Of a stretch of DNA of 64,000 bases, positions 1 through 64,000 are shown one piece after another (position 1 is the first letter of the stretch; each line of letters starts with the position of its first letter). A program made the translations under genes and the position numbers. The DNA comes from Fictibacillus marinisediminis (GTDB lineage: Bacteria > Bacillota > Bacilli > Bacillales > Fictibacillaceae): NCBI RefSeq assembly GCF_023149135.1, contig NZ_JAIWJX010000002.1:1736001-1800000 (forward strand), given 5' to 3'. Under the pieces are notes generated by a model that searched no databases, was not told where the DNA came from, and was given only the letters and a program-made list of their open reading frames with translations.

Positions 1-474
1 AAGAACAAGGAGGATCGCACGGAGTTCCTTTCCTTGTTGAGCACGGTTCAAAAGGGAGACTCCATTGTTGTCTCAAAATTAGATCGCTTTGCACGTTCCA
101 CAAAGGACGCTCTCACGGTCATTGAGGAACTTGAGGAGAAGGGAGTCTCACTTGTGGTTCTCAACATGGGAGGAGACAAATTAGACACTTCAACCTCAAT
201 GGGAAAACTTATGGTCACAATGTTGAGCGGGATAGCGGAATTTGAACTCTCACTAATCAAGGAGAGACAACGGGAAGGAATTGCTCTTGCTAAACAAAGA
301 GGAGTTTACAAGGGAAGACCACAAAAGTACACGGTGAAGAACAAAGGTCTCCAACATGCTTTTGAATTGTATGACAATAGAGACAACAATGGAAAGACCG
401 TGAAAGAGATTTGTACAATAACGGGAATTAGTAAAGCCACGTTTCACCGCAAGTTAAGGGAGAGGTCACAATGA
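1..474 (+). CDS. Serine recombinase (resolvase/invertase family), 5' end cut by window
   Basis: The frame is open from base 1, so the gene starts left of the window and its N-terminal catalytic serine cannot be seen. The visible part matches the resolvase/invertase fold: a DRFARSTKD motif, then VIEELEEKGVSLVVL, a GKLMVTMLSGIAEFE segment, the ERQREGIALAKQRG basic linker and a C-terminal HTH (VKEICTITGISKATFHRKL). Such enzymes cut DNA through a serine and resolve plasmid or transposon multimers or invert segments. It sits at the left of an AT-rich accessory element. It is small (resolvase size), so it need not be the integrase that targeted the tRNA at 10709; that enzyme is probably off-window. 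Family confidence is high. Confidence 0.88.
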   Translation, partial: KNKEDRTEFLSLLSTVQKGDSIVVSKLDRFARSTKDALTVIEELEEKGVSLVVLNMGGDKLDTSTSMGKLMVTMLSGIAEFELSLIKERQREGIALAKQRGVYKGRPQKYTVKNKGLQHAFELYDNRDNNGKTVKEICTITGISKATFHRKLRERSQ

Positions 475-487
475 TCTCTCTTTTTTT
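460..487 (+). terminator. Intrinsic terminator of recombinase gene
   Basis: GAGAGGTC (460-467) pairs with GATCTCTC (473-480) with one G-U pair, followed by seven T. It overlaps the recombinase stop codon. Confidence 0.75.
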
Positions 488-645
488 ATTCTCAATTAAA
501 ATCAAGTTTCTCAATGTAATTCAAATATTTTAACCGTCACTCTAAAATGTCCGTTTGGCGACTTGCGGACGCTTACTTTTCGTAAGTTGTAAACCTTGTC
601 TGCGATTTCGTAACCTAAGTTTTGTAATTTATATGTACTACCCAA

Positions 646-811
646 TACCAAAATAGGGACATGAAATCAGCCAAATTTGGTATGAAACTCATTGAATGTA
701 ATACCCAATACCAAAAAAGGTACAAAAAACAGCCTCTCATATACCAAAAAAGGGACACATTTTTGCCCTTCATGTACCAAAAAAGGGACATGAAATCAGC
801 CAAATTTGGTA
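646..811. repeat. Iteron-like repeats, four copies of TACCAAAAAAGGGACA
   Basis: The 16-base unit occurs at 646-661 (one change), 709-724 (one change), 742-757 and 775-790. The first and last copies are each followed by the same 21-base tail (662-682 and 791-811) ending in CCAAATTTGGTA. Copies 1 and 2 are preceded by CCCAA. Spacing is uneven (63, 33 and 33 bases). Directly repeated units beside an AT-rich tandem repeat are typical of Rep-binding iterons in theta plasmids. The winged-helix protein at 4855 is a possible binding partner. An operator array is the alternative. Confidence 0.6.
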
Positions 812-815
812 AGGA

Positions 816-850
816 GATAAACAAGTAATAGATAAACAAGTAATAGATAA
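816..850. repeat. AT-rich tandem repeat, two perfect 15-bp units
   Basis: GATAAACAAGTAATA is repeated perfectly at 816-830 and 831-845, and a third copy begins at 846. It immediately follows the last iteron-like unit and could serve as a DNA-unwinding segment. Confidence 0.7.
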
Positions 851-1153
851 TAAAGATTACTGGACTAACGTCCAGAATAATTACAATAAAAGAAATTAAA
901 TTTTAAAAGAACCACAATAACTTAATTAAATAAATACTGGTATTAAAGAAACTGGTATCACCAAAGTTGAAAGACCTCGGGGATCATTGTGGATACTTAT
1001 ATAAAAGATATATTGTGGAACTGATTTAAAGAAACTGGTAATAAGGTTCCGCTCCCTTCCGTTTCAACTTTCACCGTGGCGGTCTCAAATTCTTCTCCAA
1101 ACTCCACATTCCATACGCTACATTGTTAAACAAATTTGGAGAATCCCTCAAAC

Positions 1154-1182
1154 TTGTGTTGTCTTCCTTGTACTACTATATT
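1154..1182 (+). promoter_or_regulatory. Possible sigma-A promoter
   Basis: TTGTGT (1154-1159), a 17-base spacer, and TATATT (1177-1182). No protein gene follows, but a strong terminator lies about 190 bases downstream. The two together could bound a small RNA. Confidence 0.35.
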
Positions 1183-1188
1183 TTCAAA

Positions 1189-1402
1189 AATATATTCATT
1201 ATTATATTTGAGACTCTATTTGTTGATATATCCAGCAACTGTTTCTGACAGTTTAAGGACGAGGAAATACAAATATATTCATGGATATATTCAAATTGAT
1301 TGTGAGCCATTCTGACAGGCTTGAACACTCTTCTTTGTGGGAGGAATGTCAAAATTCGTATTAAGTCGCTCAATGAGATCTCCAATGGAGGTCTCATTTT
1401 TT
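1189..1402 (+). ncRNA. Candidate small RNA between promoter-like site and terminator
   Basis: There is no credible reading frame on the + strand, yet a promoter-like site (1154-1182) precedes and an excellent terminator (1375-1402) closes this ~210-base stretch. ATATATTCAT-type repeats inside could form hairpins. The element's replication-copy control or a regulatory RNA are possible roles. This is inference only; no RNA family was recognised. Confidence 0.25.
1375..1402 (+). terminator. Strong intrinsic terminator without an upstream gene
   Basis: GAGATCTCC (1375-1383) pairs with GGAGGTCTC (1387-1395) around a 3-base loop, followed by A and six T. Confidence 0.75.
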
Positions 1403-1683
1403 GTCATAATAATAGACTTTTCTTTGTCTTCTTTCGTCTAAAATTCGTCCATTCTGAAAGCCTAAAGCCTAAGTAAAACAAGACTAATTATCAAATGTGT
1501 TTATCTAAAATTACATTGGGTTGTGCGGAGTGGGTCATAGCTGCTTATAAGGTAGAGGATAAGTAAGCACAAACTTATTCTCATTCCATTGGAGGACTTG
1601 GAGAGGGGACGCTCTTTCCTGTTCTTCTCCTTATTTTTTATAGTGAATGTAATTCTTAATAAACACATTTAAGAGAGGAATGA

Positions 1684-1932
1684 ATGAACGTGGAAAGACC
1701 ATTGACGAAAAAGGAAGTACGGGCAATACGTCTTGTACTTGGAGTAATGCAAGGTGAGTGGGGAGATATGCTCGGGTTCTCTAAGTCTCATATTTTAAGA
1801 ACGGAACAAGCTAACAAACACTCATATGAAGTTTCAACAAAATTTGACCAAGCGGTGAAATATAAGTTGAAGCAAATGGGGGTCAAACTTGAAGAAGTCT
1901 TGGAGATTGCAAGAAAGAGAGGTTTGTTGTAA
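1684..1932 (+). CDS. Small XRE-like helix-turn-helix protein
   Basis: 82 aa. The segment around residues 15-45 (LGVMQGEWGDMLGFSKSHI) has the spacing of an XRE/Cro-type helix-turn-helix. The C-terminal half is helical and basic. An AGAGAGG ribosome site lies just before the ATG. The stop overlaps the next start (TAATG at 1930-1934), so it opens a tightly coupled set of small genes. Likely a DNA-binding regulator of the element; its target is unknown. Confidence 0.6.
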   Translation: MNVERPLTKKEVRAIRLVLGVMQGEWGDMLGFSKSHILRTEQANKHSYEVSTKFDQAVKYKLKQMGVKLEEVLEIARKRGLL

Positions 1933-2051
1933 TGAGAATTTTACGTATTTTGATTGAGTTGTATGACCGTTCACACCACCCAAAGGAACGAGCGGAAATT
2001 ATTAAAATAATTAAAGAACATATGGAAAGGGAGATTGAAAATGGCAAATAA
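1932..2051 (+). CDS. Small protein of 39 aa, unknown function
   Basis: The ATG overlaps the previous stop (TAATG) and the frame runs past the start of the next gene at 2041, so it is sandwiched by overlaps that imply translational coupling. The product begins MRILRILIELYDRSHHPKER and ends in a charged helix (EIIKIIKEHMEREIENGK). No family was recognised. Placement between two coupled genes, rather than composition, is the main support. Confidence 0.5.
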   Translation: MRILRILIELYDRSHHPKERAEIIKIIKEHMEREIENGK

Positions 2052-2742
2052 GGAATTGCAAAAACTAAAAAAACAAATTGAAGACTTGCAAATAAATGTG
2101 AAGGAGATTGATTTTCAAGTTGCTGGTTTGAGAGAAAAAGCGGGTTCATTAAGACGTGAACGTTATGAACTCATGAAGAACTTTGTGGAGAACAAAAAAG
2201 AAGTGTTTGAGAAAGACGCACAAGAAAATGAATGTTGGGACAATGTAAGATCACTCACTCAAATGAAAGAAGAACTTGAAGAGCAGCTGGAAGCACAAAA
2301 AGTTGAGATTGTTGAAAAAGCGGTTCAATTAAGACATGAGACACACTTGGAGTTAACGGTTGAGGGAAATAAAGTCACTCAAGAACTTACACGTAAACGC
2401 TTTGAGTATCTCATGGAACTTGAGATAGCGGTAAAGGAAGCAAACGCAAAGTCTCAAGAAGCATTAACGGAAATTGACTTGTTTATCCTTGCTCATGGAA
2501 ATGCTCACCAAAAGAAAACCGCAAATGCAAACAATAGAAATGTTGTTGACACGGGATACGGTAGAGCTGCAATGCCTTCTCATATGGTCGGTTTAGAAGA
2601 TTACCGTTTATTATTCCACGAGGAGTCTCAACAAAACTTCACATTCCTTCTATTTAAACTTACGGGTGAAATTGAGTTCGGCGGAACGGAAGCCCAAAAG
2701 AAATACCGTGAAGCAATTCAAAAGAAAGGAAGTAAGAAGTAA
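2041..2742 (+). CDS. Coiled-coil protein, unknown function
   Basis: 233 aa from the ATG at 2041, which has GGGAG eight bases upstream; a TTG at 2035 is in frame but lies too close to that site. The first ~150 residues are heptad-rich and highly charged (KELQKLKKQIEDLQ onward), consistent with a long coiled coil. The C-terminal ~80 residues are less charged, with a GYGRAAMPSHMVGLEDYR segment that looks globular. No family was recognised. The stop overlaps the next start (TAATG, 2740-2744). Its neighbours suggest a structural or DNA-handling role within the element. Confidence 0.6.
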   Translation: MANKELQKLKKQIEDLQINVKEIDFQVAGLREKAGSLRRERYELMKNFVENKKEVFEKDAQENECWDNVRSLTQMKEELEEQLEAQKVEIVEKAVQLRHETHLELTVEGNKVTQELTRKRFEYLMELEIAVKEANAKSQEALTEIDLFILAHGNAHQKKTANANNRNVVDTGYGRAAMPSHMVGLEDYRLLFHEESQQNFTFLLFKLTGEIEFGGTEAQKKYREAIQKKGSKK

Positions 2743-3038
2743 TGGAAAACAATAATGAATACAAAAAGACTCATGAAATTGAAATTAAACCACGGGATAC
2801 AAAACATCTTGATCTCTTACGTGAAGGTTATGGAGAGCAAAAGGACTTCAAAGAAGTTGACGGGAAAGAGGTTTCCAAAGGTGAGGAGAACGTGGAACTT
2901 ACGGACGAGGAGAAAGCACTTCTTGAGAGTGACGAGGACTCTTTGAGCCATGCTCTCAAACTCCGTCTTGGATACTTAAAATGGAGACTTGAACAAGACA
3001 AGAAACTTGAGAACGACAATGACAACGGTGGTGAGTAA
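2742..3038 (+). CDS. Acidic small protein, unknown function
   Basis: 98 aa, strongly acidic, with Glu/Asp-rich stretches (VELTDEEKALLESDEDS) and an acidic Asn/Gly tail. It starts at an ATG overlapping the previous stop, and the next gene begins one base after its own stop. Acidic proteins in this kind of cassette sometimes act as DNA mimics or chaperones, but nothing specific supports that here. Confidence 0.55.
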   Translation: MENNNEYKKTHEIEIKPRDTKHLDLLREGYGEQKDFKEVDGKEVSKGEENVELTDEEKALLESDEDSLSHALKLRLGYLKWRLEQDKKLENDNDNGGE

Positions 3039-3039
3039 T

Positions 3040-3531
3040 ATGAGTAACATTCAACCAAGGGAGGACAATGTTCCTTCCTTGTCTTCGTATGATGAACGCT
3101 TGGAGGAATTTGAGAACATTCCATTAGATAATCCAAAATACTCCACGTTACCAATGAGACAACGTCAAATGTGTTTAATGTATGTTCTCAAGGATCAAAC
3201 GGGAATGACCGCAAAGGAAATAGCGGAGAAGTTTGAAATTTCCCGCACAATGCTTTACAAGTTTTTGAGAAAATATGAAGCACAAATGTTTATGCACGAG
3301 GTCTCAAATCAAATCTTATCGGAAACATTCACAATTGCGGTACTTGAAATGAAAAAGATACTAAAAACTTCTCATAGTGAGTCCAACAAAATTAAAGTTA
3401 TTGAAATGATTATGAAAACACAAGGGAAGTTCAAGAATGAACTTGACGTAAATGTGAAGCAAGAACACGTCTTTGACCTTGAAAAAGAAAAACGTGAAAT
3501 CATTGAGATTGACGTTGATGAAATTGAGTAA
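3040..3531 (+). CDS. HTH protein resembling phage terminase small subunits (phBC6A51 type)
   Basis: 163 aa from the ATG at 3040, just after the previous stop; GGTGGTGAG serves as ribosome site. Residues ~45-75 form a helix-turn-helix (TAKEIAEKFEISRTMLYKFL) of the kind seen in small terminase subunits and transposase N-termini. It is followed by a helical region and an acidic tail (EKREIIEIDVDEIE). No large terminase subunit is in the window, so packaging is unproven. It could equally be a regulator or partition protein. It ends the five-gene coupled run starting at 1684. Confidence 0.5.
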   Translation: MSNIQPREDNVPSLSSYDERLEEFENIPLDNPKYSTLPMRQRQMCLMYVLKDQTGMTAKEIAEKFEISRTMLYKFLRKYEAQMFMHEVSNQILSETFTIAVLEMKKILKTSHSESNKIKVIEMIMKTQGKFKNELDVNVKQEHVFDLEKEKREIIEIDVDEIE

Positions 3532-3560
3532 AGGGTTCCTCTTTTGGGAGCCTTTTATTT
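3530..3560 (+). terminator. Intrinsic terminator
   Basis: AAAGGGTTCC (3530-3539) pairs with GGGAGCCTTT (3546-3555) with one mismatch, followed by a T-rich tail. It closes the operon starting at 1684. Confidence 0.65.
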
Positions 3561-3589
3561 TTGCGAACCTTCTTACTTTTTGTAAGTTG
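3561..3589. promoter_or_regulatory. Candidate operator, CTTAC-TTTTT-GTAAG with TTGCG upstream
   Basis: A 5-bp inverted repeat CTTAC/GTAAG around TTTTT, followed by TTG. A second copy lies at 563-589 (CTTAC TTTTC GTAAG TTG), and both are preceded within about ten bases by TTGCG-N-AC. Each copy follows a terminator and leads a new segment, so they may be binding sites for one of the element's small HTH proteins. Confidence 0.35.
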
Positions 3590-3618
3590 GAATAAGACAA
3601 AGGAGGAGAAGAAATCCA

Positions 3619-3720
3619 ATGGAATTTTTATTATTTGTGCTAACGTATTTATTTTTGTGGAACTCGGGTTCTCAACAAAGCAAAATGATTGAATGTTTAA
3701 TTACGAAACTAGGAGGTTGA
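3619..3720 (+). CDS. Predicted 33-aa membrane peptide
   Basis: An excellent ribosome site (AGGAGGAG at 3601-3608) precedes ATG at 3619. The product starts MEFLLFVLTYLFLW, one hydrophobic helix, followed by a short polar tail (NSGSQQSKMIECLITKLGG). Its end encodes AGGAGG, the ribosome site of the next gene at 3725, which points to coupling. Function unknown. Such peptides can be type I toxins or phage membrane peptides; nothing here decides. Confidence 0.5.
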   Translation: MEFLLFVLTYLFLWNSGSQQSKMIECLITKLGG

Positions 3721-3724
3721 TCGT

Positions 3725-4356
3725 TTGGACGCAATTAATCAAAAGATTGTATCAATGTATGAACACGGAGCAAGTCACAAAAAATTGCTTCCGAGATTGG
3801 TCTTTCAATTTCTTCCGTGTACGAACGTATTGTTAAATTGAAAGATAAAGGAATACTTCAACCACGACAAACGCCAAAAGGTAATTGTGTACTTGACCTC
3901 ACATTCTCAAAACTAGAACTTGAGTTGTCTTACGTCACGGTTCCCAAAGTTGACATTATATCTTGTGATAAAGACATGAATCATTTAATCATAGAAGTTC
4001 AAGACAATAATGGCTTGAGAGCAACGTTAAAGTACCCTCTTGACGATCTTGAGGAAGAACTTGTTTCAACTCTTGGAAAGAGAATCTTGGAGGACGTAAA
4101 GGACGTTGAATGGACACCTCACATTGACGCTAGGAAGATTAAAACCGAGGAACAAGATTTGAAATACATTGGATCACGGTCTTTGCAATACTTTGTGGAA
4201 GGTTATAATTTAACGTTTATTCAAGGTTTCATAAAATACAAGAGACCTATTACAAGAAAATTTGTAAATATTTACAAGGATAATGTTCACCGTGTTGTCC
4301 ACGAGGACGTTGTGAATGATTATGGTTTTGTATTAAAGGTAAAAGATATAAATTGA
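3725..4356 (+). pseudogene. HTH regulator-like gene broken by a one-base deletion in an A run
   Basis: TTG at 3725 has AGGAGG (3711-3716) at ideal spacing. The first 18 codons end in ...YEHGASH and then reach six A (3779-3784). With seven A the frame would continue without a break as HKKIASEIGLSISSVYERI, a clean helix-turn-helix, and then 180 more residues to 4356 (about 210 aa in total). As written, the first frame stops near 3841. The downstream part has an ILQPRQTPKGNC linker and a mixed alpha/beta C-terminal domain not recognised. It is either an assembly error, a recent mutation, or a gene needing slippage; six A is short for programmed slippage. Confidence 0.7.
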
Positions 4357-4380
4357 GCCTTCGGCTCGTTGCTTTGCAAC
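4355..4380 (+). terminator. Two adjacent perfect hairpins after the HTH gene
   Basis: GAGCC-TTC-GGCTC (4355-4367) directly abuts GTTGC-TTT-GCAAC (4368-4380). The T tract that follows is poor (AATCTTTTAATT), so termination is plausible but weak; mRNA 3'-end protection is an alternative. Confidence 0.5.
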
Positions 4381-4506
4381 AATCTTTTAATTACAAGGAT
4401 CAACATAATTAAAAACTATGTTCTGTTTAACAACTTCTATCTTGTGTTGTGACTTTATTGTGGGGTTGTATTGGGACGCATATAGAAGCCTTATAAGTAT
4501 GAGGAA

Positions 4507-4537
4507 ACATGAGAGTAAAAATCTCGTGTTTTTTTTT
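4507..4537 (+). terminator. Intrinsic terminator in the leader of the 4593 gene
   Basis: ACATGAGA (4507-4514) pairs with TCTCGTGT (4522-4529) around GTAAAAA, followed by a run of T to 4537. It lies about 55 bases before the next start codon and over 100 bases after the previous hairpins, so it could act as an attenuator of the downstream genes rather than a simple operon end. Confidence 0.7.
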
Positions 4538-4592
4538 ATTGTTAAAGACTTTATTGGGTAGTCAATTTAAAACAAAAAGGAGAGAAATTATT

Positions 4593-4832
4593 ATGAAAAT
4601 CAACTTCACAATTGAAAAGATCGAAACGTTTATGAAGGAGTTCCAGTTAAACACAAGGGAACTTGGAGACTTACTTGGGTTTCACAAGGACTATATTGCT
4701 CGTATTTTACGTGGAGAAAAAGCAATAAGTCATAATGTTCAAGTTAAATTGAATCGTTTGTATGAGGAATTTACGAGTGTTGAGAACTTCAAAAACCGCA
4801 TGTCAAAACTTAATGAGAACATGAACAAATAA
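4593..4832 (+). CDS. Small XRE-family HTH protein
   Basis: 79 aa. The ATG at 4593 is chosen because AAGGAGAG sits at correct spacing; upstream in-frame codons lie inside the terminator hairpin. Residues ~15-50 (LNTRELGDLLGFHKDYIARI) form a typical XRE helix-turn-helix. It is followed closely by the winged-helix gene at 4855 and may control it. Confidence 0.65.
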   Translation: MKINFTIEKIETFMKEFQLNTRELGDLLGFHKDYIARILRGEKAISHNVQVKLNRLYEEFTSVENFKNRMSKLNENMNK

Positions 4833-4854
4833 AAGAAAGAGAGGAGAAGAACCA

Positions 4855-5790
4855 ATGGAACTTATTATTTATCACCACCTATTCCACACGGAAAATAAGA
4901 ATAGACTTACAACGCAAGAATTGTTCTTGTATACGCAATTGAGAAAAAGAAACATGTCAAACGGAGTCCTTGAGACCTCATTGGACATTCTTTCAAAGAG
5001 AGTAATCTTGTATAAAAAACCAAGACGAAACAAGGAAGTAATTAAGGAACTTCTTGTGAATTTACAAAAAAAGAAAGTGATTAAGTTTGAAGAAGAAAAC
5101 GGAGTTATTGACATTGAATTTTACTTTTGTGAGGAACCATTTATAAAACTTCCTTCACAATGGCTTGATCTTATTGAGAGTCCCGAGGAATTATATCTTG
5201 TCGCTTTTATCATGAGTGCAAAGCACAAGAGAAGATCAATGCCATTTGCCTTTATTGGTGAAGTCCTTAATGTGAGCACCAACACCGCACAAAATGTTGT
5301 CAAAGGATTGGTTGAACGTGGATTGCTTCATAAGAAGACGGGAGAGAAGATTTTTAACCATGAACGTGAAGCAAACACTTACACGCTCCAAAGTATCTCA
5401 CATGAGAGTTATGAGAGACCACAAGAGAGTTACGTTGAGGAGATCGAATCCCCGCAAGACACAAAGCCTTTAAAGGAATATAAACCCGCTAAAATAGACT
5501 TGATACAAAAGAAAGGAACAAAAACTCCAAAAGACTTCTTCCTTGAACAACAAGAATCCATTCCAATTGAGAAAAAAGAAACTCCAAAAAGATCAGCTGC
5601 TGAAATTCTAGCGGAGCAAGAGAAACCTGAAAATAACATTGTTGAGAAGACAAAAAAAGAACCAAGGAAAATCTCCGATAGTGCAATAGAGAAAAATCCA
5701 TGGTTAAAGAGGTACCAAAAGAAAGCTGAACAAAAAGAGATTGTTGAAAAGAGAGAAGAAACAATTGAACCCGTGGAAAGGGTTTTTTAA
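4855..5790 (+). CDS. Winged-helix replication-initiator-like protein
   Basis: 311 aa, with an AGAGAGGAG ribosome site. The N-terminal ~180 residues look like two winged-helix units: TTQELFLYTQLRKRNM...SLDILSKRV and later PFAFIGEVLNVSTNTAQNVVKGLVERGLL. This is the layout of DnaD-like or plasmid Rep proteins. Residues ~190-311 are a low-complexity, Lys/Glu/Pro-rich tail, probably disordered, ending NPWLKRYQKKAEQKE. With the iteron-like repeats at 646-811 it could be the element's replication protein. The Rep assignment is inference from fold and context. Confidence 0.45.
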   Translation: MELIIYHHLFHTENKNRLTTQELFLYTQLRKRNMSNGVLETSLDILSKRVILYKKPRRNKEVIKELLVNLQKKKVIKFEEENGVIDIEFYFCEEPFIKLPSQWLDLIESPEELYLVAFIMSAKHKRRSMPFAFIGEVLNVSTNTAQNVVKGLVERGLLHKKTGEKIFNHEREANTYTLQSISHESYERPQESYVEEIESPQDTKPLKEYKPAKIDLIQKKGTKTPKDFFLEQQESIPIEKKETPKRSAAEILAEQEKPENNIVEKTKKEPRKISDSAIEKNPWLKRYQKKAEQKEIVEKREETIEPVERVF

Positions 5791-5849
5791 TTTGCCTTCA
5801 TTAAATATAACAACACTGGGAGTATCGTGTGACCTAAATCAAAATAATT

Positions 5850-5876
5850 GAGTTTCCTAAAAAGGAGACTCTTTTT
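5850..5876 (+). terminator. Intrinsic terminator
   Basis: GAGTTTCC (5850-5857) pairs with GGAGACTC (5864-5871) with one wobble, then five T. It separates the replication-like genes from the HEPN cluster. Confidence 0.75.
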
Positions 5877-5936
5877 ATTGGATTAAATTGGTTATTGGGT
5901 TACAATTTTTTCATAAAAAGAATGTGGAGGAAGCAC

Positions 5937-6662
5937 ATGACCATAAATGTTCAAGTTCAAAACTATATTTTTGTTATGAGGAATTTACAAGACTCGATTA
6001 ACCAATTACAAGGTGAACAGTATCTAGAGAATCACAAGAAAACATTACTTTTTAGTTTACTAGAAACACTATCAAAAGGAGTTTTTGGAACAGAAAGGAA
6101 TTTTGTAAAGTTTGAAAGACTAATTAGGGAGTTTTGTGTGTGGGAAGACGGAAAAAGGGTAAGTTTACAACAATTATCATTACTCTTGGAGAGAACAGAA
6201 GAACGAGGATTTGAGACATTAAAAAGTTATGTTGAAGCTAATTTATCACGTTATCCAATGTCTAGACCCGTTCCATTTACCCATGATCCTTATATTGAAG
6301 AAATAAGGGAATACATGCCTGAGGGAATTCAAAAGATTAATGGTGTTAAATTGGAACAATTAACTCACGTGAGTCTATTGTGGAAGTATCGAAATGGTTT
6401 GGTACATGAAGCAAGAGGACTTGGTGCTAACGAATTGTTTGATGAAGTTGAACCTCATTATATATTTTACAGAGCAATAGGATACGATACCGAGGGGGAA
6501 ATAGCCTATAAAAAATATTGGCAAAAGTTATATCCATTACACTTTTTAAACGATCTTATAAATCAAGTAATCACAAATATAGAACCTTATTTGATTCAAA
6601 ACGGAATTGATCCATATGATAATTATAACTTTGAACCATTATGGATTGAGGGGAGGAATTAA
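5937..6662 (+). CDS. HEPN-like protein with Rx4H motif
   Basis: 241 aa from the ATG at 5937 (GGAGG at 5926). Predominantly helical. Near residues 147-160 it has LLWKYRNGLVHEAR, in which R152-N-G-L-V-H157 fits the Rx4-6H signature of HEPN RNases (known family trait: toxin or Abi nucleases cutting RNA). Its stop overlaps the start of the membrane protein at 6662 (TAATG), so the two are translationally coupled. A defence or toxin role is inferred from motif, coupling and location in a mobile element. A non-catalytic HEPN scaffold is the alternative. Confidence 0.55.
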   Translation: MTINVQVQNYIFVMRNLQDSINQLQGEQYLENHKKTLLFSLLETLSKGVFGTERNFVKFERLIREFCVWEDGKRVSLQQLSLLLERTEERGFETLKSYVEANLSRYPMSRPVPFTHDPYIEEIREYMPEGIQKINGVKLEQLTHVSLLWKYRNGLVHEARGLGANELFDEVEPHYIFYRAIGYDTEGEIAYKKYWQKLYPLHFLNDLINQVITNIEPYLIQNGIDPYDNYNFEPLWIEGRN

Positions 6663-7348
6663 TGAAAACCTTTCTAATTACAATTTTAACAAGCGGAATT
6701 ACAAGTGGAATTGTTTTAGGTTTATACCGACATTTTTTAAGTAGAAATATAGAAAGTTACAAGAATACTTTACTATATGACTTGCAAAGAAAGGTTCATG
6801 ATTTTCAGTTATTTGCAGCAAAGAAACATGAAAAATATGCAGATTTGTATAGTACATTACATGTGGCAACGGACGAATTATTAAATTTTACAAGTTGGTT
6901 TAAAGAATATCCTTCATTTCAAGGTTACACAGAAAAAGAATTAGATAATTATTTAGAGCAACATAATCTTATTCAAACACACAAATCAAGAATAAAATCA
7001 TTATGGGAATCAGACAAATGGGCAATGCAATCAGAATTACATAAAATTATTGATTGGAATAAACGTTCGGAAGCAGATAGATTGAGGTTAATTGCTTACC
7101 AAAATTATTCACAATCACTAATTTATCAATCTAAAGACGTTGCAAAAATATGTGAAGAAATAACACAAAAACATGTGGAACTCATACTAGATTTTGACTT
7201 ACTTAATGAGTTGGAACCAAATGAAAAGAAGGAAGTAAGAAAAAAGATTGAAAGTCACAAAAATGAACTTCGTACTTTAAGGGAGGAATTACATAAAGTA
7301 ATGCAATCGGAATTGACTATAGGATACTATGAAAAATCCAATGAATAA
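6662..7348 (+). CDS. Membrane-anchored helical/coiled-coil protein
   Basis: 228 aa. One N-terminal membrane helix (about residues 3-22, FLITILTSGITSGIVLGLY) is followed by a basic edge and ~200 cytosolic residues, mostly charged helices. It overlaps the HEPN-like gene before it by one base and faces a second HEPN gene across a shared terminator. A decayed copy of its 3' half lies at 8243-8528. It may be a sensor or anchor for the HEPN partner; no family was recognised. Confidence 0.55.
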   Translation: MKTFLITILTSGITSGIVLGLYRHFLSRNIESYKNTLLYDLQRKVHDFQLFAAKKHEKYADLYSTLHVATDELLNFTSWFKEYPSFQGYTEKELDNYLEQHNLIQTHKSRIKSLWESDKWAMQSELHKIIDWNKRSEADRLRLIAYQNYSQSLIYQSKDVAKICEEITQKHVELILDFDLLNELEPNEKKEVRKKIESHKNELRTLREELHKVMQSELTIGYYEKSNE

Positions 7349-7350
7349 AA

Positions 7351-7379
7351 AAGAGGAGCCATTGCGGTTCCTCTTTTTT
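7351..7379. terminator. Bidirectional terminator between convergent genes
   Basis: AAGAGGAGCC (7351-7360) pairs with GGTTCCTCTT (7366-7375), one wobble, flanked by A and T runs so that it works in both directions. A related hairpin lies at 8540-8562 in the duplicated copy. Confidence 0.75.
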
Positions 7380-8134
7380 CTATTTGGCGACTTCTTTAAT
7401 TGGTAAGTGTTTTTCAAGCACTTCAAAGGTTGCTTTGATACTTCTAAGCAGACCAATCATAGCTGCTTTTATTTCACTTGAGGTAGTATACTTTCCTACA
7501 CCCCATAATTCAATTCCATTTATTTTTCTTATTCCAGAATCTATACGGTATGGAGGGTGATTGTGTGCAATATCATTTCGCATTTTTACCCCAATTTTGA
7601 AGTCATCAGATTTTTTACTTTGTTGAGGTCTTTATACAATGGACGGTTCACATTTTTTAATTTGTAAATTGCTCTCTTAAAACTCACAAAGTCATCTTCT
7701 TTGATTTTAAAGTCATAAAGTTTGAACAACAAATGTCCAATTGTTTCATACAATGTGTAAGCCTTTAGAAAGAAGGTGTCCACAAAGTAAGTGAAATTGT
7801 AAAAGTTACTATGGTGTTGTTCTTCAAAGTGAGGGTAGTATTCAATTGATTGACCGTTTTTCCCAGGTGACTTATGCCATTCATCATCTGGAATCCCTTT
7901 GTAATAGTAATACATTGTGTAACCAAAATTTCGATTCACCGAGAGCAACCTATTCCCCAAAATAGTTTCCCAATGTTGTGTGTCCCAATTATCTAAGTTC
8001 ATAAAATGATCGTCTTCTTTTTGAAACATTCCTTTGGATACTTCAAAGTCCTTCAACGGACTCTCCTTTGTACACTCATTGAGATCAACTTCTGTAATTC
8101 CTTCAAATGGTTTGATATTGATTTTTCTCTCCAT
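7380..8134 (-). pseudogene. HEPN-family gene (Cthe_2314-like), frameshifted copy
   Basis: The ATG at 8134 has GGGGAGAAA upstream. The product is clearly paralogous to the intact gene at 8561-9310 (shared YYYKGIPD, FFLKA, NVNRPL/NVDRPL, AMIG-LRSIKAT). At a six-T run on the + strand (7611-7616, six A in the gene) the frame shifts: the first part ends at 7586 as NKVKNLMTSKLG, while the other frame continues as MRNDIAHNHPPYRI to 7380. One extra A would restore the full protein. The break removes the RNDIAH (Rx4H) putative active site. The T6 could be a sequencing error, a loss-of-function mutation or an on/off switch. Confidence 0.75.
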
Positions 8135-8242
8135 GTTTCTCCCCATTTCATTTAAATTTATTACTTTAATGATAAGGGAACAACCTAATTTATTCCATGG
8201 AAGTCACACATTCTCCTAAATGTTGTTACTCTAAATATGAAG

Positions 8243-8528
8243 GGCGGATAAATTAAGATTGATTGCTTATCAAAACTATTCACAATCACTTCTCTATCAA
8301 TCAAAAGAGGTTTCAAAATTTGTGAAGACATAACAAAAATACATGTCCACCTTATTTTAGATCATGATTTATATAGAGACGGAACCAACTGAATAGAAAG
8401 AGGTTAGGGAACGAATTAAAATTCACAAAGAGAACCTTCGATTATTACGGGAGGAATTATATAAAGTAATGCAATCTGAATTAACTGTCGGATTCTATGA
8501 GAAGTTAAAAGATAAAGCAGATAATTAA
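8243..8528 (+). pseudogene. Decayed 3' remnant of a 6662-type membrane protein gene
   Basis: The DNA parallels 7070-7348: GCGGATAAATTAAG, TATTCACAATCACT, a GGGAGGAATTA segment and AAAGTAATGCAATC recur in order. The reading frame carries at least two shifts and an in-frame TGA, and no 5' half or start is present. It is the partner remnant of the intact HEPN gene that faces it, showing a past tandem duplication of the gene pair. Confidence 0.75.
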
Positions 8529-8539
8529 AGTATGAAAAA

Positions 8540-8562
8540 AGAGGAGCCTTTGTGGTTCCTCT
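8540..8562. terminator. Hairpin between remnant and HEPN gene
   Basis: AGAGGAGCC (8540-8548) pairs with GGTTCCTCT (8554-8562). It is paralogous to 7351-7379, with an A run before and a T-rich stretch after. Confidence 0.65.
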
Positions 8563-9310
8563 AATTTTTTGTTTCAAAATGTTTTCCTAATACGTCTAGT
8601 GTTGCTTTAATACTTCTCAAAATCCCAATCATTGCTTCCTTTAACTCTTTGGAAGTTGTATATTCTCCAATTCCAAATGAACCCCCACTTGTTGTGATTT
8701 TTACTCCCGAACTTATTTCATATGGAGGGTGACTATGTGTAATTGCGTTTCTTATTTTGACTCCGTTTTGAAAGTCATCTGACTTCTTTATTTTAGATAA
8801 TTTCTTTTGTAAAGGTCGGTCTACATTAAATAGTTTGAAAACAGCATTGTTATAACTTATTTGGTCACTATAATCCTCCTCATTGTATTCCAAGTTGTAA
8901 TATCTAAACAATATTTGTCCAATGGTTTCAAACACAGTAAAAGCTTTTAAAAAGAAGCCGTCCGCAAAGAAGATAAAATTATATTGGTTACTAAAATGTT
9001 CATTCGTAAAATATGGAAAGTATTGAACTGATTGACCTTGTAAGCCAGGAGAAAGAAACCATTTCTCGTCTGGTATTCCTTTGTAATAGTAGAACATTGC
9101 ATAAGCAAATTTTGAACGGGTTGAAAAAAGTCTATTCTCTAAAGTTTGTTCCCAATGTTGCATTTCACTATTTAAAAGGAATTGCCCTAATGTATTTTCT
9201 TGTTGGAAAAGACCACGAGGTAACTCGTAATTTAATAATGGACTTTCTTGCTCATTTTTCTCAAAGTCAACTTCCTTTATGTCTTCAAATGGTGTTATGT
9301 AGATTGTCAT
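8561..9310 (-). CDS. HEPN-family protein (Cthe_2314-like), intact copy
   Basis: 249 aa, ATG at 9310 with AAAGGAG upstream. Helical, aromatic-rich N-terminal region (AMFYYYKGIPDEKW), then the signature KIRNAITHSHPPYE, where R187-N-A-I-T-H192 is an Rx4H motif. The layout with a HSHPPY tail recalls the Cthe_2314-type HEPN family as I remember it. Such proteins are thought to be RNases. Paralogue of the broken gene at 7380-8134 and divergent from the membrane protein at 9434. Toxin or abortive-infection activity is inference. Confidence 0.6.
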   Translation of the reverse strand: MTIYITPFEDIKEVDFEKNEQESPLLNYELPRGLFQQENTLGQFLLNSEMQHWEQTLENRLFSTRSKFAYAMFYYYKGIPDEKWFLSPGLQGQSVQYFPYFTNEHFSNQYNFIFFADGFFLKAFTVFETIGQILFRYYNLEYNEEDYSDQISYNNAVFKLFNVDRPLQKKLSKIKKSDDFQNGVKIRNAITHSHPPYEISSGVKITTSGGSFGIGEYTTSKELKEAMIGILRSIKATLDVLGKHFETKN

Positions 9311-9375
9311 AAGTCGCTCCTTTCAAATGTTATATACAAATACTTCCACTCTATTTTTCTAGTTCCTTTAATAAC

Positions 9376-9405
9376 TTAACAAAATTTTACATATTTTGAT
9401 ATAAT
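9376..9405 (+). promoter_or_regulatory. Sigma-A-type promoter
   Basis: TTAACA (9376-9381), an 18-base spacer and a perfect TATAAT (9400-9405), about 30 bases upstream of the 9434 start. It drives the two membrane-protein genes. Confidence 0.55.
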
Positions 9406-9433
9406 GGTATAAAAAAGGATAAGGGTTACATAT

Positions 9434-10075
9434 ATGAAATTATTTCTCCAATACTTTGCAGGTCCATTGATCGCTGCTTTAATTACAACGGTTATACTTT
9501 GGTTTAAAGAAAGTAAGACAGAAAAGAAGAAACACCTTAATAATGTAACTTTTGAGCAACTTACAAAAGTGTACAATAAACTATTTATCTTGTATTACCA
9601 ATACAATTCTTCATTAGTAATTGAGTATAAAGAGGAAGTTTATAGTTTAGACGAGGAAGGAGAAGAACAAACAATTGAACTCCCGCATGTTGACAACATT
9701 GATTTTTGGGAGAAAGTCATTAAGGAAGTAAAGGATATTGTTTATCCAAATATACATTTGTTAATGCGAAAAGACGTTGTATTGTGGAATGAATTTCTTG
9801 AGTATGAATTGATTGAAGAACCAACTTCTTCACTTGATATTGTTCTTGGATACGAAAGGTTTAAGAAATTCTTTGGGGATATTTCTTTGAGTTACATTAA
9901 ACTTTACAATCAATATCATTTGGAAACGTCAAGTGTAAAAAAGAAAAGAAAGAAAGACTACAAGGGTAAATTGAAAAACATTAAGAGCAATCCATTTTAC
10001 TCCAAAGAGGAGAAGCGTAATAAAATTAAAAAGTTAAAACAAAAAGAACAAGAGACCATAAGTAAAATACTTTAG
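9434..10075 (+). CDS. Membrane-anchored protein with basic C-terminus
   Basis: 213 aa. One N-terminal membrane helix (about residues 5-24, LQYFAGPLIAALITTVILWF), then a Lys-rich edge, a helical cytosolic domain with acidic stretches (YSLDEEGEEQ) and a very basic tail (VKKKRKKDYKGK...KKLKQKEQE) that could bind nucleic acid or membrane. The architecture repeats that of the proteins at 6662 and 10086. Family and function unknown. Confidence 0.5.
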   Translation: MKLFLQYFAGPLIAALITTVILWFKESKTEKKKHLNNVTFEQLTKVYNKLFILYYQYNSSLVIEYKEEVYSLDEEGEEQTIELPHVDNIDFWEKVIKEVKDIVYPNIHLLMRKDVVLWNEFLEYELIEEPTSSLDIVLGYERFKKFFGDISLSYIKLYNQYHLETSSVKKKRKKDYKGKLKNIKSNPFYSKEEKRNKIKKLKQKEQETISKIL

Positions 10076-10085
10076 AGGTGGAGAA

Positions 10086-10583
10086 ATGGTAAAGGATACC
10101 CTAGCGTGGATAAATTCAAATGGTTGGATTGTATCTATTTTCACATTGGTACTAGGAGCCTATTTAAGTACGTTCCTAACAAAAAATAAAGAAGTCCTCA
10201 TGAAAATTGCAGATAAAAAAGGACAGTATTATGCGGATTACATAAATGCTTTGCTTCAATTTAATAAACCAATTCATTTAAGAGCAAGAGAACATGAAAT
10301 TATTAATACGAATAGAAATTATTTTTACTTAAAAAATCTTGTAATTTTGTATGGTTCAAATGAGGTCATTAAAAGACTTTCTATTTGTGAGAAAAACGGG
10401 ATAAATTTTAAAAAAGAAGAGGGAAGAGAAAGCTATCTTAAATTAATTGAAGCAATGAAAAAAGACATTGAAAATCCTAAAATTATTAGATCATGGTGGA
10501 TAAGAAGGATTGCGATGAACAACCGAAACAATAATATTGCCGACATTCTCTTTGATTATAAACAAGAAAGTGAAGAGGAATAA
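10086..10583 (+). CDS. Membrane-anchored helical protein with LYGSNEVIK motif
   Basis: 165 aa, GAGGTGGAG ribosome site ten bases after the preceding gene, so the two probably form an operon. One membrane helix (about residues 13-31, GWIVSIFTLVLGAYLSTFL) is followed by helices with NLVILYGSNEVIKRL, a pattern I associate with uncharacterised bacterial single-pass proteins having a cytosolic helical domain. It is the last gene of the element before the tRNA fragment. Confidence 0.5.
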   Translation: MVKDTLAWINSNGWIVSIFTLVLGAYLSTFLTKNKEVLMKIADKKGQYYADYINALLQFNKPIHLRAREHEIINTNRNYFYLKNLVILYGSNEVIKRLSICEKNGINFKKEEGRESYLKLIEAMKKDIENPKIIRSWWIRRIAMNNRNNNIADILFDYKQESEEE

Positions 10584-10708
10584 GTTACGACTTGCAAATT
10601 TTCATTGGACACTATACTGTAAAACTTGTACTAATTTACCGTTTAGAGTTCAATTAGGATTAAAACATTGATAGTCCGCATGTTTGTTGTATCAAGTGTT
10701 AAACAACT
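10584..10708. other. Right-end flank of the accessory element
   Basis: About 125 bases of AT-rich DNA between the last element gene and the tRNA fragment. No gene is seen; recombinase arm sites could lie here but none were recognised. Confidence 0.4.
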
Positions 10709-10755
10709 CCTTGACAGGGTAGAGGTCGGGGGTTCGAACCCCTCTCGGGTCACCA
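10709..10755 (+). other. 3' fragment of tRNA-Val(GAC): right attachment site (attR)
   Basis: The sequence reads as a tRNA from the anticodon loop onward: loop TTGACAG (10711-10717, anticodon GAC), stem GGTAG, variable AGGTC, T arm GGGGG-TTCGAAC-CCCTC (10728-10744), acceptor strand TCGGGTC, A, and encoded CCA (10753-10755). The upstream side (AACTCC) does not fit the required CTACC stem, and there is no D arm or 5' acceptor, so it is not a working tRNA. It marks where an element integrated in tRNA-Val left the displaced 3' end. Confidence 0.85.
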
Positions 10756-10773
10756 TAACAGTTTATTCAAAGT

Positions 10774-10794
10774 CCTTGATTTTCAAGGTTTTTT
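10774..10794 (+). terminator. Terminator of the original tRNA gene
   Basis: CCTTGA-TTT-TCAAGG (10774-10788) followed by six T, 19 bases after the CCA. It shows that the fragment is the true chromosomal end of a tRNA transcription unit. Confidence 0.75.
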
Positions 10795-10890
10795 GTGTTA
10801 CAGAGTATTAGTATTGCATTTTTATACTACAATAAATCGAAACACGTTAAAGGAAAAACGATTATCGTCTTTTCGTCAAATCGAAAGTCA

Positions 10891-10918
10891 AAAGGACAGC
10901 GAATTTCAGCTGTCCTTT
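10891..10918. terminator. Ten-base-pair hairpin without U tract
   Basis: AAAGGACAGC (10891-10900) and GCTGTCCTTT (10909-10918) pair perfectly. There is no T run on the + strand, so it may be a bidirectional stop for the minus-strand gene at 10995 or a simple palindrome. Confidence 0.4.
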
Positions 10919-10994
10919 CGTGATATTCTCTGCCATTATTGTTAGTGTCAAATTGGTCTACCTATGCACGAGAACCATCATGATCGCAATAAAT

Positions 10995-11243
10995 TCAGGT
11001 TCGCCCTTCAATGAACCAATTCTGAGACGGAGTCTTTTTGATAGAGTTTACGGAGTTTACGTCACAGCATTTAAATTTTACAATACTCCCATCAGCAATC
11101 TCTCCCGTAACAAGACCCTTATAAGAGTCATAATGTCTAAAGGTAATTTGAACCGATGTATCATGTAAACGAACAGTCACTTTGTTTCCCGATTTAAGTT
11201 GTTTAAATCGTTTACAAGTTTGTGAATGTTTTGAGGAATTCAT
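10995..11243 (-). CDS. Small basic protein, unknown function
   Basis: 82 aa, ATG at 11243 with AGAAGGTGG upstream. It contains KVTVRLHDTSVQITFRHYDSY and KGLVTGEIADGSIVKFKCCDV, alternating beta-type segments suggesting a small barrel (SH3- or OB-like), with several Lys/Arg. First gene right of the integration site. No family was recognised. Confidence 0.5.
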   Translation of the reverse strand: MNSSKHSQTCKRFKQLKSGNKVTVRLHDTSVQITFRHYDSYKGLVTGEIADGSIVKFKCCDVNSVNSIKKTPSQNWFIEGRT

Positions 11244-11360
11244 TTTTCAACCACCTTCTTAAAAATTAGAACTTGTACTTGTCATAGTTTATGCGTTCCG
11301 TTCATTGTTGGTTTGGACGGGCAGCAAAATTTGGACAAATACACGTTTGTAAACATGAAT

Positions 11361-11397
11361 GAAGCTGATCTTAAAGGGTATTTCAGCTTCTTTTTTT
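11361..11397 (+). terminator. Intrinsic terminator
   Basis: GAAGCTGA (11361-11368) pairs with TCAGCTTC (11383-11390) around a 14-base loop, then seven T. There is no + strand gene just upstream, so it guards the downstream gene or ends an unannotated transcript. Confidence 0.6.
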
Positions 11398-11484
11398 GCG
11401 CTTAACCAGTCCTCTTTAATGGTGTCCCGCCGTTTTTTTCTGTATTGTTGAGGGAAACATAAACAGAAAGAAAGGATGATAGTT

Positions 11485-12516
11485 TTGAGCGGAAAAATGA
11501 AGGCGGTAGGTTTGTATAAGTATTTGCCGATTGATAATCCTGAGAGTCTGTTAGATGTAGATATTGATAAACCATCTCCAGGTAAAAGAGATCTTCTCGT
11601 AAAAGTAAAAGCAATCTCTGTTAATCCTGTTGATACGAAAGTGCGCAGCCCGAAAAACGCCTTAGAAAAGGAACCGAAAATTCTTGGCTGGGATGTTTCA
11701 GGCATTGTGGAAGAGACGGGTTCTGGTGTAAGTATGTTTAAAGCTGGAGATGAAATATATTACGCTGGTTCCATTGGAAGGCCAGGAGGAAATAGTGAAT
11801 TCCATCTTGTGGATGAACGTATTGCGGCCCATAAACCAAAAACGTTCAGCTTTGAAGAAGCTGCCGCAATGCCGCTCACAAGCCTTACAGCCTGGGAAGG
11901 ATTATTCGAACGTCTCGGTATTGCTACGAAGAAGGATGAAAATGAAGGTCGATCCATATTAATTATAGGTGCAGCCGGGGGAGTAGGTTCTATTGCGCTT
12001 CAGCTCGCAAGTTGGGCAGGATTGACCGTGGTTGGGACCGCCTCACGAGCAGAGACCGAAGTTTGGGCTAAAAAACATGGTGCGGACTATACAATCAGCC
12101 ATTATGCGGACTTTTTACCACAGCTGAATAAAATAGGGCTGTCTGAAGTGGATTACATTTTTTGTCTGAACAGTACCGATCAGCATTGGGAAAGGATGAT
12201 GGAAGCAATTGCTCCCCAAGGTAAGATTTGTTCGATTGTAGAAACGAAAACACCGCTGAACATAAGCTTACTTCAGCAGAAGAGTGTAACGTTTGTCATG
12301 GAATTCATGTTCACAAGATCGCTCTTTGAAACGAAGGATATGAAAAGGCAGCATGAGATTCTGACAGAGATGGCCCACATGTTCGATGAAGGGATATTAA
12401 AGACAACATTAACGGAAACACTTCAACCGATCCATGCAGAAACGATGAGAGATGCACATTCGAAATTAGAATCCGGTAAGACGATAGGAAAAGTGGTAGT
12501 AAGCCGCAATGAATAA
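11485..12516 (+). CDS. Zinc-type alcohol dehydrogenase / quinone oxidoreductase-like protein
   Basis: 343 aa. TTG at 11485 is preferred over ATG 11476, since GAAAGGA overlaps the latter. Medium-chain reductase: N-terminal GroES-like domain (ISVNPVDTKVRSP, GWDVSGIVEETG) and Rossmann domain with IIGAAGGVGSIALQLA near residue 155. Zinc-binding cysteines are lacking in the visible motifs, as in quinone oxidoreductase-type members. Likely NADPH-dependent reduction of enones, quinones or aldehydes; substrate unknown. Confidence 0.8.
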   Translation: MSGKMKAVGLYKYLPIDNPESLLDVDIDKPSPGKRDLLVKVKAISVNPVDTKVRSPKNALEKEPKILGWDVSGIVEETGSGVSMFKAGDEIYYAGSIGRPGGNSEFHLVDERIAAHKPKTFSFEEAAAMPLTSLTAWEGLFERLGIATKKDENEGRSILIIGAAGGVGSIALQLASWAGLTVVGTASRAETEVWAKKHGADYTISHYADFLPQLNKIGLSEVDYIFCLNSTDQHWERMMEAIAPQGKICSIVETKTPLNISLLQQKSVTFVMEFMFTRSLFETKDMKRQHEILTEMAHMFDEGILKTTLTETLQPIHAETMRDAHSKLESGKTIGKVVVSRNE

Positions 12517-12541
12517 ACCCTTCAGCTAGAAGGGTTTTTTT
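12513..12541 (+). terminator. Intrinsic terminator
   Basis: AACCCTTC and GAAGGGTT pair around AGCTA, followed by eight T, immediately at the stop of the oxidoreductase gene. Confidence 0.8.
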
Positions 12542-12607
12542 TGTTTTTTTAAGCTGTGAGAAGGGAATATTTTAAAAATCTAATATATAGTAAATGAAGA
12601 TGAAAGG

Positions 12608-13360
12608 ATGATGCAGTTGTTTAAGAATAAAGTTGTCATCGTTACTGGAGCAGGACAGGGAATTGGCAGGCAAATCGCCATTGATTTTGCGGCTGCGGGA
12701 GCAAAAGTGGTGCTGGCTGACCAAAAGGAAAAGGAAGCGAAAGAGACTTTGGAAAAGATACAGTCCAATAAAGGGAAAGCTCTTCTTATTCCAACAGATG
12801 TACGCCAGCCTGAAGATATTATCTCACTTATGGGGCAGACAAAAAGGGAATTTGGGCCAGTTGATATTCTGATCAACAATGCCGGCAAAGGGGTCTGGAA
12901 GTCTCCGTTCGATTTGGACGTGGAAGAATGGGATAATGTCATTCAAACCAATCTTCGAAGTGTATTTCTATGTTCGCGGGAAGCCGCAAAACAGATGAAA
13001 GAAAATGGGGGAGGCTCCATCGTTAATATCGCATCGACAAGAGCATCCATGTCAGAACCTAACAGTGAGGCATACGCGGCAACGAAAGGCGGCATAACAG
13101 CTCTCACTCATGCATTGGCCGCATCGTTCAGCGAACATGGCATTACGGTTAACGCCATCAGCCCAGGTTGGATTGAAACCCAAGACTATGAAGGTTTAAG
13201 AGATGTTGACCATCAACAGCATTGGTCAAAGAGGGTTGGAAAACCATCGGATATCTCTAGCGCCTGTTTATATTTAACAGCCCCTGACAATAACTTTATT
13301 AACGGTGAGAACCTGGTGATCGATGGTGGAATGACAAGAAAGATGATCTATCACCACTAA
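12608..13360 (+). CDS. SDR-family oxidoreductase
   Basis: Up to 250 aa. Classical short-chain dehydrogenase: VIVTGAGQGIGRQIA cofactor site at the N-terminus, INNAGKG, then SIVNIASTRAS with the catalytic YAATKGG (Tyr/Lys) and the SPGWIET loop, ending with the INGENLVIDGGM signature. FabG/glucose-dehydrogenase-like, using NAD(P)(H); substrate not predictable. The start may be the TTG at 12617 (AAAGGA spacing), giving LFKNKVVIV. Confidence 0.85.
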   Translation: MMQLFKNKVVIVTGAGQGIGRQIAIDFAAAGAKVVLADQKEKEAKETLEKIQSNKGKALLIPTDVRQPEDIISLMGQTKREFGPVDILINNAGKGVWKSPFDLDVEEWDNVIQTNLRSVFLCSREAAKQMKENGGGSIVNIASTRASMSEPNSEAYAATKGGITALTHALAASFSEHGITVNAISPGWIETQDYEGLRDVDHQQHWSKRVGKPSDISSACLYLTAPDNNFINGENLVIDGGMTRKMIYHH

Positions 13361-13448
13361 GATAGAATCGAACGGATGAATTCATCCAGTTAAGGAATGC
13401 TATACGTAGCCTTTTTTAGGTGAATGAAGAATAAGAGGGTGAGAGGCT

Positions 13449-14342
13449 GTGCCAGCTGAAAAGACACAGAGTAAAGTTGAGAGAGGGGTATATCTCAGTT
13501 TATCGGCATACATCGTCCTATCCCTGCTGAAGCTCGGGGTTGGCTGGTTCTATTCCTCTGAGGCTTTGGTTGCGGATGGTTTAAATAACTCAACGGACAT
13601 TTTGGCATCCGTCGCAGTTCTGGTCGGTTTGAAAATTTCAAGGAAACCAGCGGACCGTGACCATCCTTATGGACATCTTCGTGCTGAGACCATTGCATCC
13701 ATGATTGCATCCTTTATAATGGTGGTTATCGGGCTTGAAGTTTTTATTTCTGCAGTAAAGAGTATCGTGGAATTTAACATAAAGCCTCCATCAACCATAG
13801 CCGGGTTTACTGCCATTGTTTCAGCGTTTGTTATGCTTGCGGTCTACCGTTATAACATTAAACTTGCAAGAGAAACAGACAGCCAAGGGTTAAAGGCGGC
13901 AGCCCTTGATAACCGCTCCGATGCGTTTGTAAGTATCGGAGCGGCTGTTGGCATATTCGGAGCTCAGTTTGGCATTTTGTGGCTGGATCCTCTTGCTGCT
14001 GTGCTTGTGGCACTAATGATCATCAAAACCGGCTGGGATATTTTTTACGAAACCTCTCATAATCTTTCGGATGGTTTTGATTATGAAGAAGGAAAAGAGA
14101 TGGAAAAAAAGATCTTGCAGGTAATTGGTGTAAAGCAAGTAACAGACTTAAAAGCAAGAAATCATGGGAGTTCTGCTATTATTGATGTAACCATCCTTGT
14201 AAATCCTTCGCTGAATGTCATTGAAAGCCACGAGATCACTGAGAATATTGAAGCAATGCTCAAGCAGGCGTATAAAGTGGGAAGCATATCTGTTCATGTA
14301 GAGCCGCATGAGATGAAGAAAGAGGTAGAGAGAAATGAATGA
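13449..14342 (+). CDS. Cation diffusion facilitator (CDF) transporter
   Basis: 297 aa, GTG start. Multiple membrane helices; metal-site motifs ADGLNNSTDILAS in helix 2 and LDNRSDAFVS in helix 5, HPYGHLRAE between helices 2 and 3, and a C-terminal cytosolic regulatory domain. CDF proteins export divalent metals (Zn, Mn, Fe, Co) in exchange for protons. The two-Asp pattern with Asn in helix 2 differs from HxxxD zinc exporters, so the metal is uncertain. The stop overlaps the next gene's start by eight bases: an operon with the MFS exporter. Confidence 0.88.
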   Translation: MPAEKTQSKVERGVYLSLSAYIVLSLLKLGVGWFYSSEALVADGLNNSTDILASVAVLVGLKISRKPADRDHPYGHLRAETIASMIASFIMVVIGLEVFISAVKSIVEFNIKPPSTIAGFTAIVSAFVMLAVYRYNIKLARETDSQGLKAAALDNRSDAFVSIGAAVGIFGAQFGILWLDPLAAVLVALMIIKTGWDIFYETSHNLSDGFDYEEGKEMEKKILQVIGVKQVTDLKARNHGSSAIIDVTILVNPSLNVIESHEITENIEAMLKQAYKVGSISVHVEPHEMKKEVERNE

Positions 14343-15858
14343 GAGTTTCAGGCAGACTGTACCTGCCAGGAAAGAAGAGAGGCAGACAAGAAGGCCATTG
14401 GTCCTTGTGTCAGTGATCATCGCCATGTTTATGGCAGCGATTGAAGGAACCATTGTTTCAACAGCAATGCCGGGAATCGTAGGAGACCTGGGTGGTTTTG
14501 CATTATATAGCTGGGTTTTCTCTGCTTATCTGCTCATGCAGTCTGTGACCATACTTATCTATGGCAAATTGTCTGATTTATACGGACGGAAACCTGTTTT
14601 TATTATTGGAATTATTATTTTTTTAATCGGTTCATTGCTGTGCGGTTTTGCGGCATCTATGAAACAGCTGATTGTTTACCGGCTTCTTCAGGGACTTGGA
14701 GCTGGAGCTGTGCAGCCGATAGCCACAACCATCGTGGGTGACATGTATTCCATGGAGGAACGTGCGAAAATACAAGGATATCTGGCAAGTGTGTGGGGAA
14801 TCTCTGCTATTCTTGGGCCTTTGCTAGGAGGCTTTTTTGTCACATATTCTCATTGGTCCCTTGTTTTCTGGATGAATATTCCCCTAGGAATTCTAGCGAT
14901 GATAGGTGTCGGTAAATATCTGCATGAAAACATTGAGAAAAAGAGAGTACATATTGATTATCTCGGATCTTTGTTCGTTTTAGTCGGAGTAAGTGCTTTG
15001 ATGGTCCTGCTCATACAGGGAGGAACCGCCTGGCCGTGGAATTCTTGGGAGACCTATTTTTTGGGTGTTTTATCCGCGGGCGTCCTGTTCTGGTTTGTGA
15101 TTCATGAATCCAAGTTTCCTGAACCGCTGATGCCAGTATTCCTGTGGAGCAACAGGCTGATTTCTCTTTCAAATGCTGCATCGCTTACCAATGGTGCAAT
15201 CCTGATCGGCATTTCCAGCTTTCTTCCCGCGTATATTCAAGGGGTAATGGAACAGCCTCCAGTCGTAGCAGGATTTGCTCTTACTGCTATGTCAATCGGC
15301 TGGCCGATCTTTTCAACCATTGGTGGAAAGCTTCTGCTTAAAGTAGGCTTCCGGCCGGTGGCAACTGCTGGAGGCATTGCATTAATTGCTGGCTCGATCG
15401 TCTTCGTGTTTATGGATCCTTCCAAAGGGCCGGTCTGGGCAGGAGCTGGATCATTTCTTATCGGCTGCGGTATGGGGCTGACAAATACGACTTTTATCGT
15501 TGCCATTCAGAATAATGTGGATTGGAGAACAAGGGGTATTGCTACCGCTTCTAACATGTTTATGAGAATCGTGGGCAGTGCATTGGGAGCTGCTGTGCTT
15601 GGAGGCATATTAAATACCAGATTGAGCACTTATTTTGAAGAACATGGGGACAAAAAGGTATCCCTGGATGCAGCGAACATTCTTTTGGATGAAGAAAAAC
15701 GAAGCAAACTGAGCAGCTCGGTTATTGATCTTCTGCAGCACGGACTTTCGTTTTCCTTGGACGATGTTTATAAAGGGGTTCTTGTGCTGTCCGTGTTAAG
15801 CTTTCTTTTCTCGGTACTGCTTCCTAAACCTACCAATAATAAAACAGGAGATCAATAG
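14335..15858 (+). CDS. MFS drug exporter, DHA2 (EmrB/QacA-like) family
   Basis: 507 aa with about 14 hydrophobic helices. Motif A is visible as GKLSDLYGRKPVF, motif C-like as GISAILGPLLGG, with an early FMAAIEGTIVSTAMPGI D1-type motif. Proton-driven export of drugs or toxic compounds from the cytoplasm is the family role. It overlaps the CDF gene upstream, suggesting co-expression; a repressor is not adjacent. Confidence 0.88.
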   Translation: MNESFRQTVPARKEERQTRRPLVLVSVIIAMFMAAIEGTIVSTAMPGIVGDLGGFALYSWVFSAYLLMQSVTILIYGKLSDLYGRKPVFIIGIIIFLIGSLLCGFAASMKQLIVYRLLQGLGAGAVQPIATTIVGDMYSMEERAKIQGYLASVWGISAILGPLLGGFFVTYSHWSLVFWMNIPLGILAMIGVGKYLHENIEKKRVHIDYLGSLFVLVGVSALMVLLIQGGTAWPWNSWETYFLGVLSAGVLFWFVIHESKFPEPLMPVFLWSNRLISLSNAASLTNGAILIGISSFLPAYIQGVMEQPPVVAGFALTAMSIGWPIFSTIGGKLLLKVGFRPVATAGGIALIAGSIVFVFMDPSKGPVWAGAGSFLIGCGMGLTNTTFIVAIQNNVDWRTRGIATASNMFMRIVGSALGAAVLGGILNTRLSTYFEEHGDKKVSLDAANILLDEEKRSKLSSSVIDLLQHGLSFSLDDVYKGVLVLSVLSFLFSVLLPKPTNNKTGDQ

Positions 15859-15866
15859 TCTCCTGT
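15844..15866. terminator. Hairpin between convergent genes
   Basis: ACAGGAGA (15844-15851) pairs with TCTCCTGT (15859-15866), overlapping the MFS stop. U tracts are weak. Confidence 0.5.
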
Positions 15867-15882
15867 TAGATTGATTCCTGGT

Positions 15883-16254
15883 TTATTGTAATGTTTCAAG
15901 GAGCTCGATACGGTTGCCGAACGGATCACGGAAAGAAAAACGGATGATTCCGGGGATTTCAGTTTCATCTTTCACCACTACTTTTTTGGATTGGAGATAC
16001 TGTTTTACGAGCTCCAGCTGAGCCACCTCAAATGCGGGGTGGCTTTTCCCTTTGGACGATTCTGGGTTTTCTACTCCGATATGCAATTCCTGGTTCCCTG
16101 CTTGGTACCATAGCCCGCCGTTTTTCTTTAAACTCTCTGGTTTTTCAATTTCGCTGAAACCAAGCACACCAGTATAGAAATCTCTTGCCCTTTCTTCTTC
16201 TCCTATAGGAATGCACAGTTGAACGTGATGAATCCCTTTAATATTTAATTTCAT
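15883..16254 (-). CDS. VOC (glyoxalase/bleomycin-resistance fold) protein
   Basis: 123 aa, ATG at 16254 with AAAGGAAG. Starts with IKGIHHVQLCIPIG and has the repeat pattern ARDFYTGVLGF, HPAFEV and FRDPFGNRIELLE typical of single-domain VOC proteins, with His and Glu metal ligands in place. A dioxygenase, lyase or binding function cannot be chosen. Confidence 0.85.
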   Translation of the reverse strand: MKLNIKGIHHVQLCIPIGEEERARDFYTGVLGFSEIEKPESLKKNGGLWYQAGNQELHIGVENPESSKGKSHPAFEVAQLELVKQYLQSKKVVVKDETEIPGIIRFSFRDPFGNRIELLETLQ

Positions 16255-16399
16255 GGTGGTACTTCCTTTCTATATATGGAATGGTCTACCATTATCATAA
16301 ATATTTCGTCAAATAATTGAAAATAGAATATAATAGTAAAAACTCATAAGTTTTTCTTATTGTTTAAATTGTGACGTGCTATTGTAAAGGAGGGACAGC

Positions 16400-17260
16400 A
16401 TGCAGCTTTCTGAATTTAAAATTCTTCAAGTCCTTGCACAGGAATTGAATATGCGAAAAGCATCTGAACGGCTGTATGTTTCACAGCCGGCTTTGAGCCA
16501 GCGTCTTCAGACGATTGAGAACAGCTGGGGAACCAAGATTTTTTTACGCTCACAAAAAGGATTGGCGATTACTGCAGCGGGAGAGAAGATTATCGCTCAT
16601 GTCAATGACACATTGAAAGAAGAAGAGCGTGTGAGAGAAGAATTGCAGTCATTGACCAAGGAAGTCTTTGGTACGTTAAGGCTGGCGGTAGCATCAATCA
16701 TTGGGCAATACTGGCTTCCAAACGCTCTTAAGCAGTATGTCAGTTTATATCCTCAAGTAAATATTTCCTTGATTACAGGCTGGAGCAGTGAAATTATCAA
16801 ACATCTTTATGAGGATCAGATCCACATTGGTATCGTGAGAGGAAACCCTGAATGGCGGGGGGAGAAGATTCATCTGTTTTCAGACAGCCTATATTTGACG
16901 GATACAGACATTTCCACCGTTGAAGAGCTGCAAACAACGGATAAGCCTTTTATTCAATTCAAAAGCCATTCTACCTATTATCAGGATATTCAGGAATGGT
17001 GGCAGGATCATTTTAGTATTCCGCCAAAGAAGACCATCATCGTGGACCAAATTGAAACATGCAAGCAAATGGCTCTCCACGGAGTTGGCTATGCCATTCT
17101 TCCGTCGATTTCTCTGCGTGAAACAGACGAATTCTATAAGGTTCCGCTGCACAATAAAAATGGAGAATCAATGAAGCGGGACACATGGATGATCTCTCAT
17201 GGAGGTACACTTGAGCTGAAGCAAGTGGAGGCTTTCATAAAACTGGTCAACAGAGCTTAA
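16400..17260 (+). CDS. ccpC: LysR-type regulator CcpC
   Basis: 286 aa. N-terminal HTH with NMRKASERLYVSQPALSQRL and IFLRSQKGLAITAAGEKI, nearly as remembered for B. subtilis CcpC (YkuM), followed by a substrate-binding domain. CcpC senses citrate and represses TCA-branch genes (citZ, citB). Synteny supports this: dapH-dapL-ykuS follow as in B. subtilis. GGAGGGACAG precedes the ATG. Confidence 0.85.
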   Translation: MQLSEFKILQVLAQELNMRKASERLYVSQPALSQRLQTIENSWGTKIFLRSQKGLAITAAGEKIIAHVNDTLKEEERVREELQSLTKEVFGTLRLAVASIIGQYWLPNALKQYVSLYPQVNISLITGWSSEIIKHLYEDQIHIGIVRGNPEWRGEKIHLFSDSLYLTDTDISTVEELQTTDKPFIQFKSHSTYYQDIQEWWQDHFSIPPKKTIIVDQIETCKQMALHGVGYAILPSISLRETDEFYKVPLHNKNGESMKRDTWMISHGGTLELKQVEAFIKLVNRA

Positions 17261-17337
17261 AAAGGATTTTTGGTTTGAATGTTGTTTGAAATAATGGTTT
17301 AATACAAGACAGAACGTATTTAAGGAGGAGCACACAC

Positions 17338-18054
17338 ATGAAAATGATGGATGCAAATGAAATTATTTCATTTATACAAAACAGCAAGAAATCAACACCT
17401 GTAAAAGTATATGTAAAAGGTGATCTGGAAGGGCTCCAATTTGGGGAAAACACCAAGTCATTCCTAAACGGAAGTACTGGAGTGCTTTTCGGAGAATGGA
17501 AAGAGATCGAACAAGCATTGAATAACAATGAAGGTAAAATTGAGGACTTTGTGGTAGAAAATGACCGCCGCAATTCAGCTATTCCTCTTCTGGACATGAA
17601 GCATGTGAACGCGCGTATCGAACCGGGCGCCATTATCCGGGACCAAGTAGAAATTGGAAATAATGCCATTATCATGATGGGCGCTTCCATTAATATTGGT
17701 GCAGTAATCGGCGACGGCACAATGATCGACATGAACGTAGTTCTTGGCGGGCGAGCAACCGTCGGCAAGAACTGCCATATTGGAGCTGGATCCGTACTTG
17801 CAGGAGTTATCGAACCGCCATCTGCAAAGCCTGTTGTCGTTGAAGATGATGTGGTCATTGGCGCGAATGCGGTTGTGCTCGAGGGAGTGACCGTTGGTAA
17901 AGGTGCTGTTGTGGCTGCGGGAGCTATCGTAATTGAAGACGTGCCTCCTTATACTGTTGTAGCAGGTACGCCTGCACGCGTAATTAAAGAAATTGATGAA
18001 AAAACAAAATCAAAAACAGAAATCAAACAAGAACTTCGCCAGCTAAACGACTAA
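17338..18054 (+). CDS. dapH: Tetrahydrodipicolinate N-acetyltransferase
   Basis: 238 aa; AAGGAGGAG ribosome site. N-terminal domain, then a left-handed beta-helix of hexapeptide repeats ([45 protein letters not shown]). Adds an acetyl group to tetrahydrodipicolinate in the acetylated branch of meso-diaminopimelate/lysine synthesis. The next gene encodes the matching deacetylase. Confidence 0.92.
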
Positions 18055-18073
18055 TTTGTCAGGTGCTGATAAG

Positions 18074-19210
18074 ATGAATATGGATACAGAGCGTTTTATA
18101 ACGATCAGAAGAAAGCTTCACCAGATTCCGGAACCTGGTTTTCAGGAGTATAAAACACAGCAGTTTATTCTGGATTTTATTGATGGCCTTCCAAAGGAAA
18201 GGCTGGAGGTTCAGACATGGAAAACGGGTGTGCTCATAAAAGTTCCCGGGCTTAATCCGAGAAAAACCATTGGTTACCGCACTGATATGGACGGCTTGCC
18301 GATCTCAGAAGAAACAAGTTATGAATTTACATCTGTTCATAACGGATATATGCACGCCTGCGGGCATGATCTGCATATGACCATTGCTTTAGGTCTCCTT
18401 GATCACTTTGTGCATCAACCTGTAGACGATCATCTGCTGTTTATCTTTCAGCCAGCAGAGGAGGGTCCGGGCGGAGCGCTGCCCCTTCTGCAAAGTGAAG
18501 AGTTTCAAGCTGTAAAGCCGGATATGATGCTGGCATTGCATATTGCGCCAGAATACCCGGTTGGAACTGTGGCTGTTAAAGAAGGTCTTTTGTTTGCCAA
18601 TACGTCGGAGCTTTTTATTGATTTGAAAGGGAAGGGCGGACACGCGGCTTATCCCCATCTTGCGAATGATATGGTCGTGGCGACGAGCCACCTTGTGACA
18701 CAGCTTCAGTCTGTTGTTTCAAGGAACATAGATCCTCTTGATTCAACCGTGATAACCGTCGGAAAAATTACAGGCGGCACAAAGCAGAATATCATTGCTG
18801 AAACGGCTCGATTAGAAGGCACGATCCGCACTCTTTCCTCAGCTTCAATGATCAAGGTTAAATCACGTATTGAAGCCATTATAAAAGGAATTGAAGCTTC
18901 TTTTGAATGTGAAGCGGCCATTGATTATGGATCCAACTATTACCAAGTCTGTAATCATGAGGAACTGACCAAAGAATTTATTTCATTTCTCGAGTCCAGC
19001 AAACCTGCGGATTTCTATCGATGCCGAGAAGCCATGACAGGAGAAGATTTTGGCTATTTCTTAAAAGAAATACCTGGGTTTATGTTTTGGCTCGGTGTGG
19101 ACTGTGAATATGGTCTGCATCATTCCCGCATTGAACCAAAGGAAGAGGCTATACCTGTTGCACTGCGCACGCTGTCCACTTATATTGAATGGAAAGCTAC
19201 ATCCCAATGA
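18074..19210 (+). CDS. dapL: N-acetyldiaminopimelate deacetylase
   Basis: 378 aa from ATG 18074 (AGGTG nine bases upstream; TTG 18056 lacks a site). M20 peptidase family: [29 protein letters not shown] and late HHSRIEP metal or catalytic motifs are present. Removes acetate from N-acetyl-LL-diaminopimelate. In operon with dapH, 20 bases apart. Confidence 0.9.
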
Positions 19211-19222
19211 TCAGATTGAATT

Positions 19223-19251
19223 AAAAAAGCGGCCCCTGGCCGCTTTTTTAT
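19223..19251 (+). terminator. Intrinsic terminator after dapHL
   Basis: AAAAAAGCGGCC and GGCCGCTTTTTT pair around CCT. Confidence 0.85.
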
Positions 19252-19317
19252 TTGTGTGAAGAGGGATAAGCGGGCATTTCATTGGACAGATTAAAAAATG
19301 CTAAGGAGGTGGAAACG

Positions 19318-19563
19318 ATGGCTAGAATTGGTGTGGAGGAATCCTTAACTAATGTTTCCGATGCTTTAAAAGCTAAAGGCTATGATGTAGTGGCACTTCG
19401 CCAGGAAAATGATGTGAATGGATGTGATTGCTGCGTCATCTCAGGGCAGGATCAAAATGTCATGGGAATGCAAAATGCAGTAGTGCAAGGTTCTGTTATT
19501 AACGCGGATGGAATGAGCGCAGACGATGTTTGCCAAGCGGTAGAAAGCAAACTTCAGCACTAA
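19318..19563 (+). CDS. ykuS: UPF0180 family protein YkuS
   Basis: 81 aa from ATG 19318 (AAGGAGGTG). [33 protein letters not shown] and [15 protein letters not shown] match the YkuS family; position after dapL is as in B. subtilis. Function unknown; a small alpha/beta protein with a Cys cluster. Confidence 0.88.
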
Positions 19564-19572
19564 AACGGAAGG

Positions 19573-19606
19573 GGAACAGCCGGTATCGGGCTGTTCCTTC
19601 GTCTTG
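19573..19606 (+). terminator. Intrinsic terminator after ykuS
   Basis: GGAACAGCC (19573-19581) pairs with GGCTGTTCC (19589-19597), then a T-rich tail. Confidence 0.7.
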
Positions 19607-19670
19607 TCTGTGCGTTTATCTGTTAGGTGGAGAGGGTAACCTTTATTATCCCTACTCTAATTCTATTGGC

Positions 19671-19715
19671 AGGAGGTGACGATCCTTAATCAGTCTGGTT
19701 AAGGATTATCAAATG
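19671..19715 (+). promoter_or_regulatory. Ribosome site separated from start codon by a hairpin
   Basis: The only strong ribosome site, AGGAGGTG (19671-19678), is 34 bases from the ATG at 19713. Between them ATCCTTAA (19682-19689) pairs perfectly with TTAAGGAT (19699-19706). Folding removes 25 bases, leaving about 10 bases of effective spacing. The frame upstream of the ATG has no ATG, GTG or TTG before a TGA at 19677, so this start is firm. Translation may depend on the hairpin's stability. Confidence 0.6.
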
Positions 19716-21023
19716 GCACTATTTAATATAGTAATGATTATCGCACTAATTCTTATAACCGCTTTTTTTGTAGCTTCTGAATTTGCCATCGTAAAAGTTC
19801 GTGCGACTCGAATCGATTTTCTGGCAGAGCAAGGCAATGGAAATGCGAAAGCAGTTAAAAAAATTCTCTCAAATATAGATGGCTATCTATCGTCGACCCA
19901 GCTGGGGATCACCATTACATCACTTGCTCTTGGCGGACTTGGAGAACCGACAGTAGAGACGCTGCTGAAGCCGTTATTTCATCACGTAAATCTGCCTCCC
20001 CAGGTACTTCATACCATATCCTTTATCATAGCTTTTACGGCCATCACATATTTTGAAGTGGTATTGGGTGAACTGGCGCCAAAATCATTTGCCATCCGAA
20101 AAGCTGAAGAGATCAGCCTTGCAGTAGCCAAGCCCTTAATCGCTTTCAGTTATGTCATGTTCCCGTTTATTTTTGTCCTTAACCGCTCAGCGGTAGTGCT
20201 GACAAGGATGCTAGGACTGAAAAGAAGTGAAGAACATGAAATGGCTCATAATGAAGAAGAATTGCGCCATCTGCTCTCAGAAAGTTTTGAAGGCGGGGAG
20301 ATCAATCAATCAGAATATCGTTATGTAAACAAGATCTTTGAGTTTGATGACCGACTGGCAAAAGAAATCATGGTGCCACGGACAGAGATCGTATGCTTAT
20401 ATAAAGAAAACAGTTTTAAAGAGAATTTAAATGTTATGAGGGAAGAGAAATTCACTAGATATCCGGTAGCCGTGGATGATAAAGACCATATTGTCGGTCT
20501 TGTCAACATTAAGGAATTCTTTAATGAGCATGTTACGAATGAAGAAGAGGAATTAGAAAAATACATAAGGCCTATCATTTCCGTTCATGAATCATTTCCT
20601 ATCCAGGAGCTTCTTGTAAAGATGCAAAAGGAAAGAGTACACATGGCTGTATTAATGGACGAGTATGGAGGAACCTCAGGAATCGTTACAGTTGAGGACA
20701 TTATTGAAGAAATTGTCGGAGAGATACGGGATGAGTTTGATGAAGATGAAGAGCCAAGAATTAAAAAGATAAATGATAATGTGACGATTTTGGATGGAAA
20801 AGTACTCATCTCGGAAGTAAACGAATTATTCCATTTGGATTTAGATGATACTGATTTAGATACGATCGGCGGATGGATACTGAGCCAGCGTGGAGAGGTT
20901 GGGCTGGATGAAGAAATAGATCATGAAGGTTATTCATTTAAGGTGATTGAAACAGAGGGCCATCAGATTAAAAAGTTAAAAGTACTGAAAAAATCAGAAG
21001 AAAAGGCACAGAAGGAATCTTAA
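19713..21023 (+). CDS. CNNM/CorC-type (hemolysin C family) transporter-like protein
   Basis: 436 aa. N-terminal DUF21 membrane domain (FFVASEFAIVKVRATRID, TQLGITITSLALGGLGEP, GELAPKSFAIRKAE), a CBS pair (IMVPRTEIVCLY, HMAVLMDEYGGTSGIVTVED) and a C-terminal CorC/HlyC domain. This family handles Mg2+ (efflux) in bacteria and animals. Translation seems gated by the hairpin just upstream. Confidence 0.88.
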   Translation: MALFNIVMIIALILITAFFVASEFAIVKVRATRIDFLAEQGNGNAKAVKKILSNIDGYLSSTQLGITITSLALGGLGEPTVETLLKPLFHHVNLPPQVLHTISFIIAFTAITYFEVVLGELAPKSFAIRKAEEISLAVAKPLIAFSYVMFPFIFVLNRSAVVLTRMLGLKRSEEHEMAHNEEELRHLLSESFEGGEINQSEYRYVNKIFEFDDRLAKEIMVPRTEIVCLYKENSFKENLNVMREEKFTRYPVAVDDKDHIVGLVNIKEFFNEHVTNEEEELEKYIRPIISVHESFPIQELLVKMQKERVHMAVLMDEYGGTSGIVTVEDIIEEIVGEIRDEFDEDEEPRIKKINDNVTILDGKVLISEVNELFHLDLDDTDLDTIGGWILSQRGEVGLDEEIDHEGYSFKVIETEGHQIKKLKVLKKSEEKAQKES

Positions 21024-21067
21024 CCCGCAGAATGGGAAAGGTTCCGTTTTTATTCCCTGCGCAAAAA

Positions 21068-21108
21068 AGCTGACTTTCCGCACGATGCGGACAAGTCAGC
21101 CTCTTTTT
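21068..21108. terminator. Long bidirectional terminator
   Basis: GCTGACTTTCCGCA (21069-21082) folds back on TGCGGACAAGTCAGC (21086-21100) with one bulged C; T run after and A run before serve both convergent genes. Confidence 0.8.
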
Positions 21109-21313
21109 ATTGGTCTTCTTTTTTTACCCATTCATCGTTGTCATTTTTTTTATATTTCTTTTTGACAGCACTCCAGGCCACTTTAAAGGCGGTTCCTTCT
21201 TCTTTATATTCGTCTAAAGCTGAATTAAAAGCCTCTTTAAAAATTTCCTGAGCATGATGGGGCAAGTTGTCTTTCACTTGGTTGGGCAATTCTTGAATTG
21301 AATCGTATGGCAT
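21107..21313 (-). CDS. ChaB family protein
   Basis: 68 aa, GGGAGG upstream of ATG 21313. IQELPNQVKDNLPHHAQEIF and EEGTAFKVAWSAVKKKY are diagnostic of the ChaB fold. Named after a putative regulator of cation transport, true role unclear. Neighbours (CNNM, MscS) also concern ions, which may be chance. Confidence 0.85.
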   Translation of the reverse strand: MPYDSIQELPNQVKDNLPHHAQEIFKEAFNSALDEYKEEGTAFKVAWSAVKKKYKKNDNDEWVKKEDQ

Positions 21314-21376
21314 CAGTTAACCTCCCTAAAAGTCATTCTACTGATAGGAATACCCGAAGCACTGCCTATTTAATCA

Positions 21377-22231
21377 TCACACCCCGGGCTCGCTGGACCC
21401 TTCATTTGAATCTTCTTCAGCTGATGGAAGGCTGATGCCAGCTTGTCTGAATCTTTGCTGAAGCCGATCCTTGATCTTTTGTTCCATACTCCATTGCTTT
21501 AAATTTTCGGTTCTTGCAAGAATTCGAAGAACCGTCAGGCCAGTATCGGCTTCAACTACCGGCAGTACATTTGGCCCTTCGAGGATCGCAGGTTCTTCCT
21601 GCTGTAATAAGCGGCTTTCTTCTTTAACGATCTGCAGCGCTTCTTCTACCTGGGGAGTAGAGGGGATTTTGAAATCCACAAGAGCTCTCATATTGCCTCT
21701 TGAGTGATTGCTTACACTTGTTATTAAGCGGTTAGGAATATAATGAAGGGTTCCGTCAAAGCCGCGTACCTTGGTTGTACGGAGTTCTACATCTTCAACA
21801 ATGCCATTAAAGGTACCGGTCGTAATATAATCTCCAACATCGATTTGTTTTTCGAGCAGAATAAAAAATCCGGTGACAACATCATTGACAAGTCCTTGGG
21901 CGCCAAAACCAATCGCGAGTCCTACGATTCCGGCCCCTGCAAGCAAACCGCGGATATCTATGCTAAACAATCCAAAAACGGCGACGAACGCCATAAAAAT
22001 CAAAGCATATGTATACACGCTGATCACAAGTGTTGCAAGGGTTTTCGCCCTGAAATTTGACATGCCTTTCCTGTTGGACATTCGTCCAAAGGTCGTACTG
22101 ATGATCTTCCTTCCTATATTTCGTACAACAATATAAACAATTAATATGGCTAAAAGCTTTAAAACTAAAATTCCAGTACTTAAGGCAAGTGCGCCCAAGT
22201 CAATCTCTGTAAATTTTTTGTAATCCGGCAT
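21377..22231 (-). CDS. ykuT: Small-conductance mechanosensitive channel (MscS family)
   Basis: 284 aa, AAAGGAGG upstream. Membrane helices in the first ~110 residues, pore helix-like AGAGIVGLAIGFGAQGLVND, then the beta domain (DYITTGTFNGIVEDVELRTTKV, YIPNRLITSVSNHSRG). Opens on membrane tension to release osmolytes. Location matches B. subtilis ykuT. Confidence 0.9.
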   Translation of the reverse strand: MPDYKKFTEIDLGALALSTGILVLKLLAILIVYIVVRNIGRKIISTTFGRMSNRKGMSNFRAKTLATLVISVYTYALIFMAFVAVFGLFSIDIRGLLAGAGIVGLAIGFGAQGLVNDVVTGFFILLEKQIDVGDYITTGTFNGIVEDVELRTTKVRGFDGTLHYIPNRLITSVSNHSRGNMRALVDFKIPSTPQVEEALQIVKEESRLLQQEEPAILEGPNVLPVVEADTGLTVLRILARTENLKQWSMEQKIKDRLQQRFRQAGISLPSAEEDSNEGSSEPGV

Positions 22232-22406
22232 TAAAACAATGTCCTCCTTTAGTCATTGTATCTTTTTTATTATGCATAACAGTATAACTGACTAAACGGT
22301 GTAATCCAATTATTTCACTTCTTTTGATTAACTTGTTATGATATTGGGGAAAGTAAAAGTTGGATTGTGAATAAAACTCCTTATTTAAATTAATTATTAT
22401 TTAATA

Positions 22407-22435
22407 TTGACTAAAAAGTGAGGTTGTTTTATAAT
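22407..22435 (+). promoter_or_regulatory. Sigma-A promoter of the peroxiredoxin gene
   Basis: TTGACT (22407-22412), 17-base spacer and perfect TATAAT (22430-22435). The preceding AT-rich TTAATTATTATTTAA loosely resembles a PerR box; that is only a suggestion. Confidence 0.65.
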
Positions 22436-22475
22436 AACAACGAAGCAATAACACAATTAGTTGGAGGGATTTAGT

Positions 22476-23024
22476 ATGGCAGAACGTATGGTAGCAAAAC
22501 AAGCTCCACGATTTGAAATGGACGCAGTATTACCAAACAAGGAATTCGGAAAAGTAAGTCTTGAAGAAAACATGAAAAATGACAAATGGACCGTGCTTTT
22601 CTTCTACCCAATGGACTTTACGTTCGTATGTCCTACTGAAATTACATCTTTAAGCGATCGTTTCGATGAGTTTGAAGATCTGGATGCAGAAGTTATCGGT
22701 GTTTCTACAGACACTATTCATACTCACAAAGCTTGGATTAACACTCCGCGTGATTCTAACGGCCTCGGTGAACTTAATTATGCATTGGCTGCTGACACTA
22801 ACCACGCAGTTGCGCGTGACTATGGTGTTCTAATTGAAGAAGAAGGTGTCGCATTGCGCGGACTTTTCATTATTTCACCAGAAGGCGAACTAATGTATGC
22901 CGTTGTTAACCACAACAACATCGGCCGTGATGTTGATGAGACATTGCGTGTTCTTCAAGCATTACAAACTGGCGGACTTTGCCCTGCAAACTGGAAGCCA
23001 GGACAAGAAACACTAAACGTTTAA
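22476..23024 (+). CDS. ykuU: 2-Cys peroxiredoxin (AhpC/Prx1-like)
   Basis: 182 aa from ATG 22476 (GGAGGG site). Peroxidatic Cys52 in FTFVCPTEI and resolving Cys169 in GGLCPANW; RGLFIISPEG is also typical. Reduces peroxides with thioredoxin. Position beside ykuT matches B. subtilis ykuU. Codon use is clearly biased to high expression. Confidence 0.9.
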   Translation: MAERMVAKQAPRFEMDAVLPNKEFGKVSLEENMKNDKWTVLFFYPMDFTFVCPTEITSLSDRFDEFEDLDAEVIGVSTDTIHTHKAWINTPRDSNGLGELNYALAADTNHAVARDYGVLIEEEGVALRGLFIISPEGELMYAVVNHNNIGRDVDETLRVLQALQTGGLCPANWKPGQETLNV

Positions 23025-23040
23025 TACAATCATAAGTGAG

Positions 23041-23072
23041 GACGGCCAAGGATTATGCTTGGCCGTCTTTTT
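23041..23072 (+). terminator. Intrinsic terminator
   Basis: GACGGCCAAG (23041-23050) pairs with CTTGGCCGTC (23058-23067), then five T. Confidence 0.85.
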
Positions 23073-23178
23073 CATTTTCTCATTTGATACCCTCTTGTTG
23101 ATAGAGATGTGGTTTTCCTTTTCCAATTCAGAATCTATACTAAGATAAAAGACATTAAATAAATAGTTGGGGGAATAG

Positions 23179-23841
23179 ATGATGAAACGCCAATATGCAG
23201 TAATCGGCCTCGGCCGCTTTGGTGGAAGCATTTGCCGTGCGTTAAGCGAGCAGGGGATGGAGGTGCTTGGGATCGATATGGATGAAGATCGGGTTAATGA
23301 GTATTCATCCATTGCCACTCATACAGTCATTGCGGATTCAACAGATGAGGGCGTACTTAAAAACCTGGGTATCCGAAATTTTGAACACGTCATCGTTGCG
23401 ATAGGGGAAAACCTTCAATCCAGCATACTGACGACTTTAATACTTAAGGATATGGGGGTTTCAAAAATTACTGTGAAGGCACAGAATGATTACCATGAAA
23501 GGGTATTGCTGAAAATTGGAGCTGACCGTATCATCCATCCTGAAAGAGACATGGGAATAAGAATCGCTCACCAGGTCGTTTCAAAAAATGTTCTGGATTA
23601 CTTGGAATTGTCTGATGAGTATAGCATTGTCGAGATGGCAGCAGGGGAGAAGATGAGCGGAAAGTCATTACAGGAGATGAACATCCGTGCTAAATACGGT
23701 TGTAATGTGGTGGCCGTCAAGCGCAGCCATGAAGTAATCGTTTCACCTCATGCCGATCAGAAGGTGGAGGAAGGGGATGTATTGATTGTAATTGGAGGAG
23801 AAAAGGACATCAGCCGGCTTGAGAAAGATTTAATGGCTTAG
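23179..23841 (+). CDS. ktrC: K+ channel regulatory subunit KtrC (TrkA/RCK family)
   Basis: 220 aa. RCK-N nucleotide-binding fold (YAVIGLGRFGGSICRAL, then IDMDEDRVNEYSS and VIADSTDE) and RCK-C domain at the C-terminus. Binds ATP/ADP and c-di-AMP and gates the KtrD membrane channel, which is not in this window. Next to rnjA, as in B. subtilis (ykqB-ykqC). Confidence 0.88.
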   Translation: MMKRQYAVIGLGRFGGSICRALSEQGMEVLGIDMDEDRVNEYSSIATHTVIADSTDEGVLKNLGIRNFEHVIVAIGENLQSSILTTLILKDMGVSKITVKAQNDYHERVLLKIGADRIIHPERDMGIRIAHQVVSKNVLDYLELSDEYSIVEMAAGEKMSGKSLQEMNIRAKYGCNVVAVKRSHEVIVSPHADQKVEEGDVLIVIGGEKDISRLEKDLMA

Positions 23842-23856
23842 CGGAAAAGTTTACAT

Positions 23857-23893
23857 AAAAAAGCATGAAAGGTTATCCTTTCATGCTTTTTCT
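23857..23893. terminator. Bidirectional terminator between ktrC and rnjA
   Basis: AAAAAGCATGAAAGG pairs with CCTTTCATGCTTTTT around TTAT; it serves both convergent genes. Confidence 0.85.
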
Positions 23894-23895
23894 AT

Positions 23896-25566
23896 TTAGA
23901 TTTCCATGATGATCGGCAGGATCATCGGACGTCTCTTTGTTTTTTCATAAAGGAAAGGAGAAAGGACATCAGTGATCTCGTTCTTGATCTCAGACCATTG
24001 TCTTGTCCGTTTTTCCTCCATAAGCCCGTTCAAATGCTGGTTCAGCAGGTTTTGTGCATCATTGATTAAGTCACCTGACTCCCTCATATACACAAAACCG
24101 CGTGAGATGATATCAGGTCCTGCTTCAATTTTGAATTCCTTCATATTCAGGCTGACGACAACAACAACCAGTCCTTCTTCAGATAGAATTTTTCTGTCCC
24201 TGAGTACGATGTTGCCAATATCCCCGATACCGCTGCCGTCAACATATACTGAACCAGAAGGAATCTTGCCGGCAACCGCTGCCTCATTGCTTGAAAGAGC
24301 AAGCACATCGCCGTTATCCATTGTAAAACAATTTTCAGGCAGAACATCGCAGGATGTTGCGAGATTGATATGCATCTTTAACATCCTGTATTCCCCATGG
24401 ATAGGGAGGAAGTATTTTGGCTTCATCAGGCGCAGCATGAGCTTTTGTTCCTGCTGTCCTCCGTGGCCGGAAGTATGAATATCGTTTAATGATCCATGAA
24501 TCACTTCAGCGCCTGCCCGGAACAGCTGGTTAATGGTTCTATTAACGCTCAATGCATTACCAGGAATCGGCGATGATGAGAATACAACGGTATCTCCTGG
24601 AATGATCTGAATTTGACGGTGAGTACCGTTGGCTATCCTTGATAATGCAGCCATCGGTTCCCCTTGGCTTCCTGTACACAGGATGGTTACCTGGTTGTCA
24701 GGAAGTCTGTTAATCTGTGAAGATTCAATAAACGTATTTTTCGGCGCCTTGATGAATCCGAGTTCTTGTCCGATAGTTATGGCAGAATCCATGCTTCTTC
24801 CAAAAACAGCGATCTTCCTGTTGTTTTGTACAGAAGCTTCGACTACCTGCTGAAGTCGATAGATGTTTGAGGCGAACGTCGCGAAAATGACCCTGCCGTT
24901 GACCTTACGGAAAATATCATTAATGCTCTCGCCAACCTTGCGCTCAGAAAGAGTAAAACCCGGAACTTCAGCATTTGTACTGTCTGAAAGCAGACACAGT
25001 ACGCCTTCCTTTCCGATTTCTGCCATCTTCGTTAGATCGGCAGGTTCTCCTACTGGAGTAAAATCAAATTTAAAATCTCCCGTATGTACGATGTTGCCTG
25101 GCGGTGTCTTGACAACAATTCCGAAAGATTCCGGAATACTGTGTGTTGTCCGGAAGAATGAAACAGACGTTTTTCTGAATTTAATCACTTGGTCCTCTGA
25201 GATTTCATAAAGTTTGGCTCTGCGCAAAAGACCGTGTTCTTCAAGTTTGTTTTTGATAAGGGCGATGGCTAGTTTTCCGCCGTAAATAGGAATGTTCACT
25301 TGTCTGAGCAAGTATGGAATACCGCCAATATGGTCTTCATGTCCATGGGTAATGAACAGACCTTTAATTTTATCTTCATTTTTTACCAGATAAGTATAGT
25401 CTGGGATCACATAGTCAATTCCAAGCAGCTCGTCTTCAGGAAATTTAATACCTGCATCAATCAGGATGATCTCATCCTGGAATTGTACGCCGTACGTGTT
25501 CTTTCCGATTTCTCCCAAGCCGCCCAGAGCAAACACTGCTGTTTGATGGTTTTTTACAAATTTCAT
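23896..25566 (-). CDS. rnjA: Ribonuclease J1
   Basis: 556 aa. Metallo-beta-lactamase core with HGHEDHIGG (His74, His76, Asp78, His79), beta-CASP region and C-terminal domain. 5'-3' exonuclease and endonuclease of mRNA decay and rRNA maturation. Three bases after rpoY, hence one operon. Note that SR1P, whose known partner GapA contacts RNase J1, is also encoded in this window. Confidence 0.95.
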
Positions 25567-25569
25567 ATA

Positions 25570-25779
25570 TTATCTTTTCTCCACTTCAAAAGAGTCTGAT
25601 TGTTGCTCATACTCAAGAAATTTCCCTTTGATTTCTTGAACAAACTCAATATTGTAATTGGTATCAGACAGTTTTTTTCTGACTTCCTCGATCGAATTGG
25701 CATCCATATAGATGGATTTTGTGTTCTCTCGGATAGGTACCTCGTTTTTGTTTTCCTGGAAATAAACTTTAAAAATCAT
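25570..25779 (-). CDS. rpoY: RNA polymerase epsilon subunit
   Basis: 69 aa; TAAGGAGACG site before ATG 25779. MIFKVYFQENKNEVPIREN and SIYMDANSIEEVRKKL match YkzG/RpoY. Small auxiliary subunit of Firmicute RNA polymerase, always upstream of rnjA. Confidence 0.9.
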   Translation of the reverse strand: MIFKVYFQENKNEVPIRENTKSIYMDANSIEEVRKKLSDTNYNIEFVQEIKGKFLEYEQQSDSFEVEKR

Positions 25780-26097
25780 CTTTTCGTCTCCTTACCGTAC
25801 TAGTATTATCAATATCTTCGTTTTATTATAAATGAATTAGGTATGTTTTTCATGTTTTTTTCATCTTATCATGATAAATCGGACAATGTTAAGCCGGTAA
25901 AAGCCTGTTTATTGCAGACAAAAAGGTTTTTTTGCTCTTTTTAAATAAGGATATTCATGCATTAGTTTTTTTAGCTTGTTCATAAATCTTCGTTTTCGTT
26001 TCATTTCAGCCGTCCATCCTTTTTATGCGTAGTTTGTAGTAGTATGCCGCTGGTCTGTTTTCTCTTGCTAGGTAAATAGTGGAATGAAGTCAAATGA
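25780..26097. other. Intergenic region upstream of rpoY-rnjA
   Basis: About 320 bases, AT-rich. A TATAAT on the minus strand (near 25830) may be the -10 of the rpoY-rnjA promoter, but the matching -35 is poor. No gene or structured RNA was recognised. Confidence 0.4.
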
Positions 26098-26130
26098 AAA
26101 AACTCCAGCCTGATCGGCTGGAGCTTTTTT
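26098..26130. terminator. Terminator after def
   Basis: CTCCAGCC (26103-26110) pairs with GGCTGGAG (26116-26123); an A run on the left gives the U tract for the minus-strand def gene, and a T run on the right serves the + strand. Confidence 0.8.
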
Positions 26131-26138
26131 TCATTGTT

Positions 26139-26690
26139 CTATCTGTGAAGCGTTACCGCTATTGGCGGAGTAAACGGGTTCTCTTTGTTGATCCTGTCAT
26201 AAAACATGATTCCATCTAAATGATCGATCTCATGCTGGAAGACGATAGCTGGCATACCTTTTAACTTTAGCTCGACCTGCTCTCCATCTATTGTTGTTCC
26301 TTTAACTGTGGCTTTTGCATAGCGCGGAACGAGGCCGGGAACTTCTCTGTCCACGGAAAGGCAGCCTTCACCGCCTTCAAGGTAAGTTACTTTAACAGAG
26401 TGGCTGACGATTCTTGGATTAAAAAGGGCGTAGCTGAAGAGTTCCCCTTGTTCGTCAGTAGTATGAACAGCGATGATCCTTTTTGAGATTCCAATTTGCG
26501 GACATGCCAGCCCGATGCCCGGGCGGAGTTTGTATTTCTGGGCAATATCAGGGTCTTGGCTGTTCTTCAGAAATTTTAGCATCTTTTTTGCGGTTTCGAT
26601 ATCCTCTTGCTGAGGAGGAAGTTCAACATTTACTGCTTTTTCGCGCAGTATAGGATGGCCTTCTCGGACAACGTCCTTCATGGTTAGCAT
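26139..26690 (-). CDS. def: Peptide deformylase
   Basis: 183 aa, GGGGGAAA upstream of ATG 26690. Three deformylase motifs: GIGLACPQIG, EGCLSVD (Cys110) and QHEIDHLDG (His153, Glu154, His157). Removes the N-formyl group from new proteins. Equivalent in position to B. subtilis ykrB (defB). Confidence 0.93.
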   Translation of the reverse strand: MLTMKDVVREGHPILREKAVNVELPPQQEDIETAKKMLKFLKNSQDPDIAQKYKLRPGIGLACPQIGISKRIIAVHTTDEQGELFSYALFNPRIVSHSVKVTYLEGGEGCLSVDREVPGLVPRYAKATVKGTTIDGEQVELKLKGMPAIVFQHEIDHLDGIMFYDRINKENPFTPPIAVTLHR

Positions 26691-26925
26691 ATGGTTTCCC
26701 CCAATTTACAAAGTTTCTTCTTTATTCATATGATAATGGCTTTTTCTGTATTCTACCATAAAAGAATAGCTTTCAATCGGTAATTTGACGCTAGGGTAAG
26801 CCAGCTTTTGAAAAAATGCTGCTTTGAAACAGGGTCACATGGAAAGTGATACAGTGATGATTCAGGTGTGCTAGAAGGGCTTGAACTGACCTGTAAAAAT
26901 TCAAAGATATATTGATAGTAAACAA

Positions 26926-26954
26926 TTGACGCTGTTTGGACGCTGGTGTAAACT
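26926..26954 (+). promoter_or_regulatory. Promoter of the pdh operon
   Basis: TTGACG (26926-26931), 17-base spacer, TAAACT (26949-26954). It implies a leader of about 260 bases before pdhA. Confidence 0.5.
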
Positions 26955-27015
26955 AATCTATGTGATAAACATAATTGTATTACTCTGATTTCAAAAATAT
27001 AGTAATACAGTTTTT

Positions 27016-27118
27016 GAAAGCCCTTAGAAACAGGAGGGGTGCACAAGATCATGTTTACCCATGATCAAATAGGGAAACAGCAATAATGATTTGTGCATCG
27101 GACCCTTAAGGCTTTTTT
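27016..27118 (+). promoter_or_regulatory. Candidate structured leader RNA ending in a terminator-like stem
   Basis: Closing helix AAAGCC-c-TTAG (27017-27027) with TTAAGGCTTT (27106-27115), running into six T. Inside, GGTGCACAA (27038-27046) pairs with TTGTGCATC (27091-27099, one wobble), enclosing the perfect hairpin GATCATG/CATGATC (27047-27066) and an unpaired GGGAAACAGCAATAATGA stretch. Such nested helices plus U run look like a riboswitch- or protein-controlled attenuator. No known class was matched; T-box sequence is absent. Confidence 0.4.
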
Positions 27119-27215
27119 ATAAACTTTGTCATGTATACGGAAAATTATGGGCATTCTAATAGAAGCGCCTATACATACATGGCGGATAACATTGGTGTAA
27201 GGAAGGATGAGGTGA

Positions 27216-28301
<1,086 letters not shown>

Positions 28302-28302
28302 T

Positions 28303-29280
28303 ATGGCTCAAATGACCATGATTCAAGCAATTACAGATGCGATGCGCACTGAATTGAAAAATAATGAAAATGTCGTTGTGTTCGGTGAAGACGTTGGTCA
28401 AAACGGCGGTGTGTTCCGTGCAACCGAAGGTCTTCAATCTGAATTTGGTGAAGACCGGGTATTTGATACTCCTCTTGCTGAGTCCGGTATCGGCGGTCTT
28501 GCAATCGGTCTTGGACTTACCGGATTCCGTCCTGTTATGGAAATTCAGTTCTTCGGATTTGTATTTGAGGTAATGGACTCTGTTGTGGCTCAGGCTGCAC
28601 GTATGCGTTACCGTTCTGGCGGAGTTTATCATTCTCCGATTACGATCCGTTCTCCGTTTGGCGGCGGCGTTAAAACTCCAGAACTTCATGCAGATAACCT
28701 TGAAGGCCTTATGGCACAAGCACCCGGAGTGAAAGTTGTTATTCCTTCAACGCCTTATGATGCAAAAGGACTTTTGATTTCTGCGATTCGAGATAACGAC
28801 CCGGTTGTCTACTTGGAACATATGAAACTATACCGTTCTTTCCGCGGCGAAGTGCCAGAAGAAGAATACACAATTGAGATCGGTAAAGCGGACGTGAAAC
28901 GTGAAGGTACAGATGTTTCTATCATTACTTACGGAGCGATGGTCCACTCCTCCCTTAAAGCGGCAGAAGAGCTTGAAAAAGAAGGGATCTCTGCTGAGGT
29001 TATCGACCTTCGTACGGTTAGCCCGCTGGATATCGACACCATCATCGCATCAGTTGAAAAAACTGGACGTGCAATCGTCGTTCAAGAAGCTCAAAAACAA
29101 GCAGGAGTTGGAGCAACAGTTGTAGCTGAAATTAATGACCGTGCGATCCTTAGCCTTGAAGCACCTGTACTTCGTGTAGCTGCTCCTGATACGGTATTCC
29201 CGTTTGCTTCGGCTGAAGATGTTTGGCTTCCTGATTATAAAGATATTGTTGAGAAGGCAAAGACAGTTTATAACTTCTAA
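28303..29280 (+). CDS. pdhB: Pyruvate dehydrogenase E1 beta
   Basis: 325 aa from ATG 28303 (AAGGAG inside pdhA end). Typical [33 protein letters not shown], and C-terminal [15 protein letters not shown]. Pairs with PdhA as the alpha2-beta2 E1 unit. Confidence 0.96.
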
Positions 29281-29295
29281 TGCTGGACAACATGC

Positions 29296-29328
29296 CTGAA
29301 AAAGAAATCTATTTGATTTCTTTTTCAG
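29296..29328 (+). promoter_or_regulatory. 13-bp perfect hairpin between pdhB and pdhC
   Basis: CTGAAAAAGAAAT (29296-29308) pairs without mismatch with ATTTCTTTTTCAG (29316-29328) around a 7-base loop. There is no U run, so rather than ending the operon it probably marks partial termination, RNA processing or stabilisation of the pdhC-pdhD message. Confidence 0.6.
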
Positions 29329-29380
29329 CATTTTATCCCTTTAAAGCATGATTAATTTTTTACTATAGGAGGCGTTGTTA

Positions 29381-30685
29381 GTGGCATTTGAATTTAAGCT
29401 TCCCGATATCGGTGAAGGTATCCACGAAGGCGAGATTGTAAAATGGTTTGTTAAGGCGGGAGATGAAGTTAAAGAAGACGACATCCTGCTTGAAGTGCAA
29501 AATGATAAAGCAGTAGTTGAAATTCCGTCTCCGGTTGACGGTAAGATTCTAGAAGTAAAAGTTGACGAAGGCACTGTTTCTGTCGTTGGTGATGTTCTCG
29601 TAACGATCGAATCAGAAAGTGAGCCGCCTCCATCTGCACATGGGGATGATACTCCAGAACAGCCAAAAGCTGAAGAAGAGAAAAAACCAGCTGCAGAAGA
29701 AGTAACTCAAAAAACAGAAGCAGCAAAAACAGAGCCGGTTACTGATGAAACAGTCGATGAAAATAAACGTGTTATCGCAATGCCGTCAGTGCGCAAATAC
29801 GCACGTGAAAAAGGCGTTGAAATCCGTAAAATTTCCGGTTCAGGAGACAACGGCCGTGTAATGAAAGAAGACATCGACAAATACCTAAGCGGCGATGCTG
29901 GAACTCAAGAGCAGGAAGCTGTAAAAGAACCTGCAGCAGGAGCACCAGCTGCAAAAGAAGCTCCTAAAGCGATCCCAACTGGGGATAATGAAACTCGTGA
30001 AAAACTTAAAGGCGTTCGTAAAGTGATTGCGAAAGCTATGGTTAATTCTAAGCATACTGCTCCTCACGTGACCTTAATGGACGAAATTGAAGTTACCGAG
30101 CTTGTGGCACACCGTAAGAAATTCAAACAGGCTGCAGCGGATAAAGGAATTAAGCTTACTTACCTTCCTTACGTTGTTAAAGCTTTAGTTTCTGCTGCAC
30201 GTGAATTCCCTGCAATTAATGCATCTATTGATGATGCGAATGAAGAAATCGTTTGGAAGCACTATTACCATATTGGAATTGCAGCCGATACAGATAACGG
30301 ACTTATGGTTCCAGTTGTAAAAGATGCTGACCGTAAATCCATCTTCAAAATTTCTGCAGAAATCAATGAGTTGGCTGTTAAGGCCCGTGACGGAAAACTT
30401 TCATCCGATGAAATGAAAGGCGGATCTATTACAATTTCAAATATTGGATCAGCTGGCGGACAATGGTTTACTCCGGTCATCAATCATCCTGAAGTGGCGA
30501 TTCTAGGAATCGGCCGTATTGCAGAAAAAGCAATTGTGAAAAACGGTGAAGTTGTCGTTGCACCGGTTCTTGCGTTATCATTAAGCTTTGACCACCGTTT
30601 AATTGATGGTGTAACTGCTCAAAACGCAATGAACCATATTAAACGTTTGTTGAACGATCCACAACTTTTGGTAATGGAGGCGTAG
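29381..30685 (+). CDS. pdhC: Dihydrolipoyl acetyltransferase (E2)
   Basis: 434 aa from GTG 29381 (AGGAGG eight bases upstream). One lipoyl domain with the modified Lys43 in [12 protein letters not shown], an Ala/Pro/Glu-rich linker, an E3-binding domain ([15 protein letters not shown]...GRVMKEDI), a second linker and the catalytic domain ending with SFDHRLIDG. Core of the complex. Confidence 0.96.
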
Positions 30686-30689
30686 AGAA

Positions 30690-32102
30690 ATGGTTGTAGG
30701 TGATTTTCCGATTGAATTAGACACACTTGTTATAGGATCTGGCCCAGGGGGATATGTGGCTGCCATCCGTGCAGCACAGCTTGGCCAAAAGGTTGCTGTA
30801 GCAGAAAAAGGCGAAATGGGCGGTGTATGCTTAAACGTAGGATGTATTCCTTCTAAAGCACTGATCAATGCCGGCCATCGCGTTGAACATGCGAAGCATT
30901 CTGACGATATGGGAATTAAAGCAGAGAACGTTACTGTTGACTTCTCAAAGGTTCAAGAATGGAAATCCGGTATCGTTAATAAATTAACATCTGGAGTTCA
31001 AGGCCTGCTTAAAGGAAACAAAGCGGAAATTATTCGCGGTGAAGCCTACTTCGTTAACGAAAATACAGTACGTATCATGGATGAAAAGAATTCTCAAACG
31101 TACACGTTCAAAAATTGTATCATTGCAACAGGTTCCCGTCCGATCGAAATTCCTGGATTCAAATGGAGTGACCGTGTCATTTCTTCTACAGGTGCTCTTG
31201 CTTTGCAAGAAGTACCAAAGAAAATGGTCGTAATCGGCGGAGGCTACATCGGAATGGAGCTTGGAACAGCTTTTGCTAACTTCGGTACTGAAATTACAGT
31301 ATTGGAAGGAAGCAAGCAGATCCTTCCGGGCTTTGAAAAGCAGATGAGCCAAGTGGTTTCTAAACGCTTGAAGAAAAAAGGCAATGTAGAAATCCTTACA
31401 GAAGCTCTCGCTAAAGGCGTGGAAGAAACAAAAGACGGAGTTACCGTAACTGCTGAAATCAAAGGTGAAACAAAAACGTTTGATGCAGATTATGTACTGG
31501 TTACTGTTGGACGCCGTCCAAACACTGAAGAGCTTGGACTTGAGCAAGTCGGGATTGAAATGACTGAGCGCGGATTAATCAAGATCGATAAGCAAGCTCA
31601 AACCAACGTAAAAGGCATTTACGCGATTGGTGACATCGTTGAAGGGCCAGCTCTTGCCCATAAAGCTTCTTATGAAGGTAAAATTGCAGCTGAAGCGATC
31701 AGCGGACATCCTTCTGAGATAGACTACCTAGCTATACCAGCGGTTGTATTTACCGATCCTGAACTAGCTACTGTTGGATATGATGAAAAGAGCGCGAAGG
31801 AAGCTGGATTTGACGTAAAAGCGTCCAAGTTCCCATTCGCTGCAAACGGCCGTGCGCTGTCTATGAATGAAACTGATGGCTTCATGAAGCTGATCACTAG
31901 AAAAGAAGACGGATTGCTTCTCGGTGCTCAAATTGCGGGCGGAAACGCGTCTGACATGATTGCTGAGCTTGGATTGGCTATCGAAGCTGGAATGACAGCA
32001 GAAGATATTGCTATGACGATTCATGCCCACCCAACATTCGGAGAGATCTCCATGGAAGCTGCTGAAGTAGCGCTTGGATCTCCAATCCACATTGTAAAAT
32101 AA
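30690..32102 (+). CDS. pdhD: Dihydrolipoamide dehydrogenase (E3)
   Basis: 470 aa. FAD site ([19 protein letters not shown]), redox disulfide Cys47/Cys52 in [15 protein letters not shown] site ([12 protein letters not shown]) and active His in HAHPTFGE. Reoxidises dihydrolipoamide, feeding NADH. Start four bases after pdhC stop. Confidence 0.96.
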
Positions 32103-32114
32103 TTGTATTCTATC

Positions 32115-32142
32115 AGGCCTTCCCTTTGGGAAGGCCTTTTTT
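32115..32142 (+). terminator. Terminator of pdh operon
   Basis: AGGCCTTCCC (32115-32124) pairs with GGGAAGGCCT, followed by six T. Confidence 0.9.
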
Positions 32143-32194
32143 GAGGTTTTGTTCCTTTAATATCCAGCATAGTGTAAGAGAGGAGGGGTGTACG

Positions 32195-32452
32195 ATGAAA
32201 GGGTTTCTTTTAATCAGTCCAATACATTGTGTTTTGTGGGCCGGGTATTTTACAGTGATCGAATTATCCAGACATGATCGAACGTTTTTTGAAATTATTT
32301 TGTTTCTAATGTTTTTATACCTGTCTTACCTGTTCTCTCATACGTTGTTTCAAAAAAGAACGGTAGCCATTAAAAGTACGATATTGTCAACGTCTTTATT
32401 TTTGCTGGTTAAATGGACCATGCTGCTTGTTGGGACGTTTTCTCTCTCTTGA
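32195..32452 (+). CDS. Small membrane protein, unknown function
   Basis: 85 aa from ATG 32195 (GAGGAGGGG). About three hydrophobic helices: FLLISPIHCVLWAGYFTVI, FFEIILFLMFLYLSYLF and LFLLVKWTMLLVGTFSL. No family was recognised. Confidence 0.6.
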   Translation: MKGFLLISPIHCVLWAGYFTVIELSRHDRTFFEIILFLMFLYLSYLFSHTLFQKRTVAIKSTILSTSLFLLVKWTMLLVGTFSLS

Positions 32453-32464
32453 TGATTAATGCAA

Positions 32465-32497
32465 AAAAAAGATGCCTGTCATCTGGTTCAGGCATCC
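32465..32497 (-). terminator. Terminator of the minus-strand DUF1885-like gene
   Basis: GATGCCTG (32471-32478) pairs with CAGGCATC (32489-32496); the A run at 32463-32470 supplies the U tract on the minus strand. Confidence 0.75.
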
Positions 32498-32512
32498 AAA
32501 GTTGCTGCTTTT

Positions 32513-32935
32513 TTATTTTTTCTTATAGTAATACATTATTCTGCCATTAAATAAATGCAGCTCTCCCTCTAGTTGTTTCGCCAGGAACTTACAGAATTCA
32601 TTTGCTTTTCCTTTGTCTCCATGTGTATACCCTTCTGGCAGAGTGACCTGGATATAGGAGGTATTTGTTTCATCTTTTTCCTCAATGTCCAATCCAATCA
32701 TAATATACTTAAATTGCTGCCTGTCAGTACCTTTTAAATAAAACCATCGGTCCTTGCCTTCGCTTTTTTCTTCCATTGAATAAGGAAATGCCGATTGACC
32801 ATATTCCCATCCAAGCTGGGTGCCTGTCTTAGAGGTAATCTCTTTGTAATAACGAAAAAGATTCTTCACTTCTTCACTTGTAATAGACTGCTGTTTCGAT
32901 GACGGTACGAGTTTGATATAAGCGTGCTGCTGCAA
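32513..32935 (-). CDS. DUF1885-like protein
   Basis: 140 aa. Starts MQQHAYIKLVPSSKQQSI and contains WEYGQSAFPY and YIMIGLDIEE. I recall these from the DUF1885 family of Bacillaceae (structure known, function unknown). Ends in basic YYYKKK. Start codon region lacks a clear ribosome site on inspection, so the N-terminus is less certain. Confidence 0.6.
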   Translation of the reverse strand: MQQHAYIKLVPSSKQQSITSEEVKNLFRYYKEITSKTGTQLGWEYGQSAFPYSMEEKSEGKDRWFYLKGTDRQQFKYIMIGLDIEEKDETNTSYIQVTLPEGYTHGDKGKANEFCKFLAKQLEGELHLFNGRIMYYYKKK

Positions 32936-33170
32936 TTTAATACCCCGCTTTCCCCCGATTTAACAACGGATGAGGCCAGTATACCTTACCTACTACTTTA
33001 CCATTATTTTAAATAGTATGACAATATTACGTTAATTGGTTTAACTAAGGAAACACTGGGGAAAAAGATATAAATTAAGTTTGTTATAAAACACATCTCA
33101 GCGAATATAGTTGTTATATACTGCAAACATAGCGGCCCGCTTCAAAAATTATGGTTAGGGAGGGGTTTCT

Positions 33171-33470
33171 GTGGAAGTATTCGAAAAGCTTTATGATGAA
33201 CATGAAAATGTCAACGTGCGTTTTGTTGGTTTTACAACAGAAGAGGTTCGGTATGACTTTGGTATTATCCATACGAACATGTTCTTCGGTAAGCCCTTGG
33301 TTGTCTGTATGCAGACTGGGCGGTCGGCCCTGCTCGATGCAAATGATCTTCAGAATCATGAGTACCTGCAGAAGGTGTTTCGTATACACTCATTAAAGGA
33401 AGCGAAAGATCTTTCCCTTTTCTTTGAAGAGTCTCTTCCGTCTATACTTGCATCTGAGCAATATGATTAA
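33171..33470 (+). CDS. DUF3055 / SAV0927-like protein
   Basis: 99 aa, GTG start with GGGAGGGG. RFVGFTTEEVRYDFGIIHT and FFGKPLVVCMQTGRSALL resemble DUF3055 proteins, followed by an acidic C-terminus. Cytosolic; function unknown. Confidence 0.65.
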   Translation: MEVFEKLYDEHENVNVRFVGFTTEEVRYDFGIIHTNMFFGKPLVVCMQTGRSALLDANDLQNHEYLQKVFRIHSLKEAKDLSLFFEESLPSILASEQYD

Positions 33471-33507
33471 ACATCATAAATAATTGAATGTGTTATGCTA
33501 ATCAGGG

Positions 33508-33536
33508 TTGACAAATTAAATGTGACATAATATTAT
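33508..33536 (+). promoter_or_regulatory. Strong sigma-A promoter of SR1
   Basis: Perfect -35 TTGACA (33508-33513), 17-base spacer and -10 TATTAT (33531-33536). Confidence 0.8.
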
Positions 33537-33547
33537 AAAGGTAAGAA

Positions 33548-33561
33548 TAAAAGCGCTTACA
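33548..33561. promoter_or_regulatory. cre-like site (CcpA) at the SR1 start
   Basis: Minus strand reads TGTAAGCGCTTTTA, close to the catabolite-responsive element consensus (last CA is TA). It sits just after the predicted start of transcription, where CcpA would block SR1. B. subtilis SR1 is repressed under sugar-rich conditions by CcpN and CcpA, which fits. Confidence 0.6.
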
Positions 33562-33580
33562 TGAAAAGGAGATGTTTTAG

Positions 33581-33703
33581 ATGGGAGAAATCATTTGCCA
33601 GACATGTGATAGCACGATTGAACATTTTGAAGACGAAAAGGTAACAAAGCTTTACGCAAATAAATGTCCAAACTGCGCAAATCATACGAACGAAAATAAA
33701 TAA
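33581..33703 (+). CDS. sr1P: GapA-binding peptide SR1P
   Basis: 40 aa, AAGGAGAT eight bases before the ATG. Sequence MGEIICQTCDSTIEHFEDEK then VTKLYANKCPNC: two CxxC pairs and the conserved EHFEDEKVT-LY core of SR1P. In B. subtilis the peptide binds glyceraldehyde-3-phosphate dehydrogenase GapA and promotes its association with RNase J1 (both known facts). Gene position between pdhD and speA confirms identity. Too short for default gene finders. Confidence 0.88.
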   Translation: MGEIICQTCDSTIEHFEDEKVTKLYANKCPNCANHTNENK

Positions 33704-33705
33704 AA

Positions 33706-33740
33706 TAAAAAAATCCCGGATATCATCCGGGATTTTTTTA
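33706..33740. terminator. Terminator shared by SR1 and speA
   Basis: AAAAAATCCCGGAT and ATCCGGGATTTTTT pair around ATC; symmetrical, so it serves both strands. Confidence 0.9.
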
Positions 33741-33743
33741 TTT

Positions 33744-35219
33744 CTATCGAATCGCGATGTGTTCTTTTATCACTTTTAGCATTCCTAATTCAGGATCCTC
33801 TGGACCCTGAACAGGCAGGCCTGCCTCAATGGTTTCCTTAATATAGTTCAGGTTATCCTGTGTAATGATTTCACCAGGAATGAAAATTGGAATTCCCGGG
33901 GGATAAACCATGATAAATTCGGCAATGATTCTGCCTGCTGATTCCTCAAAGGGAACACTCTCGGTATCTGCGTAAAATGCATCACGGGGTGATAATGCAA
34001 GCACAGGAATATCGGGAACGTGGACTGGCATTGCCTGTGCAGCTTTTTCGTCTGAATTCTCAAAGTGTCGTGACATCTCTTCGAGTGCATGAACTAAAAC
34101 CATGATATTCTTCTCATGATCCGCGGTTGTGATCAAGCAAAGAATGTTATAAAGATCGGATAGTTCAACTTCAATATTATGTTCCTCTCGAAGCCATACC
34201 TCCGCGTCGTATCCCGTTATGCCAAGTTCTTTTACGGAAATAAGCAGTTTTGTCGGATCCAGATCGTACGTCGCTTCTTTTCCCAATATTTCCTCGCCGA
34301 CACAATAAAGGCGAGGTATTTTATTAATCTTTTCTCGTGCCTCATTGGCCAGTTTGATGGTTTTTTCAATGATGCTGTATCCTTCAGTAGCCAAACGTTT
34401 TCTTGCTGTATCAAGGGAGGCGAGCAAAATATAAGACGTTGACGTGGTCGTGAGCATACTCAGGATCGTTTGAACCCTTTTGGCTGAAACAAGACCTTCT
34501 TTTATGTTAAGGATAGAGCTCCCTGTAAGTGATCCGCCTAATTTGTGGACGGAAGTCGCAGCCATATCCGCTCCTGCCTGCATCGCGGAGAGCGGCATCT
34601 TATCATGAAAGTGAATAAGGACACCATGAGCTTCGTCGACAAGAACGGGTACACGGTAGCCATGTGCGATTTCAACAATTTCACTAAGATTGGCTGACAC
34701 TCCATAATAGGTCGGATTAATGACAAGCACCCCTTTAGCATCAGGATTCTGCTCCAACGCTCTCTTAACGCTTTGAGGGGTTATACCATGGGAGATCCCT
34801 AGCTCTCTGTCAATTTCCGGATGAATGAAAACAGGTGTGGCACCAGAAAAAACAATCGCTGTCATAATGGATTTATGGACGTTGCGCGGTACGATAATTT
34901 TATCTCCAGGAGATACGACCGACATGATCATCGTCATGATGGCACCGCTTGTTCCTTGAACAGAGAAGAATGTATGGTCAGCTCCAAAAGCTTGAGCCGC
35001 TAAGTCCTGAGCCTGTTTAATCATTCCCTTTGGCTGGTGAAGATCATCAAGCGGAGCAATATTAATTAAATCGATGGACAGGGCATTCTCGCCGATAAAA
35101 TCCCGGAATTCCGGGTCCATTCCGTAGCCTTTTTTATGTCCGGGAATATGAAATTGATACGGGTTTCGTTTAGCATGTTCTTTTAGACCAGTAAATAAAG
35201 GGGTTTCGTGTTGTGACAA
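33744..35219 (-). CDS. speA: Arginine decarboxylase (Orn/Lys/Arg decarboxylase class I)
   Basis: 491 aa from TTG 35219 (GAGGTG upstream; upstream codons unconvincing). Motifs FHIPGHKKG, SVQGTSGAIMTMI, VDEAHGVLIHFH and the PLP lysine in SVHKLGGSLTGS (Lys226). Converts arginine to agmatine for polyamine synthesis. Placement next to SR1 matches B. subtilis. Confidence 0.88.
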   Translation of the reverse strand: MSQHETPLFTGLKEHAKRNPYQFHIPGHKKGYGMDPEFRDFIGENALSIDLINIAPLDDLHQPKGMIKQAQDLAAQAFGADHTFFSVQGTSGAIMTMIMSVVSPGDKIIVPRNVHKSIMTAIVFSGATPVFIHPEIDRELGISHGITPQSVKRALEQNPDAKGVLVINPTYYGVSANLSEIVEIAHGYRVPVLVDEAHGVLIHFHDKMPLSAMQAGADMAATSVHKLGGSLTGSSILNIKEGLVSAKRVQTILSMLTTTSTSYILLASLDTARKRLATEGYSIIEKTIKLANEAREKINKIPRLYCVGEEILGKEATYDLDPTKLLISVKELGITGYDAEVWLREEHNIEVELSDLYNILCLITTADHEKNIMVLVHALEEMSRHFENSDEKAAQAMPVHVPDIPVLALSPRDAFYADTESVPFEESAGRIIAEFIMVYPPGIPIFIPGEIITQDNLNYIKETIEAGLPVQGPEDPELGMLKVIKEHIAIR

Positions 35220-35348
35220 TTTTGACACCTCATCTATAATAAAAATAATCTTATCCTCATGAAAATACATAGTAAAACAAAAGAAGTATATCAGATTCTA
35301 ACGATTTTGTATGCAAAGAAATAAAAAAAGAAAGGTTGGGGGAGAAGC

Positions 35349-36317
35349 ATGGAAATGAAAACAAAAGTGACGGAGTTGTTGGGAATCCGTTATCCCATCA
35401 TTCAGGGAGGGCTGGCCTATCTTGCATACTCGAGGCTTGCAGCTGCGGTTTCAGAAGCAGGCGGCCTAGGACAAATTACGGCTATGTCACTGGATTCTCC
35501 AGAATCATTAAAAGAGGAAATTAAAAAAACGAAAGAAATGACTTCCAGCCCTTTTGGAGTAAATTTTGCAATTGGACAGCATGGAAGGCCCTTTGAACAT
35601 ATGGTTGAAGCTGCAGTGGAAGAAAAAGTGCCTGTGATCAGTATGACAGGCGGAAACCCGTCAGGCATATTCGATCTTTTAAAGGGAATTGAGGTAAAGA
35701 AACTTGTTCTCGTTGCATCCACAAGACAGGCGGCTAAAGCAGAACAGCTAGGTGCCGATGCCGTCATGGTCGTTGGCCAGGAAGGAGGGGGACATATTGG
35801 AAAAGATGATGTCAGTACGATGGTGCTCATTCCTCAGGTAGCTGATGCGGTTTCCATACCGGTAATTGCTTCAGGAGGCATAGGAGATGGCAGAGGCTTG
35901 ATGGCCGCCCTGGCCCTTGGTGCTGAAGGTGTGGAAATGGGGACCAGATTCATCGCGACAAGGGAATGTGAGCACGCGCATCCTGTATATAAGGAAGCAC
36001 TCGTTCATGGAACGGAGACAGGGACAGTAGTCATTAAACGGAAGCTTGGTGCACCAGCCAGAGCGATCAGCAACAGCTGGACAGACCTTATTTTGCAAGA
36101 AGAAGAAAAAGCTGCGGGTTACGAAGAGATAAAAGATCTTATCAGCGGAAAACGGAACAAGGAATACATCTATGATGGAAACTCAAACGAAGGTTTTGGA
36201 TGGGCTGGCCAAATCATGGGGAGAATTCAAGATGTTCCTTCAGTTGAAGATCTCTTTTCCAGGATACTTTCTGAAGCAGGCCATATTAAAGAGAGATGGG
36301 GAGCAGCGATTAAATAA
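35349..36317 (+). CDS. Nitronate monooxygenase / FabK-like flavoprotein
   Basis: 322 aa. TIM-barrel FMN enzyme: RYPIIQGGLAYLAYSRLAAAVS, GVNFAI, GADAVMVVGQEGGGHIG with the catalytic-His position, PVIASGGIGDGRGLMAAL and ALGAEGVEMGTRFIAT. Family members oxidise nitronates or reduce enoyl-ACP (FabK). The Bacillus relative is YrpB-like. Exact reaction uncertain. Confidence 0.85.
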   Translation: MEMKTKVTELLGIRYPIIQGGLAYLAYSRLAAAVSEAGGLGQITAMSLDSPESLKEEIKKTKEMTSSPFGVNFAIGQHGRPFEHMVEAAVEEKVPVISMTGGNPSGIFDLLKGIEVKKLVLVASTRQAAKAEQLGADAVMVVGQEGGGHIGKDDVSTMVLIPQVADAVSIPVIASGGIGDGRGLMAALALGAEGVEMGTRFIATRECEHAHPVYKEALVHGTETGTVVIKRKLGAPARAISNSWTDLILQEEEKAAGYEEIKDLISGKRNKEYIYDGNSNEGFGWAGQIMGRIQDVPSVEDLFSRILSEAGHIKERWGAAIK

Positions 36318-36413
36318 AATTAATGAACGTTTTACCCAAACACTTTTTCCTCTCAACAATATACTAATCGTAAGAAGAGGAGACATTCTCTCCCCTTCCT
36401 GCCAAATCATATG

Positions 36414-37052
36414 TTACTCGGAATACACCTGTTTTTTTAACTCGTAAAGGGGCATCAGGGTTCGGAAGACGCTATCTGCTTTTTCGATAAAGTCCTTTCC
36501 GTGCAACTGAACCGCCTCATCCCTAGGTATATGAATCCCGCATAGCAGTTCGGCTTTTTTCACTTCTGCCAAAGTACGCACAAAGCCTGAAAGGTTACCG
36601 TTCTTCATATCACGATGCTGCACAGCATCCGGCTTCATATGATCCTGTGACCAAACGAAGTCATCCGGAATGGAGGCAGTGATCGTATTTAATTCTTTTT
36701 TAAGCGAAGCGGCATACTCTTTTTTTACTGGGGATTCATATATAACAGCAAACCAGATAAATACGTGGGTCTCAAACAGTCCGATTTGAAAATGCGGAAG
36801 TTTTTTGTATCCTCTCTTGCTGCTCGAGAATGCCACCCATGTATCATTTGGGGGATTAACTGTTCTTCGGGCATGTTTTGCCACATGAAAAAACATTTCC
36901 TCTCCTGTTAAAGAAGAAAGTTCTGCTGCGAAATGGCTGCCTAATGCTTCAAGCTTTGGCCGCACCCGCTCAATCAGTTTCTCCATTCTCGCCTCAAGTC
37001 CCTCAATAGCAAACACCTTAAAATCGCTCTCTTTAAATCCTGTAAAGCTCAT
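36414..37052 (-). CDS. yktB: UPF0637/DUF1054 protein YktB
   Basis: 212 aa from ATG 37052 (AGGAGG). [20 protein letters not shown] and [20 protein letters not shown] plus [20 protein letters not shown] are conserved YktB features. Function unknown; location as in B. subtilis. Confidence 0.88.
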
Positions 37053-37271
37053 TTCTTTTCCTCCTGCTAGAACTGTTTTGTGCACTGTGGTTAGTAGTTT
37101 ACCACAAGGGGTACTGTAAAAGAAAATCCGCAATATATGCTACTTTTATATAATTTTTTTAAAAAAAGAGATTAAGGTTGCATTAAGCTAAAGTCAATCA
37201 TATGATAGAAGACAATATCAAAAATCAGAATATTTAGTATTCTTACAAAAGATAGAAAGGATGTGGGATGT

Positions 37272-37460
37272 ATGAAACAAGTCATTCAAACACTGAAAAG
37301 AACGGACGCCGAGCGAAGAATACCGGTACTGAAACTTGAGATCGATTATGAATTAGCGACACTATTCGAAGCATTGCAAAATAAAAATACGAAACAGATC
37401 AACGAATCCAAGCGGAAGCTGGAAAAACTTCGCCAGGAACTAGTGAGACTGGAAGCATGA
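37272..37460 (+). CDS. Small coiled-coil protein, YkzI-like
   Basis: 62 aa. Basic, helical: VIQTLKRTDAERRIPVLKLEI then NESKRKLEKLRQELVRLE. The position between yktB and suhB suggests B. subtilis YkzI; the match is by location and size only. Confidence 0.55.
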   Translation: MKQVIQTLKRTDAERRIPVLKLEIDYELATLFEALQNKNTKQINESKRKLEKLRQELVRLEA

Positions 37461-37477
37461 TGATAACTGACACAGGG

Positions 37478-37517
37478 TAAAAAAACGAACCTGATCTATT
37501 GCAGGGTCGTTTTTTTT
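37478..37517 (+). terminator. Intrinsic terminator
   Basis: AAAAACGA-a-CCTG pairs with CAGG-g-TCGTTTTT with an internal mismatch, followed by a long T run. Confidence 0.75.
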
Positions 37518-37624
37518 GGGTGAACAATAAAATTCCGTCTGACAAAAGTGCATGGTATGGTTATGTTAAGCCTTACTAGTGGTAACATATAATAAAACAT
37601 TGAACGAAACTGGAGCTGATGATA

Positions 37625-38440
37625 ATGGACAATACAAAACTTGAAGATCTATACCAAACGGCCAAAAACTGGGTGTATGAAGCCGGAGAAGTTATTAAGC
37701 GTTCATTTTCTAATGAGCTGAACATTACATATAAATCACATTATGCCGATTTAGTGACGGATATGGACAAAGCCATAGAAAAGTTCTTTATCGATAAAAT
37801 TAAAAAAGAATACCCGGACCATGAAATATTGGGGGAGGAAGGCTATGGCGATGAGGTGAAGGATCTAGACGGAACCGTCTGGATTATTGATCCGATCGAT
37901 GGAACAACTAATTTTGTCCATCAGCAGAATAACTTTGCCATTTCAGTGGGGATTTTTCATAATGGCGAAGGTAAAGCGGCGTTTATTTATGACGTCGTCC
38001 GCAACGAATTGTTTCATTGCATTAAAGGGAACGGGCTGTATTTAAATGAAGAAAAACTTCCTCTGCTCAGTGAAGTGACATTGGACAAAGCGGTTATCGG
38101 GTTAAACGCCACCTGGATTACACCTAACCGGAAGATAGATCATCATCTGCTTCTTCCGCTTGTCAGAAAATCGCGCGGAACAAGATCTTATGGTACAGCA
38201 GCCATCGAACTGGCCTATGTCGCTTGCGGAAGGCTGGATGCCTATATGACGATGAGGCTTTCACCTTGGGATTTTGCAGCAGGATATATTTTGATTCAGG
38301 AAGCTGGTGGAATCATTTCTACGATGGACGGCAGCAAAGTGAAGGTTTTGAGCAAAACGAGTATTTTTGCTGCGAAACCTGGTTTGCATCAAGAAATTTT
38401 GGATACCATCCATACGGGAACACCACAAGATGGAGAATAG
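37625..38440 (+). CDS. suhB: Inositol monophosphatase family protein
   Basis: 271 aa; ATG 37625 preferred since GGAG (37612) is only three bases from ATG 37619. Metal motifs GEEGYG, WIIDPIDGTTNFVH and late SPWDFAAGYILIQEAGG. Dephosphorylates inositol phosphate or related sugars; YktC in B. subtilis. The next gene overlaps its end. Confidence 0.88.
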   Translation: MDNTKLEDLYQTAKNWVYEAGEVIKRSFSNELNITYKSHYADLVTDMDKAIEKFFIDKIKKEYPDHEILGEEGYGDEVKDLDGTVWIIDPIDGTTNFVHQQNNFAISVGIFHNGEGKAAFIYDVVRNELFHCIKGNGLYLNEEKLPLLSEVTLDKAVIGLNATWITPNRKIDHHLLLPLVRKSRGTRSYGTAAIELAYVACGRLDAYMTMRLSPWDFAAGYILIQEAGGIISTMDGSKVKVLSKTSIFAAKPGLHQEILDTIHTGTPQDGE

Positions 38441-38906
38441 AAAAATAAGGGATGAAGATTTCGATTTTTTTAAAGAAATAATCCCCCATTCACACACTTG
38501 GATGAAAGAAGAAGGCTTGACAGGCGAAGAAAACGATGAGCATTTGCGGTCTTATTTGCATCGTTATGATGAAACAGGCGGAGAATGGCTGATCTGGAGT
38601 GGGGAAGGGCAAAAAATTGGAGCAGCGTATCTTGTATACGCTGCTCCTTCAAATCAAAAACCATGGCTTGGCACCATTGTCATCCATCCTGAAAAAAGAA
38701 AACAAGGATTTGCCAAAAAAATCATAGAGGAGATTTCCTCAATGGTGATAAAGAATAGCCCTGTATTGTTCTCAGCCTGTCCTGCGGAAAATACATCCTG
38801 GATCCGCTTCCTGAATCATAATGGCTTTGAACAGGCGGGATTAGAAAATGATGAAAAAGGAAAAGAATATATAAAATTTGTTAAATTCCTTTCAGACTAT
38901 GACTGA
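38430..38906 (+). CDS. GNAT-family N-acetyltransferase
   Basis: 158 aa from ATG 38430, overlapping suhB by 11 bases, so translationally coupled. Acetyl-CoA site IVIHPEKRKQGFAKKIIEE and SACPAENTSWIRFLNHNGFE are typical. Substrate unknown. Its end overlaps the convergent ylaF. Confidence 0.8.
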   Translation: MENRKIRDEDFDFFKEIIPHSHTWMKEEGLTGEENDEHLRSYLHRYDETGGEWLIWSGEGQKIGAAYLVYAAPSNQKPWLGTIVIHPEKRKQGFAKKIIEEISSMVIKNSPVLFSACPAENTSWIRFLNHNGFEQAGLENDEKGKEYIKFVKFLSDYD

Positions 38907-39082
38907 TTTCTTTCCCTGAATCTTTTTTTTAGTGTAAAACCTAATCCCATAAGTAAAAATACAGCAATGATCGCAATGATACCGATCAGCCAGCTATGTT
39001 GGCCGATCGCCACTCCGATCAAAGCAATGCTGAACGTTGTTAATACGGCAATGATCAAAAAAATCATATTTTCAATTTTCAT
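38897..39082 (-). CDS. ylaF: YlaF-like (DUF5325) membrane protein
   Basis: 61 aa from ATG 39082 with GGAGG. Two membrane helices (NMIFLIIAVLTTFSIALIGV and LIGIIAIIAVFLLMGLGF) and a basic tail. Next to typA (ylaG) as in B. subtilis. Function unknown. Confidence 0.75.
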   Translation of the reverse strand: MKIENMIFLIIAVLTTFSIALIGVAIGQHSWLIGIIAIIAVFLLMGLGFTLKKRFRERNQS

Positions 39083-39256
39083 AAGGGCCTCCAATCATAC
39101 AAACGATAACTATAGTGTAACTAATTTTTCAAAAAGAAAAAGATTGTAGTTCTTTGTGGTATAATAGAAAAGTTGAATTCCAATAGAGAAATAAATATCC
39201 AGGTTGGTTCTGGAAATTTAATAAATAAAAGATAGGATTTTTAAGGAGAGATTATT

Positions 39257-41095
39257 TTGAACTTGAGACAAGATATAAAAAACATCGCGATTATCGCGCA
39301 CGTTGACCACGGGAAAACAACGCTCGTGGACCAAATGCTTCACCAATCAGGAACTTTCCGTTCAAATGAACATGTCAATGAACGTGCAATGGACTCCAAT
39401 GATTTGGAAAAAGAACGCGGAATCACAATCTTAGCAAAGAATACGGCGATCAATTATGAAGGTACCCGCATCAACATCATGGACACTCCTGGACATGCCG
39501 ATTTTGGCGGCGAGGTAGAACGAATCATGAAAATGGTTGATGGTGTCCTTTTAGTCGTAGACGCTTATGAAGGATGTATGCCGCAAACTCGATTCGTTTT
39601 GAAAAAAGCGCTTGAGCAAAAACTGACTCCAATCGTTGTTGTAAATAAAATTGACCGTGACTTTGCCCGCCCTGAAGAAGTGGTGGATGAAGTTATCGAT
39701 TTGTTTATCGAGCTTGGTGCAGATGAAGACCAGCTTGAATTCCCAGTCGTATTCGCTTCTGCTATTAAAGGGACTGCAAGCACAGATCCGCATCAGCAGG
39801 ATGATAACATGAAAGCTTTATTCGACTCCATCATTGAAAATATTCCTTCACCGGTTGACAACAGTGGTGAGCCGCTTCAATTCCAAGTTTCTCTTTTGGA
39901 TTACAACGATTACCTCGGTCGTATCGGTATCGGCCGTATTTTCCGAGGAACGATGGAGGTAGGGCAGGCGGTTTCTCTAATGAAACTTGACGGCTCTGTT
40001 AAAAAATTCCGCGTTACAAAGATTTTTGGTTTCCTTGGACTTAAAAGAGTGGAAATTCAGGAAGCAAAAGCTGGTGACCTTGTAGCTGTATCAGGAATGG
40101 AAGAGATCAATGTCGGCGAAACAGTCTGTCCTGAAGGCCAGGAAGAAGCATTACCGATTCTAAGAATCGATGAGCCTACATTGAAAATGACGTTCCTTGT
40201 GAATAATTCACCGTTCGCAGGCCGTGAAGGCAAATATGTTACTTCAAGAAAAATTGAAGAACGTCTTCGCTCTCAATTGGAGACTGATGTTTCCCTTCGA
40301 GTTGATAACACAGAATCTCCAGACGCTTGGATCGTTTCGGGACGCGGAGAGCTTCATCTTTCCATTCTTATTGAAAACATGAGAAGAGAAGGGTACGAGC
40401 TTCAAGTATCAAAACCTGAAGTTATCGTTCGAATGGTTGACGGAGTTCGTTCTGAACCTGTAGAGCGTGTTCAAATTGATGTACCAGAAGAGTATACTGG
40501 AGCCGTTATGGAATCTCTCGGAGCACGAAAAGGCGAAATGCTGAACATGATCAACAATGGTTCAGGTCAAGTTAGACTTGAATTCATGGTACCAGCCCGT
40601 GGATTAATTGGATATTCAACAGAATTCTTAACTCAAACACGCGGTTATGGTATCTTAAATCATACGTTTGACAGCTATCAGCCGATGCATCAAGGCCAGG
40701 TGGGAGGACGCCGTCAAGGAGTTCTAGTATCAATGGAACACGGTAAGGCGAGCCAATACGGAATCATCAACGTGGAAGACCGCGGAACGATCTTCGTGGA
40801 ACCGGGTACTGAGGTTTATGAAGGAATGATCGTCGGGGAACATACCCGAGAAAATGATATTACGGTTAATATCACAAAAGTGAAGCAGATGACAAACATG
40901 CGTTCAGCAAATAAGGATCAAACCGTAAGCATGAAAAAACCTCGTGTGATGTCTCTTGAAGAATCACTTGAATATTTGAATGAAGATGAGTATTGTGAAG
41001 TTACTCCGGAGAGCATTCGTCTCCGCAAAAAGATTCTTGATAAAAATGAACGTGAACGCGCAACTAAGAAAAGTAAAGTAGCCAAGCAAAACTAA
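39257..41095 (+). CDS. typA: Translational GTPase TypA/BipA
   Basis: 612 aa, TTG start with AAGGAGAG. G1 [13 protein letters not shown]3 [15 protein letters not shown]4 [10 protein letters not shown], then EF-G-like domains and the TypA-specific C-terminus. Ribosome-associated GTPase for assembly and stress or cold adaptation. Confidence 0.95.
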
Positions 41096-41118
41096 GATTG
41101 CGTCTGGTGGTGTGAGCG

Positions 41119-41454
41119 GTGGATGATAAAAAAGTTATGTCTGCGACGGGTGAGGATTCTTCACCCATCGCTCTTCTTTTAGGAATAAACGAACATCCTG
41201 TTGCAGGTTTCTTTCTATTGTATCTTGTCATTACAGTATTAACGATTCTTGTCTATCAGCTGGGCTTTGCTAAAAAGCTTCCACTTCTTAAATCTGCAGT
41301 CATTTATATTCTTTTGATATTGGGCTGTTTTCCGCTGACCTTTTTCGGAATTGGCCTGCCGGTTGCAGAGGGTCTTTTGTGTGCTGCCGCAGTATTGATT
41401 ATTTACAAGATCAGGCTGCACCAGAGCAAAAAAAATAAAGCCGAACACCTTTAA
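41119..41454 (+). CDS. ylaH: YlaH membrane protein
   Basis: 111 aa, GTG start. IALLLGINEHPVAGFFLLYL and later hydrophobic helices, basic C-terminus (HQSKKNKAEHL). Family and position after typA match YlaH. Function unknown. Confidence 0.82.
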   Translation: MDDKKVMSATGEDSSPIALLLGINEHPVAGFFLLYLVITVLTILVYQLGFAKKLPLLKSAVIYILLILGCFPLTFFGIGLPVAEGLLCAAAVLIIYKIRLHQSKKNKAEHL

Positions 41455-41465
41455 GGAGAGCCTCT

Positions 41466-41735
41466 ATGACCTTACAGGATGCGCTTTACAATTGGCTAAG
41501 TATAAAAAAGGTGGCAGAAGAAAGAACTGATGATCAAGCTGCAGCAGATACACTGCTTTTTTTCGATGAAATTCTGCGGGATGACCATGGGTTAGAACAC
41601 ATTGCTGTGCGTATCAGCAACGGCTGTTATGAAGTGGATTACAGAATTGGGGATTCACAGCATCATAAAAAATTTCCTTGCGACTATATTGATGCGCTTT
41701 GGGAATCGATTGAAGCAGAGCCCAAGTATAATTAG
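41466..41735 (+). CDS. Conserved hypothetical protein, 89 aa
   Basis: AAGGAGAG ribosome site 11 bases after ylaH, so one operon. Helical start (LQDALYNWLSIKKVAEERTD) and beta end (GCYEVDYRIGDSQH). Cytosolic, acidic. No family named. Confidence 0.65.
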   Translation: MTLQDALYNWLSIKKVAEERTDDQAAADTLLFFDEILRDDHGLEHIAVRISNGCYEVDYRIGDSQHHKKFPCDYIDALWESIEAEPKYN

Positions 41736-41749
41736 ACCTATTTTGTATT

Positions 41750-41783
41750 GAGCCATGAACACTACTTGTTCATGGCTCTTTTT
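41750..41783. terminator. 12-bp terminator
   Basis: GAGCCATGAACA (41750-41761) pairs with TGTTCATGGCTC (41767-41778), then five T. Confidence 0.88.
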
Positions 41784-42179
41784 ATGAGAAAGCCCAAGAG
41801 ACATCCATACAGCAGGTGTCCTGCAAACCAGAGAAAAAGAGCATAAAAGTCAGTAATCGCAGGCGTTGGCTGCAATGAGAGGATGGTTAATGGAAAGTAT
41901 AAAAAGGCAGACGAGGCGCTAAGCGTGAGCGATAAAAGATAGACATTCATTCTAATATGCTGCAGAAGGAACTGGGCAGCAAGCCCGATTAAACATGATA
42001 CAAGGAGATGCAGAAGAAACTGAGAAAGTTCAGTCTGCATAAAAGAGAGAAGCGAAGGAGCAAAATCGATGTTAATCAGGAGCGTGTAGACCCGTTTTCC
42101 AGTCAGGGATTCAGCTGCCTTCAGAAAAATACCCAGAAGACAGCCGGATAATATGCCGGCCCAAAAACCCGGCAGCCAT
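41762..42179 (-). pseudogene. Membrane protein gene with one-base insertion in a T run
   Basis: The downstream part (to 41762) is open from 42175 but has no ATG, GTG or TTG before 42040, and the ATG there lacks a ribosome site. The upstream ATG frame (42179, or 42194) reads MAAGF and then leaves the frame at five A on the + strand (42163-42167). With four, it would continue as MAAGFWAGILSGCLLGIFLK and AAESLTGKRVYTLLINIDF into about 138 aa with four membrane helices. So the gene is probably disrupted, or the base is an assembly error. Family not named. Confidence 0.6.
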
Positions 42180-42183
42180 CAGT

Positions 42184-42384
42184 TTACCATTCATTTTCTT
42201 TTGCAGGAGAACGGTATAACAAAAAATTTCCTGTTGCAATTCTTTTGTTTGTTTTATCAGTGATCCTCTCCTGGCACTTTTCGCACATGTACGTGTGGAT
42301 CGGCCGGTTTCGCAGCCGTTTAGCCAAAGAGGATTGATCTTCAATGGATTGAATGGTGTCACATAACACACATTTTACTCGCAT
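42184..42384 (-). CDS. ylaI: Zinc-ribbon protein YlaI
   Basis: 66 aa from ATG 42384 (GAGGTG). Two metal-binding pairs: CVLC near the start and CEKC near residue 35. KRLRNRPIHTYMCEKCQERI is typical of YlaI. Probably a small nucleic-acid or protein binder; function unknown. Confidence 0.82.
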   Translation of the reverse strand: MRVKCVLCDTIQSIEDQSSLAKRLRNRPIHTYMCEKCQERITDKTNKRIATGNFLLYRSPAKENEW

Positions 42385-42465
42385 ACCAATCACCTCTGTC
42401 TTTTTGGTGTTATAGCCATTATATCAAAGAAGCCTCTATAAACACTAATAAATAACAAATCTCCA

Positions 42466-42492
42466 TATAAAAACCCCGCTTGTCCAGCGGGG
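42466..42492 (-). terminator. Terminator of ylaJ
   Basis: CCCCGCT (42474-42480) and AGCGGGG (42486-42492) pair; five A to the left give the U tract for the minus strand. Confidence 0.75.
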
Positions 42493-42502
42493 AAAAGATG
42501 GG

Positions 42503-43132
42503 TTAATGTGTTTCTTTTAATTTTTGCTGCTGATTTTTTGTGGCTTTTTCTTGTTTTTGCTGTTGGTTTTTCAGGTTTCTTTTCTCGTTATCTGAAAGCT
42601 GGCTGTTGTTGGTTTCTGTCGGTGAAGGTTTGCGTGAATCCATATTGTTTGGAACTTGCGGCATCAACCTTCCAACGATGGCAGAAAGCTCTCTGATGAT
42701 TCCGCCTACAGGATGACCTTGTCTGATCTGTTTTCCCATTTCTCTTAGACGCTGAACGGTATCAGGATCGGCAGTTACTACCGCATTGGCTCCATAGGGG
42801 TCTTTTTTTAATGCCTCTGCCACAGAATACTTGATTGTTCCTGTCCTTGATGCGTCCAGTTTAGAATCGACATCAATTCCCACAACTGCATAACGTCCTA
42901 GTACAACCGCTGTAGCGTCTTCTACACCCGGTATGCCGGTAATCAGTCCAACCAGATGCCGAGAAACTTGTTGTGAGTTCCTTGGCCCTTGCTTTTGCCC
43001 GTTATTGGCTGTCTGGTTAACCTTGGTTAATCGAGGTGTGGTTTTATCCGTTTGTTCTGCACTTTTGTTGCTGTTGCATGCAAAAAGCAGCAATAGTGAA
43101 CTCATAACGGCTATAATCCTTAATGTTTTCAA
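42503..43132 (-). CDS. ylaJ: YhcN/YlaJ-family sporulation lipoprotein
   Basis: 209 aa from TTG 43132 (GAAAGG eight bases upstream); ATG 43141 and 43153 are alternatives. Signal RIIAVMSSLLLLFAC with a lipobox cysteine, then the YhcN/YlaJ domain (VARHLVGLI-type, VEDATAVVLGRYAVVGIDVD) and a Gln/Lys-rich tail. Family members are spore or germination lipoproteins. Confidence 0.85.
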   Translation of the reverse strand: MKTLRIIAVMSSLLLLFACNSNKSAEQTDKTTPRLTKVNQTANNGQKQGPRNSQQVSRHLVGLITGIPGVEDATAVVLGRYAVVGIDVDSKLDASRTGTIKYSVAEALKKDPYGANAVVTADPDTVQRLREMGKQIRQGHPVGGIIRELSAIVGRLMPQVPNNMDSRKPSPTETNNSQLSDNEKRNLKNQQQKQEKATKNQQQKLKETH

Positions 43133-43324
43133 TACTTTCATCCTTTCGAGCATGATCTTTTCCGTTATTTTCTGTGTTTTCTTCTATCTTTATTCAACAG
43201 TTCATACATTTAACTATAGTCCGTCCCGGCTGCTTTTCTTATACAGCTGGAAATAGACATGCAATCATCATTCATTAACACCGCCAAAACCATAGAAAAT
43301 CAATAGTCAGGAGGCTGTGTAGGA

Positions 43325-44656
43325 TTGAATAAAATATATGTCCTTGATACCAATGTTCTTTTACAGGATCCATATTCAATATTCTCATTTGGCAATCATG
43401 AGGTCGTTATTCCTGCAATCGTGCTCGAGGAAGTGGATTCAAAAAAAAGGTACATGGATGAGATCGGAAGAAACGCACGGGAAGTATCAAGGCTAATTGA
43501 TAAACTTAGGGCGAAAGGGAAACTCCATGAACATGTTCCCTTGGAAAATGGGGGGATATTGAGGGTTGAACTCAATCATCGGTCCTTCCAGCGGCTTCAG
43601 GAAACATTTGCTGAGCCAACCAATGACAACAGGATCTTGGCTGTTTCTTTAAATTTATTAAATGAGGAAAAAGGAAAAGAGAACGCCAAGGAGGTAATTT
43701 TGGTCAGTAAGGATGTACTCGTCAGAGTCAAAGCAGATGCACTTGGCATCCAAGCAGAAGATTTCCTGAGTGACAGGGTAGTGGATCGCGACGAACAAAC
43801 CTATTTAGGCTACAAGGAAATATACGTAAACAGCGAACTTCTGGAAAAATTTTATGAGAAGCAGGAGCTTCCTGTATTGGAGATTGCCAACCACTCTTTC
43901 TACCCCCACCAGTTTATCATTATGAAAGACATGTACCGGAGTTCTGTTTCTGCACTCGCGAGGGTAGAAGATAACGGGAAAAAACTAAAGCCGCTTCTAT
44001 TTGAAGGGGATTCGATCTGGGGAATTAAGCCAAGGAATGTCCAGCAAAAAATGGCGATCGAATTGCTCTTGCGCAAGGATGTTCACCTCGTGACCTTGAT
44101 TGGAAAAGCAGGGACCGGCAAAACCCTTTTAACATTGGCAGCAGGCCTTCTGCAGACCGAGGACTTGAAAAAATACATTAAACTCTTTATTGCAAGACCA
44201 ATTGTACCGGTAGGAAAAGACATCGGTTATCTTCCAGGTGAAAAAGACGAAAAATTAAAGCCGTGGATGCAGCCGATCTATGATAACCTTGAATATTTAT
44301 TTAATGCTAAAAAGCAGGGAGAACTTGAAAAAATCCTTGCGGGAATAGGATCTATTCATGTAGAGGCGCTTACTTATATCAGGGGTAGAAGCCTGCCTGA
44401 CCAGTTCATTATTATTGATGAAGCACAAAACCTTACAAAACATGAAGTGAAGACGATATTAACGAGGGTAGGGGAAGGAAGCAAGGTAATTCTCCTGGGT
44501 GATCCGAAACAGATTGATCATCCTTATCTCGATGAATTTACGAATGGGCTCACATATGTTGTTGAAAAATTCAAAGACCAGAGCATCAGTGGGCATGTAA
44601 AACTTGAAAAAGGGGAGCGCTCGAGCCTGGCTCAGCTCGCGGCAGATCTTCTTTAG
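43325..44656 (+). CDS. ylaK: PhoH2: PIN domain fused to PhoH ATPase
   Basis: 443 aa, TTG start. N-terminal PIN nuclease domain (YVLDTNVLLQDP, acidic residues at 8, 36 and ~102) and C-terminal PhoH ATPase with Walker A GKAGTGKT (260-267) and FIIIDEAQN Walker B. PhoH2 proteins are RNA-unwinding and cleaving enzymes, sometimes paired with an antitoxin-like partner; none is adjacent here. Confidence 0.9.
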   Translation: MNKIYVLDTNVLLQDPYSIFSFGNHEVVIPAIVLEEVDSKKRYMDEIGRNAREVSRLIDKLRAKGKLHEHVPLENGGILRVELNHRSFQRLQETFAEPTNDNRILAVSLNLLNEEKGKENAKEVILVSKDVLVRVKADALGIQAEDFLSDRVVDRDEQTYLGYKEIYVNSELLEKFYEKQELPVLEIANHSFYPHQFIIMKDMYRSSVSALARVEDNGKKLKPLLFEGDSIWGIKPRNVQQKMAIELLLRKDVHLVTLIGKAGTGKTLLTLAAGLLQTEDLKKYIKLFIARPIVPVGKDIGYLPGEKDEKLKPWMQPIYDNLEYLFNAKKQGELEKILAGIGSIHVEALTYIRGRSLPDQFIIIDEAQNLTKHEVKTILTRVGEGSKVILLGDPKQIDHPYLDEFTNGLTYVVEKFKDQSISGHVKLEKGERSSLAQLAADLL

Positions 44657-44671
44657 AGGATGCTCGCAAAA

Positions 44672-44699
44672 AAATAAACCTGCCGCGGCAGGTTTATTT
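44672..44699. terminator. Perfect palindromic terminator
   Basis: AAATAAACCTGCC and GGCAGGTTTATTT around GC form a fully symmetrical stem between convergent ylaK and ylaL. Confidence 0.8.
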
Positions 44700-45191
44700 G
44701 ATAATGAATCCTCTAATGTTTTTTAACGGATTTTCTTTATTTCTTCCATCACCGTAATAGAAATGGACGGGACCGTCTTCTTTTAAAGGCTTTCCATTTA
44801 AAGAGAAGCCCAATACAGATTGGAGGCCTTCTTCCAATGTGATTTCTTCCATTCCGTCTGCTGTATGGATTTCAATAAGAGAGGCCGTTTTATCCGGTTC
44901 AGCGTTCTTTATGAGGTGTGCAAAGCCAATGCCGAATGTACCCGTTGCAATTTTCTCTTTCAGTGTCTTCCTAGACGCTGGTTTTTTCTCTGGAGGAGCA
45001 GAACCTTCAATAATTTCTTTATCCCAATGGGAAGATATTGCTTTTAAATACTTTTCTTCTTCACTCTCAACATTCTCTTTTTCATCAAAATATGTGGTCA
45101 GATCAAACTTTCTGTCATCGAATATAAATACACCCGGATCGATGGTCAGAATATACTTAACTTTTCCCTTTAATTCTAAAACAAAATCCAT
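44694..45191 (-). CDS. ylaL: YlaL-like protein
   Basis: 165 aa, TAGGAG site before ATG 45191. Starts with beta-type VLELKGKVKYILTIDPGVFI, and ends FYYGDGRNKENPLKNIRGF; acidic linker in between. Location between ylaK and ylaN supports YlaL. Function unknown. Confidence 0.75.
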   Translation of the reverse strand: MDFVLELKGKVKYILTIDPGVFIFDDRKFDLTTYFDEKENVESEEEKYLKAISSHWDKEIIEGSAPPEKKPASRKTLKEKIATGTFGIGFAHLIKNAEPDKTASLIEIHTADGMEEITLEEGLQSVLGFSLNGKPLKEDGPVHFYYGDGRNKENPLKNIRGFIIK

Positions 45192-45338
45192 ATTACCATG
45201 CTCCTAATTGACGTATAGTTATTGTTTCATTCATATTCATTCTATCATGAATAGAGTTAATACTGTAATATGTTGATTTTTTGGCAGTCAAGCGCTATAT
45301 TAAAGAGTAGAAAGCCAGAGTAGAACGGAGGGATTATA

Positions 45339-45620
45339 TTGTCACCTGAGATGGCAACAGGACATCGAGAAAAGGCATTTGAACTATTACAGGCGGATGC
45401 TGCAAAGATACTGAAGTTAATCGAGGTGCAGATGGAAAACCTGACGATGCCGCAATGTCCCCTCTATGAGGAAGTGCTTGATACACAAATGTTTGGACTC
45501 TCCCGGGAGATTGATTTTGCAGTAAGGCTTAACCTCGTTGATGAGGAAGATGGCAAAGGCTTGCTGGAATCACTTGAACGTCAGCTTTCCGCACTGCATG
45601 AAGCTTCTCTGCGGAAATAA
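45339..45620 (+). CDS. ylaN: YlaN (UPF0358), iron-homeostasis protein
   Basis: 93 aa, TTG start with [27 protein letters not shown] and [23 protein letters not shown] match YlaN. It is conditionally essential and in recent work is tied to iron limitation and the Fur repressor. Confidence 0.9.
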
Positions 45621-45625
45621 TAGAT

Positions 45626-45661
45626 AACTCAAACCGTTGGCAAAATGGTTTGGGTTTTTTT
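45626..45661 (+). terminator. Terminator of ylaN
   Basis: AACTCAAACC (45626-45635) and GGTTTGGGTT (45647-45656) pair with one wobble, then further T. Confidence 0.8.
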
Positions 45662-45734
45662 ATTTGGCTTTCTTCTAAAAGATTGTTGCTTTGGGAACAG
45701 TTTTGTAAAGAATCTTCATTGCCAAGTTGATTGG

Positions 45735-45935
45735 AGTGCAAGGTGCGCGACTCCTCGAAAATGAATTTCACATTTTCTTCGTGCGATATAACGCTGCCGA
45801 AGTCTTCCTTGTCCTGCGGGATATGCGGGACAGGTCCCCGCAGGCGCCTGCGCAGAGGAGGTAGGCGCTTGCGCCGCTAAGGCTCACCTCACGCGAAAGC
45901 GAGCAACCTAAAACGGAAATCAACCACTATCAAGA
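45735..45935. repeat. GC-rich interspersed-repeat-like intergenic element
   Basis: About 200 bases, clearly more GC-rich than the surroundings, with nested inverted repeats (CCTGCGGG with CCCGCAGG; GGCGC-TT-GCGCC) and the segment GCGAAAGCGAGCAACCT. I associate the latter with intergenic repeats scattered in Bacillaceae genomes. No reading frame fits. A shorter, related-looking GC-rich piece lies near 61290-61330. Copy number must be checked genome-wide. Confidence 0.5.
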
Positions 45936-46092
45936 ACAACGAAGATTGTGAAAACAGCGTAAACAGCTTTTTTATTACAGGAGCATTTTACAAAGTTGTG
46001 TTAAAATATTTTTAACTTTATCATACAGAGGGAAAGGAAGTTTTATATACGAATCATTGTTAAGGAAAAGACTACATAAAGGATGTAAGATA

Positions 46093-47250
46093 ATGTTAAA
46101 AAAAATGTTTCGGCACTATGATTATTCACTGGTGATTGCAATTTTGGTTTTATGCGGTCTTGGTCTCGTGATGGTTTACAGCGCGAGCATCATTGTTTCA
46201 ATTAACCGCTTCGGCTATTCCAGCAATTACTTTTTTATCCGCCAGCTTGTTTTTTTGGGAGCCGGGCTTGTCTGTTTTTTGGTTGCGATGATTATTCCCT
46301 ATCAGTTCTATAAAAAACTCATCGTACCGATTGTTTTCGGCTCTATCCTCCTGCTCATAGCGGTTCTGTTTATCGGAAAAACGACAAACAACGCACAGAG
46401 CTGGATTTACATAGGACCTATCGGGTTTCAGCCGGCAGAATTTGTGAAGCTTGGACTGACGATTTACCTTGCTGCGATCTTTTCAAAAAAGCAGGACAAG
46501 CTTGAAAATTTTGCGGCCAGCGCACCTCCGTTGAGTGTATTTGCCGTGATGTTTATTCTGATCATGAAACAGCCGGATTTGGGGACCGGTTTGATTATTG
46601 CTGCGACTACCGGCATCATTATCCTGAGCTCAGGTATGAAACCAGGACATAAACTGATTTTGATTGTATCTGCACTAATGATCATCGGACTTGGTTCCCA
46701 GGTTTTGACACATGAGCAGAAGTCGCGTTTTACCGCGGCTTATGAACCGTTTAAAGATCCGCAAGGGGACGGTTTTCAGCTCGTCAATTCCTACTTGGCC
46801 ATCGGTTCTGGAGGGATCACCGGCAATGGACTGGGCCAGAGTATTCAGAAATATGGCTTTCTTCCGGAACCTCATACAGATTTCATTATTGCCGTTATAG
46901 CGGAAGAGCTAGGATTCTGGGGAGTCGCACTTATAGTCGGCTTGATTGGATTTGTTGTTATTAAAGGCTTTATAACCGGCCTTAGAAGCAGGGATACTTA
47001 TGGAAGCCTGCTTGCCTTTGGTATATCTGGTATGGTCGGAATCCAGTCTTCAGTAAATCTTGGGGCAGCCATTGGTCTGCTTCCGATTACAGGCGTACCT
47101 TTGCCTTTTATATCGTATGGTGGTTCATCTCTAGTCTTGTTGTTAATTTCCATGGGGATTTTAGTTAATATTTCCTGCCATGTTAATTATAAAAGAAAGC
47201 ATCAAAAGCCGGAACAAGCACCTGCAAAAGCAAATCTTCACGCAGTGTAA
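46093..47250 (+). CDS. ftsW: Cell-division peptidoglycan polymerase FtsW (SEDS family)
   Basis: 385 aa from ATG 46093 (AAAGGATG). Ten membrane helices; SEDS motifs VMVYSAS, MKQPDLGTGL, HTDFIIAVIAEELGFWG and LPFISYGGSSL. Builds glycan strands with its partner PBP at the division site. Immediately upstream of pycA, as in B. subtilis. Confidence 0.9.
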   Translation: MLKKMFRHYDYSLVIAILVLCGLGLVMVYSASIIVSINRFGYSSNYFFIRQLVFLGAGLVCFLVAMIIPYQFYKKLIVPIVFGSILLLIAVLFIGKTTNNAQSWIYIGPIGFQPAEFVKLGLTIYLAAIFSKKQDKLENFAASAPPLSVFAVMFILIMKQPDLGTGLIIAATTGIIILSSGMKPGHKLILIVSALMIIGLGSQVLTHEQKSRFTAAYEPFKDPQGDGFQLVNSYLAIGSGGITGNGLGQSIQKYGFLPEPHTDFIIAVIAEELGFWGVALIVGLIGFVVIKGFITGLRSRDTYGSLLAFGISGMVGIQSSVNLGAAIGLLPITGVPLPFISYGGSSLVLLLISMGILVNISCHVNYKRKHQKPEQAPAKANLHAV

Positions 47251-47280
47251 TTCCAGGAATTATTAGAGGGAGAGATACCG

Positions 47281-50200
47281 ATGTCACAACAGCAAATCAG
47301 AAAAATATTAGTTGCCAACCGCGGAGAGATTGCCATCCGCATTTTTCGTGCATGTACAGAGCTGGGAATTCGTACGGTAGCGATTTACTCCAAGGAAGAT
47401 TCAGGATCCTATCATCGATACAAAGCAGATGAAGCCTATTTGGTTGGAGAAGGAAAAAAACCGATTGATGCTTATTTGGACATTGAAGGTATTATCGCCA
47501 TTGCAAAAAGAAACGGGATAGATGCCATTCACCCCGGTTATGGATTCTTATCAGAAAATATCCATTTTGCAAAGCGCTGCGCAGAAGAAAAGATTACGTT
47601 TATCGGACCGAAACAAGAACACCTCATTATGTTCGGCGATAAAGTAAAAGCAAGGGAAGTAGCGGTCAGTGCCGGGCTTCCAGTCATACCGGGATCTGAC
47701 GGGCCCGTAAACAGCATTGATGAAGTGAGAGAATTTGCAGGAGAACATGGCTATCCAATCATTATAAAGGCCTCTTTAGGCGGCGGCGGAAGAGGCATGC
47801 GGATCATACGAAGTGAAAATTCGCTTGCGGAAGGATATGAAAGAGCAAAATCCGAAGCCAAAGCTGCGTTTGGAGAAGATCAGGTTTACGTTGAAAAATT
47901 TGTTGAGAAGCCAAAGCATATTGAAGTTCAGATTCTAGCGGACTTAGAAGGCAACATTGTGCATTTGTTTGAAAGGGACTGTTCTGTTCAAAGAAGGCAT
48001 CAAAAAGTAGTTGAAGTTGCACCGAGTGTTGCCCTAAGTAAGGAACTTCGGCAGGAAATATGTGATGCCGCCGTTCAGCTGATGACGCATATCCACTATT
48101 TAAATGCAGGAACGGTGGAGTTCTTGGTTACGGAGGACGGCCGTTTTTATTTCATTGAAGTGAATCCCCGTGTGCAGGTGGAACATACCATTACCGAAAT
48201 GGTAACAGGTGTGGATATCGTTCAGACGCAGATCCTGATCGCTCAAGGCAATATGCTTCACGGTGATGTAATTGGAATTCCACAGCAAGAGGATATTGCA
48301 TGCCACGGCTATGCGATTCAATGCCGGGTAACAACAGAAGATCCCGCGAACAATTTTATGCCGGATACTGGTAAGATCAATGTTTACCGTTCTGGAGGAG
48401 GCTTCGGAGTACGTTTGGATGCTGGAAACGGCTTTCAGGGAGCTGTTATTACGCCTCATTACGATTCATTGCTCGTTAAGCTGTCAACATGGGCTCTAAC
48501 CTTTGATCAAGCAGCTGCGAAAATGCTCAGGAATCTTAAAGAGTTCCGGATCCGCGGTATAAAAACGAACATCGAATTTCTTGAAAATGTTGTGAAACAT
48601 AAATCGTTTATATCCGGAAACTATAATACTTCTTTTATTGACACATCAAGTGAGTTATTCTTGTTCCCTAAGAAGAAGGACCGGGGTACCAAGATGCTGA
48701 CTTACATCGGTTCAACGACAGTTAATGGGTTTCCCGGCATTGAAAAAATGAAGAAACCGGCATTTACAAATCCGCGTCTTCCGAATTTACAACATATAGA
48801 TCAGCCTGCAGACGGAACAAAACAAATCCTTGATCAGCATGGTGCCGACGGACTCGTTAACTGGATAAAAGAACAGAAAAAAGTTCTTCTGACAGATACG
48901 ACCTTCAGGGATGGACATCAATCGCTCTTAGCTACTCGAGTAAGGACAAACGACCTGCTGCATGCGGCAGAACCGACAGCCAAACTATGGCCTTCCATGT
49001 TTTCTTTGGAGATGTGGGGAGGAGCTACCTTCGATGTGGCTTACCGATTCCTTAATGAGGACCCATGGGAGCGGCTCTTAAAGCTTCGAGAAAAAGTTCC
49101 AAACGTCCTGTTTCAGATGCTGCTGCGTGCTTCTAATGCGGTTGGCTATAAAAACTATCCTGATAATGTCGTTGAGGAGTTTGTGGAAAAATCATCCGCT
49201 GCAGGAATTGATGTTTTCCGAATCTTTGACAGCCTGAACTGGGTAGAGGGAATGACTGTCGCCATTGACTCTGTAAGGAAGAACGGGAAAATTGCCGAGG
49301 CTGCTCTATGTTATACAGGCGATATTCTTGATTCCTCGAGGACAAAGTACAATGCAGAGTACTACATAAAGATGGCAAAGGAATTAGAAGCTTCAGGTGC
49401 TCATATTCTCGCAATCAAGGATATGGCCGGATTGCTTAAACCGCAGGCTGCATATGAACTTGTTTCACGTTTAAAAGAAAACGTAAGCCTTCCTATTCAC
49501 CTGCATACTCATGATACAAGCGGTAACGGAATATTCACCTACTCAAAAGCGATTGATGCCGGGGTAGACATAGTAGACGTGGCGGTCAGTTCTATGGCTG
49601 GGGGAACTTCGCAGCCTTCTGCCAACTCGTTGTACTATGCCCTTGCAGGAAATGAACGGCAGCCGGATGCTGATATCAGCAATCTTCAAGAGCTAAGTTC
49701 CTATTGGGAAGATGTCCGCAAGTACTATCAAGGCTTCGAAAGCGGGATGAACGCTCCTGATCCAGAAGTCTATGAGCATGAGATGCCTGGCGGCCAGTTC
49801 AGCAATCTTAAACAACAGGCAAAAGCGGTTGGCCTTGAAGAAAAGTGGGACCATGTTAAGCGGATGTACCGCCGCGTGAACGATATGTTCGGTGATGTAG
49901 TTAAAGTAACTCCTTCTTCAAAAGTGGTGGGAGATATGGCGCTGTTCATGGTTCAGAATGATCTTACAGAAGACGATGTATATGAAAAAGGTGAAAAACT
50001 GGACTTCCCTGATTCTGTCGTTGAGTTTTTCCAGGGTTATATCGGCCAGCCATACCAAGGGTTCCCAAAAGAACTTCAGCAGCTGATCTTAAAGGGAAGA
50101 GAGCATATAACGACGCGTCCTGGAGAATTGCTGGAGGCCGCTGACTTTATGGAGATTAAAGAAACGCTCTTCCATAAACTCAATCGTCAAGTAACTAGTT

Positions 50201-50726
50201 TTGATGCGATATCCTACGCTCTTTATCCAAAGGTATTATTGGACCGCGAAAGAATGTTTCAGCAATTCGGGGATATTTCAGTCCTCGATACACCGACTTT
50301 CTTTTATGGCATGAGGCTTGGAGAGGAGATCGAGATCGAAATTGAACAAGGGAAAACCCTTATTGTTAAACTTGTGTCCATCGGAGAACCGCAAATGGAT
50401 GGAACAAGAGTCGTTTACTTTGAGTTGAATGGCCAGCCGAGGGAAGTTGTCGTTAAAGATGAAAGCATCAAATCGGCTGTCGCTGCCAAGAGAAAAATAG
50501 ATCCGTCCGATCCAGGCCATATCGGTGCAAGTATGCCTGGCACCGTAGTGAAGGTTTGGTAGAGAAGGGTGAAAAGGTTAAAAAAGGTGATCATCTGATG
50601 ATTACAGAGGCCATGAAAATGGAAACAACCGTGCAGGCGCCTTATGATGGAATCGTTAAAGAAATCTACGCATCCAACAGCGAAGCCATTTCACCGGGTG
50701 ATTTATTGATCGAGTTAGCTAAATAG
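47281..50726 (+). CDS. pycA: Pyruvate carboxylase, frameshifted before its biotin domain
   Basis: The first frame (47281-50562, 1093 aa) holds biotin carboxylase (GGGGRGMR, HIEVQILAD, YFIEVNPRVQVEH) and carboxyltransferase (FRDGHQSLLATRVRT, HTHDTSGNG) domains, then stops after PGTVVKVW. The neighbouring frame continues at once with VEKGEKVKKGDHLMITEAM and the biotin site MKM (Lys codon 50616-50618) to 50726. One more T in the T run at 50555-50557 restores about 1148 aa, the usual PycA length. The enzyme makes oxaloacetate from pyruvate. Given its importance, a sequence error is likelier than loss. Confidence 0.9.
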
Positions 50727-50777
50727 ATAGCATCAATAAATCCATTGGGGATTTATTGATTGAACTGGCTAAATGGA
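50695..50777 (+). repeat. Diverged duplicate of the pycA 3' end
   Basis: The coding tail GGTGATTTATTGATC...GCTAAATAG (50698-50726) recurs at 50747-50776 as GGGGATTTATTGATT...GCTAAATGG. The second copy still encodes GDLLIELAK. This looks like a scar where a diverged pycA end was left downstream. Confidence 0.7.
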
Positions 50778-50782
50778 AAGAC

Positions 50783-50820
50783 AAAAAAGCATTTCACCTT
50801 TTGGGGTGAAGTGCTTTTTT
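50783..50820 (+). terminator. Terminator downstream of pycA
   Basis: GCATTTCACC (50789-50798) and GGTGAAGTGC (50805-50814), one wobble, then six T. Confidence 0.85.
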
Positions 50821-51151
50821 TATAGTTAAATAAGATTGTTCAAAGAAAATTCACAAATTTGTTAAATTTCAGCCTTATACTAAAGTTTGCCAAAACATAG
50901 GAATATTATAGGAATATGTCTATCCGAGTCGAAGTATACAAACCTTCTAAATTGTTTTATAATGTTTTAGAAACATGTCTATCATATCACAACAATATGT
51001 GATAAATTTCGCAAATATGTGAAAAAAGGGATGCGTTTTACATATTGATTTCCGTTTCATTACTATTTAGAATAAATTATGGCATTTTACCTGGATAGTT
51101 TAACAAAAACCGGAAATGGAAGGAAACTTACCTGTAAAGGAGGTGTATACG
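50821..51151. other. Intergenic region before ctaB, with no ctaA
   Basis: About 330 AT-rich bases. ctaA, which sits here divergently in B. subtilis, is absent: neither strand has a suitable frame. TGTGA/TCACA-type repeats at 50985-51022 may be regulatory. No other gene is seen. Confidence 0.6.
50985..51022. promoter_or_regulatory. Candidate operator, TATCACA-N6-TGTGATA plus repeat
   Basis: TATCACA (50985-50991) and TGTGATA (50998-51004) form a perfect inverted repeat; ATATGTGA at 50995-51002 recurs 20 bases on at 51015-51022. B. subtilis cta genes depend on ResD and CcpA; the half-site order here is opposite to CRP/FNR boxes. Binding protein unknown. Confidence 0.4.
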
Positions 51152-52087
51152 GTGAGCAAAACTCAAACGACATTTGATGATGCTGACAAAGTGATCAAGG
51201 CTGATTCTCTACCGGAAGCTAATCCGACAGGTACATGGAAAGATTTTCTTACAATTGCCAAGATGGGAATCGTTATTTCAAATCTCATCACAGTTTTTGC
51301 AGGTGTATTTCTTGCCATTAAGTTTAACAGTCTGCTCTTTATGGATGAGCTGAATGTTTTGGCTCTGGCCGTTGTCGGCTCAGCCTTTGTAATCGCGGGA
51401 GGCTGCTGCTTAAACAATTACATAGACCGAGATATTGACGGTTTGATGGATCGTACCATGGACAGACCGACAGTAACCGGTAAGATTGAAGCACACCAGG
51501 CATTATGGATGGGGATAATTTTATCTGCCATCGGCGTTATTCTTCTAGCCATGACAACGCTAACAGCCGCCGTTTTTGGATTGATTGGTTTATTTGTATA
51601 TGTGGTTGTTTACACGATGTGGCTTAAAAGAACCCACTCTATTAATACGGTTGTGGGCGGAATTTCCGGAGCGATGCCGCCTCTGATCGGCTGGGCCGCA
51701 GTGGATGCGAACCTGGATATAAAAGCTTGGATTCTGTTCTTGATTCTGTTTTTATGGCAGCCGCCGCATTTTTTGGCGCTTGCGATGAAGAGATGTGAAG
51801 AATACAGAAATGCAGGAATACCAATGCTTCCTGTCGTATCGGGATTTAAAATGACGAAGCGCCAGATGATCTGGTATGTAGCAGCTCTCATCCCGGTCTC
51901 CTTATATTTGTATCCATTTGGCAAGGTATTTACCATTTTAGCCGCTGTCCTGGGATTTGGCTGGCTGGCTCTTGGGTTATCTGGTATCCGGACAAGTGAT
52001 GACATCAAGTGGGCAAGGCAGATGTTTGTCTACTCTCTTAATTACTTGACTATATTGTTCGTCGCTATGATTCTCGTAAACATATAA
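51152..52087 (+). CDS. ctaB: Protoheme IX farnesyltransferase (heme O synthase)
   Basis: 311 aa from GTG 51152 (AAGGAGG). UbiA fold with [19 protein letters not shown] and later YxxxKRxxxxN-type [20 protein letters not shown], nine helices. Attaches farnesyl to heme B for cytochrome oxidase. Its usual partner CtaA (heme A synthase) is not adjacent. Confidence 0.92.
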
Positions 52088-52190
52088 TATCGACTTCAGT
52101 ACGGAACATCTCCTTGAACCGTCTGGATGAATATATTAAAGACCTTTTATATTAAAGGGCTTACATTTTTTTTTGCTATTTGCTGCTTAA

Positions 52191-52204
52191 TGTAAACGGA
52201 CACA
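52191..52204. promoter_or_regulatory. cre-like site upstream of ctaC
   Basis: TGTAAACGGACACA matches the CcpA consensus except one position. It lies about 70 bases before ctaC. CcpA control of the cta operon is known in B. subtilis, so the site is plausible. Confidence 0.5.
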
Positions 52205-52276
52205 TGCCGTTTATGACAAGCAGGTAATAGATTATAGTAGCTGAACTACAACGAGAAAGTGGGGTTTTATGAAGTG

Positions 52277-53293
52277 ATGAGAAATTTGCTGCGTAAAGGG
52301 CGAGTAATCCCTTTGTTTGCAATGCTGGCGCTTCTGCTGATGGGTTGTGGTGATCCAACACTGTCTGCGCTTATGCCGCAAGGTGAAGTAGCCAACAAAC
52401 AATACTCATTAATGGTGCTGAGCTTAGCAATTATGATTTTTGTATTGTTGGTCGTTTTTATCATTTATGTATTTGTTTTGATCAAATTTAGAAGGCGCAA
52501 GGGCGATGACACGATTCCTGAACAGGTAGAAGGAAATCATCTGCTCGAAATTTTGTGGACTGCGATTCCAATTCTTTTACTGATTATTCTTGCAGTTCCG
52601 ACAGTTATGCAAACTTTTGATTTATCTGCGAAAGATAAACCTAAAAAGGGTGAACTGGCTCTCAAGGTTACAGGCCATCAGTACTGGTGGGAGTTTGAGT
52701 ATCCTAAAGAAGAGATTATTACTTCTCAGGAACTAGTGCTTCCAGTTAACACAAAAGTGCATGTGGAGCTTTCTTCCGCTGATGTCATCCATTCATTCTG
52801 GATTCCATCGCTTGCTGGTAAAACAGACACCAATCCTGGTGACGGCAGCAAGAACTACATGTGGATTGAAACAGGAAAGAAAGAACAGATCTATAAAGGG
52901 AAATGTGCTGAATTATGCGGTGCTTCTCATGCCCTTATGGATTTCAAGGTAAAAGTCGTTTCAAAAGAAAAATACAAGGCTTGGGTAGATTCATTCAAGA
53001 ATGCAAGCGGCAATGCTACCGGAAATGCTGCTGAAGGGCAAAAAATCTTTAAAAAGAACTGTATGTCTTGTCATGCGGTAGGCAAAAACGGCGGTAATAC
53101 CGGACCTAATCTTACTGGTTTCGGTGATAAACAGCGTGTTGCCGGTGTACTTGAGCACAACAAAGCCAACTTGGAAAAATGGATTAAAAATCCTCAAAAA
53201 GTAAAACCAGGCAATAACATGCCGAACGTGCCCCTTAATGATGAAGAAGTTGACGCAGTAGCTGACTATCTTCTAAGTCTAAAACTTCAATAG
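52277..53293 (+). CDS. ctaC: Cytochrome caa3 oxidase subunit II with cytochrome c domain
   Basis: 338 aa from ATG 52277 (GTG 52259 possible). Lipoprotein signal ending LLLMGC (Cys24), two membrane helices, cupredoxin domain with CuA ligands His172, CAELCGASHALM (Cys210, Cys214, His218, Met221), and a C-terminal heme c domain with CMSCH (262-266). Accepts electrons from cytochrome c. Confidence 0.93.
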   Translation: MRNLLRKGRVIPLFAMLALLLMGCGDPTLSALMPQGEVANKQYSLMVLSLAIMIFVLLVVFIIYVFVLIKFRRRKGDDTIPEQVEGNHLLEILWTAIPILLLIILAVPTVMQTFDLSAKDKPKKGELALKVTGHQYWWEFEYPKEEIITSQELVLPVNTKVHVELSSADVIHSFWIPSLAGKTDTNPGDGSKNYMWIETGKKEQIYKGKCAELCGASHALMDFKVKVVSKEKYKAWVDSFKNASGNATGNAAEGQKIFKKNCMSCHAVGKNGGNTGPNLTGFGDKQRVAGVLEHNKANLEKWIKNPQKVKPGNNMPNVPLNDEEVDAVADYLLSLKLQ

Positions 53294-53328
53294 GCAAGAG
53301 GAGCGGTTTGTAAAAAGGAGGTAAAAAG

Positions 53329-55173
53329 GTGTCTACTCATGCAAGTCACAAAAAGAGAAGTGGGCTGATGGACTGGCTCACCACAGTTGATCATAAAAAA
53401 ATTGGTATTTTATACCTTATTGCAGGGGGATTCTTCTTCATCATTGGAGGAATCGAAGCAATGTTAATGCGTATTCAGTTAATAAAACCAGAAAATGACT
53501 TTGTCGCTGCTGAGACGTTTAACCAATTGCTGACGATGCACGGTACTACAATGATTTTCTTTGCGGCCATGCCGTTGATTTTTGCATTTATGAATGCTGT
53601 AGTCCCATTGCAGATCGGGGCAAGGGACGTTGCGTTCCCGTTTGTTAACGCATTAGGATTCTGGCTGTTTTTCTTCGGAGGAGTACTACTGAATTTAAGC
53701 TGGCTCTTAGGCGGAGCTCCTGACGCTGGTTGGACGGCTTATGCGCCTCTTTCAACAACGTCCGGGGGACCGGGGGTGGACTTTTATGTACTGGGAATTC
53801 AGATCTCGGGTATAGGAACCCTTATAGGCGGAATTAACTTCCTGGTAACAATCATCAACATGCGTGCTCCTGGTATGACATTTATGCGAATGCCGTTGTT
53901 TACATGGACAGCGTTTGTTACATCAGGTTTGATTCTATTTGCATTCCCTCCATTAACTATTGGTTTATTTATGTTATCTTTTGACAGGGTTTTTGATGCA
54001 AACTTTTTCAACCCGGACAATGGCGGTAATATTTTGATTTGGGAGCATATTTTCTGGATCTTCGGACACCCTGAAGTTTATATCCTCATCTTGCCTTCGT
54101 TTGGTGCGATCAGTGAGGTAGTTGCGACCTTCTCAAGAAAACGTCTTTTCGGATACAGCGCCATGGTGTTCGCGACCGTATTGATCGGTTTCTTAGGATT
54201 CATGGTATGGGTCCACCATATGTTTACGGTCGGCCTTGGACCTGTAGCTAACTCTATTTTTGCCGTAGCAACTATGGCTATCGCTGTTCCTACAGGTGTT
54301 AAGATCTTTAACTGGCTTTTCACGATGTGGGGCGGGAAAATCGTATTCTCAACAGCCATGCTTTGGGCGGTTGGATTTATCCCGACATTCGTAATGGGTG
54401 GGGTAACAGGTGTTATGCTTGCCATTCCTTCAGCTGACTACCAATTCCATGACAGCTATTTTGTAGTAGCCCATTTCCATTATGTAATTGTGGGTGGCGT
54501 AATACTTGGTCTTTTTGCAGGCCTATACTATTGGTATCCTAGAATGTTTAACAGGGTTTTGAATGAAACTCTTGGGAAAATTCATTTCTGGACGTTCTTT
54601 ATCGGCTTCCACCTTACATTCTTCCCTCAGCATTTCTTGGGACTCATGGGTATGCCGCGCCGGGTATTTACATATCTTTCCGGTCAGGACCTGGATCAAT
54701 TAAACTTTATCAGTTCAATCGGTGCCTTTTTAATGGCAATCGGTACGATTGTATTATTAATTAACATTATCATCTCAGCTTCAAAAAAATATGCACCTTC
54801 TTCCGATCCTTGGAATGGAAGAACGCTGGAGTGGGCCATTCCGTATCCTACACCTGAATATAACTTTGCACAAACACCATTAGTTCGGGGACTTGATGCC
54901 TTTTGGATTGAAAAAGCAGCTGGGAATAAAGGCATGACGCCTGCAGAACCAGTCGGGGATATCCACATGCCTAATCCATCCATCCTCCCGCTCTTTATGT
55001 CAATCGGGCTTTTTAGCGCAGCGTTAGGATTAATTTATAACACTATAACTGTAACAATCATTGGAATAATCGCCACGTTTATTTGCATGTTCTTACGTTC
55101 AATTATTGACGACCATGGCTTCCATATTCACAAAGAAGAAGTGGAAGACGATTTAAAGGGGGTTAAAGAATAA
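53329..55173 (+). CDS. ctaD: Cytochrome caa3 oxidase subunit I
   Basis: 614 aa, GTG start with AAAGGAGG. Heme a, a3 and CuB ligands in MHGTTM, WEHIFWIFGHPEVYI, VHHMFT and HFHYVIVGG. Twelve-helix catalytic core pumping protons while reducing O2. Needs heme A. Confidence 0.95.
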   Translation: MSTHASHKKRSGLMDWLTTVDHKKIGILYLIAGGFFFIIGGIEAMLMRIQLIKPENDFVAAETFNQLLTMHGTTMIFFAAMPLIFAFMNAVVPLQIGARDVAFPFVNALGFWLFFFGGVLLNLSWLLGGAPDAGWTAYAPLSTTSGGPGVDFYVLGIQISGIGTLIGGINFLVTIINMRAPGMTFMRMPLFTWTAFVTSGLILFAFPPLTIGLFMLSFDRVFDANFFNPDNGGNILIWEHIFWIFGHPEVYILILPSFGAISEVVATFSRKRLFGYSAMVFATVLIGFLGFMVWVHHMFTVGLGPVANSIFAVATMAIAVPTGVKIFNWLFTMWGGKIVFSTAMLWAVGFIPTFVMGGVTGVMLAIPSADYQFHDSYFVVAHFHYVIVGGVILGLFAGLYYWYPRMFNRVLNETLGKIHFWTFFIGFHLTFFPQHFLGLMGMPRRVFTYLSGQDLDQLNFISSIGAFLMAIGTIVLLINIIISASKKYAPSSDPWNGRTLEWAIPYPTPEYNFAQTPLVRGLDAFWIEKAAGNKGMTPAEPVGDIHMPNPSILPLFMSIGLFSAALGLIYNTITVTIIGIIATFICMFLRSIIDDHGFHIHKEEVEDDLKGVKE

Positions 55174-55793
55174 TGCACGCGGATGAACGATTAAATGATG
55201 CTAACTTTCCGAAACATCCCGAAAAAGCCACCCTTGAAGGCAAAAATAAATTTTTAGGATTTTGGCTGTTCTTAGGTGGAGAGACTGTTTTGTTCGCAAC
55301 ATTGTTCGGAACGTACTTAGGCCTTCGCCATATGAATATGGATGGCCCAACTACTGAAGAACTATTCAAGCTTCCAACCGTATTCCTGGCAACCATGCTC
55401 CTGCTAACAAGCTCTTTAACAAGCGTATATGCGGTACTTGCATTAAAGCAAAACCGCGTAAAAAGCTTGCAAGGATGGTTTTTTGTAACCTTACTTTTGG
55501 GTCTTTGCTTTCTTGGCCTGGAAGTATATGAATTTAATGAATATGTCCATGAAGGGCATACTTTTACAAGCAGTGCTTTCGGTTCTGCCTTCTATACCCT
55601 TGTAGGATTTCATGGAGGCCACGTAGCTTTCGGCTGTTTATGGATCATTACATTGCTAGTACGCAACTGGAATCGCGGAATTACGCTTGTAAACGCACCA
55701 AAGTATTATTTATTTGCCCTCTATTGGCACTTTGTTGACGTCGTTTGGGTATTCATTTTCACTGTTGTGTATCTTATGGGGAAGGTGGGTTAA
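55173..55793 (+). CDS. ctaE: Cytochrome caa3 oxidase subunit III
   Basis: 206 aa; ATG overlaps the ctaD stop (TAATG). Five helices, with GFWLFLGGETVLFATLFGTY and LVGFHGGHVAFGCLW, YWHFVDVVWVFIF typical of subunit III. Confidence 0.93.
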   Translation: MHADERLNDANFPKHPEKATLEGKNKFLGFWLFLGGETVLFATLFGTYLGLRHMNMDGPTTEELFKLPTVFLATMLLLTSSLTSVYAVLALKQNRVKSLQGWFFVTLLLGLCFLGLEVYEFNEYVHEGHTFTSSAFGSAFYTLVGFHGGHVAFGCLWIITLLVRNWNRGITLVNAPKYYLFALYWHFVDVVWVFIFTVVYLMGKVG

Positions 55794-55796
55794 GAG

Positions 55797-56138
55797 ATGG
55801 CTAATCATAGCAACCCTGAAACCAATGTTCACCGCAGCGAGGCACTGCAGCGTAAATTGGCGTTTAAAGAAGAGAGGAAACACCATAATGTTTCTTTCAT
55901 TATGATGATCCTTTTAACTCTGATTGCGTTCTACGCCATTTGGAGTGATAAAGTAGCTGATTCTTTTGCTGTACTATTTATTCTCGTACTTGCTGTTGTT
56001 CAAGTATTCTTTCAATTGTATATCTGGATGCATTTAAGTCATAAGGGACATGATTTTCCGCTTTGGGGAATGATGTGCGGAATCCTTGTTGCTGCCATTA
56101 CGGTTGTTGGTATTGCAGGAATGATCTGGACTTCTTAA
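55797..56138 (+). CDS. ctaF: Cytochrome caa3 oxidase subunit IV
   Basis: 113 aa, three helices, IWMHLSHKGHDFP and a soluble N-terminus. Small structural subunit; three bases after ctaE. Confidence 0.9.
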   Translation: MANHSNPETNVHRSEALQRKLAFKEERKHHNVSFIMMILLTLIAFYAIWSDKVADSFAVLFILVLAVVQVFFQLYIWMHLSHKGHDFPLWGMMCGILVAAITVVGIAGMIWTS

Positions 56139-56142
56139 ATGG

Positions 56143-56172
56143 AAAATGGCTGCTTAAAGCAGCCATTTTTCA
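56143..56172 (+). terminator. Terminator between ctaF and ctaG
   Basis: AAATGGCTGC (56144-56153) and GCAGCCATTT (56159-56168), then T. ctaG may thus need read-through or its own promoter. Confidence 0.75.
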
Positions 56173-56217
56173 TAAATATTGAATATCCCTGCTTTCCGTG
56201 GGAAAGGAGTTTATATA

Positions 56218-57072
56218 ATGGACCATAACATGAGTCATGAAAAAATCAGTGATTTTGGTTTTTACAGCCTTTACCGGCCGGATATTTTCATCCTAATTTT
56301 GATCATTGGCATTTTATATTTTAAATATTACGGCAACAAAAACTCGGGCTTAAAAACAACAAAGCTGCAAAAGTTCTTTTTTTCAGCAGGTCTTGTATTT
56401 TTGTATATTTCCAAAGGCAGTCCGTTAAATGTCGTCGGCCATCATTATTTATTCAGCGTGCATATGATTGAAATGGCAGTAAGCTATCTTGTGGTGCCCC
56501 CGCTTATGATCCTCGGTATGCCGCATGGTTTGTATTTGAAGTGGTTTAGCCTTCAGAATTCTATGATGAACATCGTCCGCTTTTTAACAAAACCGCTCAT
56601 TGCGATATTAGTCTTTATTACGCTGTTTTCCATTTACCATATGCCAGTCGTCTTTGACGCAGTCATGGCAAATGGATTTGTGGCTTTTCTCAGCCATACC
56701 ATCTTGTTTATCACGGCATTCACGATGTGGTGGCCAGTCCTTTGTCCGATTGAAGAATTGAATTCATTGTCTGATTTACAGAAGGTTGGATATGTATTCG
56801 CTAGCGGTGTTTTACTGACGCCAGCCTGTGCATTGATCATGTTTGCCGGCCATCTGCTCTATTCAACGTATGCTCATGCGCCAGAACTGGTATCGTTTCT
56901 CCCTCCATTAGAAGACCAGATGACTGGAGGAATTGTAATGAAAATTCTTCAGGAAGTGGTTTACGGAGTAGTTCTTGGACACATTTTTTATAAGTGGGTA
57001 AAAAGAGAACGGGCGAAAGACAAAGAGGATTTAGCACTGATCAAAATGAGTGCTGCTGCAAATCATTCTTAA
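56218..57072 (+). CDS. ctaG: Cytochrome oxidase assembly protein CtaG
   Basis: 284 aa from ATG 56218 (AAAGGAG). caa3_CtaG family: about seven helices, HMIEMAVSYLVVPPLMILGMP, HTILFITAFTMWWPV. Needed for caa3 copper-centre assembly in Bacillus. Confidence 0.9.
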   Translation: MDHNMSHEKISDFGFYSLYRPDIFILILIIGILYFKYYGNKNSGLKTTKLQKFFFSAGLVFLYISKGSPLNVVGHHYLFSVHMIEMAVSYLVVPPLMILGMPHGLYLKWFSLQNSMMNIVRFLTKPLIAILVFITLFSIYHMPVVFDAVMANGFVAFLSHTILFITAFTMWWPVLCPIEELNSLSDLQKVGYVFASGVLLTPACALIMFAGHLLYSTYAHAPELVSFLPPLEDQMTGGIVMKILQEVVYGVVLGHIFYKWVKRERAKDKEDLALIKMSAAANHS

Positions 57073-57079
57073 AGACAGT

Positions 57080-57112
57080 AAGTTAACCGGCAGCCGGTTA
57101 ACTTTTTTTTTG
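57080..57112 (+). terminator. Terminator of ctaG
   Basis: AAGTTAACCGG pairs with CCGGTTAACTT around CAG, followed by a T run. Confidence 0.88.
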
Positions 57113-57177
57113 AAAAAAAAAAGAGTTGTACCGTATAATGTCGAACTAGTTGTTAGAGAGAAAAAGGAGGAAAACCA

Positions 57178-58365
57178 GTGATTAGAAACCTTCAAAAGGA
57201 AGAACTGATGCATTCTCTTGAGCTTTCACAATATGCATTCAGATATTCATTAACAAAAGAAGATATAGAAAAGAGACTTCAAAATCTCGATCCTGCAAGT
57301 GTTTACGGTACGTTTGCTGAAAATGGCCAGCTGCTGGCTAAACTGCATTTGCTTCCGTTTGATGCTTATTTAGGGGGAAGATCCGTAAAAATGGGCGGTT
57401 TGGCGGGAGTAGCAACCTGGCCTGAGAACAGAAGAAAGGGACTGATCAGGCAGCTGCTCAGACATTCATTGGAAGTGATGAATAACACGGGTACTTATCT
57501 ATCCATGCTTCATCCGTTTTCAGTAAAGTTTTACCGGAGTTTTGGATGGGAACTAACATGTGATTACAAAAAATATAAAATACATAAAACCCAATTTCCG
57601 CCCTTTCATGAAGTGAGCGGCAGAGTAGAACGACTATCTGAAGACAGTTCACCTATACTGTCTCCAATATATGAGAGATTCTCAGAACGCTATAACGGCT
57701 CATTGAAGCGAAATGAAGTGTGGTGGAATAATAATGTGCTTTCAAACTCGAAAATAGCACTCTACAGGCAAAGCAACAACGAGGGTGCAGGTTATATCCT
57801 TTATTCAATAAAAGAAAAAGTAATGGAGATCGAAGAGTTTGTTGCACTGGACAGAGAAAGCTGGGAAGGGCTTTGGAACTTTATAAGGAATCATGATTCG
57901 ATGATTAACGAAGTCACCATTGTAGCTCCCCCTGATGATGAAACGGGATTTTATTTGGATGATCCTAAGATTCATCAGGAGCAGCACAGTTATTTTATGG
58001 CGAGAGTTGTAAACGTTCTTGAGGCTCTAAAAGAATATCCATTTAACAAGATTCCAGGTGAAACGTTGTTTCTCCACGTGAAAGATGACTTCGCTGAATG
58101 GAATACAGGTACTTATTCCGTTACAGCAGATGGGATTCAGCCAAGTGTGAATTTCTTCCCTGCTAAAGAAGGAGAATCTTCATGCCAAATAGCGCCTAAA
58201 CGTGGAATTTCCCTTGGAATTAAGGAACTGACGGCTATTCTCTTTAACTATAAACAACCTAAAAGCCTGCTGAATCATGGGAGAATTTCCGGGAGAGAAG
58301 AAGATATCGCTTTATTTGAATCACTGCTCCCAAAACATACACCATTTATCTACGACTTTTTTTAA
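57178..58365 (+). CDS. Eis-like GNAT acetyltransferase
   Basis: 395 aa, GTG start with AAAGGAGG. N-terminal GNAT with VKMGGLAGVATWPENRRKGLIRQLLRHSL split by motif A, FYRSFGWELTCDYKKYKI, a second atypical GNAT domain and SCP2-like C-terminus, as in Eis. Eis relatives acetylate aminoglycosides or other amines; substrate here unknown. Followed 13 bases later by a nucleotidyltransferase. Confidence 0.82.
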   Translation: MIRNLQKEELMHSLELSQYAFRYSLTKEDIEKRLQNLDPASVYGTFAENGQLLAKLHLLPFDAYLGGRSVKMGGLAGVATWPENRRKGLIRQLLRHSLEVMNNTGTYLSMLHPFSVKFYRSFGWELTCDYKKYKIHKTQFPPFHEVSGRVERLSEDSSPILSPIYERFSERYNGSLKRNEVWWNNNVLSNSKIALYRQSNNEGAGYILYSIKEKVMEIEEFVALDRESWEGLWNFIRNHDSMINEVTIVAPPDDETGFYLDDPKIHQEQHSYFMARVVNVLEALKEYPFNKIPGETLFLHVKDDFAEWNTGTYSVTADGIQPSVNFFPAKEGESSCQIAPKRGISLGIKELTAILFNYKQPKSLLNHGRISGREEDIALFESLLPKHTPFIYDFF

Positions 58366-58378
58366 GGAGAATGAAAGT

Positions 58379-59095
58379 ATGCCAAATAGAGATTCGGCCA
58401 TTGAGGCTGCCAAAAAGTTTATTGATCAATTCTTTCCTTCGGGAGAAGTTGCCTTTCTAGCGGGGAGTATCGTTAGAGGGGAAGGAACCGAAAGCTCTGA
58501 TCTCGACATTGTTATTTTTGATGCCTTGGCAGATCAATCGTTTAGAAAATCGTACCTGGAGTTTGGATGGCCAATTGAAGCATTCGTTCACAGCTTTCAG
58601 TCTTATAAAGTTTTTTTTAAGGAAAACAGAGACAGAGCAAGACCCTCACTTCCACAGATGTGCGCAGAAGGGATCATTCTGAAAGACAACGGACAGGCAG
58701 CTTCCATCAAAAATGAATCTCTGGCTTTGTTAAAAAGAGGACCGTCACCGTGGAAGTCCAAAGAAGTGGATTCTGCCCGCTATGAGATCACAAACCTGCT
58801 TGATGATCTGGAAGGCTCGAATAATCCATCAGAAGATCTTTTCATTGTTTCAAAATTGGCGTATATGATCCATGAATTTATCCTCCGTGTAAATGGCTGC
58901 TGGATTGGTGAAGGGAAATGGATGGTAAGGGCGTTAAAAGAATTTGATGAGGAGTTTGCACTACGTTTTGTTCAGGTGTTCGATGAGTATTATAAAGCAA
59001 GAGAGAAAAAGCAGGTGATTGGTTTTGCAGGTGATGTGCTTGATCCATATGGAGGAAGGCTGTTTGAAGGATATGCAATAGGAAAAAGAGAATAA
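58379..59095 (+). CDS. Nucleotidyltransferase-domain protein
   Basis: 238 aa from ATG 58379 (AAGGAG). GSIVRGEGTESSDLDIVIF is the polymerase-beta-like NTase signature (G-S...SDLD), then a helical C-terminal region (LAYMIHEFILRVNGCWIGEG), as in aminoglycoside-type nucleotidyltransferases. In operon with the Eis-like gene, so a joint modification role is thinkable. Unproven. Confidence 0.78.
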   Translation: MPNRDSAIEAAKKFIDQFFPSGEVAFLAGSIVRGEGTESSDLDIVIFDALADQSFRKSYLEFGWPIEAFVHSFQSYKVFFKENRDRARPSLPQMCAEGIILKDNGQAASIKNESLALLKRGPSPWKSKEVDSARYEITNLLDDLEGSNNPSEDLFIVSKLAYMIHEFILRVNGCWIGEGKWMVRALKEFDEEFALRFVQVFDEYYKAREKKQVIGFAGDVLDPYGGRLFEGYAIGKRE

Positions 59096-59098
59096 GGA

Positions 59099-59128
59099 AA
59101 AACCCTTTCCGACGGGAAAGGGTTTTTT
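59099..59128. terminator. Terminator between convergent genes
   Basis: AAAACCCTTTCC and GGGAAAGGGTTTT around GAC, then T. Confidence 0.85.
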
Positions 59129-59140
59129 GCCGGAAGGGCA

Positions 59141-59488
59141 TTATTTGATTTCTTCTATCACTTGATTAATAAGTTTTTTGCAATGATCTGTAATGGTTTT
59201 AGGAAACTCCTCATCATATTCAACACCGTGCGGATAATAGTGTTTTCCAAGGTAAGGATCCGACAGTTCAATCTTTGCATGAGAGCTCTCAACTTCGCCC
59301 TCTGCTACACGGCATGGAAAACGCAAGTAATACACGTCACCATTCGTCATATCTTCAAATTTATAATCGTATGTAATTCTTTCATAATCCCACTGTCCTG
59401 CACGGATGATTCCATGGTTATGCATAATATGTTCAAGAATTGAAAATTGGACAACTTGCCCCTTTAGGCCGCTTTCTTCAAATAACAT
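59141..59488 (-). CDS. YugN-like family protein (YlbA position)
   Basis: 115 aa, GGGAGG upstream. IIRAGQWDYERITYDYKFE and DVYYLRFPCRVAEGEVE are YugN-domain features. It sits where B. subtilis has ylbA. Function unknown. Confidence 0.78.
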   Translation of the reverse strand: MLFEESGLKGQVVQFSILEHIMHNHGIIRAGQWDYERITYDYKFEDMTNGDVYYLRFPCRVAEGEVESSHAKIELSDPYLGKHYYPHGVEYDEEFPKTITDHCKKLINQVIEEIK

Positions 59489-59656
59489 TTCCTTAACCTC
59501 CCAATGTTCATGTAAACCTTTACTTATCTATGATAGTATGAATGCTTTAAAGATGCAATCGTTGTCATAATATTTCCCCTTTATTGAATGGACGTATAGA
59601 ATGCCTTCAGAAGTGAACACTAATCTCGATAAAAATTGAGTATGGAGGAATCTTTA

Positions 59657-60085
59657 ATGAAAACAATTCGTGACATTATGACAACGAACGTGGATACTTG
59701 TTCACCACAGGACAGCATCTATGAAATTGCTGTAAAAATGAAACAGGATGATGTAGGGGTCATTCCAGTATGTGAAGGAATGAAACTCCTCGGAGTCATC
59801 ACGGACAGAGATATCGTCATCAGGGCAGTTGCAGAGAAGAAACAGGGTTCAACGAAGGTAACGGATGTCATGAGCAGTGAACTCGTAACAGGGAGCCCGG
59901 ACATGAACATAGAGGAAGCTTCCGATCTCATGTCAAAGGATCAGATACGCCGCTTGCCAATCGTAGAGAACAGCAATTTAGTTGGAATTGTTTCCCTTGG
60001 AGACATCGCTGTGCATAAAGAAACAGACTCTAAAGCAGGTGTGGCACTAAGTGAGATTTCGGAACAAAGAGATCAGCTTCAGTAA
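59657..60085 (+). CDS. ylbB: CBS-domain protein YlbB
   Basis: 142 aa from ATG 59657 (GGAGG). Two CBS motifs: IMTTNVDTCSPQDSIYEIA with LLGVITDRDIVIRAV, then VMSSELVTGSPDMNIEEA with LVGIVSLGDIAV. Adenine-nucleotide sensor; partner unknown. Confidence 0.88.
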   Translation: MKTIRDIMTTNVDTCSPQDSIYEIAVKMKQDDVGVIPVCEGMKLLGVITDRDIVIRAVAEKKQGSTKVTDVMSSELVTGSPDMNIEEASDLMSKDQIRRLPIVENSNLVGIVSLGDIAVHKETDSKAGVALSEISEQRDQLQ

Positions 60086-60105
60086 ACTTGCAAATACCCT
60101 AAATG

Positions 60106-60135
60106 AAAGCACCTTGTAGAAGGTGCTTTTTTAAT
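60106..60135 (+). terminator. Terminator of ylbB
   Basis: AAAGCACCTT (60106-60115) and AAGGTGCTTT (60120-60129) around GTAG, then T. Confidence 0.85.
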
Positions 60136-60201
60136 TTATAGACAAATTCCACAATTGTGAAGTACAGTTATGAAAGGTATGTTTTGAAGGGAGAACCACT
60201 T

Positions 60202-61227
60202 TTGAAGAAAACAGCAATCCTAACGCTTTTTGCAATTCTCGTTATCTCGTTCTTTTTGGACAGTTGTGATCAGAATTCTTATCATACTCCTGAGAGACAG
60301 GAGAAACATAAAATTCCTCAGGAGAGTATTCAAACATTAAGCATCGAAAAATCGACCGTGGCTAATTTTGTAGGTAAAAGCAATAACTATCTGACCAAAC
60401 GGCTTGGCCCCCCGGACCGGATCGAACCATCAGCTTACGGATATGACTGGTATGTTTACTCAAGTTTCGAGAACCAGTATATGCAGGCAGGAATCAAGGA
60501 TAATAAAGTGGTAACCGTCTTTGTGGCAGGGGACGGAGTGCCGATCAAACCGTTCAAGATCGGCCAGTCCGTAACGTCGCTTCTAAAAGAGATTCCTGTT
60601 AAGAGTGAGATTACCGTTAATAAAACCGATGATTTATTTCGTTTCGAGCTATCGGAAGAAGAAATGAATACCCGTCCTCTCATTCCATTTCATGATATTT
60701 TTGCTCAGCTTTATTTTGATAAATTTACTCAGGAGCTTTCCAGCATCAGGTATCTGGATAAAGAAACATTGCTCTTGCAAAGACCCTATTCTGTCGTATA
60801 CAGAGGCAGCTTGGAGAAACAGCCTGAATTCTCAGAAAAGTTGAAGAGAAAAATTGAAAAAGGACAAGAACAGCAGATTCTGGATATTACCAATGTCATT
60901 CGCTTAAAACATGGGTTAGCTCCTTTAGAAAAGGATAGCAAGACAGCAAAAGTGGCCTATAACCACAGCAAAGAAATGGAAGAGCTTGATTATTTTTCGC
61001 ATACGTCACCCACGTCAGGTGACTTGGCCGATCGGCTAGAAGCGGGAAAAGTGAAATACTCACAGGCCGGTGAAAATATTGCAGCAAAATATACAGATGG
61101 ACCGGCTGCAGTAGAGGGATGGCTCAACAGCCAGAGCCACCGGGAAGCGCTTTTAAATAAAAACTATACTCGCTTGGGTGTGGGGGTTTATGGGAGCAAT
61201 TATACACAAAATTTTATAAAGCCATGA
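60202..61227 (+). CDS. ylbC: CAP-domain protein YlbC (extracytoplasmic)
   Basis: 341 aa from TTG 60202 (GGGAG eight bases upstream). N-terminal signal (KKTAILTLFAILVISFFL) followed by DSC, possibly a lipobox; CAP-associated N-domain (YDWYVYSSFENQYMQAGI), then SCP/CAP domain with HGLAPLEKD, SHTSPTSGDLADRL, AGENIAAKY and NSQSHREALLNKNYTRLGVGVY. Cell-surface protein of unknown role. Confidence 0.85.
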   Translation: MKKTAILTLFAILVISFFLDSCDQNSYHTPERQEKHKIPQESIQTLSIEKSTVANFVGKSNNYLTKRLGPPDRIEPSAYGYDWYVYSSFENQYMQAGIKDNKVVTVFVAGDGVPIKPFKIGQSVTSLLKEIPVKSEITVNKTDDLFRFELSEEEMNTRPLIPFHDIFAQLYFDKFTQELSSIRYLDKETLLLQRPYSVVYRGSLEKQPEFSEKLKRKIEKGQEQQILDITNVIRLKHGLAPLEKDSKTAKVAYNHSKEMEELDYFSHTSPTSGDLADRLEAGKVKYSQAGENIAAKYTDGPAAVEGWLNSQSHREALLNKNYTRLGVGVYGSNYTQNFIKP

Positions 61228-61234
61228 TAAGCAG

Positions 61235-61269
61235 TAAGGGAAGGTCAGATGATCTCCCTTATTTTTTTT
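61235..61269 (+). terminator. Terminator of ylbC
   Basis: TAAGGGA (61235-61241) and TCCCTTA (61255-61261), then eight T. Confidence 0.7.
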
Positions 61270-61331
61270 GAAACACAAAAAACGTGTTGCTGTGTTAGAG
61301 CTCCAGCGCTTTTCGGACCTAAGCAGGCCGC

Positions 61332-61814
61332 TTACGCCTTTCTTACAATAAAAAACGTGCCGGTCGAGACGGCAATTAATTGGTTTTGGTCACCGTAAAC
61401 TTTTGATTCTGTAACGATGACTTTTTTTCCACGGTTGAGCACTTCTGCTTCACAGCGAAGAAAGCTTCCTGTTCCGGGAGAAGTAAAGTTTACTTTCATT
61501 TCAACGGTAACAGCTGCTGATCCTTCAGAAAGCGTCTGGTTGGCTGCTGTTCCCATAGCGGTGTCCATTAAAGTTGCAGTGAGCCCGCCATGCACTATTC
61601 CTATTGTGTTGCTTAATAATGGAGTGATTGGCACAGTAATTTCCAATTTATGATCGTTTATGATGTTCAGCTTCATATCCATTAAGCTTGAAATATAAGT
61701 AGAGTGGGTGTGTTTCCTTTTATTTTTTAAGCTTTTTAAGATGCCTGACAGCACATTTCTCTCTTCTTCTGAGGCTTCTGTTATGAAAGACTCCATCTCT
61801 CTATACAATTTCAT
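61332..61814 (-). CDS. PaaI-type thioesterase (hotdog fold)
   Basis: 160 aa, AGAGGAAA upstream of ATG 61814. GIVHGGLTATLMDTAMGTAANQ is the hotdog signature; then VTVEMKVNFTSPGTG and AEVLNRGKKVIVTESKVYGD. Hydrolyses acyl-CoA thioesters. It interrupts the ylbC-ylbD order of B. subtilis. Confidence 0.85.
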   Translation of the reverse strand: MKLYREMESFITEASEEERNVLSGILKSLKNKRKHTHSTYISSLMDMKLNIINDHKLEITVPITPLLSNTIGIVHGGLTATLMDTAMGTAANQTLSEGSAAVTVEMKVNFTSPGTGSFLRCEAEVLNRGKKVIVTESKVYGDQNQLIAVSTGTFFIVRKA

Positions 61815-61996
61815 TTTTTATTTCCTCTCTCTCTGTCTAGTTGCACGCCTGCTGCTCTTCAATTTTGACACAAAAATCAAAGGGAAACAACGATGTTTAA
61901 AGCATCACAAGAAAAATAGGCGCACCATTTTATAGGCGGAACTGTATCATGTAATAGGTGAATTGTAGTCGTTGAAGGACAGCCGGGGGTGAGAAG
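61815..61996. promoter_or_regulatory. Divergent promoter region of thioesterase and ylbD
   Basis: 182 bases; no gene. Promoters for both directions must lie here, but no strong sigma-A match was fixed by eye; sporulation sigma factors may read ylbD. Confidence 0.3.
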
Positions 61997-62440
61997 ATGA
62001 AAAAGGACGTTGAGGCATTCCGAATATTTGTTCAGAAACATCCTAAGCTGATAAGTGAAGTCCGTTCAAATAATCGTACGTGGAGGGATGTCTATGAAGA
62101 TTGGTATTTCCTTGGGGCAAATCATGAAAGCTGGAAGGCTTTTAAGGCCGAAAAGGATCAGGATACGGTAAAAACCGGTCATTTCAGGGGACTGAAGGAA
62201 AGAAAACAGAAACAGGAACCGGAATCGGCTGAAGAACAGTCTAAAAAAGAAATTACAGTCGGAGATGTTTTTTCCATGTTTCGAGACATCAATGTCAGTG
62301 AAATTCAGCAGCATATTGTCCAATTCAGCGGTGCGATCGAAGGCATTCATCAGTTGCTGAAGCAGTTCCAGGGCAGCAAATCAGTTCAGGGCCCGCCGTC
62401 AAATTCAAAGGATAGTTATTTTTCAGTATTTAAAGACTAA
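61997..62440 (+). CDS. ylbD: YlbD-type spore coat protein
   Basis: 147 aa, GGGGGTGAG site. FRIFVQKHPKLISEVRSNNR, WRDVYEDWYFLGANHESW are YlbD hallmarks; the C-terminus has a short amphipathic region and PPSN-rich tail. Assigned to the spore coat in the family name. Confidence 0.88.
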   Translation: MKKDVEAFRIFVQKHPKLISEVRSNNRTWRDVYEDWYFLGANHESWKAFKAEKDQDTVKTGHFRGLKERKQKQEPESAEEQSKKEITVGDVFSMFRDINVSEIQQHIVQFSGAIEGIHQLLKQFQGSKSVQGPPSNSKDSYFSVFKD

Positions 62441-62452
62441 GGGGTGTGACGG

Positions 62453-62698
62453 ATGAGAAAGGAAATTATTGACTATTTAAATACTAGGCCAGACCTTAAG
62501 TTTTTTATTCGGGAGCAGCCTAGATGGTATCGGGATCTATCGAGAAATCCACTTTTGCTGGAAGTGATGGAAAGTGAAGCGAATGTGTTCTTTGGGAGGA
62601 CATTTGGCCAGCGGATTGATAAGTTCCACAATCAAGTGAAAACAGTTGGATTGATGATTGATTTTCTGAGCATGATGGGAAAAGGAGAAGACCTATAG
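62453..62698 (+). CDS. ylbE: YlbE-like protein
   Basis: 81 aa. IDYLNTRPDLKFFIREQPRW and YRDLSRNPLLLEVMESEANV are family features. Twelve bases after ylbD, one operon. Function unknown. Confidence 0.88.
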   Translation: MRKEIIDYLNTRPDLKFFIREQPRWYRDLSRNPLLLEVMESEANVFFGRTFGQRIDKFHNQVKTVGLMIDFLSMMGKGEDL

Positions 62699-62718
62699 GC
62701 CTGCTATAGGCTTCCTTT
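62692..62718. terminator. Weak hairpin between ylbE and ATP-grasp gene
   Basis: CCTATAG and CTATAGG flank a short loop, followed by a T-rich tail; overlaps the ylbE stop. Confidence 0.45.
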
Positions 62719-62743
62719 TCACCATAATAAAGGGATAGTTTGC

Positions 62744-63514
62744 TTACCGGTCCATTTCAGCTGCTGTAAGATACTCATAAATTTTTTTCTCTGGAGATAC
62801 GGCAAGCTGGTTAAAGGCCTGGTTTCCGAACAGCACATTAAACTCTAGAATATAATAACGGCCGTTCGCCGCAACGATATCAAAGCCTGCATGGTTGATA
62901 TTGAGTTCTTGAGCAACACGAAGGACAAGCTCTAATGCTTCAGCAGGAATGTTATCGAATGAGAGGGTTCCGCCCTGGCTTACGTTATTATGAAAGCCGT
63001 TGCTGCCTATGCGCCAATAACTTCCGATAATCTCATTTCCAACTACGCATATGCGAAGATCACGGTCAATCGGAAGGTACTCCTGTATATAGAAAACATC
63101 GTTTGCTTTTGCATATTCTTCGAATTCCTGTTCGTTATGAATAAGAAATACGCCTTTCCCCATTGAATTACGAATCTCCTTGGCAACAAAAGGAAAAGAG
63201 AAAGTCTCCAGAACCTTGCGCTTGTTCTCATTGGAATGTCCTAGAATCTCAGTGTATGGAAGATTTTCTGGACAAACCGTCCATAACGCGCGTGTCATCT
63301 CCATTTTGCTAAACCCAAGCTGAATACTTTCGATACTCGGAAATATTTTTTTCTTCATACCATATACCAACGAGTTTACCTGCCAGTTTTCCGGAAAAAG
63401 AAGCACGTCTGCTGCTTTTATTTTATCAAGCTCTTTGAACATGTTGTCAGGCTTTACATACTGTATGCCAGGGATTCCAATCGTTCTAAAAGGGTTAAAC
63501 GTTACAAGTTTCAT
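62744..63514 (-). CDS. ATP-grasp (RimK-like) ligase
   Basis: 256 aa from ATG 63514 (GAGGA five bases upstream). ATP-grasp features: FPFVAKEIRNSMGKGVFLI, FYIQEYLPIDRDLRICVVG and HAGFDIVAANGRYYILEFN metal site. RimK-type ligases join amino acids to acids or peptides; substrate unknown. Inserted between ylbE and ylbF, unlike B. subtilis. Confidence 0.82.
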   Translation of the reverse strand: MKLVTFNPFRTIGIPGIQYVKPDNMFKELDKIKAADVLLFPENWQVNSLVYGMKKKIFPSIESIQLGFSKMEMTRALWTVCPENLPYTEILGHSNENKRKVLETFSFPFVAKEIRNSMGKGVFLIHNEQEFEEYAKANDVFYIQEYLPIDRDLRICVVGNEIIGSYWRIGSNGFHNNVSQGGTLSFDNIPAEALELVLRVAQELNINHAGFDIVAANGRYYILEFNVLFGNQAFNQLAVSPEKKIYEYLTAAEMDR

Positions 63515-63678
63515 TGCGGTCCTCGCTCTCAAAGTCTTTCAAACGAGAGTATTATACTTTTTTTTATAAGAAGGAGTCAATGTTGTGAAGGCGGTTTTTC
63601 TTTTATCTCATAATAATTTCGGCTATAATAATAAGATGAAGGTAGAAATTAAAAGTAATCACTTCAGGGAGTGAGAGG

Positions 63679-64000
63679 ATGCTGGGATTAGTGCTGGATT
63701 TTGAATTGCTGGATGAAACCTATTCTCTCGGAAAGATGATAGCTGAATCAGAAGCTGCCATACAATACCGAGTGTGTAAATATAATCTTGAACAAGACGC
63801 AAATGCTCAGAAGCTCATCAATGAGTTCAACAAAACAAAAGAGCTGTATGAGGAAGTTCAGCGTTTTGGAAAGTATCATCCTGATTATAAAACCGTCTCA
63901 ACAAAGGTGAGGGTTTTAAAAAGGGAACTCGATTTTAATGAGACAATAGCCGGTTTCAAAAAAGCGGAGAAAGAATTGGAAAGCCTGTTAAACGAATGCA
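63679..64000 (+). CDS. ylbF: RicF/YlbF regulator, 3' end cut by window
   Basis: 107 codons visible. ELYEEVQRFGKYHPDYKTVS and KRELDFNETIAGFKKAEKEL match YlbF. With YmcA and YaaT it forms the Y-complex that directs RNase Y and affects sporulation, competence and biofilms. GGGAGTGAGAGG precedes ATG 63679. Confidence 0.88.
   Translation, partial: MLGLVLDFELLDETYSLGKMIAESEAAIQYRVCKYNLEQDANAQKLINEFNKTKELYEEVQRFGKYHPDYKTVSTKVRVLKRELDFNETIAGFKKAEKELESLLNEC

Follow-up and report, generated by a model that had tools for sequence, protein, structure and literature searches.

Introduction

In the parts of Anantharaman et al., 2013 (PMC3710099) available to us, lactococcal Abi proteins are assigned to six HEPN families, AbiV is described as typically lacking the H of the Rx4H motif, and the table entry on associations for the Cthe_2314 family reads 'None detected'. 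For PdpSau, which has a transmembrane segment at residues 5-27 and a cytoplasmic C-terminus, the accessible text of PMC10127798 describes an OB-like fold. Here we set beside these systems a gene cluster from Fictibacillus marinisediminis. The cluster lies in a stretch of DNA of 64,000 nucleotides, which we call the window, and its genes are designated by their lower coordinate (Table 1). We put at roughly 0.5 the probability that it consists of stacked abortive-infection modules, one of which would be a two-gene unit of a HEPN protein and a membrane partner.

Results

The cluster forms the cargo end of a 15-kb integrative element and is bounded on the right by a tRNA-Val att site. The 3' end of this tRNA gene is present in three copies, two of which are adjoined by tyrosine integrase genes; the integrase gene of the cluster's own element is split into two overlapping frames. 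Direct att repeats at a tRNA 3' end together with an integrase are the marks of an integrative element, and the mobile setting claimed by the first-pass annotation is therefore secure. The protein encoded at 4855..5790 has a 59% homologue in the element of another Fictibacillus genome (G021), and the neighbouring element carries a PADLOC match to a TIR-type effector (8.4e-13). Rfam gave no matches in window positions 1-20000, and the DNA of positions 5700-10900 found no match among plasmids. There is, in our estimate, about an even chance that this integrative, plasmid-like element has several separate abortive-infection-type modules as its cargo.

Table 1. Positions in the window of the cluster genes, their regulatory-type sites and the surrounding element.
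Feature	Position	Strand	Basis or remark
Small serine recombinase of element	1..474	+	PF00239 4.9e-43; start lies upstream of window, L007 18891-19475
Replication-initiation-like / winged-helix protein, element backbone	4855..5790	+	weak phrog_391 match, E 0.0016
Terminator-like hairpin 5' of the 5937+6662 pair	5850..5871	+	hairpin listing
HEPN-like protein, 241 aa, RNGLVHEAR at residues 152-160	5937..6662	+	RNxLxHExR invariant in 7/7 aligned
TM1: N-terminal membrane helix and predicted four-helix bundle, 228 aa	6662..7348	+	hydropathy, model
Hairpin between convergent 7348/7380 genes	7349..7379	.	read directly; absent from the hairpin listing that has its duplicate 8540-8562
Broken Cthe_2314 HEPN gene, downstream piece (RNDIAH)	7380..7583	-	PF18730 15.1 bits, below cut-off
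Broken Cthe_2314 HEPN gene, upstream piece	7586..8146	-	PF18730 7.4e-19, 68.8 bits
Decayed 3' fragment of a second TM1 gene	8241..8507	+	60% identity to TM1 residues 137-226; 3 stops (2 TAG, 1 TAA)
Terminator-like hairpin, TM1 fragment / facing HEPN gene	8540..8562	+	hairpin listing
Intact HEPN_Cthe2314 protein, 249 aa, RNAITH	8561..9310	-	PF18730 E 2.6e-29, 102.9 bits, cut-off 27.1
Promoter-like site 5' of TM2	9376..9405	+	24 such sites in region
TM2: N-terminal membrane helix, very basic tail, 213 aa	9434..10075	+	hydropathy
TM3: N-terminal membrane helix, 165 aa	10086..10583	+	hydropathy
Right att core	10709..10759	+	51 bases covering tRNA-Val(GAC) 3' end; repeats at C2:1720370 and C2:1731907

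Judging from its sequence, the 5937 protein is likely a HEPN. It carries the conserved Rx4-6H motif of the HEPN superfamily, and the RNxLxHExR form of this motif is shared without exception by the protein and its six aligned relatives; six of the 22 invariant columns of the alignment fall within these nine residues (permutation p 0.009). For the Nitrospirales relative, which came from a DNA pattern scan, the motif does not count as independent evidence, because the pattern may itself contain it. An Rx4H motif is by itself unspecific, since one is also present in an integrase-like ORF of locus L076; R[NH]xxxH occurs in one of the window's 40 chromosomal ORFs of at least 150 aa. Searches of Pfam, NCBIfam, PADLOC and PHROGs, libraries that contain described families only, gave nothing for the 5937 protein, and none of the seven family members finds a HEPN profile in Pfam, the best chance match being 0.033. 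A profile of the family has no match in the PDB, the structure model is of low confidence (pLDDT 39.2), and against Cthe_2314 relatives just 15 columns align, at the motif, with a probability of 0.7%. Relatives of 5937 are absent from the viral contigs searched, phages contain relatives neither of this protein nor of its Nitrospirales relative, and plasmids yielded a single one, on a Halomonas plasmid. All three Rx4H motifs read by the first-pass annotation are present (RNGLVH in 5937-6662, RNAITH in 8561-9310 and RNDIAH in the 7380-7583 piece); its assignment of these proteins to the HEPN type is certain for 8561 (PF18730) and also holds for the broken copy at 7380-8146, and is just probable for 5937, which has the motif and no profile match.

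The 5937 and 6662 genes overlap by one base (TAATG), as had been claimed, and the junction is identical in Fictibacillus. There, the counterpart of window positions 5874-7376 is one uninterrupted block in the opposite orientation relative to the replication-type gene, from which we conclude that the two genes move as one unit. Close intact TM1 relatives are present in three of 397 genomes of the order (our own, G021 and G216), as counted with a profile built with those three sequences included, and five other genomes gave a TM1 match at E 5.8e-34 or weaker. In each of them TM1 and a 5937 relative share a strand, with TM1 second; the two are adjacent in our genome and G021 and separated by one 124-aa gene in G216. 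Each gene independently led to the G021 pair, while the G216 TM1 was first noticed as a neighbour of the 5937 relative. Co-occurrence in other genomes, on which the earlier proposal of a HEPN and membrane-protein pair had been made to depend, is thus found. Between the two elements dN/dS is 0.22 for the HEPN-like gene, 0.09 for TM1, 0.07 for TM2 and 0.16 for TM3, and so all four are kept as proteins.

The TM1 partner is not obligatory, because 5937 relatives occur without it in G075, a Nitrospirales MAG and the Halomonas plasmid, and in G175 the relative is directly followed by a broken relative of TM2 instead. Conversely, none of nine distant TM1 relatives has a 5937 neighbour and only one has an Rx4H ORF within 3 kb, so that a general rule that TM1 adjoins a HEPN gene finds no support among distant relatives. 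We likewise do not claim site-specific inversion of the unit, because the region contains 50 inverted repeats and the one that flanks the unit (5869-5889 / 7335-7355, 71% over 21) is just one of them.

The three membrane-helix genes proposed at 6662, 9434 and 10086 were borne out by hydropathy and by basic residues on the C-terminal side of the helix. The best 19-residue Kyte-Doolittle means are 1.82 for TM1 (residues 3-21), 1.88 for TM2 and 1.79 for TM3, all within residues 1-31. As 3, 5 and 5 K/R, respectively, follow in the 15 residues past the helix, the C-terminal part of each protein fits the cytosol, by composition only. TM2 is 84% identical in Fictibacillus; the promoter-like site ahead of it is weak, since the 24 such sites in the region compare with 24.2 expected from shuffles. 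A single superfamily of TM1, TM2 and TM3 is not supported by profile comparisons, which gave 0.3-0.6% probability for the three pairs, with a TM2 profile of two sequences.

Searched with its single sequence, TM1 has no relatives in viral contigs; its profile finds three distant ones there, and TM3 has one. TM1, TM2 and TM3 are without match among plasmids, and TM1 and TM3 without relatives among phages. Among the seven cluster ORFs the sole PADLOC match is that of TM1 to SP_VI (E 0.023), which we regard as noise, and TM1 and four relatives match no MNT nucleotidyltransferase family in Pfam at E up to 1. Defence-type genes do stand beside some relatives. In G404 an AbiV gene (2.4e-36) lies directly ahead of a TM3 relative, and another TM3 relative is near DUF4297-HerA; in all, one of the four TM3 relatives examined outside our genome and G021 stands behind a recognised HEPN gene. 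In G216 a PDC-S32 gene (7.7e-80) faces TM1, with an AbiJ_NTD4 match below the cut-off. Our literature search found no experiment on these cluster genes.

The 8561-9310 protein belongs to PF18730, with a profile score above the curated cut-off and the Rx4-6H motif present. R187 and H192 are invariant in six of six aligned sequences, and six of six aligned members match PF18730 too. Homologues of about 53% are encoded by phages of the well-studied SPbeta group; that of phi3T is phi3T_201. Viral contigs contain no relatives and G021 lacks the gene. Fifteen records of phages and plasmids have a Cthe_2314 HEPN locus, and in the six that were inspected, as in G141, G035, G038 and G270, no relative of 5937, 6662, 9434 or 10086 adjoins it. 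The 'None detected' entry in the accessible part of PMC3710099 agrees with the phage and plasmid loci that we examined.

The two Cthe_2314 copies of the cluster are 49-56% identical. An intact relative in G257 shares 83% identity with the 7586-8146 piece of the broken copy across 174 residues. An old tandem duplication (68% over 894 aligned bases) explains why TM1 facing a HEPN gene is seen twice. Membrane and HEPN genes had been described as facing each other across shared terminators; hairpins are indeed found at 7348/7380 and 8540-8562, the second membrane partner being only a decayed 3' fragment.

Discussion

Based on these observations, we propose that in module 1 (5874-7376) a probable HEPN RNase (5937) and a membrane-anchored helical protein (6662) are linked by translational coupling, and that the membrane protein most likely holds the HEPN at the inner membrane face and restrains it. 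Phage entry or takeover would disturb this contact, and the freed HEPN dimer would then cut RNA and so stop the infected cell. Of this, we observe the structure of the genes, the recurrent block of module 1, the invariant motif and the mobile setting, and we infer the RNase activity, the contact, the defence role and the trigger. Module 2 would be the stand-alone Cthe_2314 HEPN RNase (8561), whose duplicate at 7380-8146 is broken, and module 3 the membrane-protein pair 9434 and 10086, relatives of which can stand behind other HEPN genes. Of the defence system originally suggested, with its putative sensor and RNase roles, the recurrent pair of a HEPN-like and a one-TM gene stands; a single cluster-wide system finds no support, given that G021 has no Cthe_2314 HEPN and that this gene is unlinked in the other loci examined.

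An unlikely alternative is toxin-antitoxin maintenance, in which 5937 would be a HEPN toxin and 6662 its membrane-tethered antitoxin, retaining the element rather than acting against phage. An overlapping two-gene operon on an element with recombinase and replication-type genes, the latter a weak match, would suit such a role, as would the 91% conservation of TM1 where the HEPN-like protein has 61%. However, some 5937 relatives stand alone, their examined flanks being free of TM1, TM2 and TM3 relatives, and a strict toxin would not be tolerated there unless another antitoxin serves. In addition, Pfam shows no antitoxin family for TM1.

We give somewhat less credence to a reversal of roles, with the HEPN-like protein as regulator and TM1 as an AbiP/PdpSau-like effector that would harm the membrane or block phage replication. 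The anatomy of TM1 resembles that given for PdpSau in the accessible text of PMC10127798, distant TM1 relatives lack a HEPN-like gene and some, by eye, lie in prophage-like loci beside integrase- and terminase-like genes, and the TM2 tail is strongly basic (net +13 in the last 50 residues). Against this, TM1 is modelled as a four-helix bundle, whereas an OB-like fold is described for PdpSau in that text, and the part of TM1 past the helix has a net charge of -3. Loose cargo, that is, unrelated accessory genes gathered at a tRNA-Val hotspot with no common function and with a 5937 motif that is coincidental or a HEPN that is non-catalytic, is similarly improbable: the modules do vary independently (no Cthe_2314 HEPN in G021, unit 1 inverted), decayed pieces lie in the cluster and every family is also found without the others, yet 5937 and 6662 stand together in three of three genomes with a close intact TM1, our own included, and move as a block, with the RNxLxHExR motif invariant in 7/7.

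Some toxin networks swap antitoxins. By analogy, the cluster might even sample a combinatorial defence kind in which HEPN-type effectors of different origin, such as AbiV and the RNxLxHExR family, swap unrelated one-TM partners (TM1, TM2, TM3) and share the principle of membrane anchoring by a separate gene, although we regard this as unlikely.

If the reading as stacked abortive-infection modules is correct, Abi-type HEPN RNases are accompanied by a membrane-anchored partner encoded by a gene of its own, and this offers a concrete, testable idea of how they are silenced and how infection is sensed. The RNxLxHExR proteins would also represent a HEPN-like family that is missing from all four profile libraries searched.

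Module 1 resembles the HEPN/MNT (HepT/MntA) toxin-antitoxin systems in being an operon of two genes, one of them for a probable HEPN RNase, but the 6662 partner differs in being a single-pass membrane protein without a Pfam MNT nucleotidyltransferase match. Among AbiV and other Abi HEPN proteins, the G404 AbiV gene with a TM3 relative directly behind it is a similar pairing, whereas 5937 has no Pfam AbiV match and keeps Rx4H. AbiP and PdpSau resemble TM1 in having a single membrane helix at the N-terminus and the C-terminal part in the cytoplasm, the latter by composition only for TM1, which differs in its four-helix-bundle model and in adjoining a HEPN-like gene. By profile, 8561-9310 is a member of HEPN_Cthe2314 (PF18730; the Cthe_2314 family of Anantharaman et al., 2013); it differs in that here the gene is duplicated and faces a membrane gene, with one copy broken. 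Finally, in the HEPN-TM fusions, as far as they are covered by the accessible parts of Anantharaman et al., 2013 (PMC3710099), an RNase domain lies at the inner membrane face as we propose for module 1, but in our cluster the anchor and the HEPN-like domain are separate genes.

The HEPN-like gene and its membrane neighbour

The HEPN and membrane genes of the cluster are real: the intact Cthe_2314-type HEPN gene belongs to PF18730, and the products of the genes at 6662, 9434 and 10086 (TM1, TM2 and TM3) each carry one N-terminal hydrophobic helix. The first-pass annotation had joined them into a single membrane-sensor and RNase-effector defence system within a mobile element. What survives of that proposal is one HEPN-like and membrane pair, the gene at 5937 with TM1, as a recurring unit; the rest of the cluster consists of distinct modules stacked together, along with decayed duplicates.

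HEPN and HEPN-like genes of the cluster, in window coordinates
Feature	Position	Strand	Evidence
HEPN-like gene	5937-6662	+	RNxLxHExR motif
Intact HEPN_Cthe2314 protein	8561-9310	-	PF18730, 2.6e-29
Pieces of a second HEPN_Cthe2314 gene	7380-7583, 7586-8146	-	88% and 83% identity to an intact gene in G257

The 5937 product had no match in four profile libraries, and identity to the six relatives aligned with it is 61, 49, 50, 37, 27 and 28%. Six of the 22 columns invariant in all seven aligned sequences fall inside the motif, a density expected in 0.9% of random placements; the Nitrospirales relative was found by a scan with two patterns, one being the motif itself, and the others by tblastn or profile searches. 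Since R, N, H, E and R are all conserved, the alignment argues for catalysis by the 5937 family. In the predicted 5937 model (pLDDT 39) the motif lies in a helix that is followed by a hairpin and then the last helix, a placement that would suit HEPN, yet carries no weight at this confidence.

Relatives of 5937 occur in at least six of 397 genomes of the order, one of them decayed (G360); this count and those below for TM1, TM2, TM3 and the Cthe_2314 HEPN are lower bounds, as the best few candidates per genome were scored. Within the family (34 genomes, own included), adjacent 5937 and TM1 relatives are found, besides the own genome, only in another Fictibacillus, G021, and a distant TM1 relative stands alone in two more. 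G021 keeps the TAATG junction of the pair and holds it as one block beside TM2 and TM3, inverted with respect to the replication-type gene (L021 10416-11928 versus window 5874-7376); the Cthe_2314 HEPN was not found in that genome. In G216, from another family, a TM1 relative (57%) comes after a 5937 relative, with one 124-aa gene between them. The order-wide TM1 profile, built with the sequences of G000 (the own genome), G021 and G216, whose TM1 was first spotted beside its 5937 relative, revealed no other close, intact TM1 that lacked the HEPN-like gene in the 397 genomes. In G175, 14 bases past a 5937 relative, a TM2 relative begins (58 residues at 71%) and is broken thereafter. Because the junction is conserved and the block has moved as a whole, the comparison argues for a joint function of 5937 and TM1.

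Counting against the pairing are 5937 relatives in G075, a Nitrospirales MAG and a Halomonas plasmid, the last near mercury-resistance genes, in whose fetched flanks no TM1, TM2 or TM3 relatives were found. Proteins of the 5937 type can therefore dispense with TM1 or rely on a different partner.

Two further observations concern G216. A 534-aa ORF lies ahead of the pair (L033 3807-5411); it contains RNNYLHE and seems by eye to have a hydrophobic stretch at its C-terminal end. A PDC-S32 gene faces TM1 (L033 7387-8289).

The membrane proteins

No relationship among TM1, TM2 and TM3 was detectable. Relatives are present in at least eight of 397 genomes of the order for TM1, at least six of 397 for TM3 (one at 5.7e-4) and at least six of 299 for TM2 (one of them a fragment and three of them weak matches containing stops). 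Nine distant TM1 relatives (20-33% identity in BLAST) have no 5937 neighbour beside them. One of these, in G360 (L049), is followed two genes on by an RNNIIH-bearing DUF3644/PDC-S64-like ORF, whose Pfam match is below cut-off. Three loci with distant TM1 relatives (L022, L023, L036) are prophage-like, with integrase-like and terminase-like small genes nearby by eye.

In G404, the ATG of a TM3 relative, chosen by alignment with its relatives, comes one base beyond the end of an AbiV gene (PF18728, 2.4e-36); an alternative earlier ATG would give a 17-base overlap. On an IMG/VR contig (L083 4055-7733), DUF4297 and HerA genes lie 342 bases downstream of a TM3 relative, and no Rx4H neighbour was seen beside the TM3 relatives of G179 and G226.

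Comparing the window with Fictibacillus gives dN/dS values of 0.22 for the 5937 gene, 0.09 for TM1, 0.07 for TM2 and 0.16 for TM3; all four are maintained as proteins. Constraint is weaker on the HEPN-like gene than on TM1, and its dS is higher (1.20 versus 0.53), which leaves room for allele exchange.

The Cthe_2314 HEPN and the duplication

The Cthe_2314 HEPN was found in at least eight of 397 genomes of the order (two at E 5e-4 and 7e-4, one with an internal stop), in nine of 50,697 phage records at about 53% identity, and in six of 72,556 plasmid records (Staphylococcus 3, Mammaliicoccus, Desulfosporosinus and Leptospira). All nine phage records are Bacillus phages named SPbetaL8, Goe11, phi3T or phi3T hybrids; Spbetavirus is listed for the three fetched. 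By tblastn, relatives of 5937, TM1, TM2 and TM3 were absent from all six that were fetched of the 15 phage and plasmid records, two phage loci reaching the record end on one side, and from the Cthe_2314 HEPN loci of G141, G035, G038 and G270. The gene thus travels independently of the other four. On the Mammaliicoccus lentus plasmid, tet(M) is near the homologue (L013 532-4744).

The stretches at window 7073-7931 and 8244-9113 share 68% identity across 894 aligned bases: the unit doubled here consists of the TM1 3' end, a hairpin and the facing Cthe_2314 HEPN gene. In copy one TM1 is intact and the HEPN gene damaged; copy two keeps a whole HEPN gene next to a TM1 fragment that contains three stops. 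The same junction is present in G257, where 962 bases align at 82.6% with window 7310-8240; there TM1 is truncated and the HEPN gene is intact. As one facing gene is damaged in all three junctions seen (window 7348/7380 and 8507/8561, L047 3799/3836), mutual dependence of the two is unlikely.

The mobile element

The cluster is AT-rich, with GC of about 0.31-0.33 at 5-11 kb versus 0.38-0.45 from 12 kb on. The 3' end of tRNA-Val(GAC) lies inside a 51-base repeat whose copies are at C2:1720370 (the intact tRNA), C2:1731907 (48 bases, 98%) and C2:1746709 (window 10709-10759; the window is G000:C2:1736001-1800000). The three copies therefore mark two tandem elements; the second, of about 14.9 kb, has the cluster as its right end. 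Its first gene is a tyrosine integrase in two overlapping frames (L007 15071-15778, 15669-15977), and it also carries a small serine recombinase and a replication-initiation-like gene (weak match). A 37-base direct repeat (97%, window 646-682 / 775-811) near the serine recombinase gene is a candidate res site or iteron. In the neighbouring element, at the same tRNA-Val, L007 12310-14687 holds two genes of note. The first encodes a protein with a PADLOC TIR-type effector match (8.4e-13), its Nuc_deoxyrib_tr match being below cut-off; after it comes a 461-aa ORF that contains RNNIAH and for which no Pfam match reached a cut-off.

Proposed function and comparison with known systems

In our model, 5937 would be a putative HEPN RNase and the 6662 product its putative membrane-bound keeper. 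A role in defence is likely: the setting is mobile, and the company kept here and by relatives elsewhere includes AbiV, PDC-S32, DUF4297-HerA and the TIR-type match in the neighbouring element.

The literature searched, which included a minority of subscription papers, showed no pairing of a HEPN-type gene with a single-pass membrane protein encoded separately. PMC3710099 gives no association for Cthe_2314 or for AbiV. Remote HEPN similarity is reported for six of 21 validated systems (PMC9519451), and fusions of HEPN domains to membrane helices have been described (PMC3710099).
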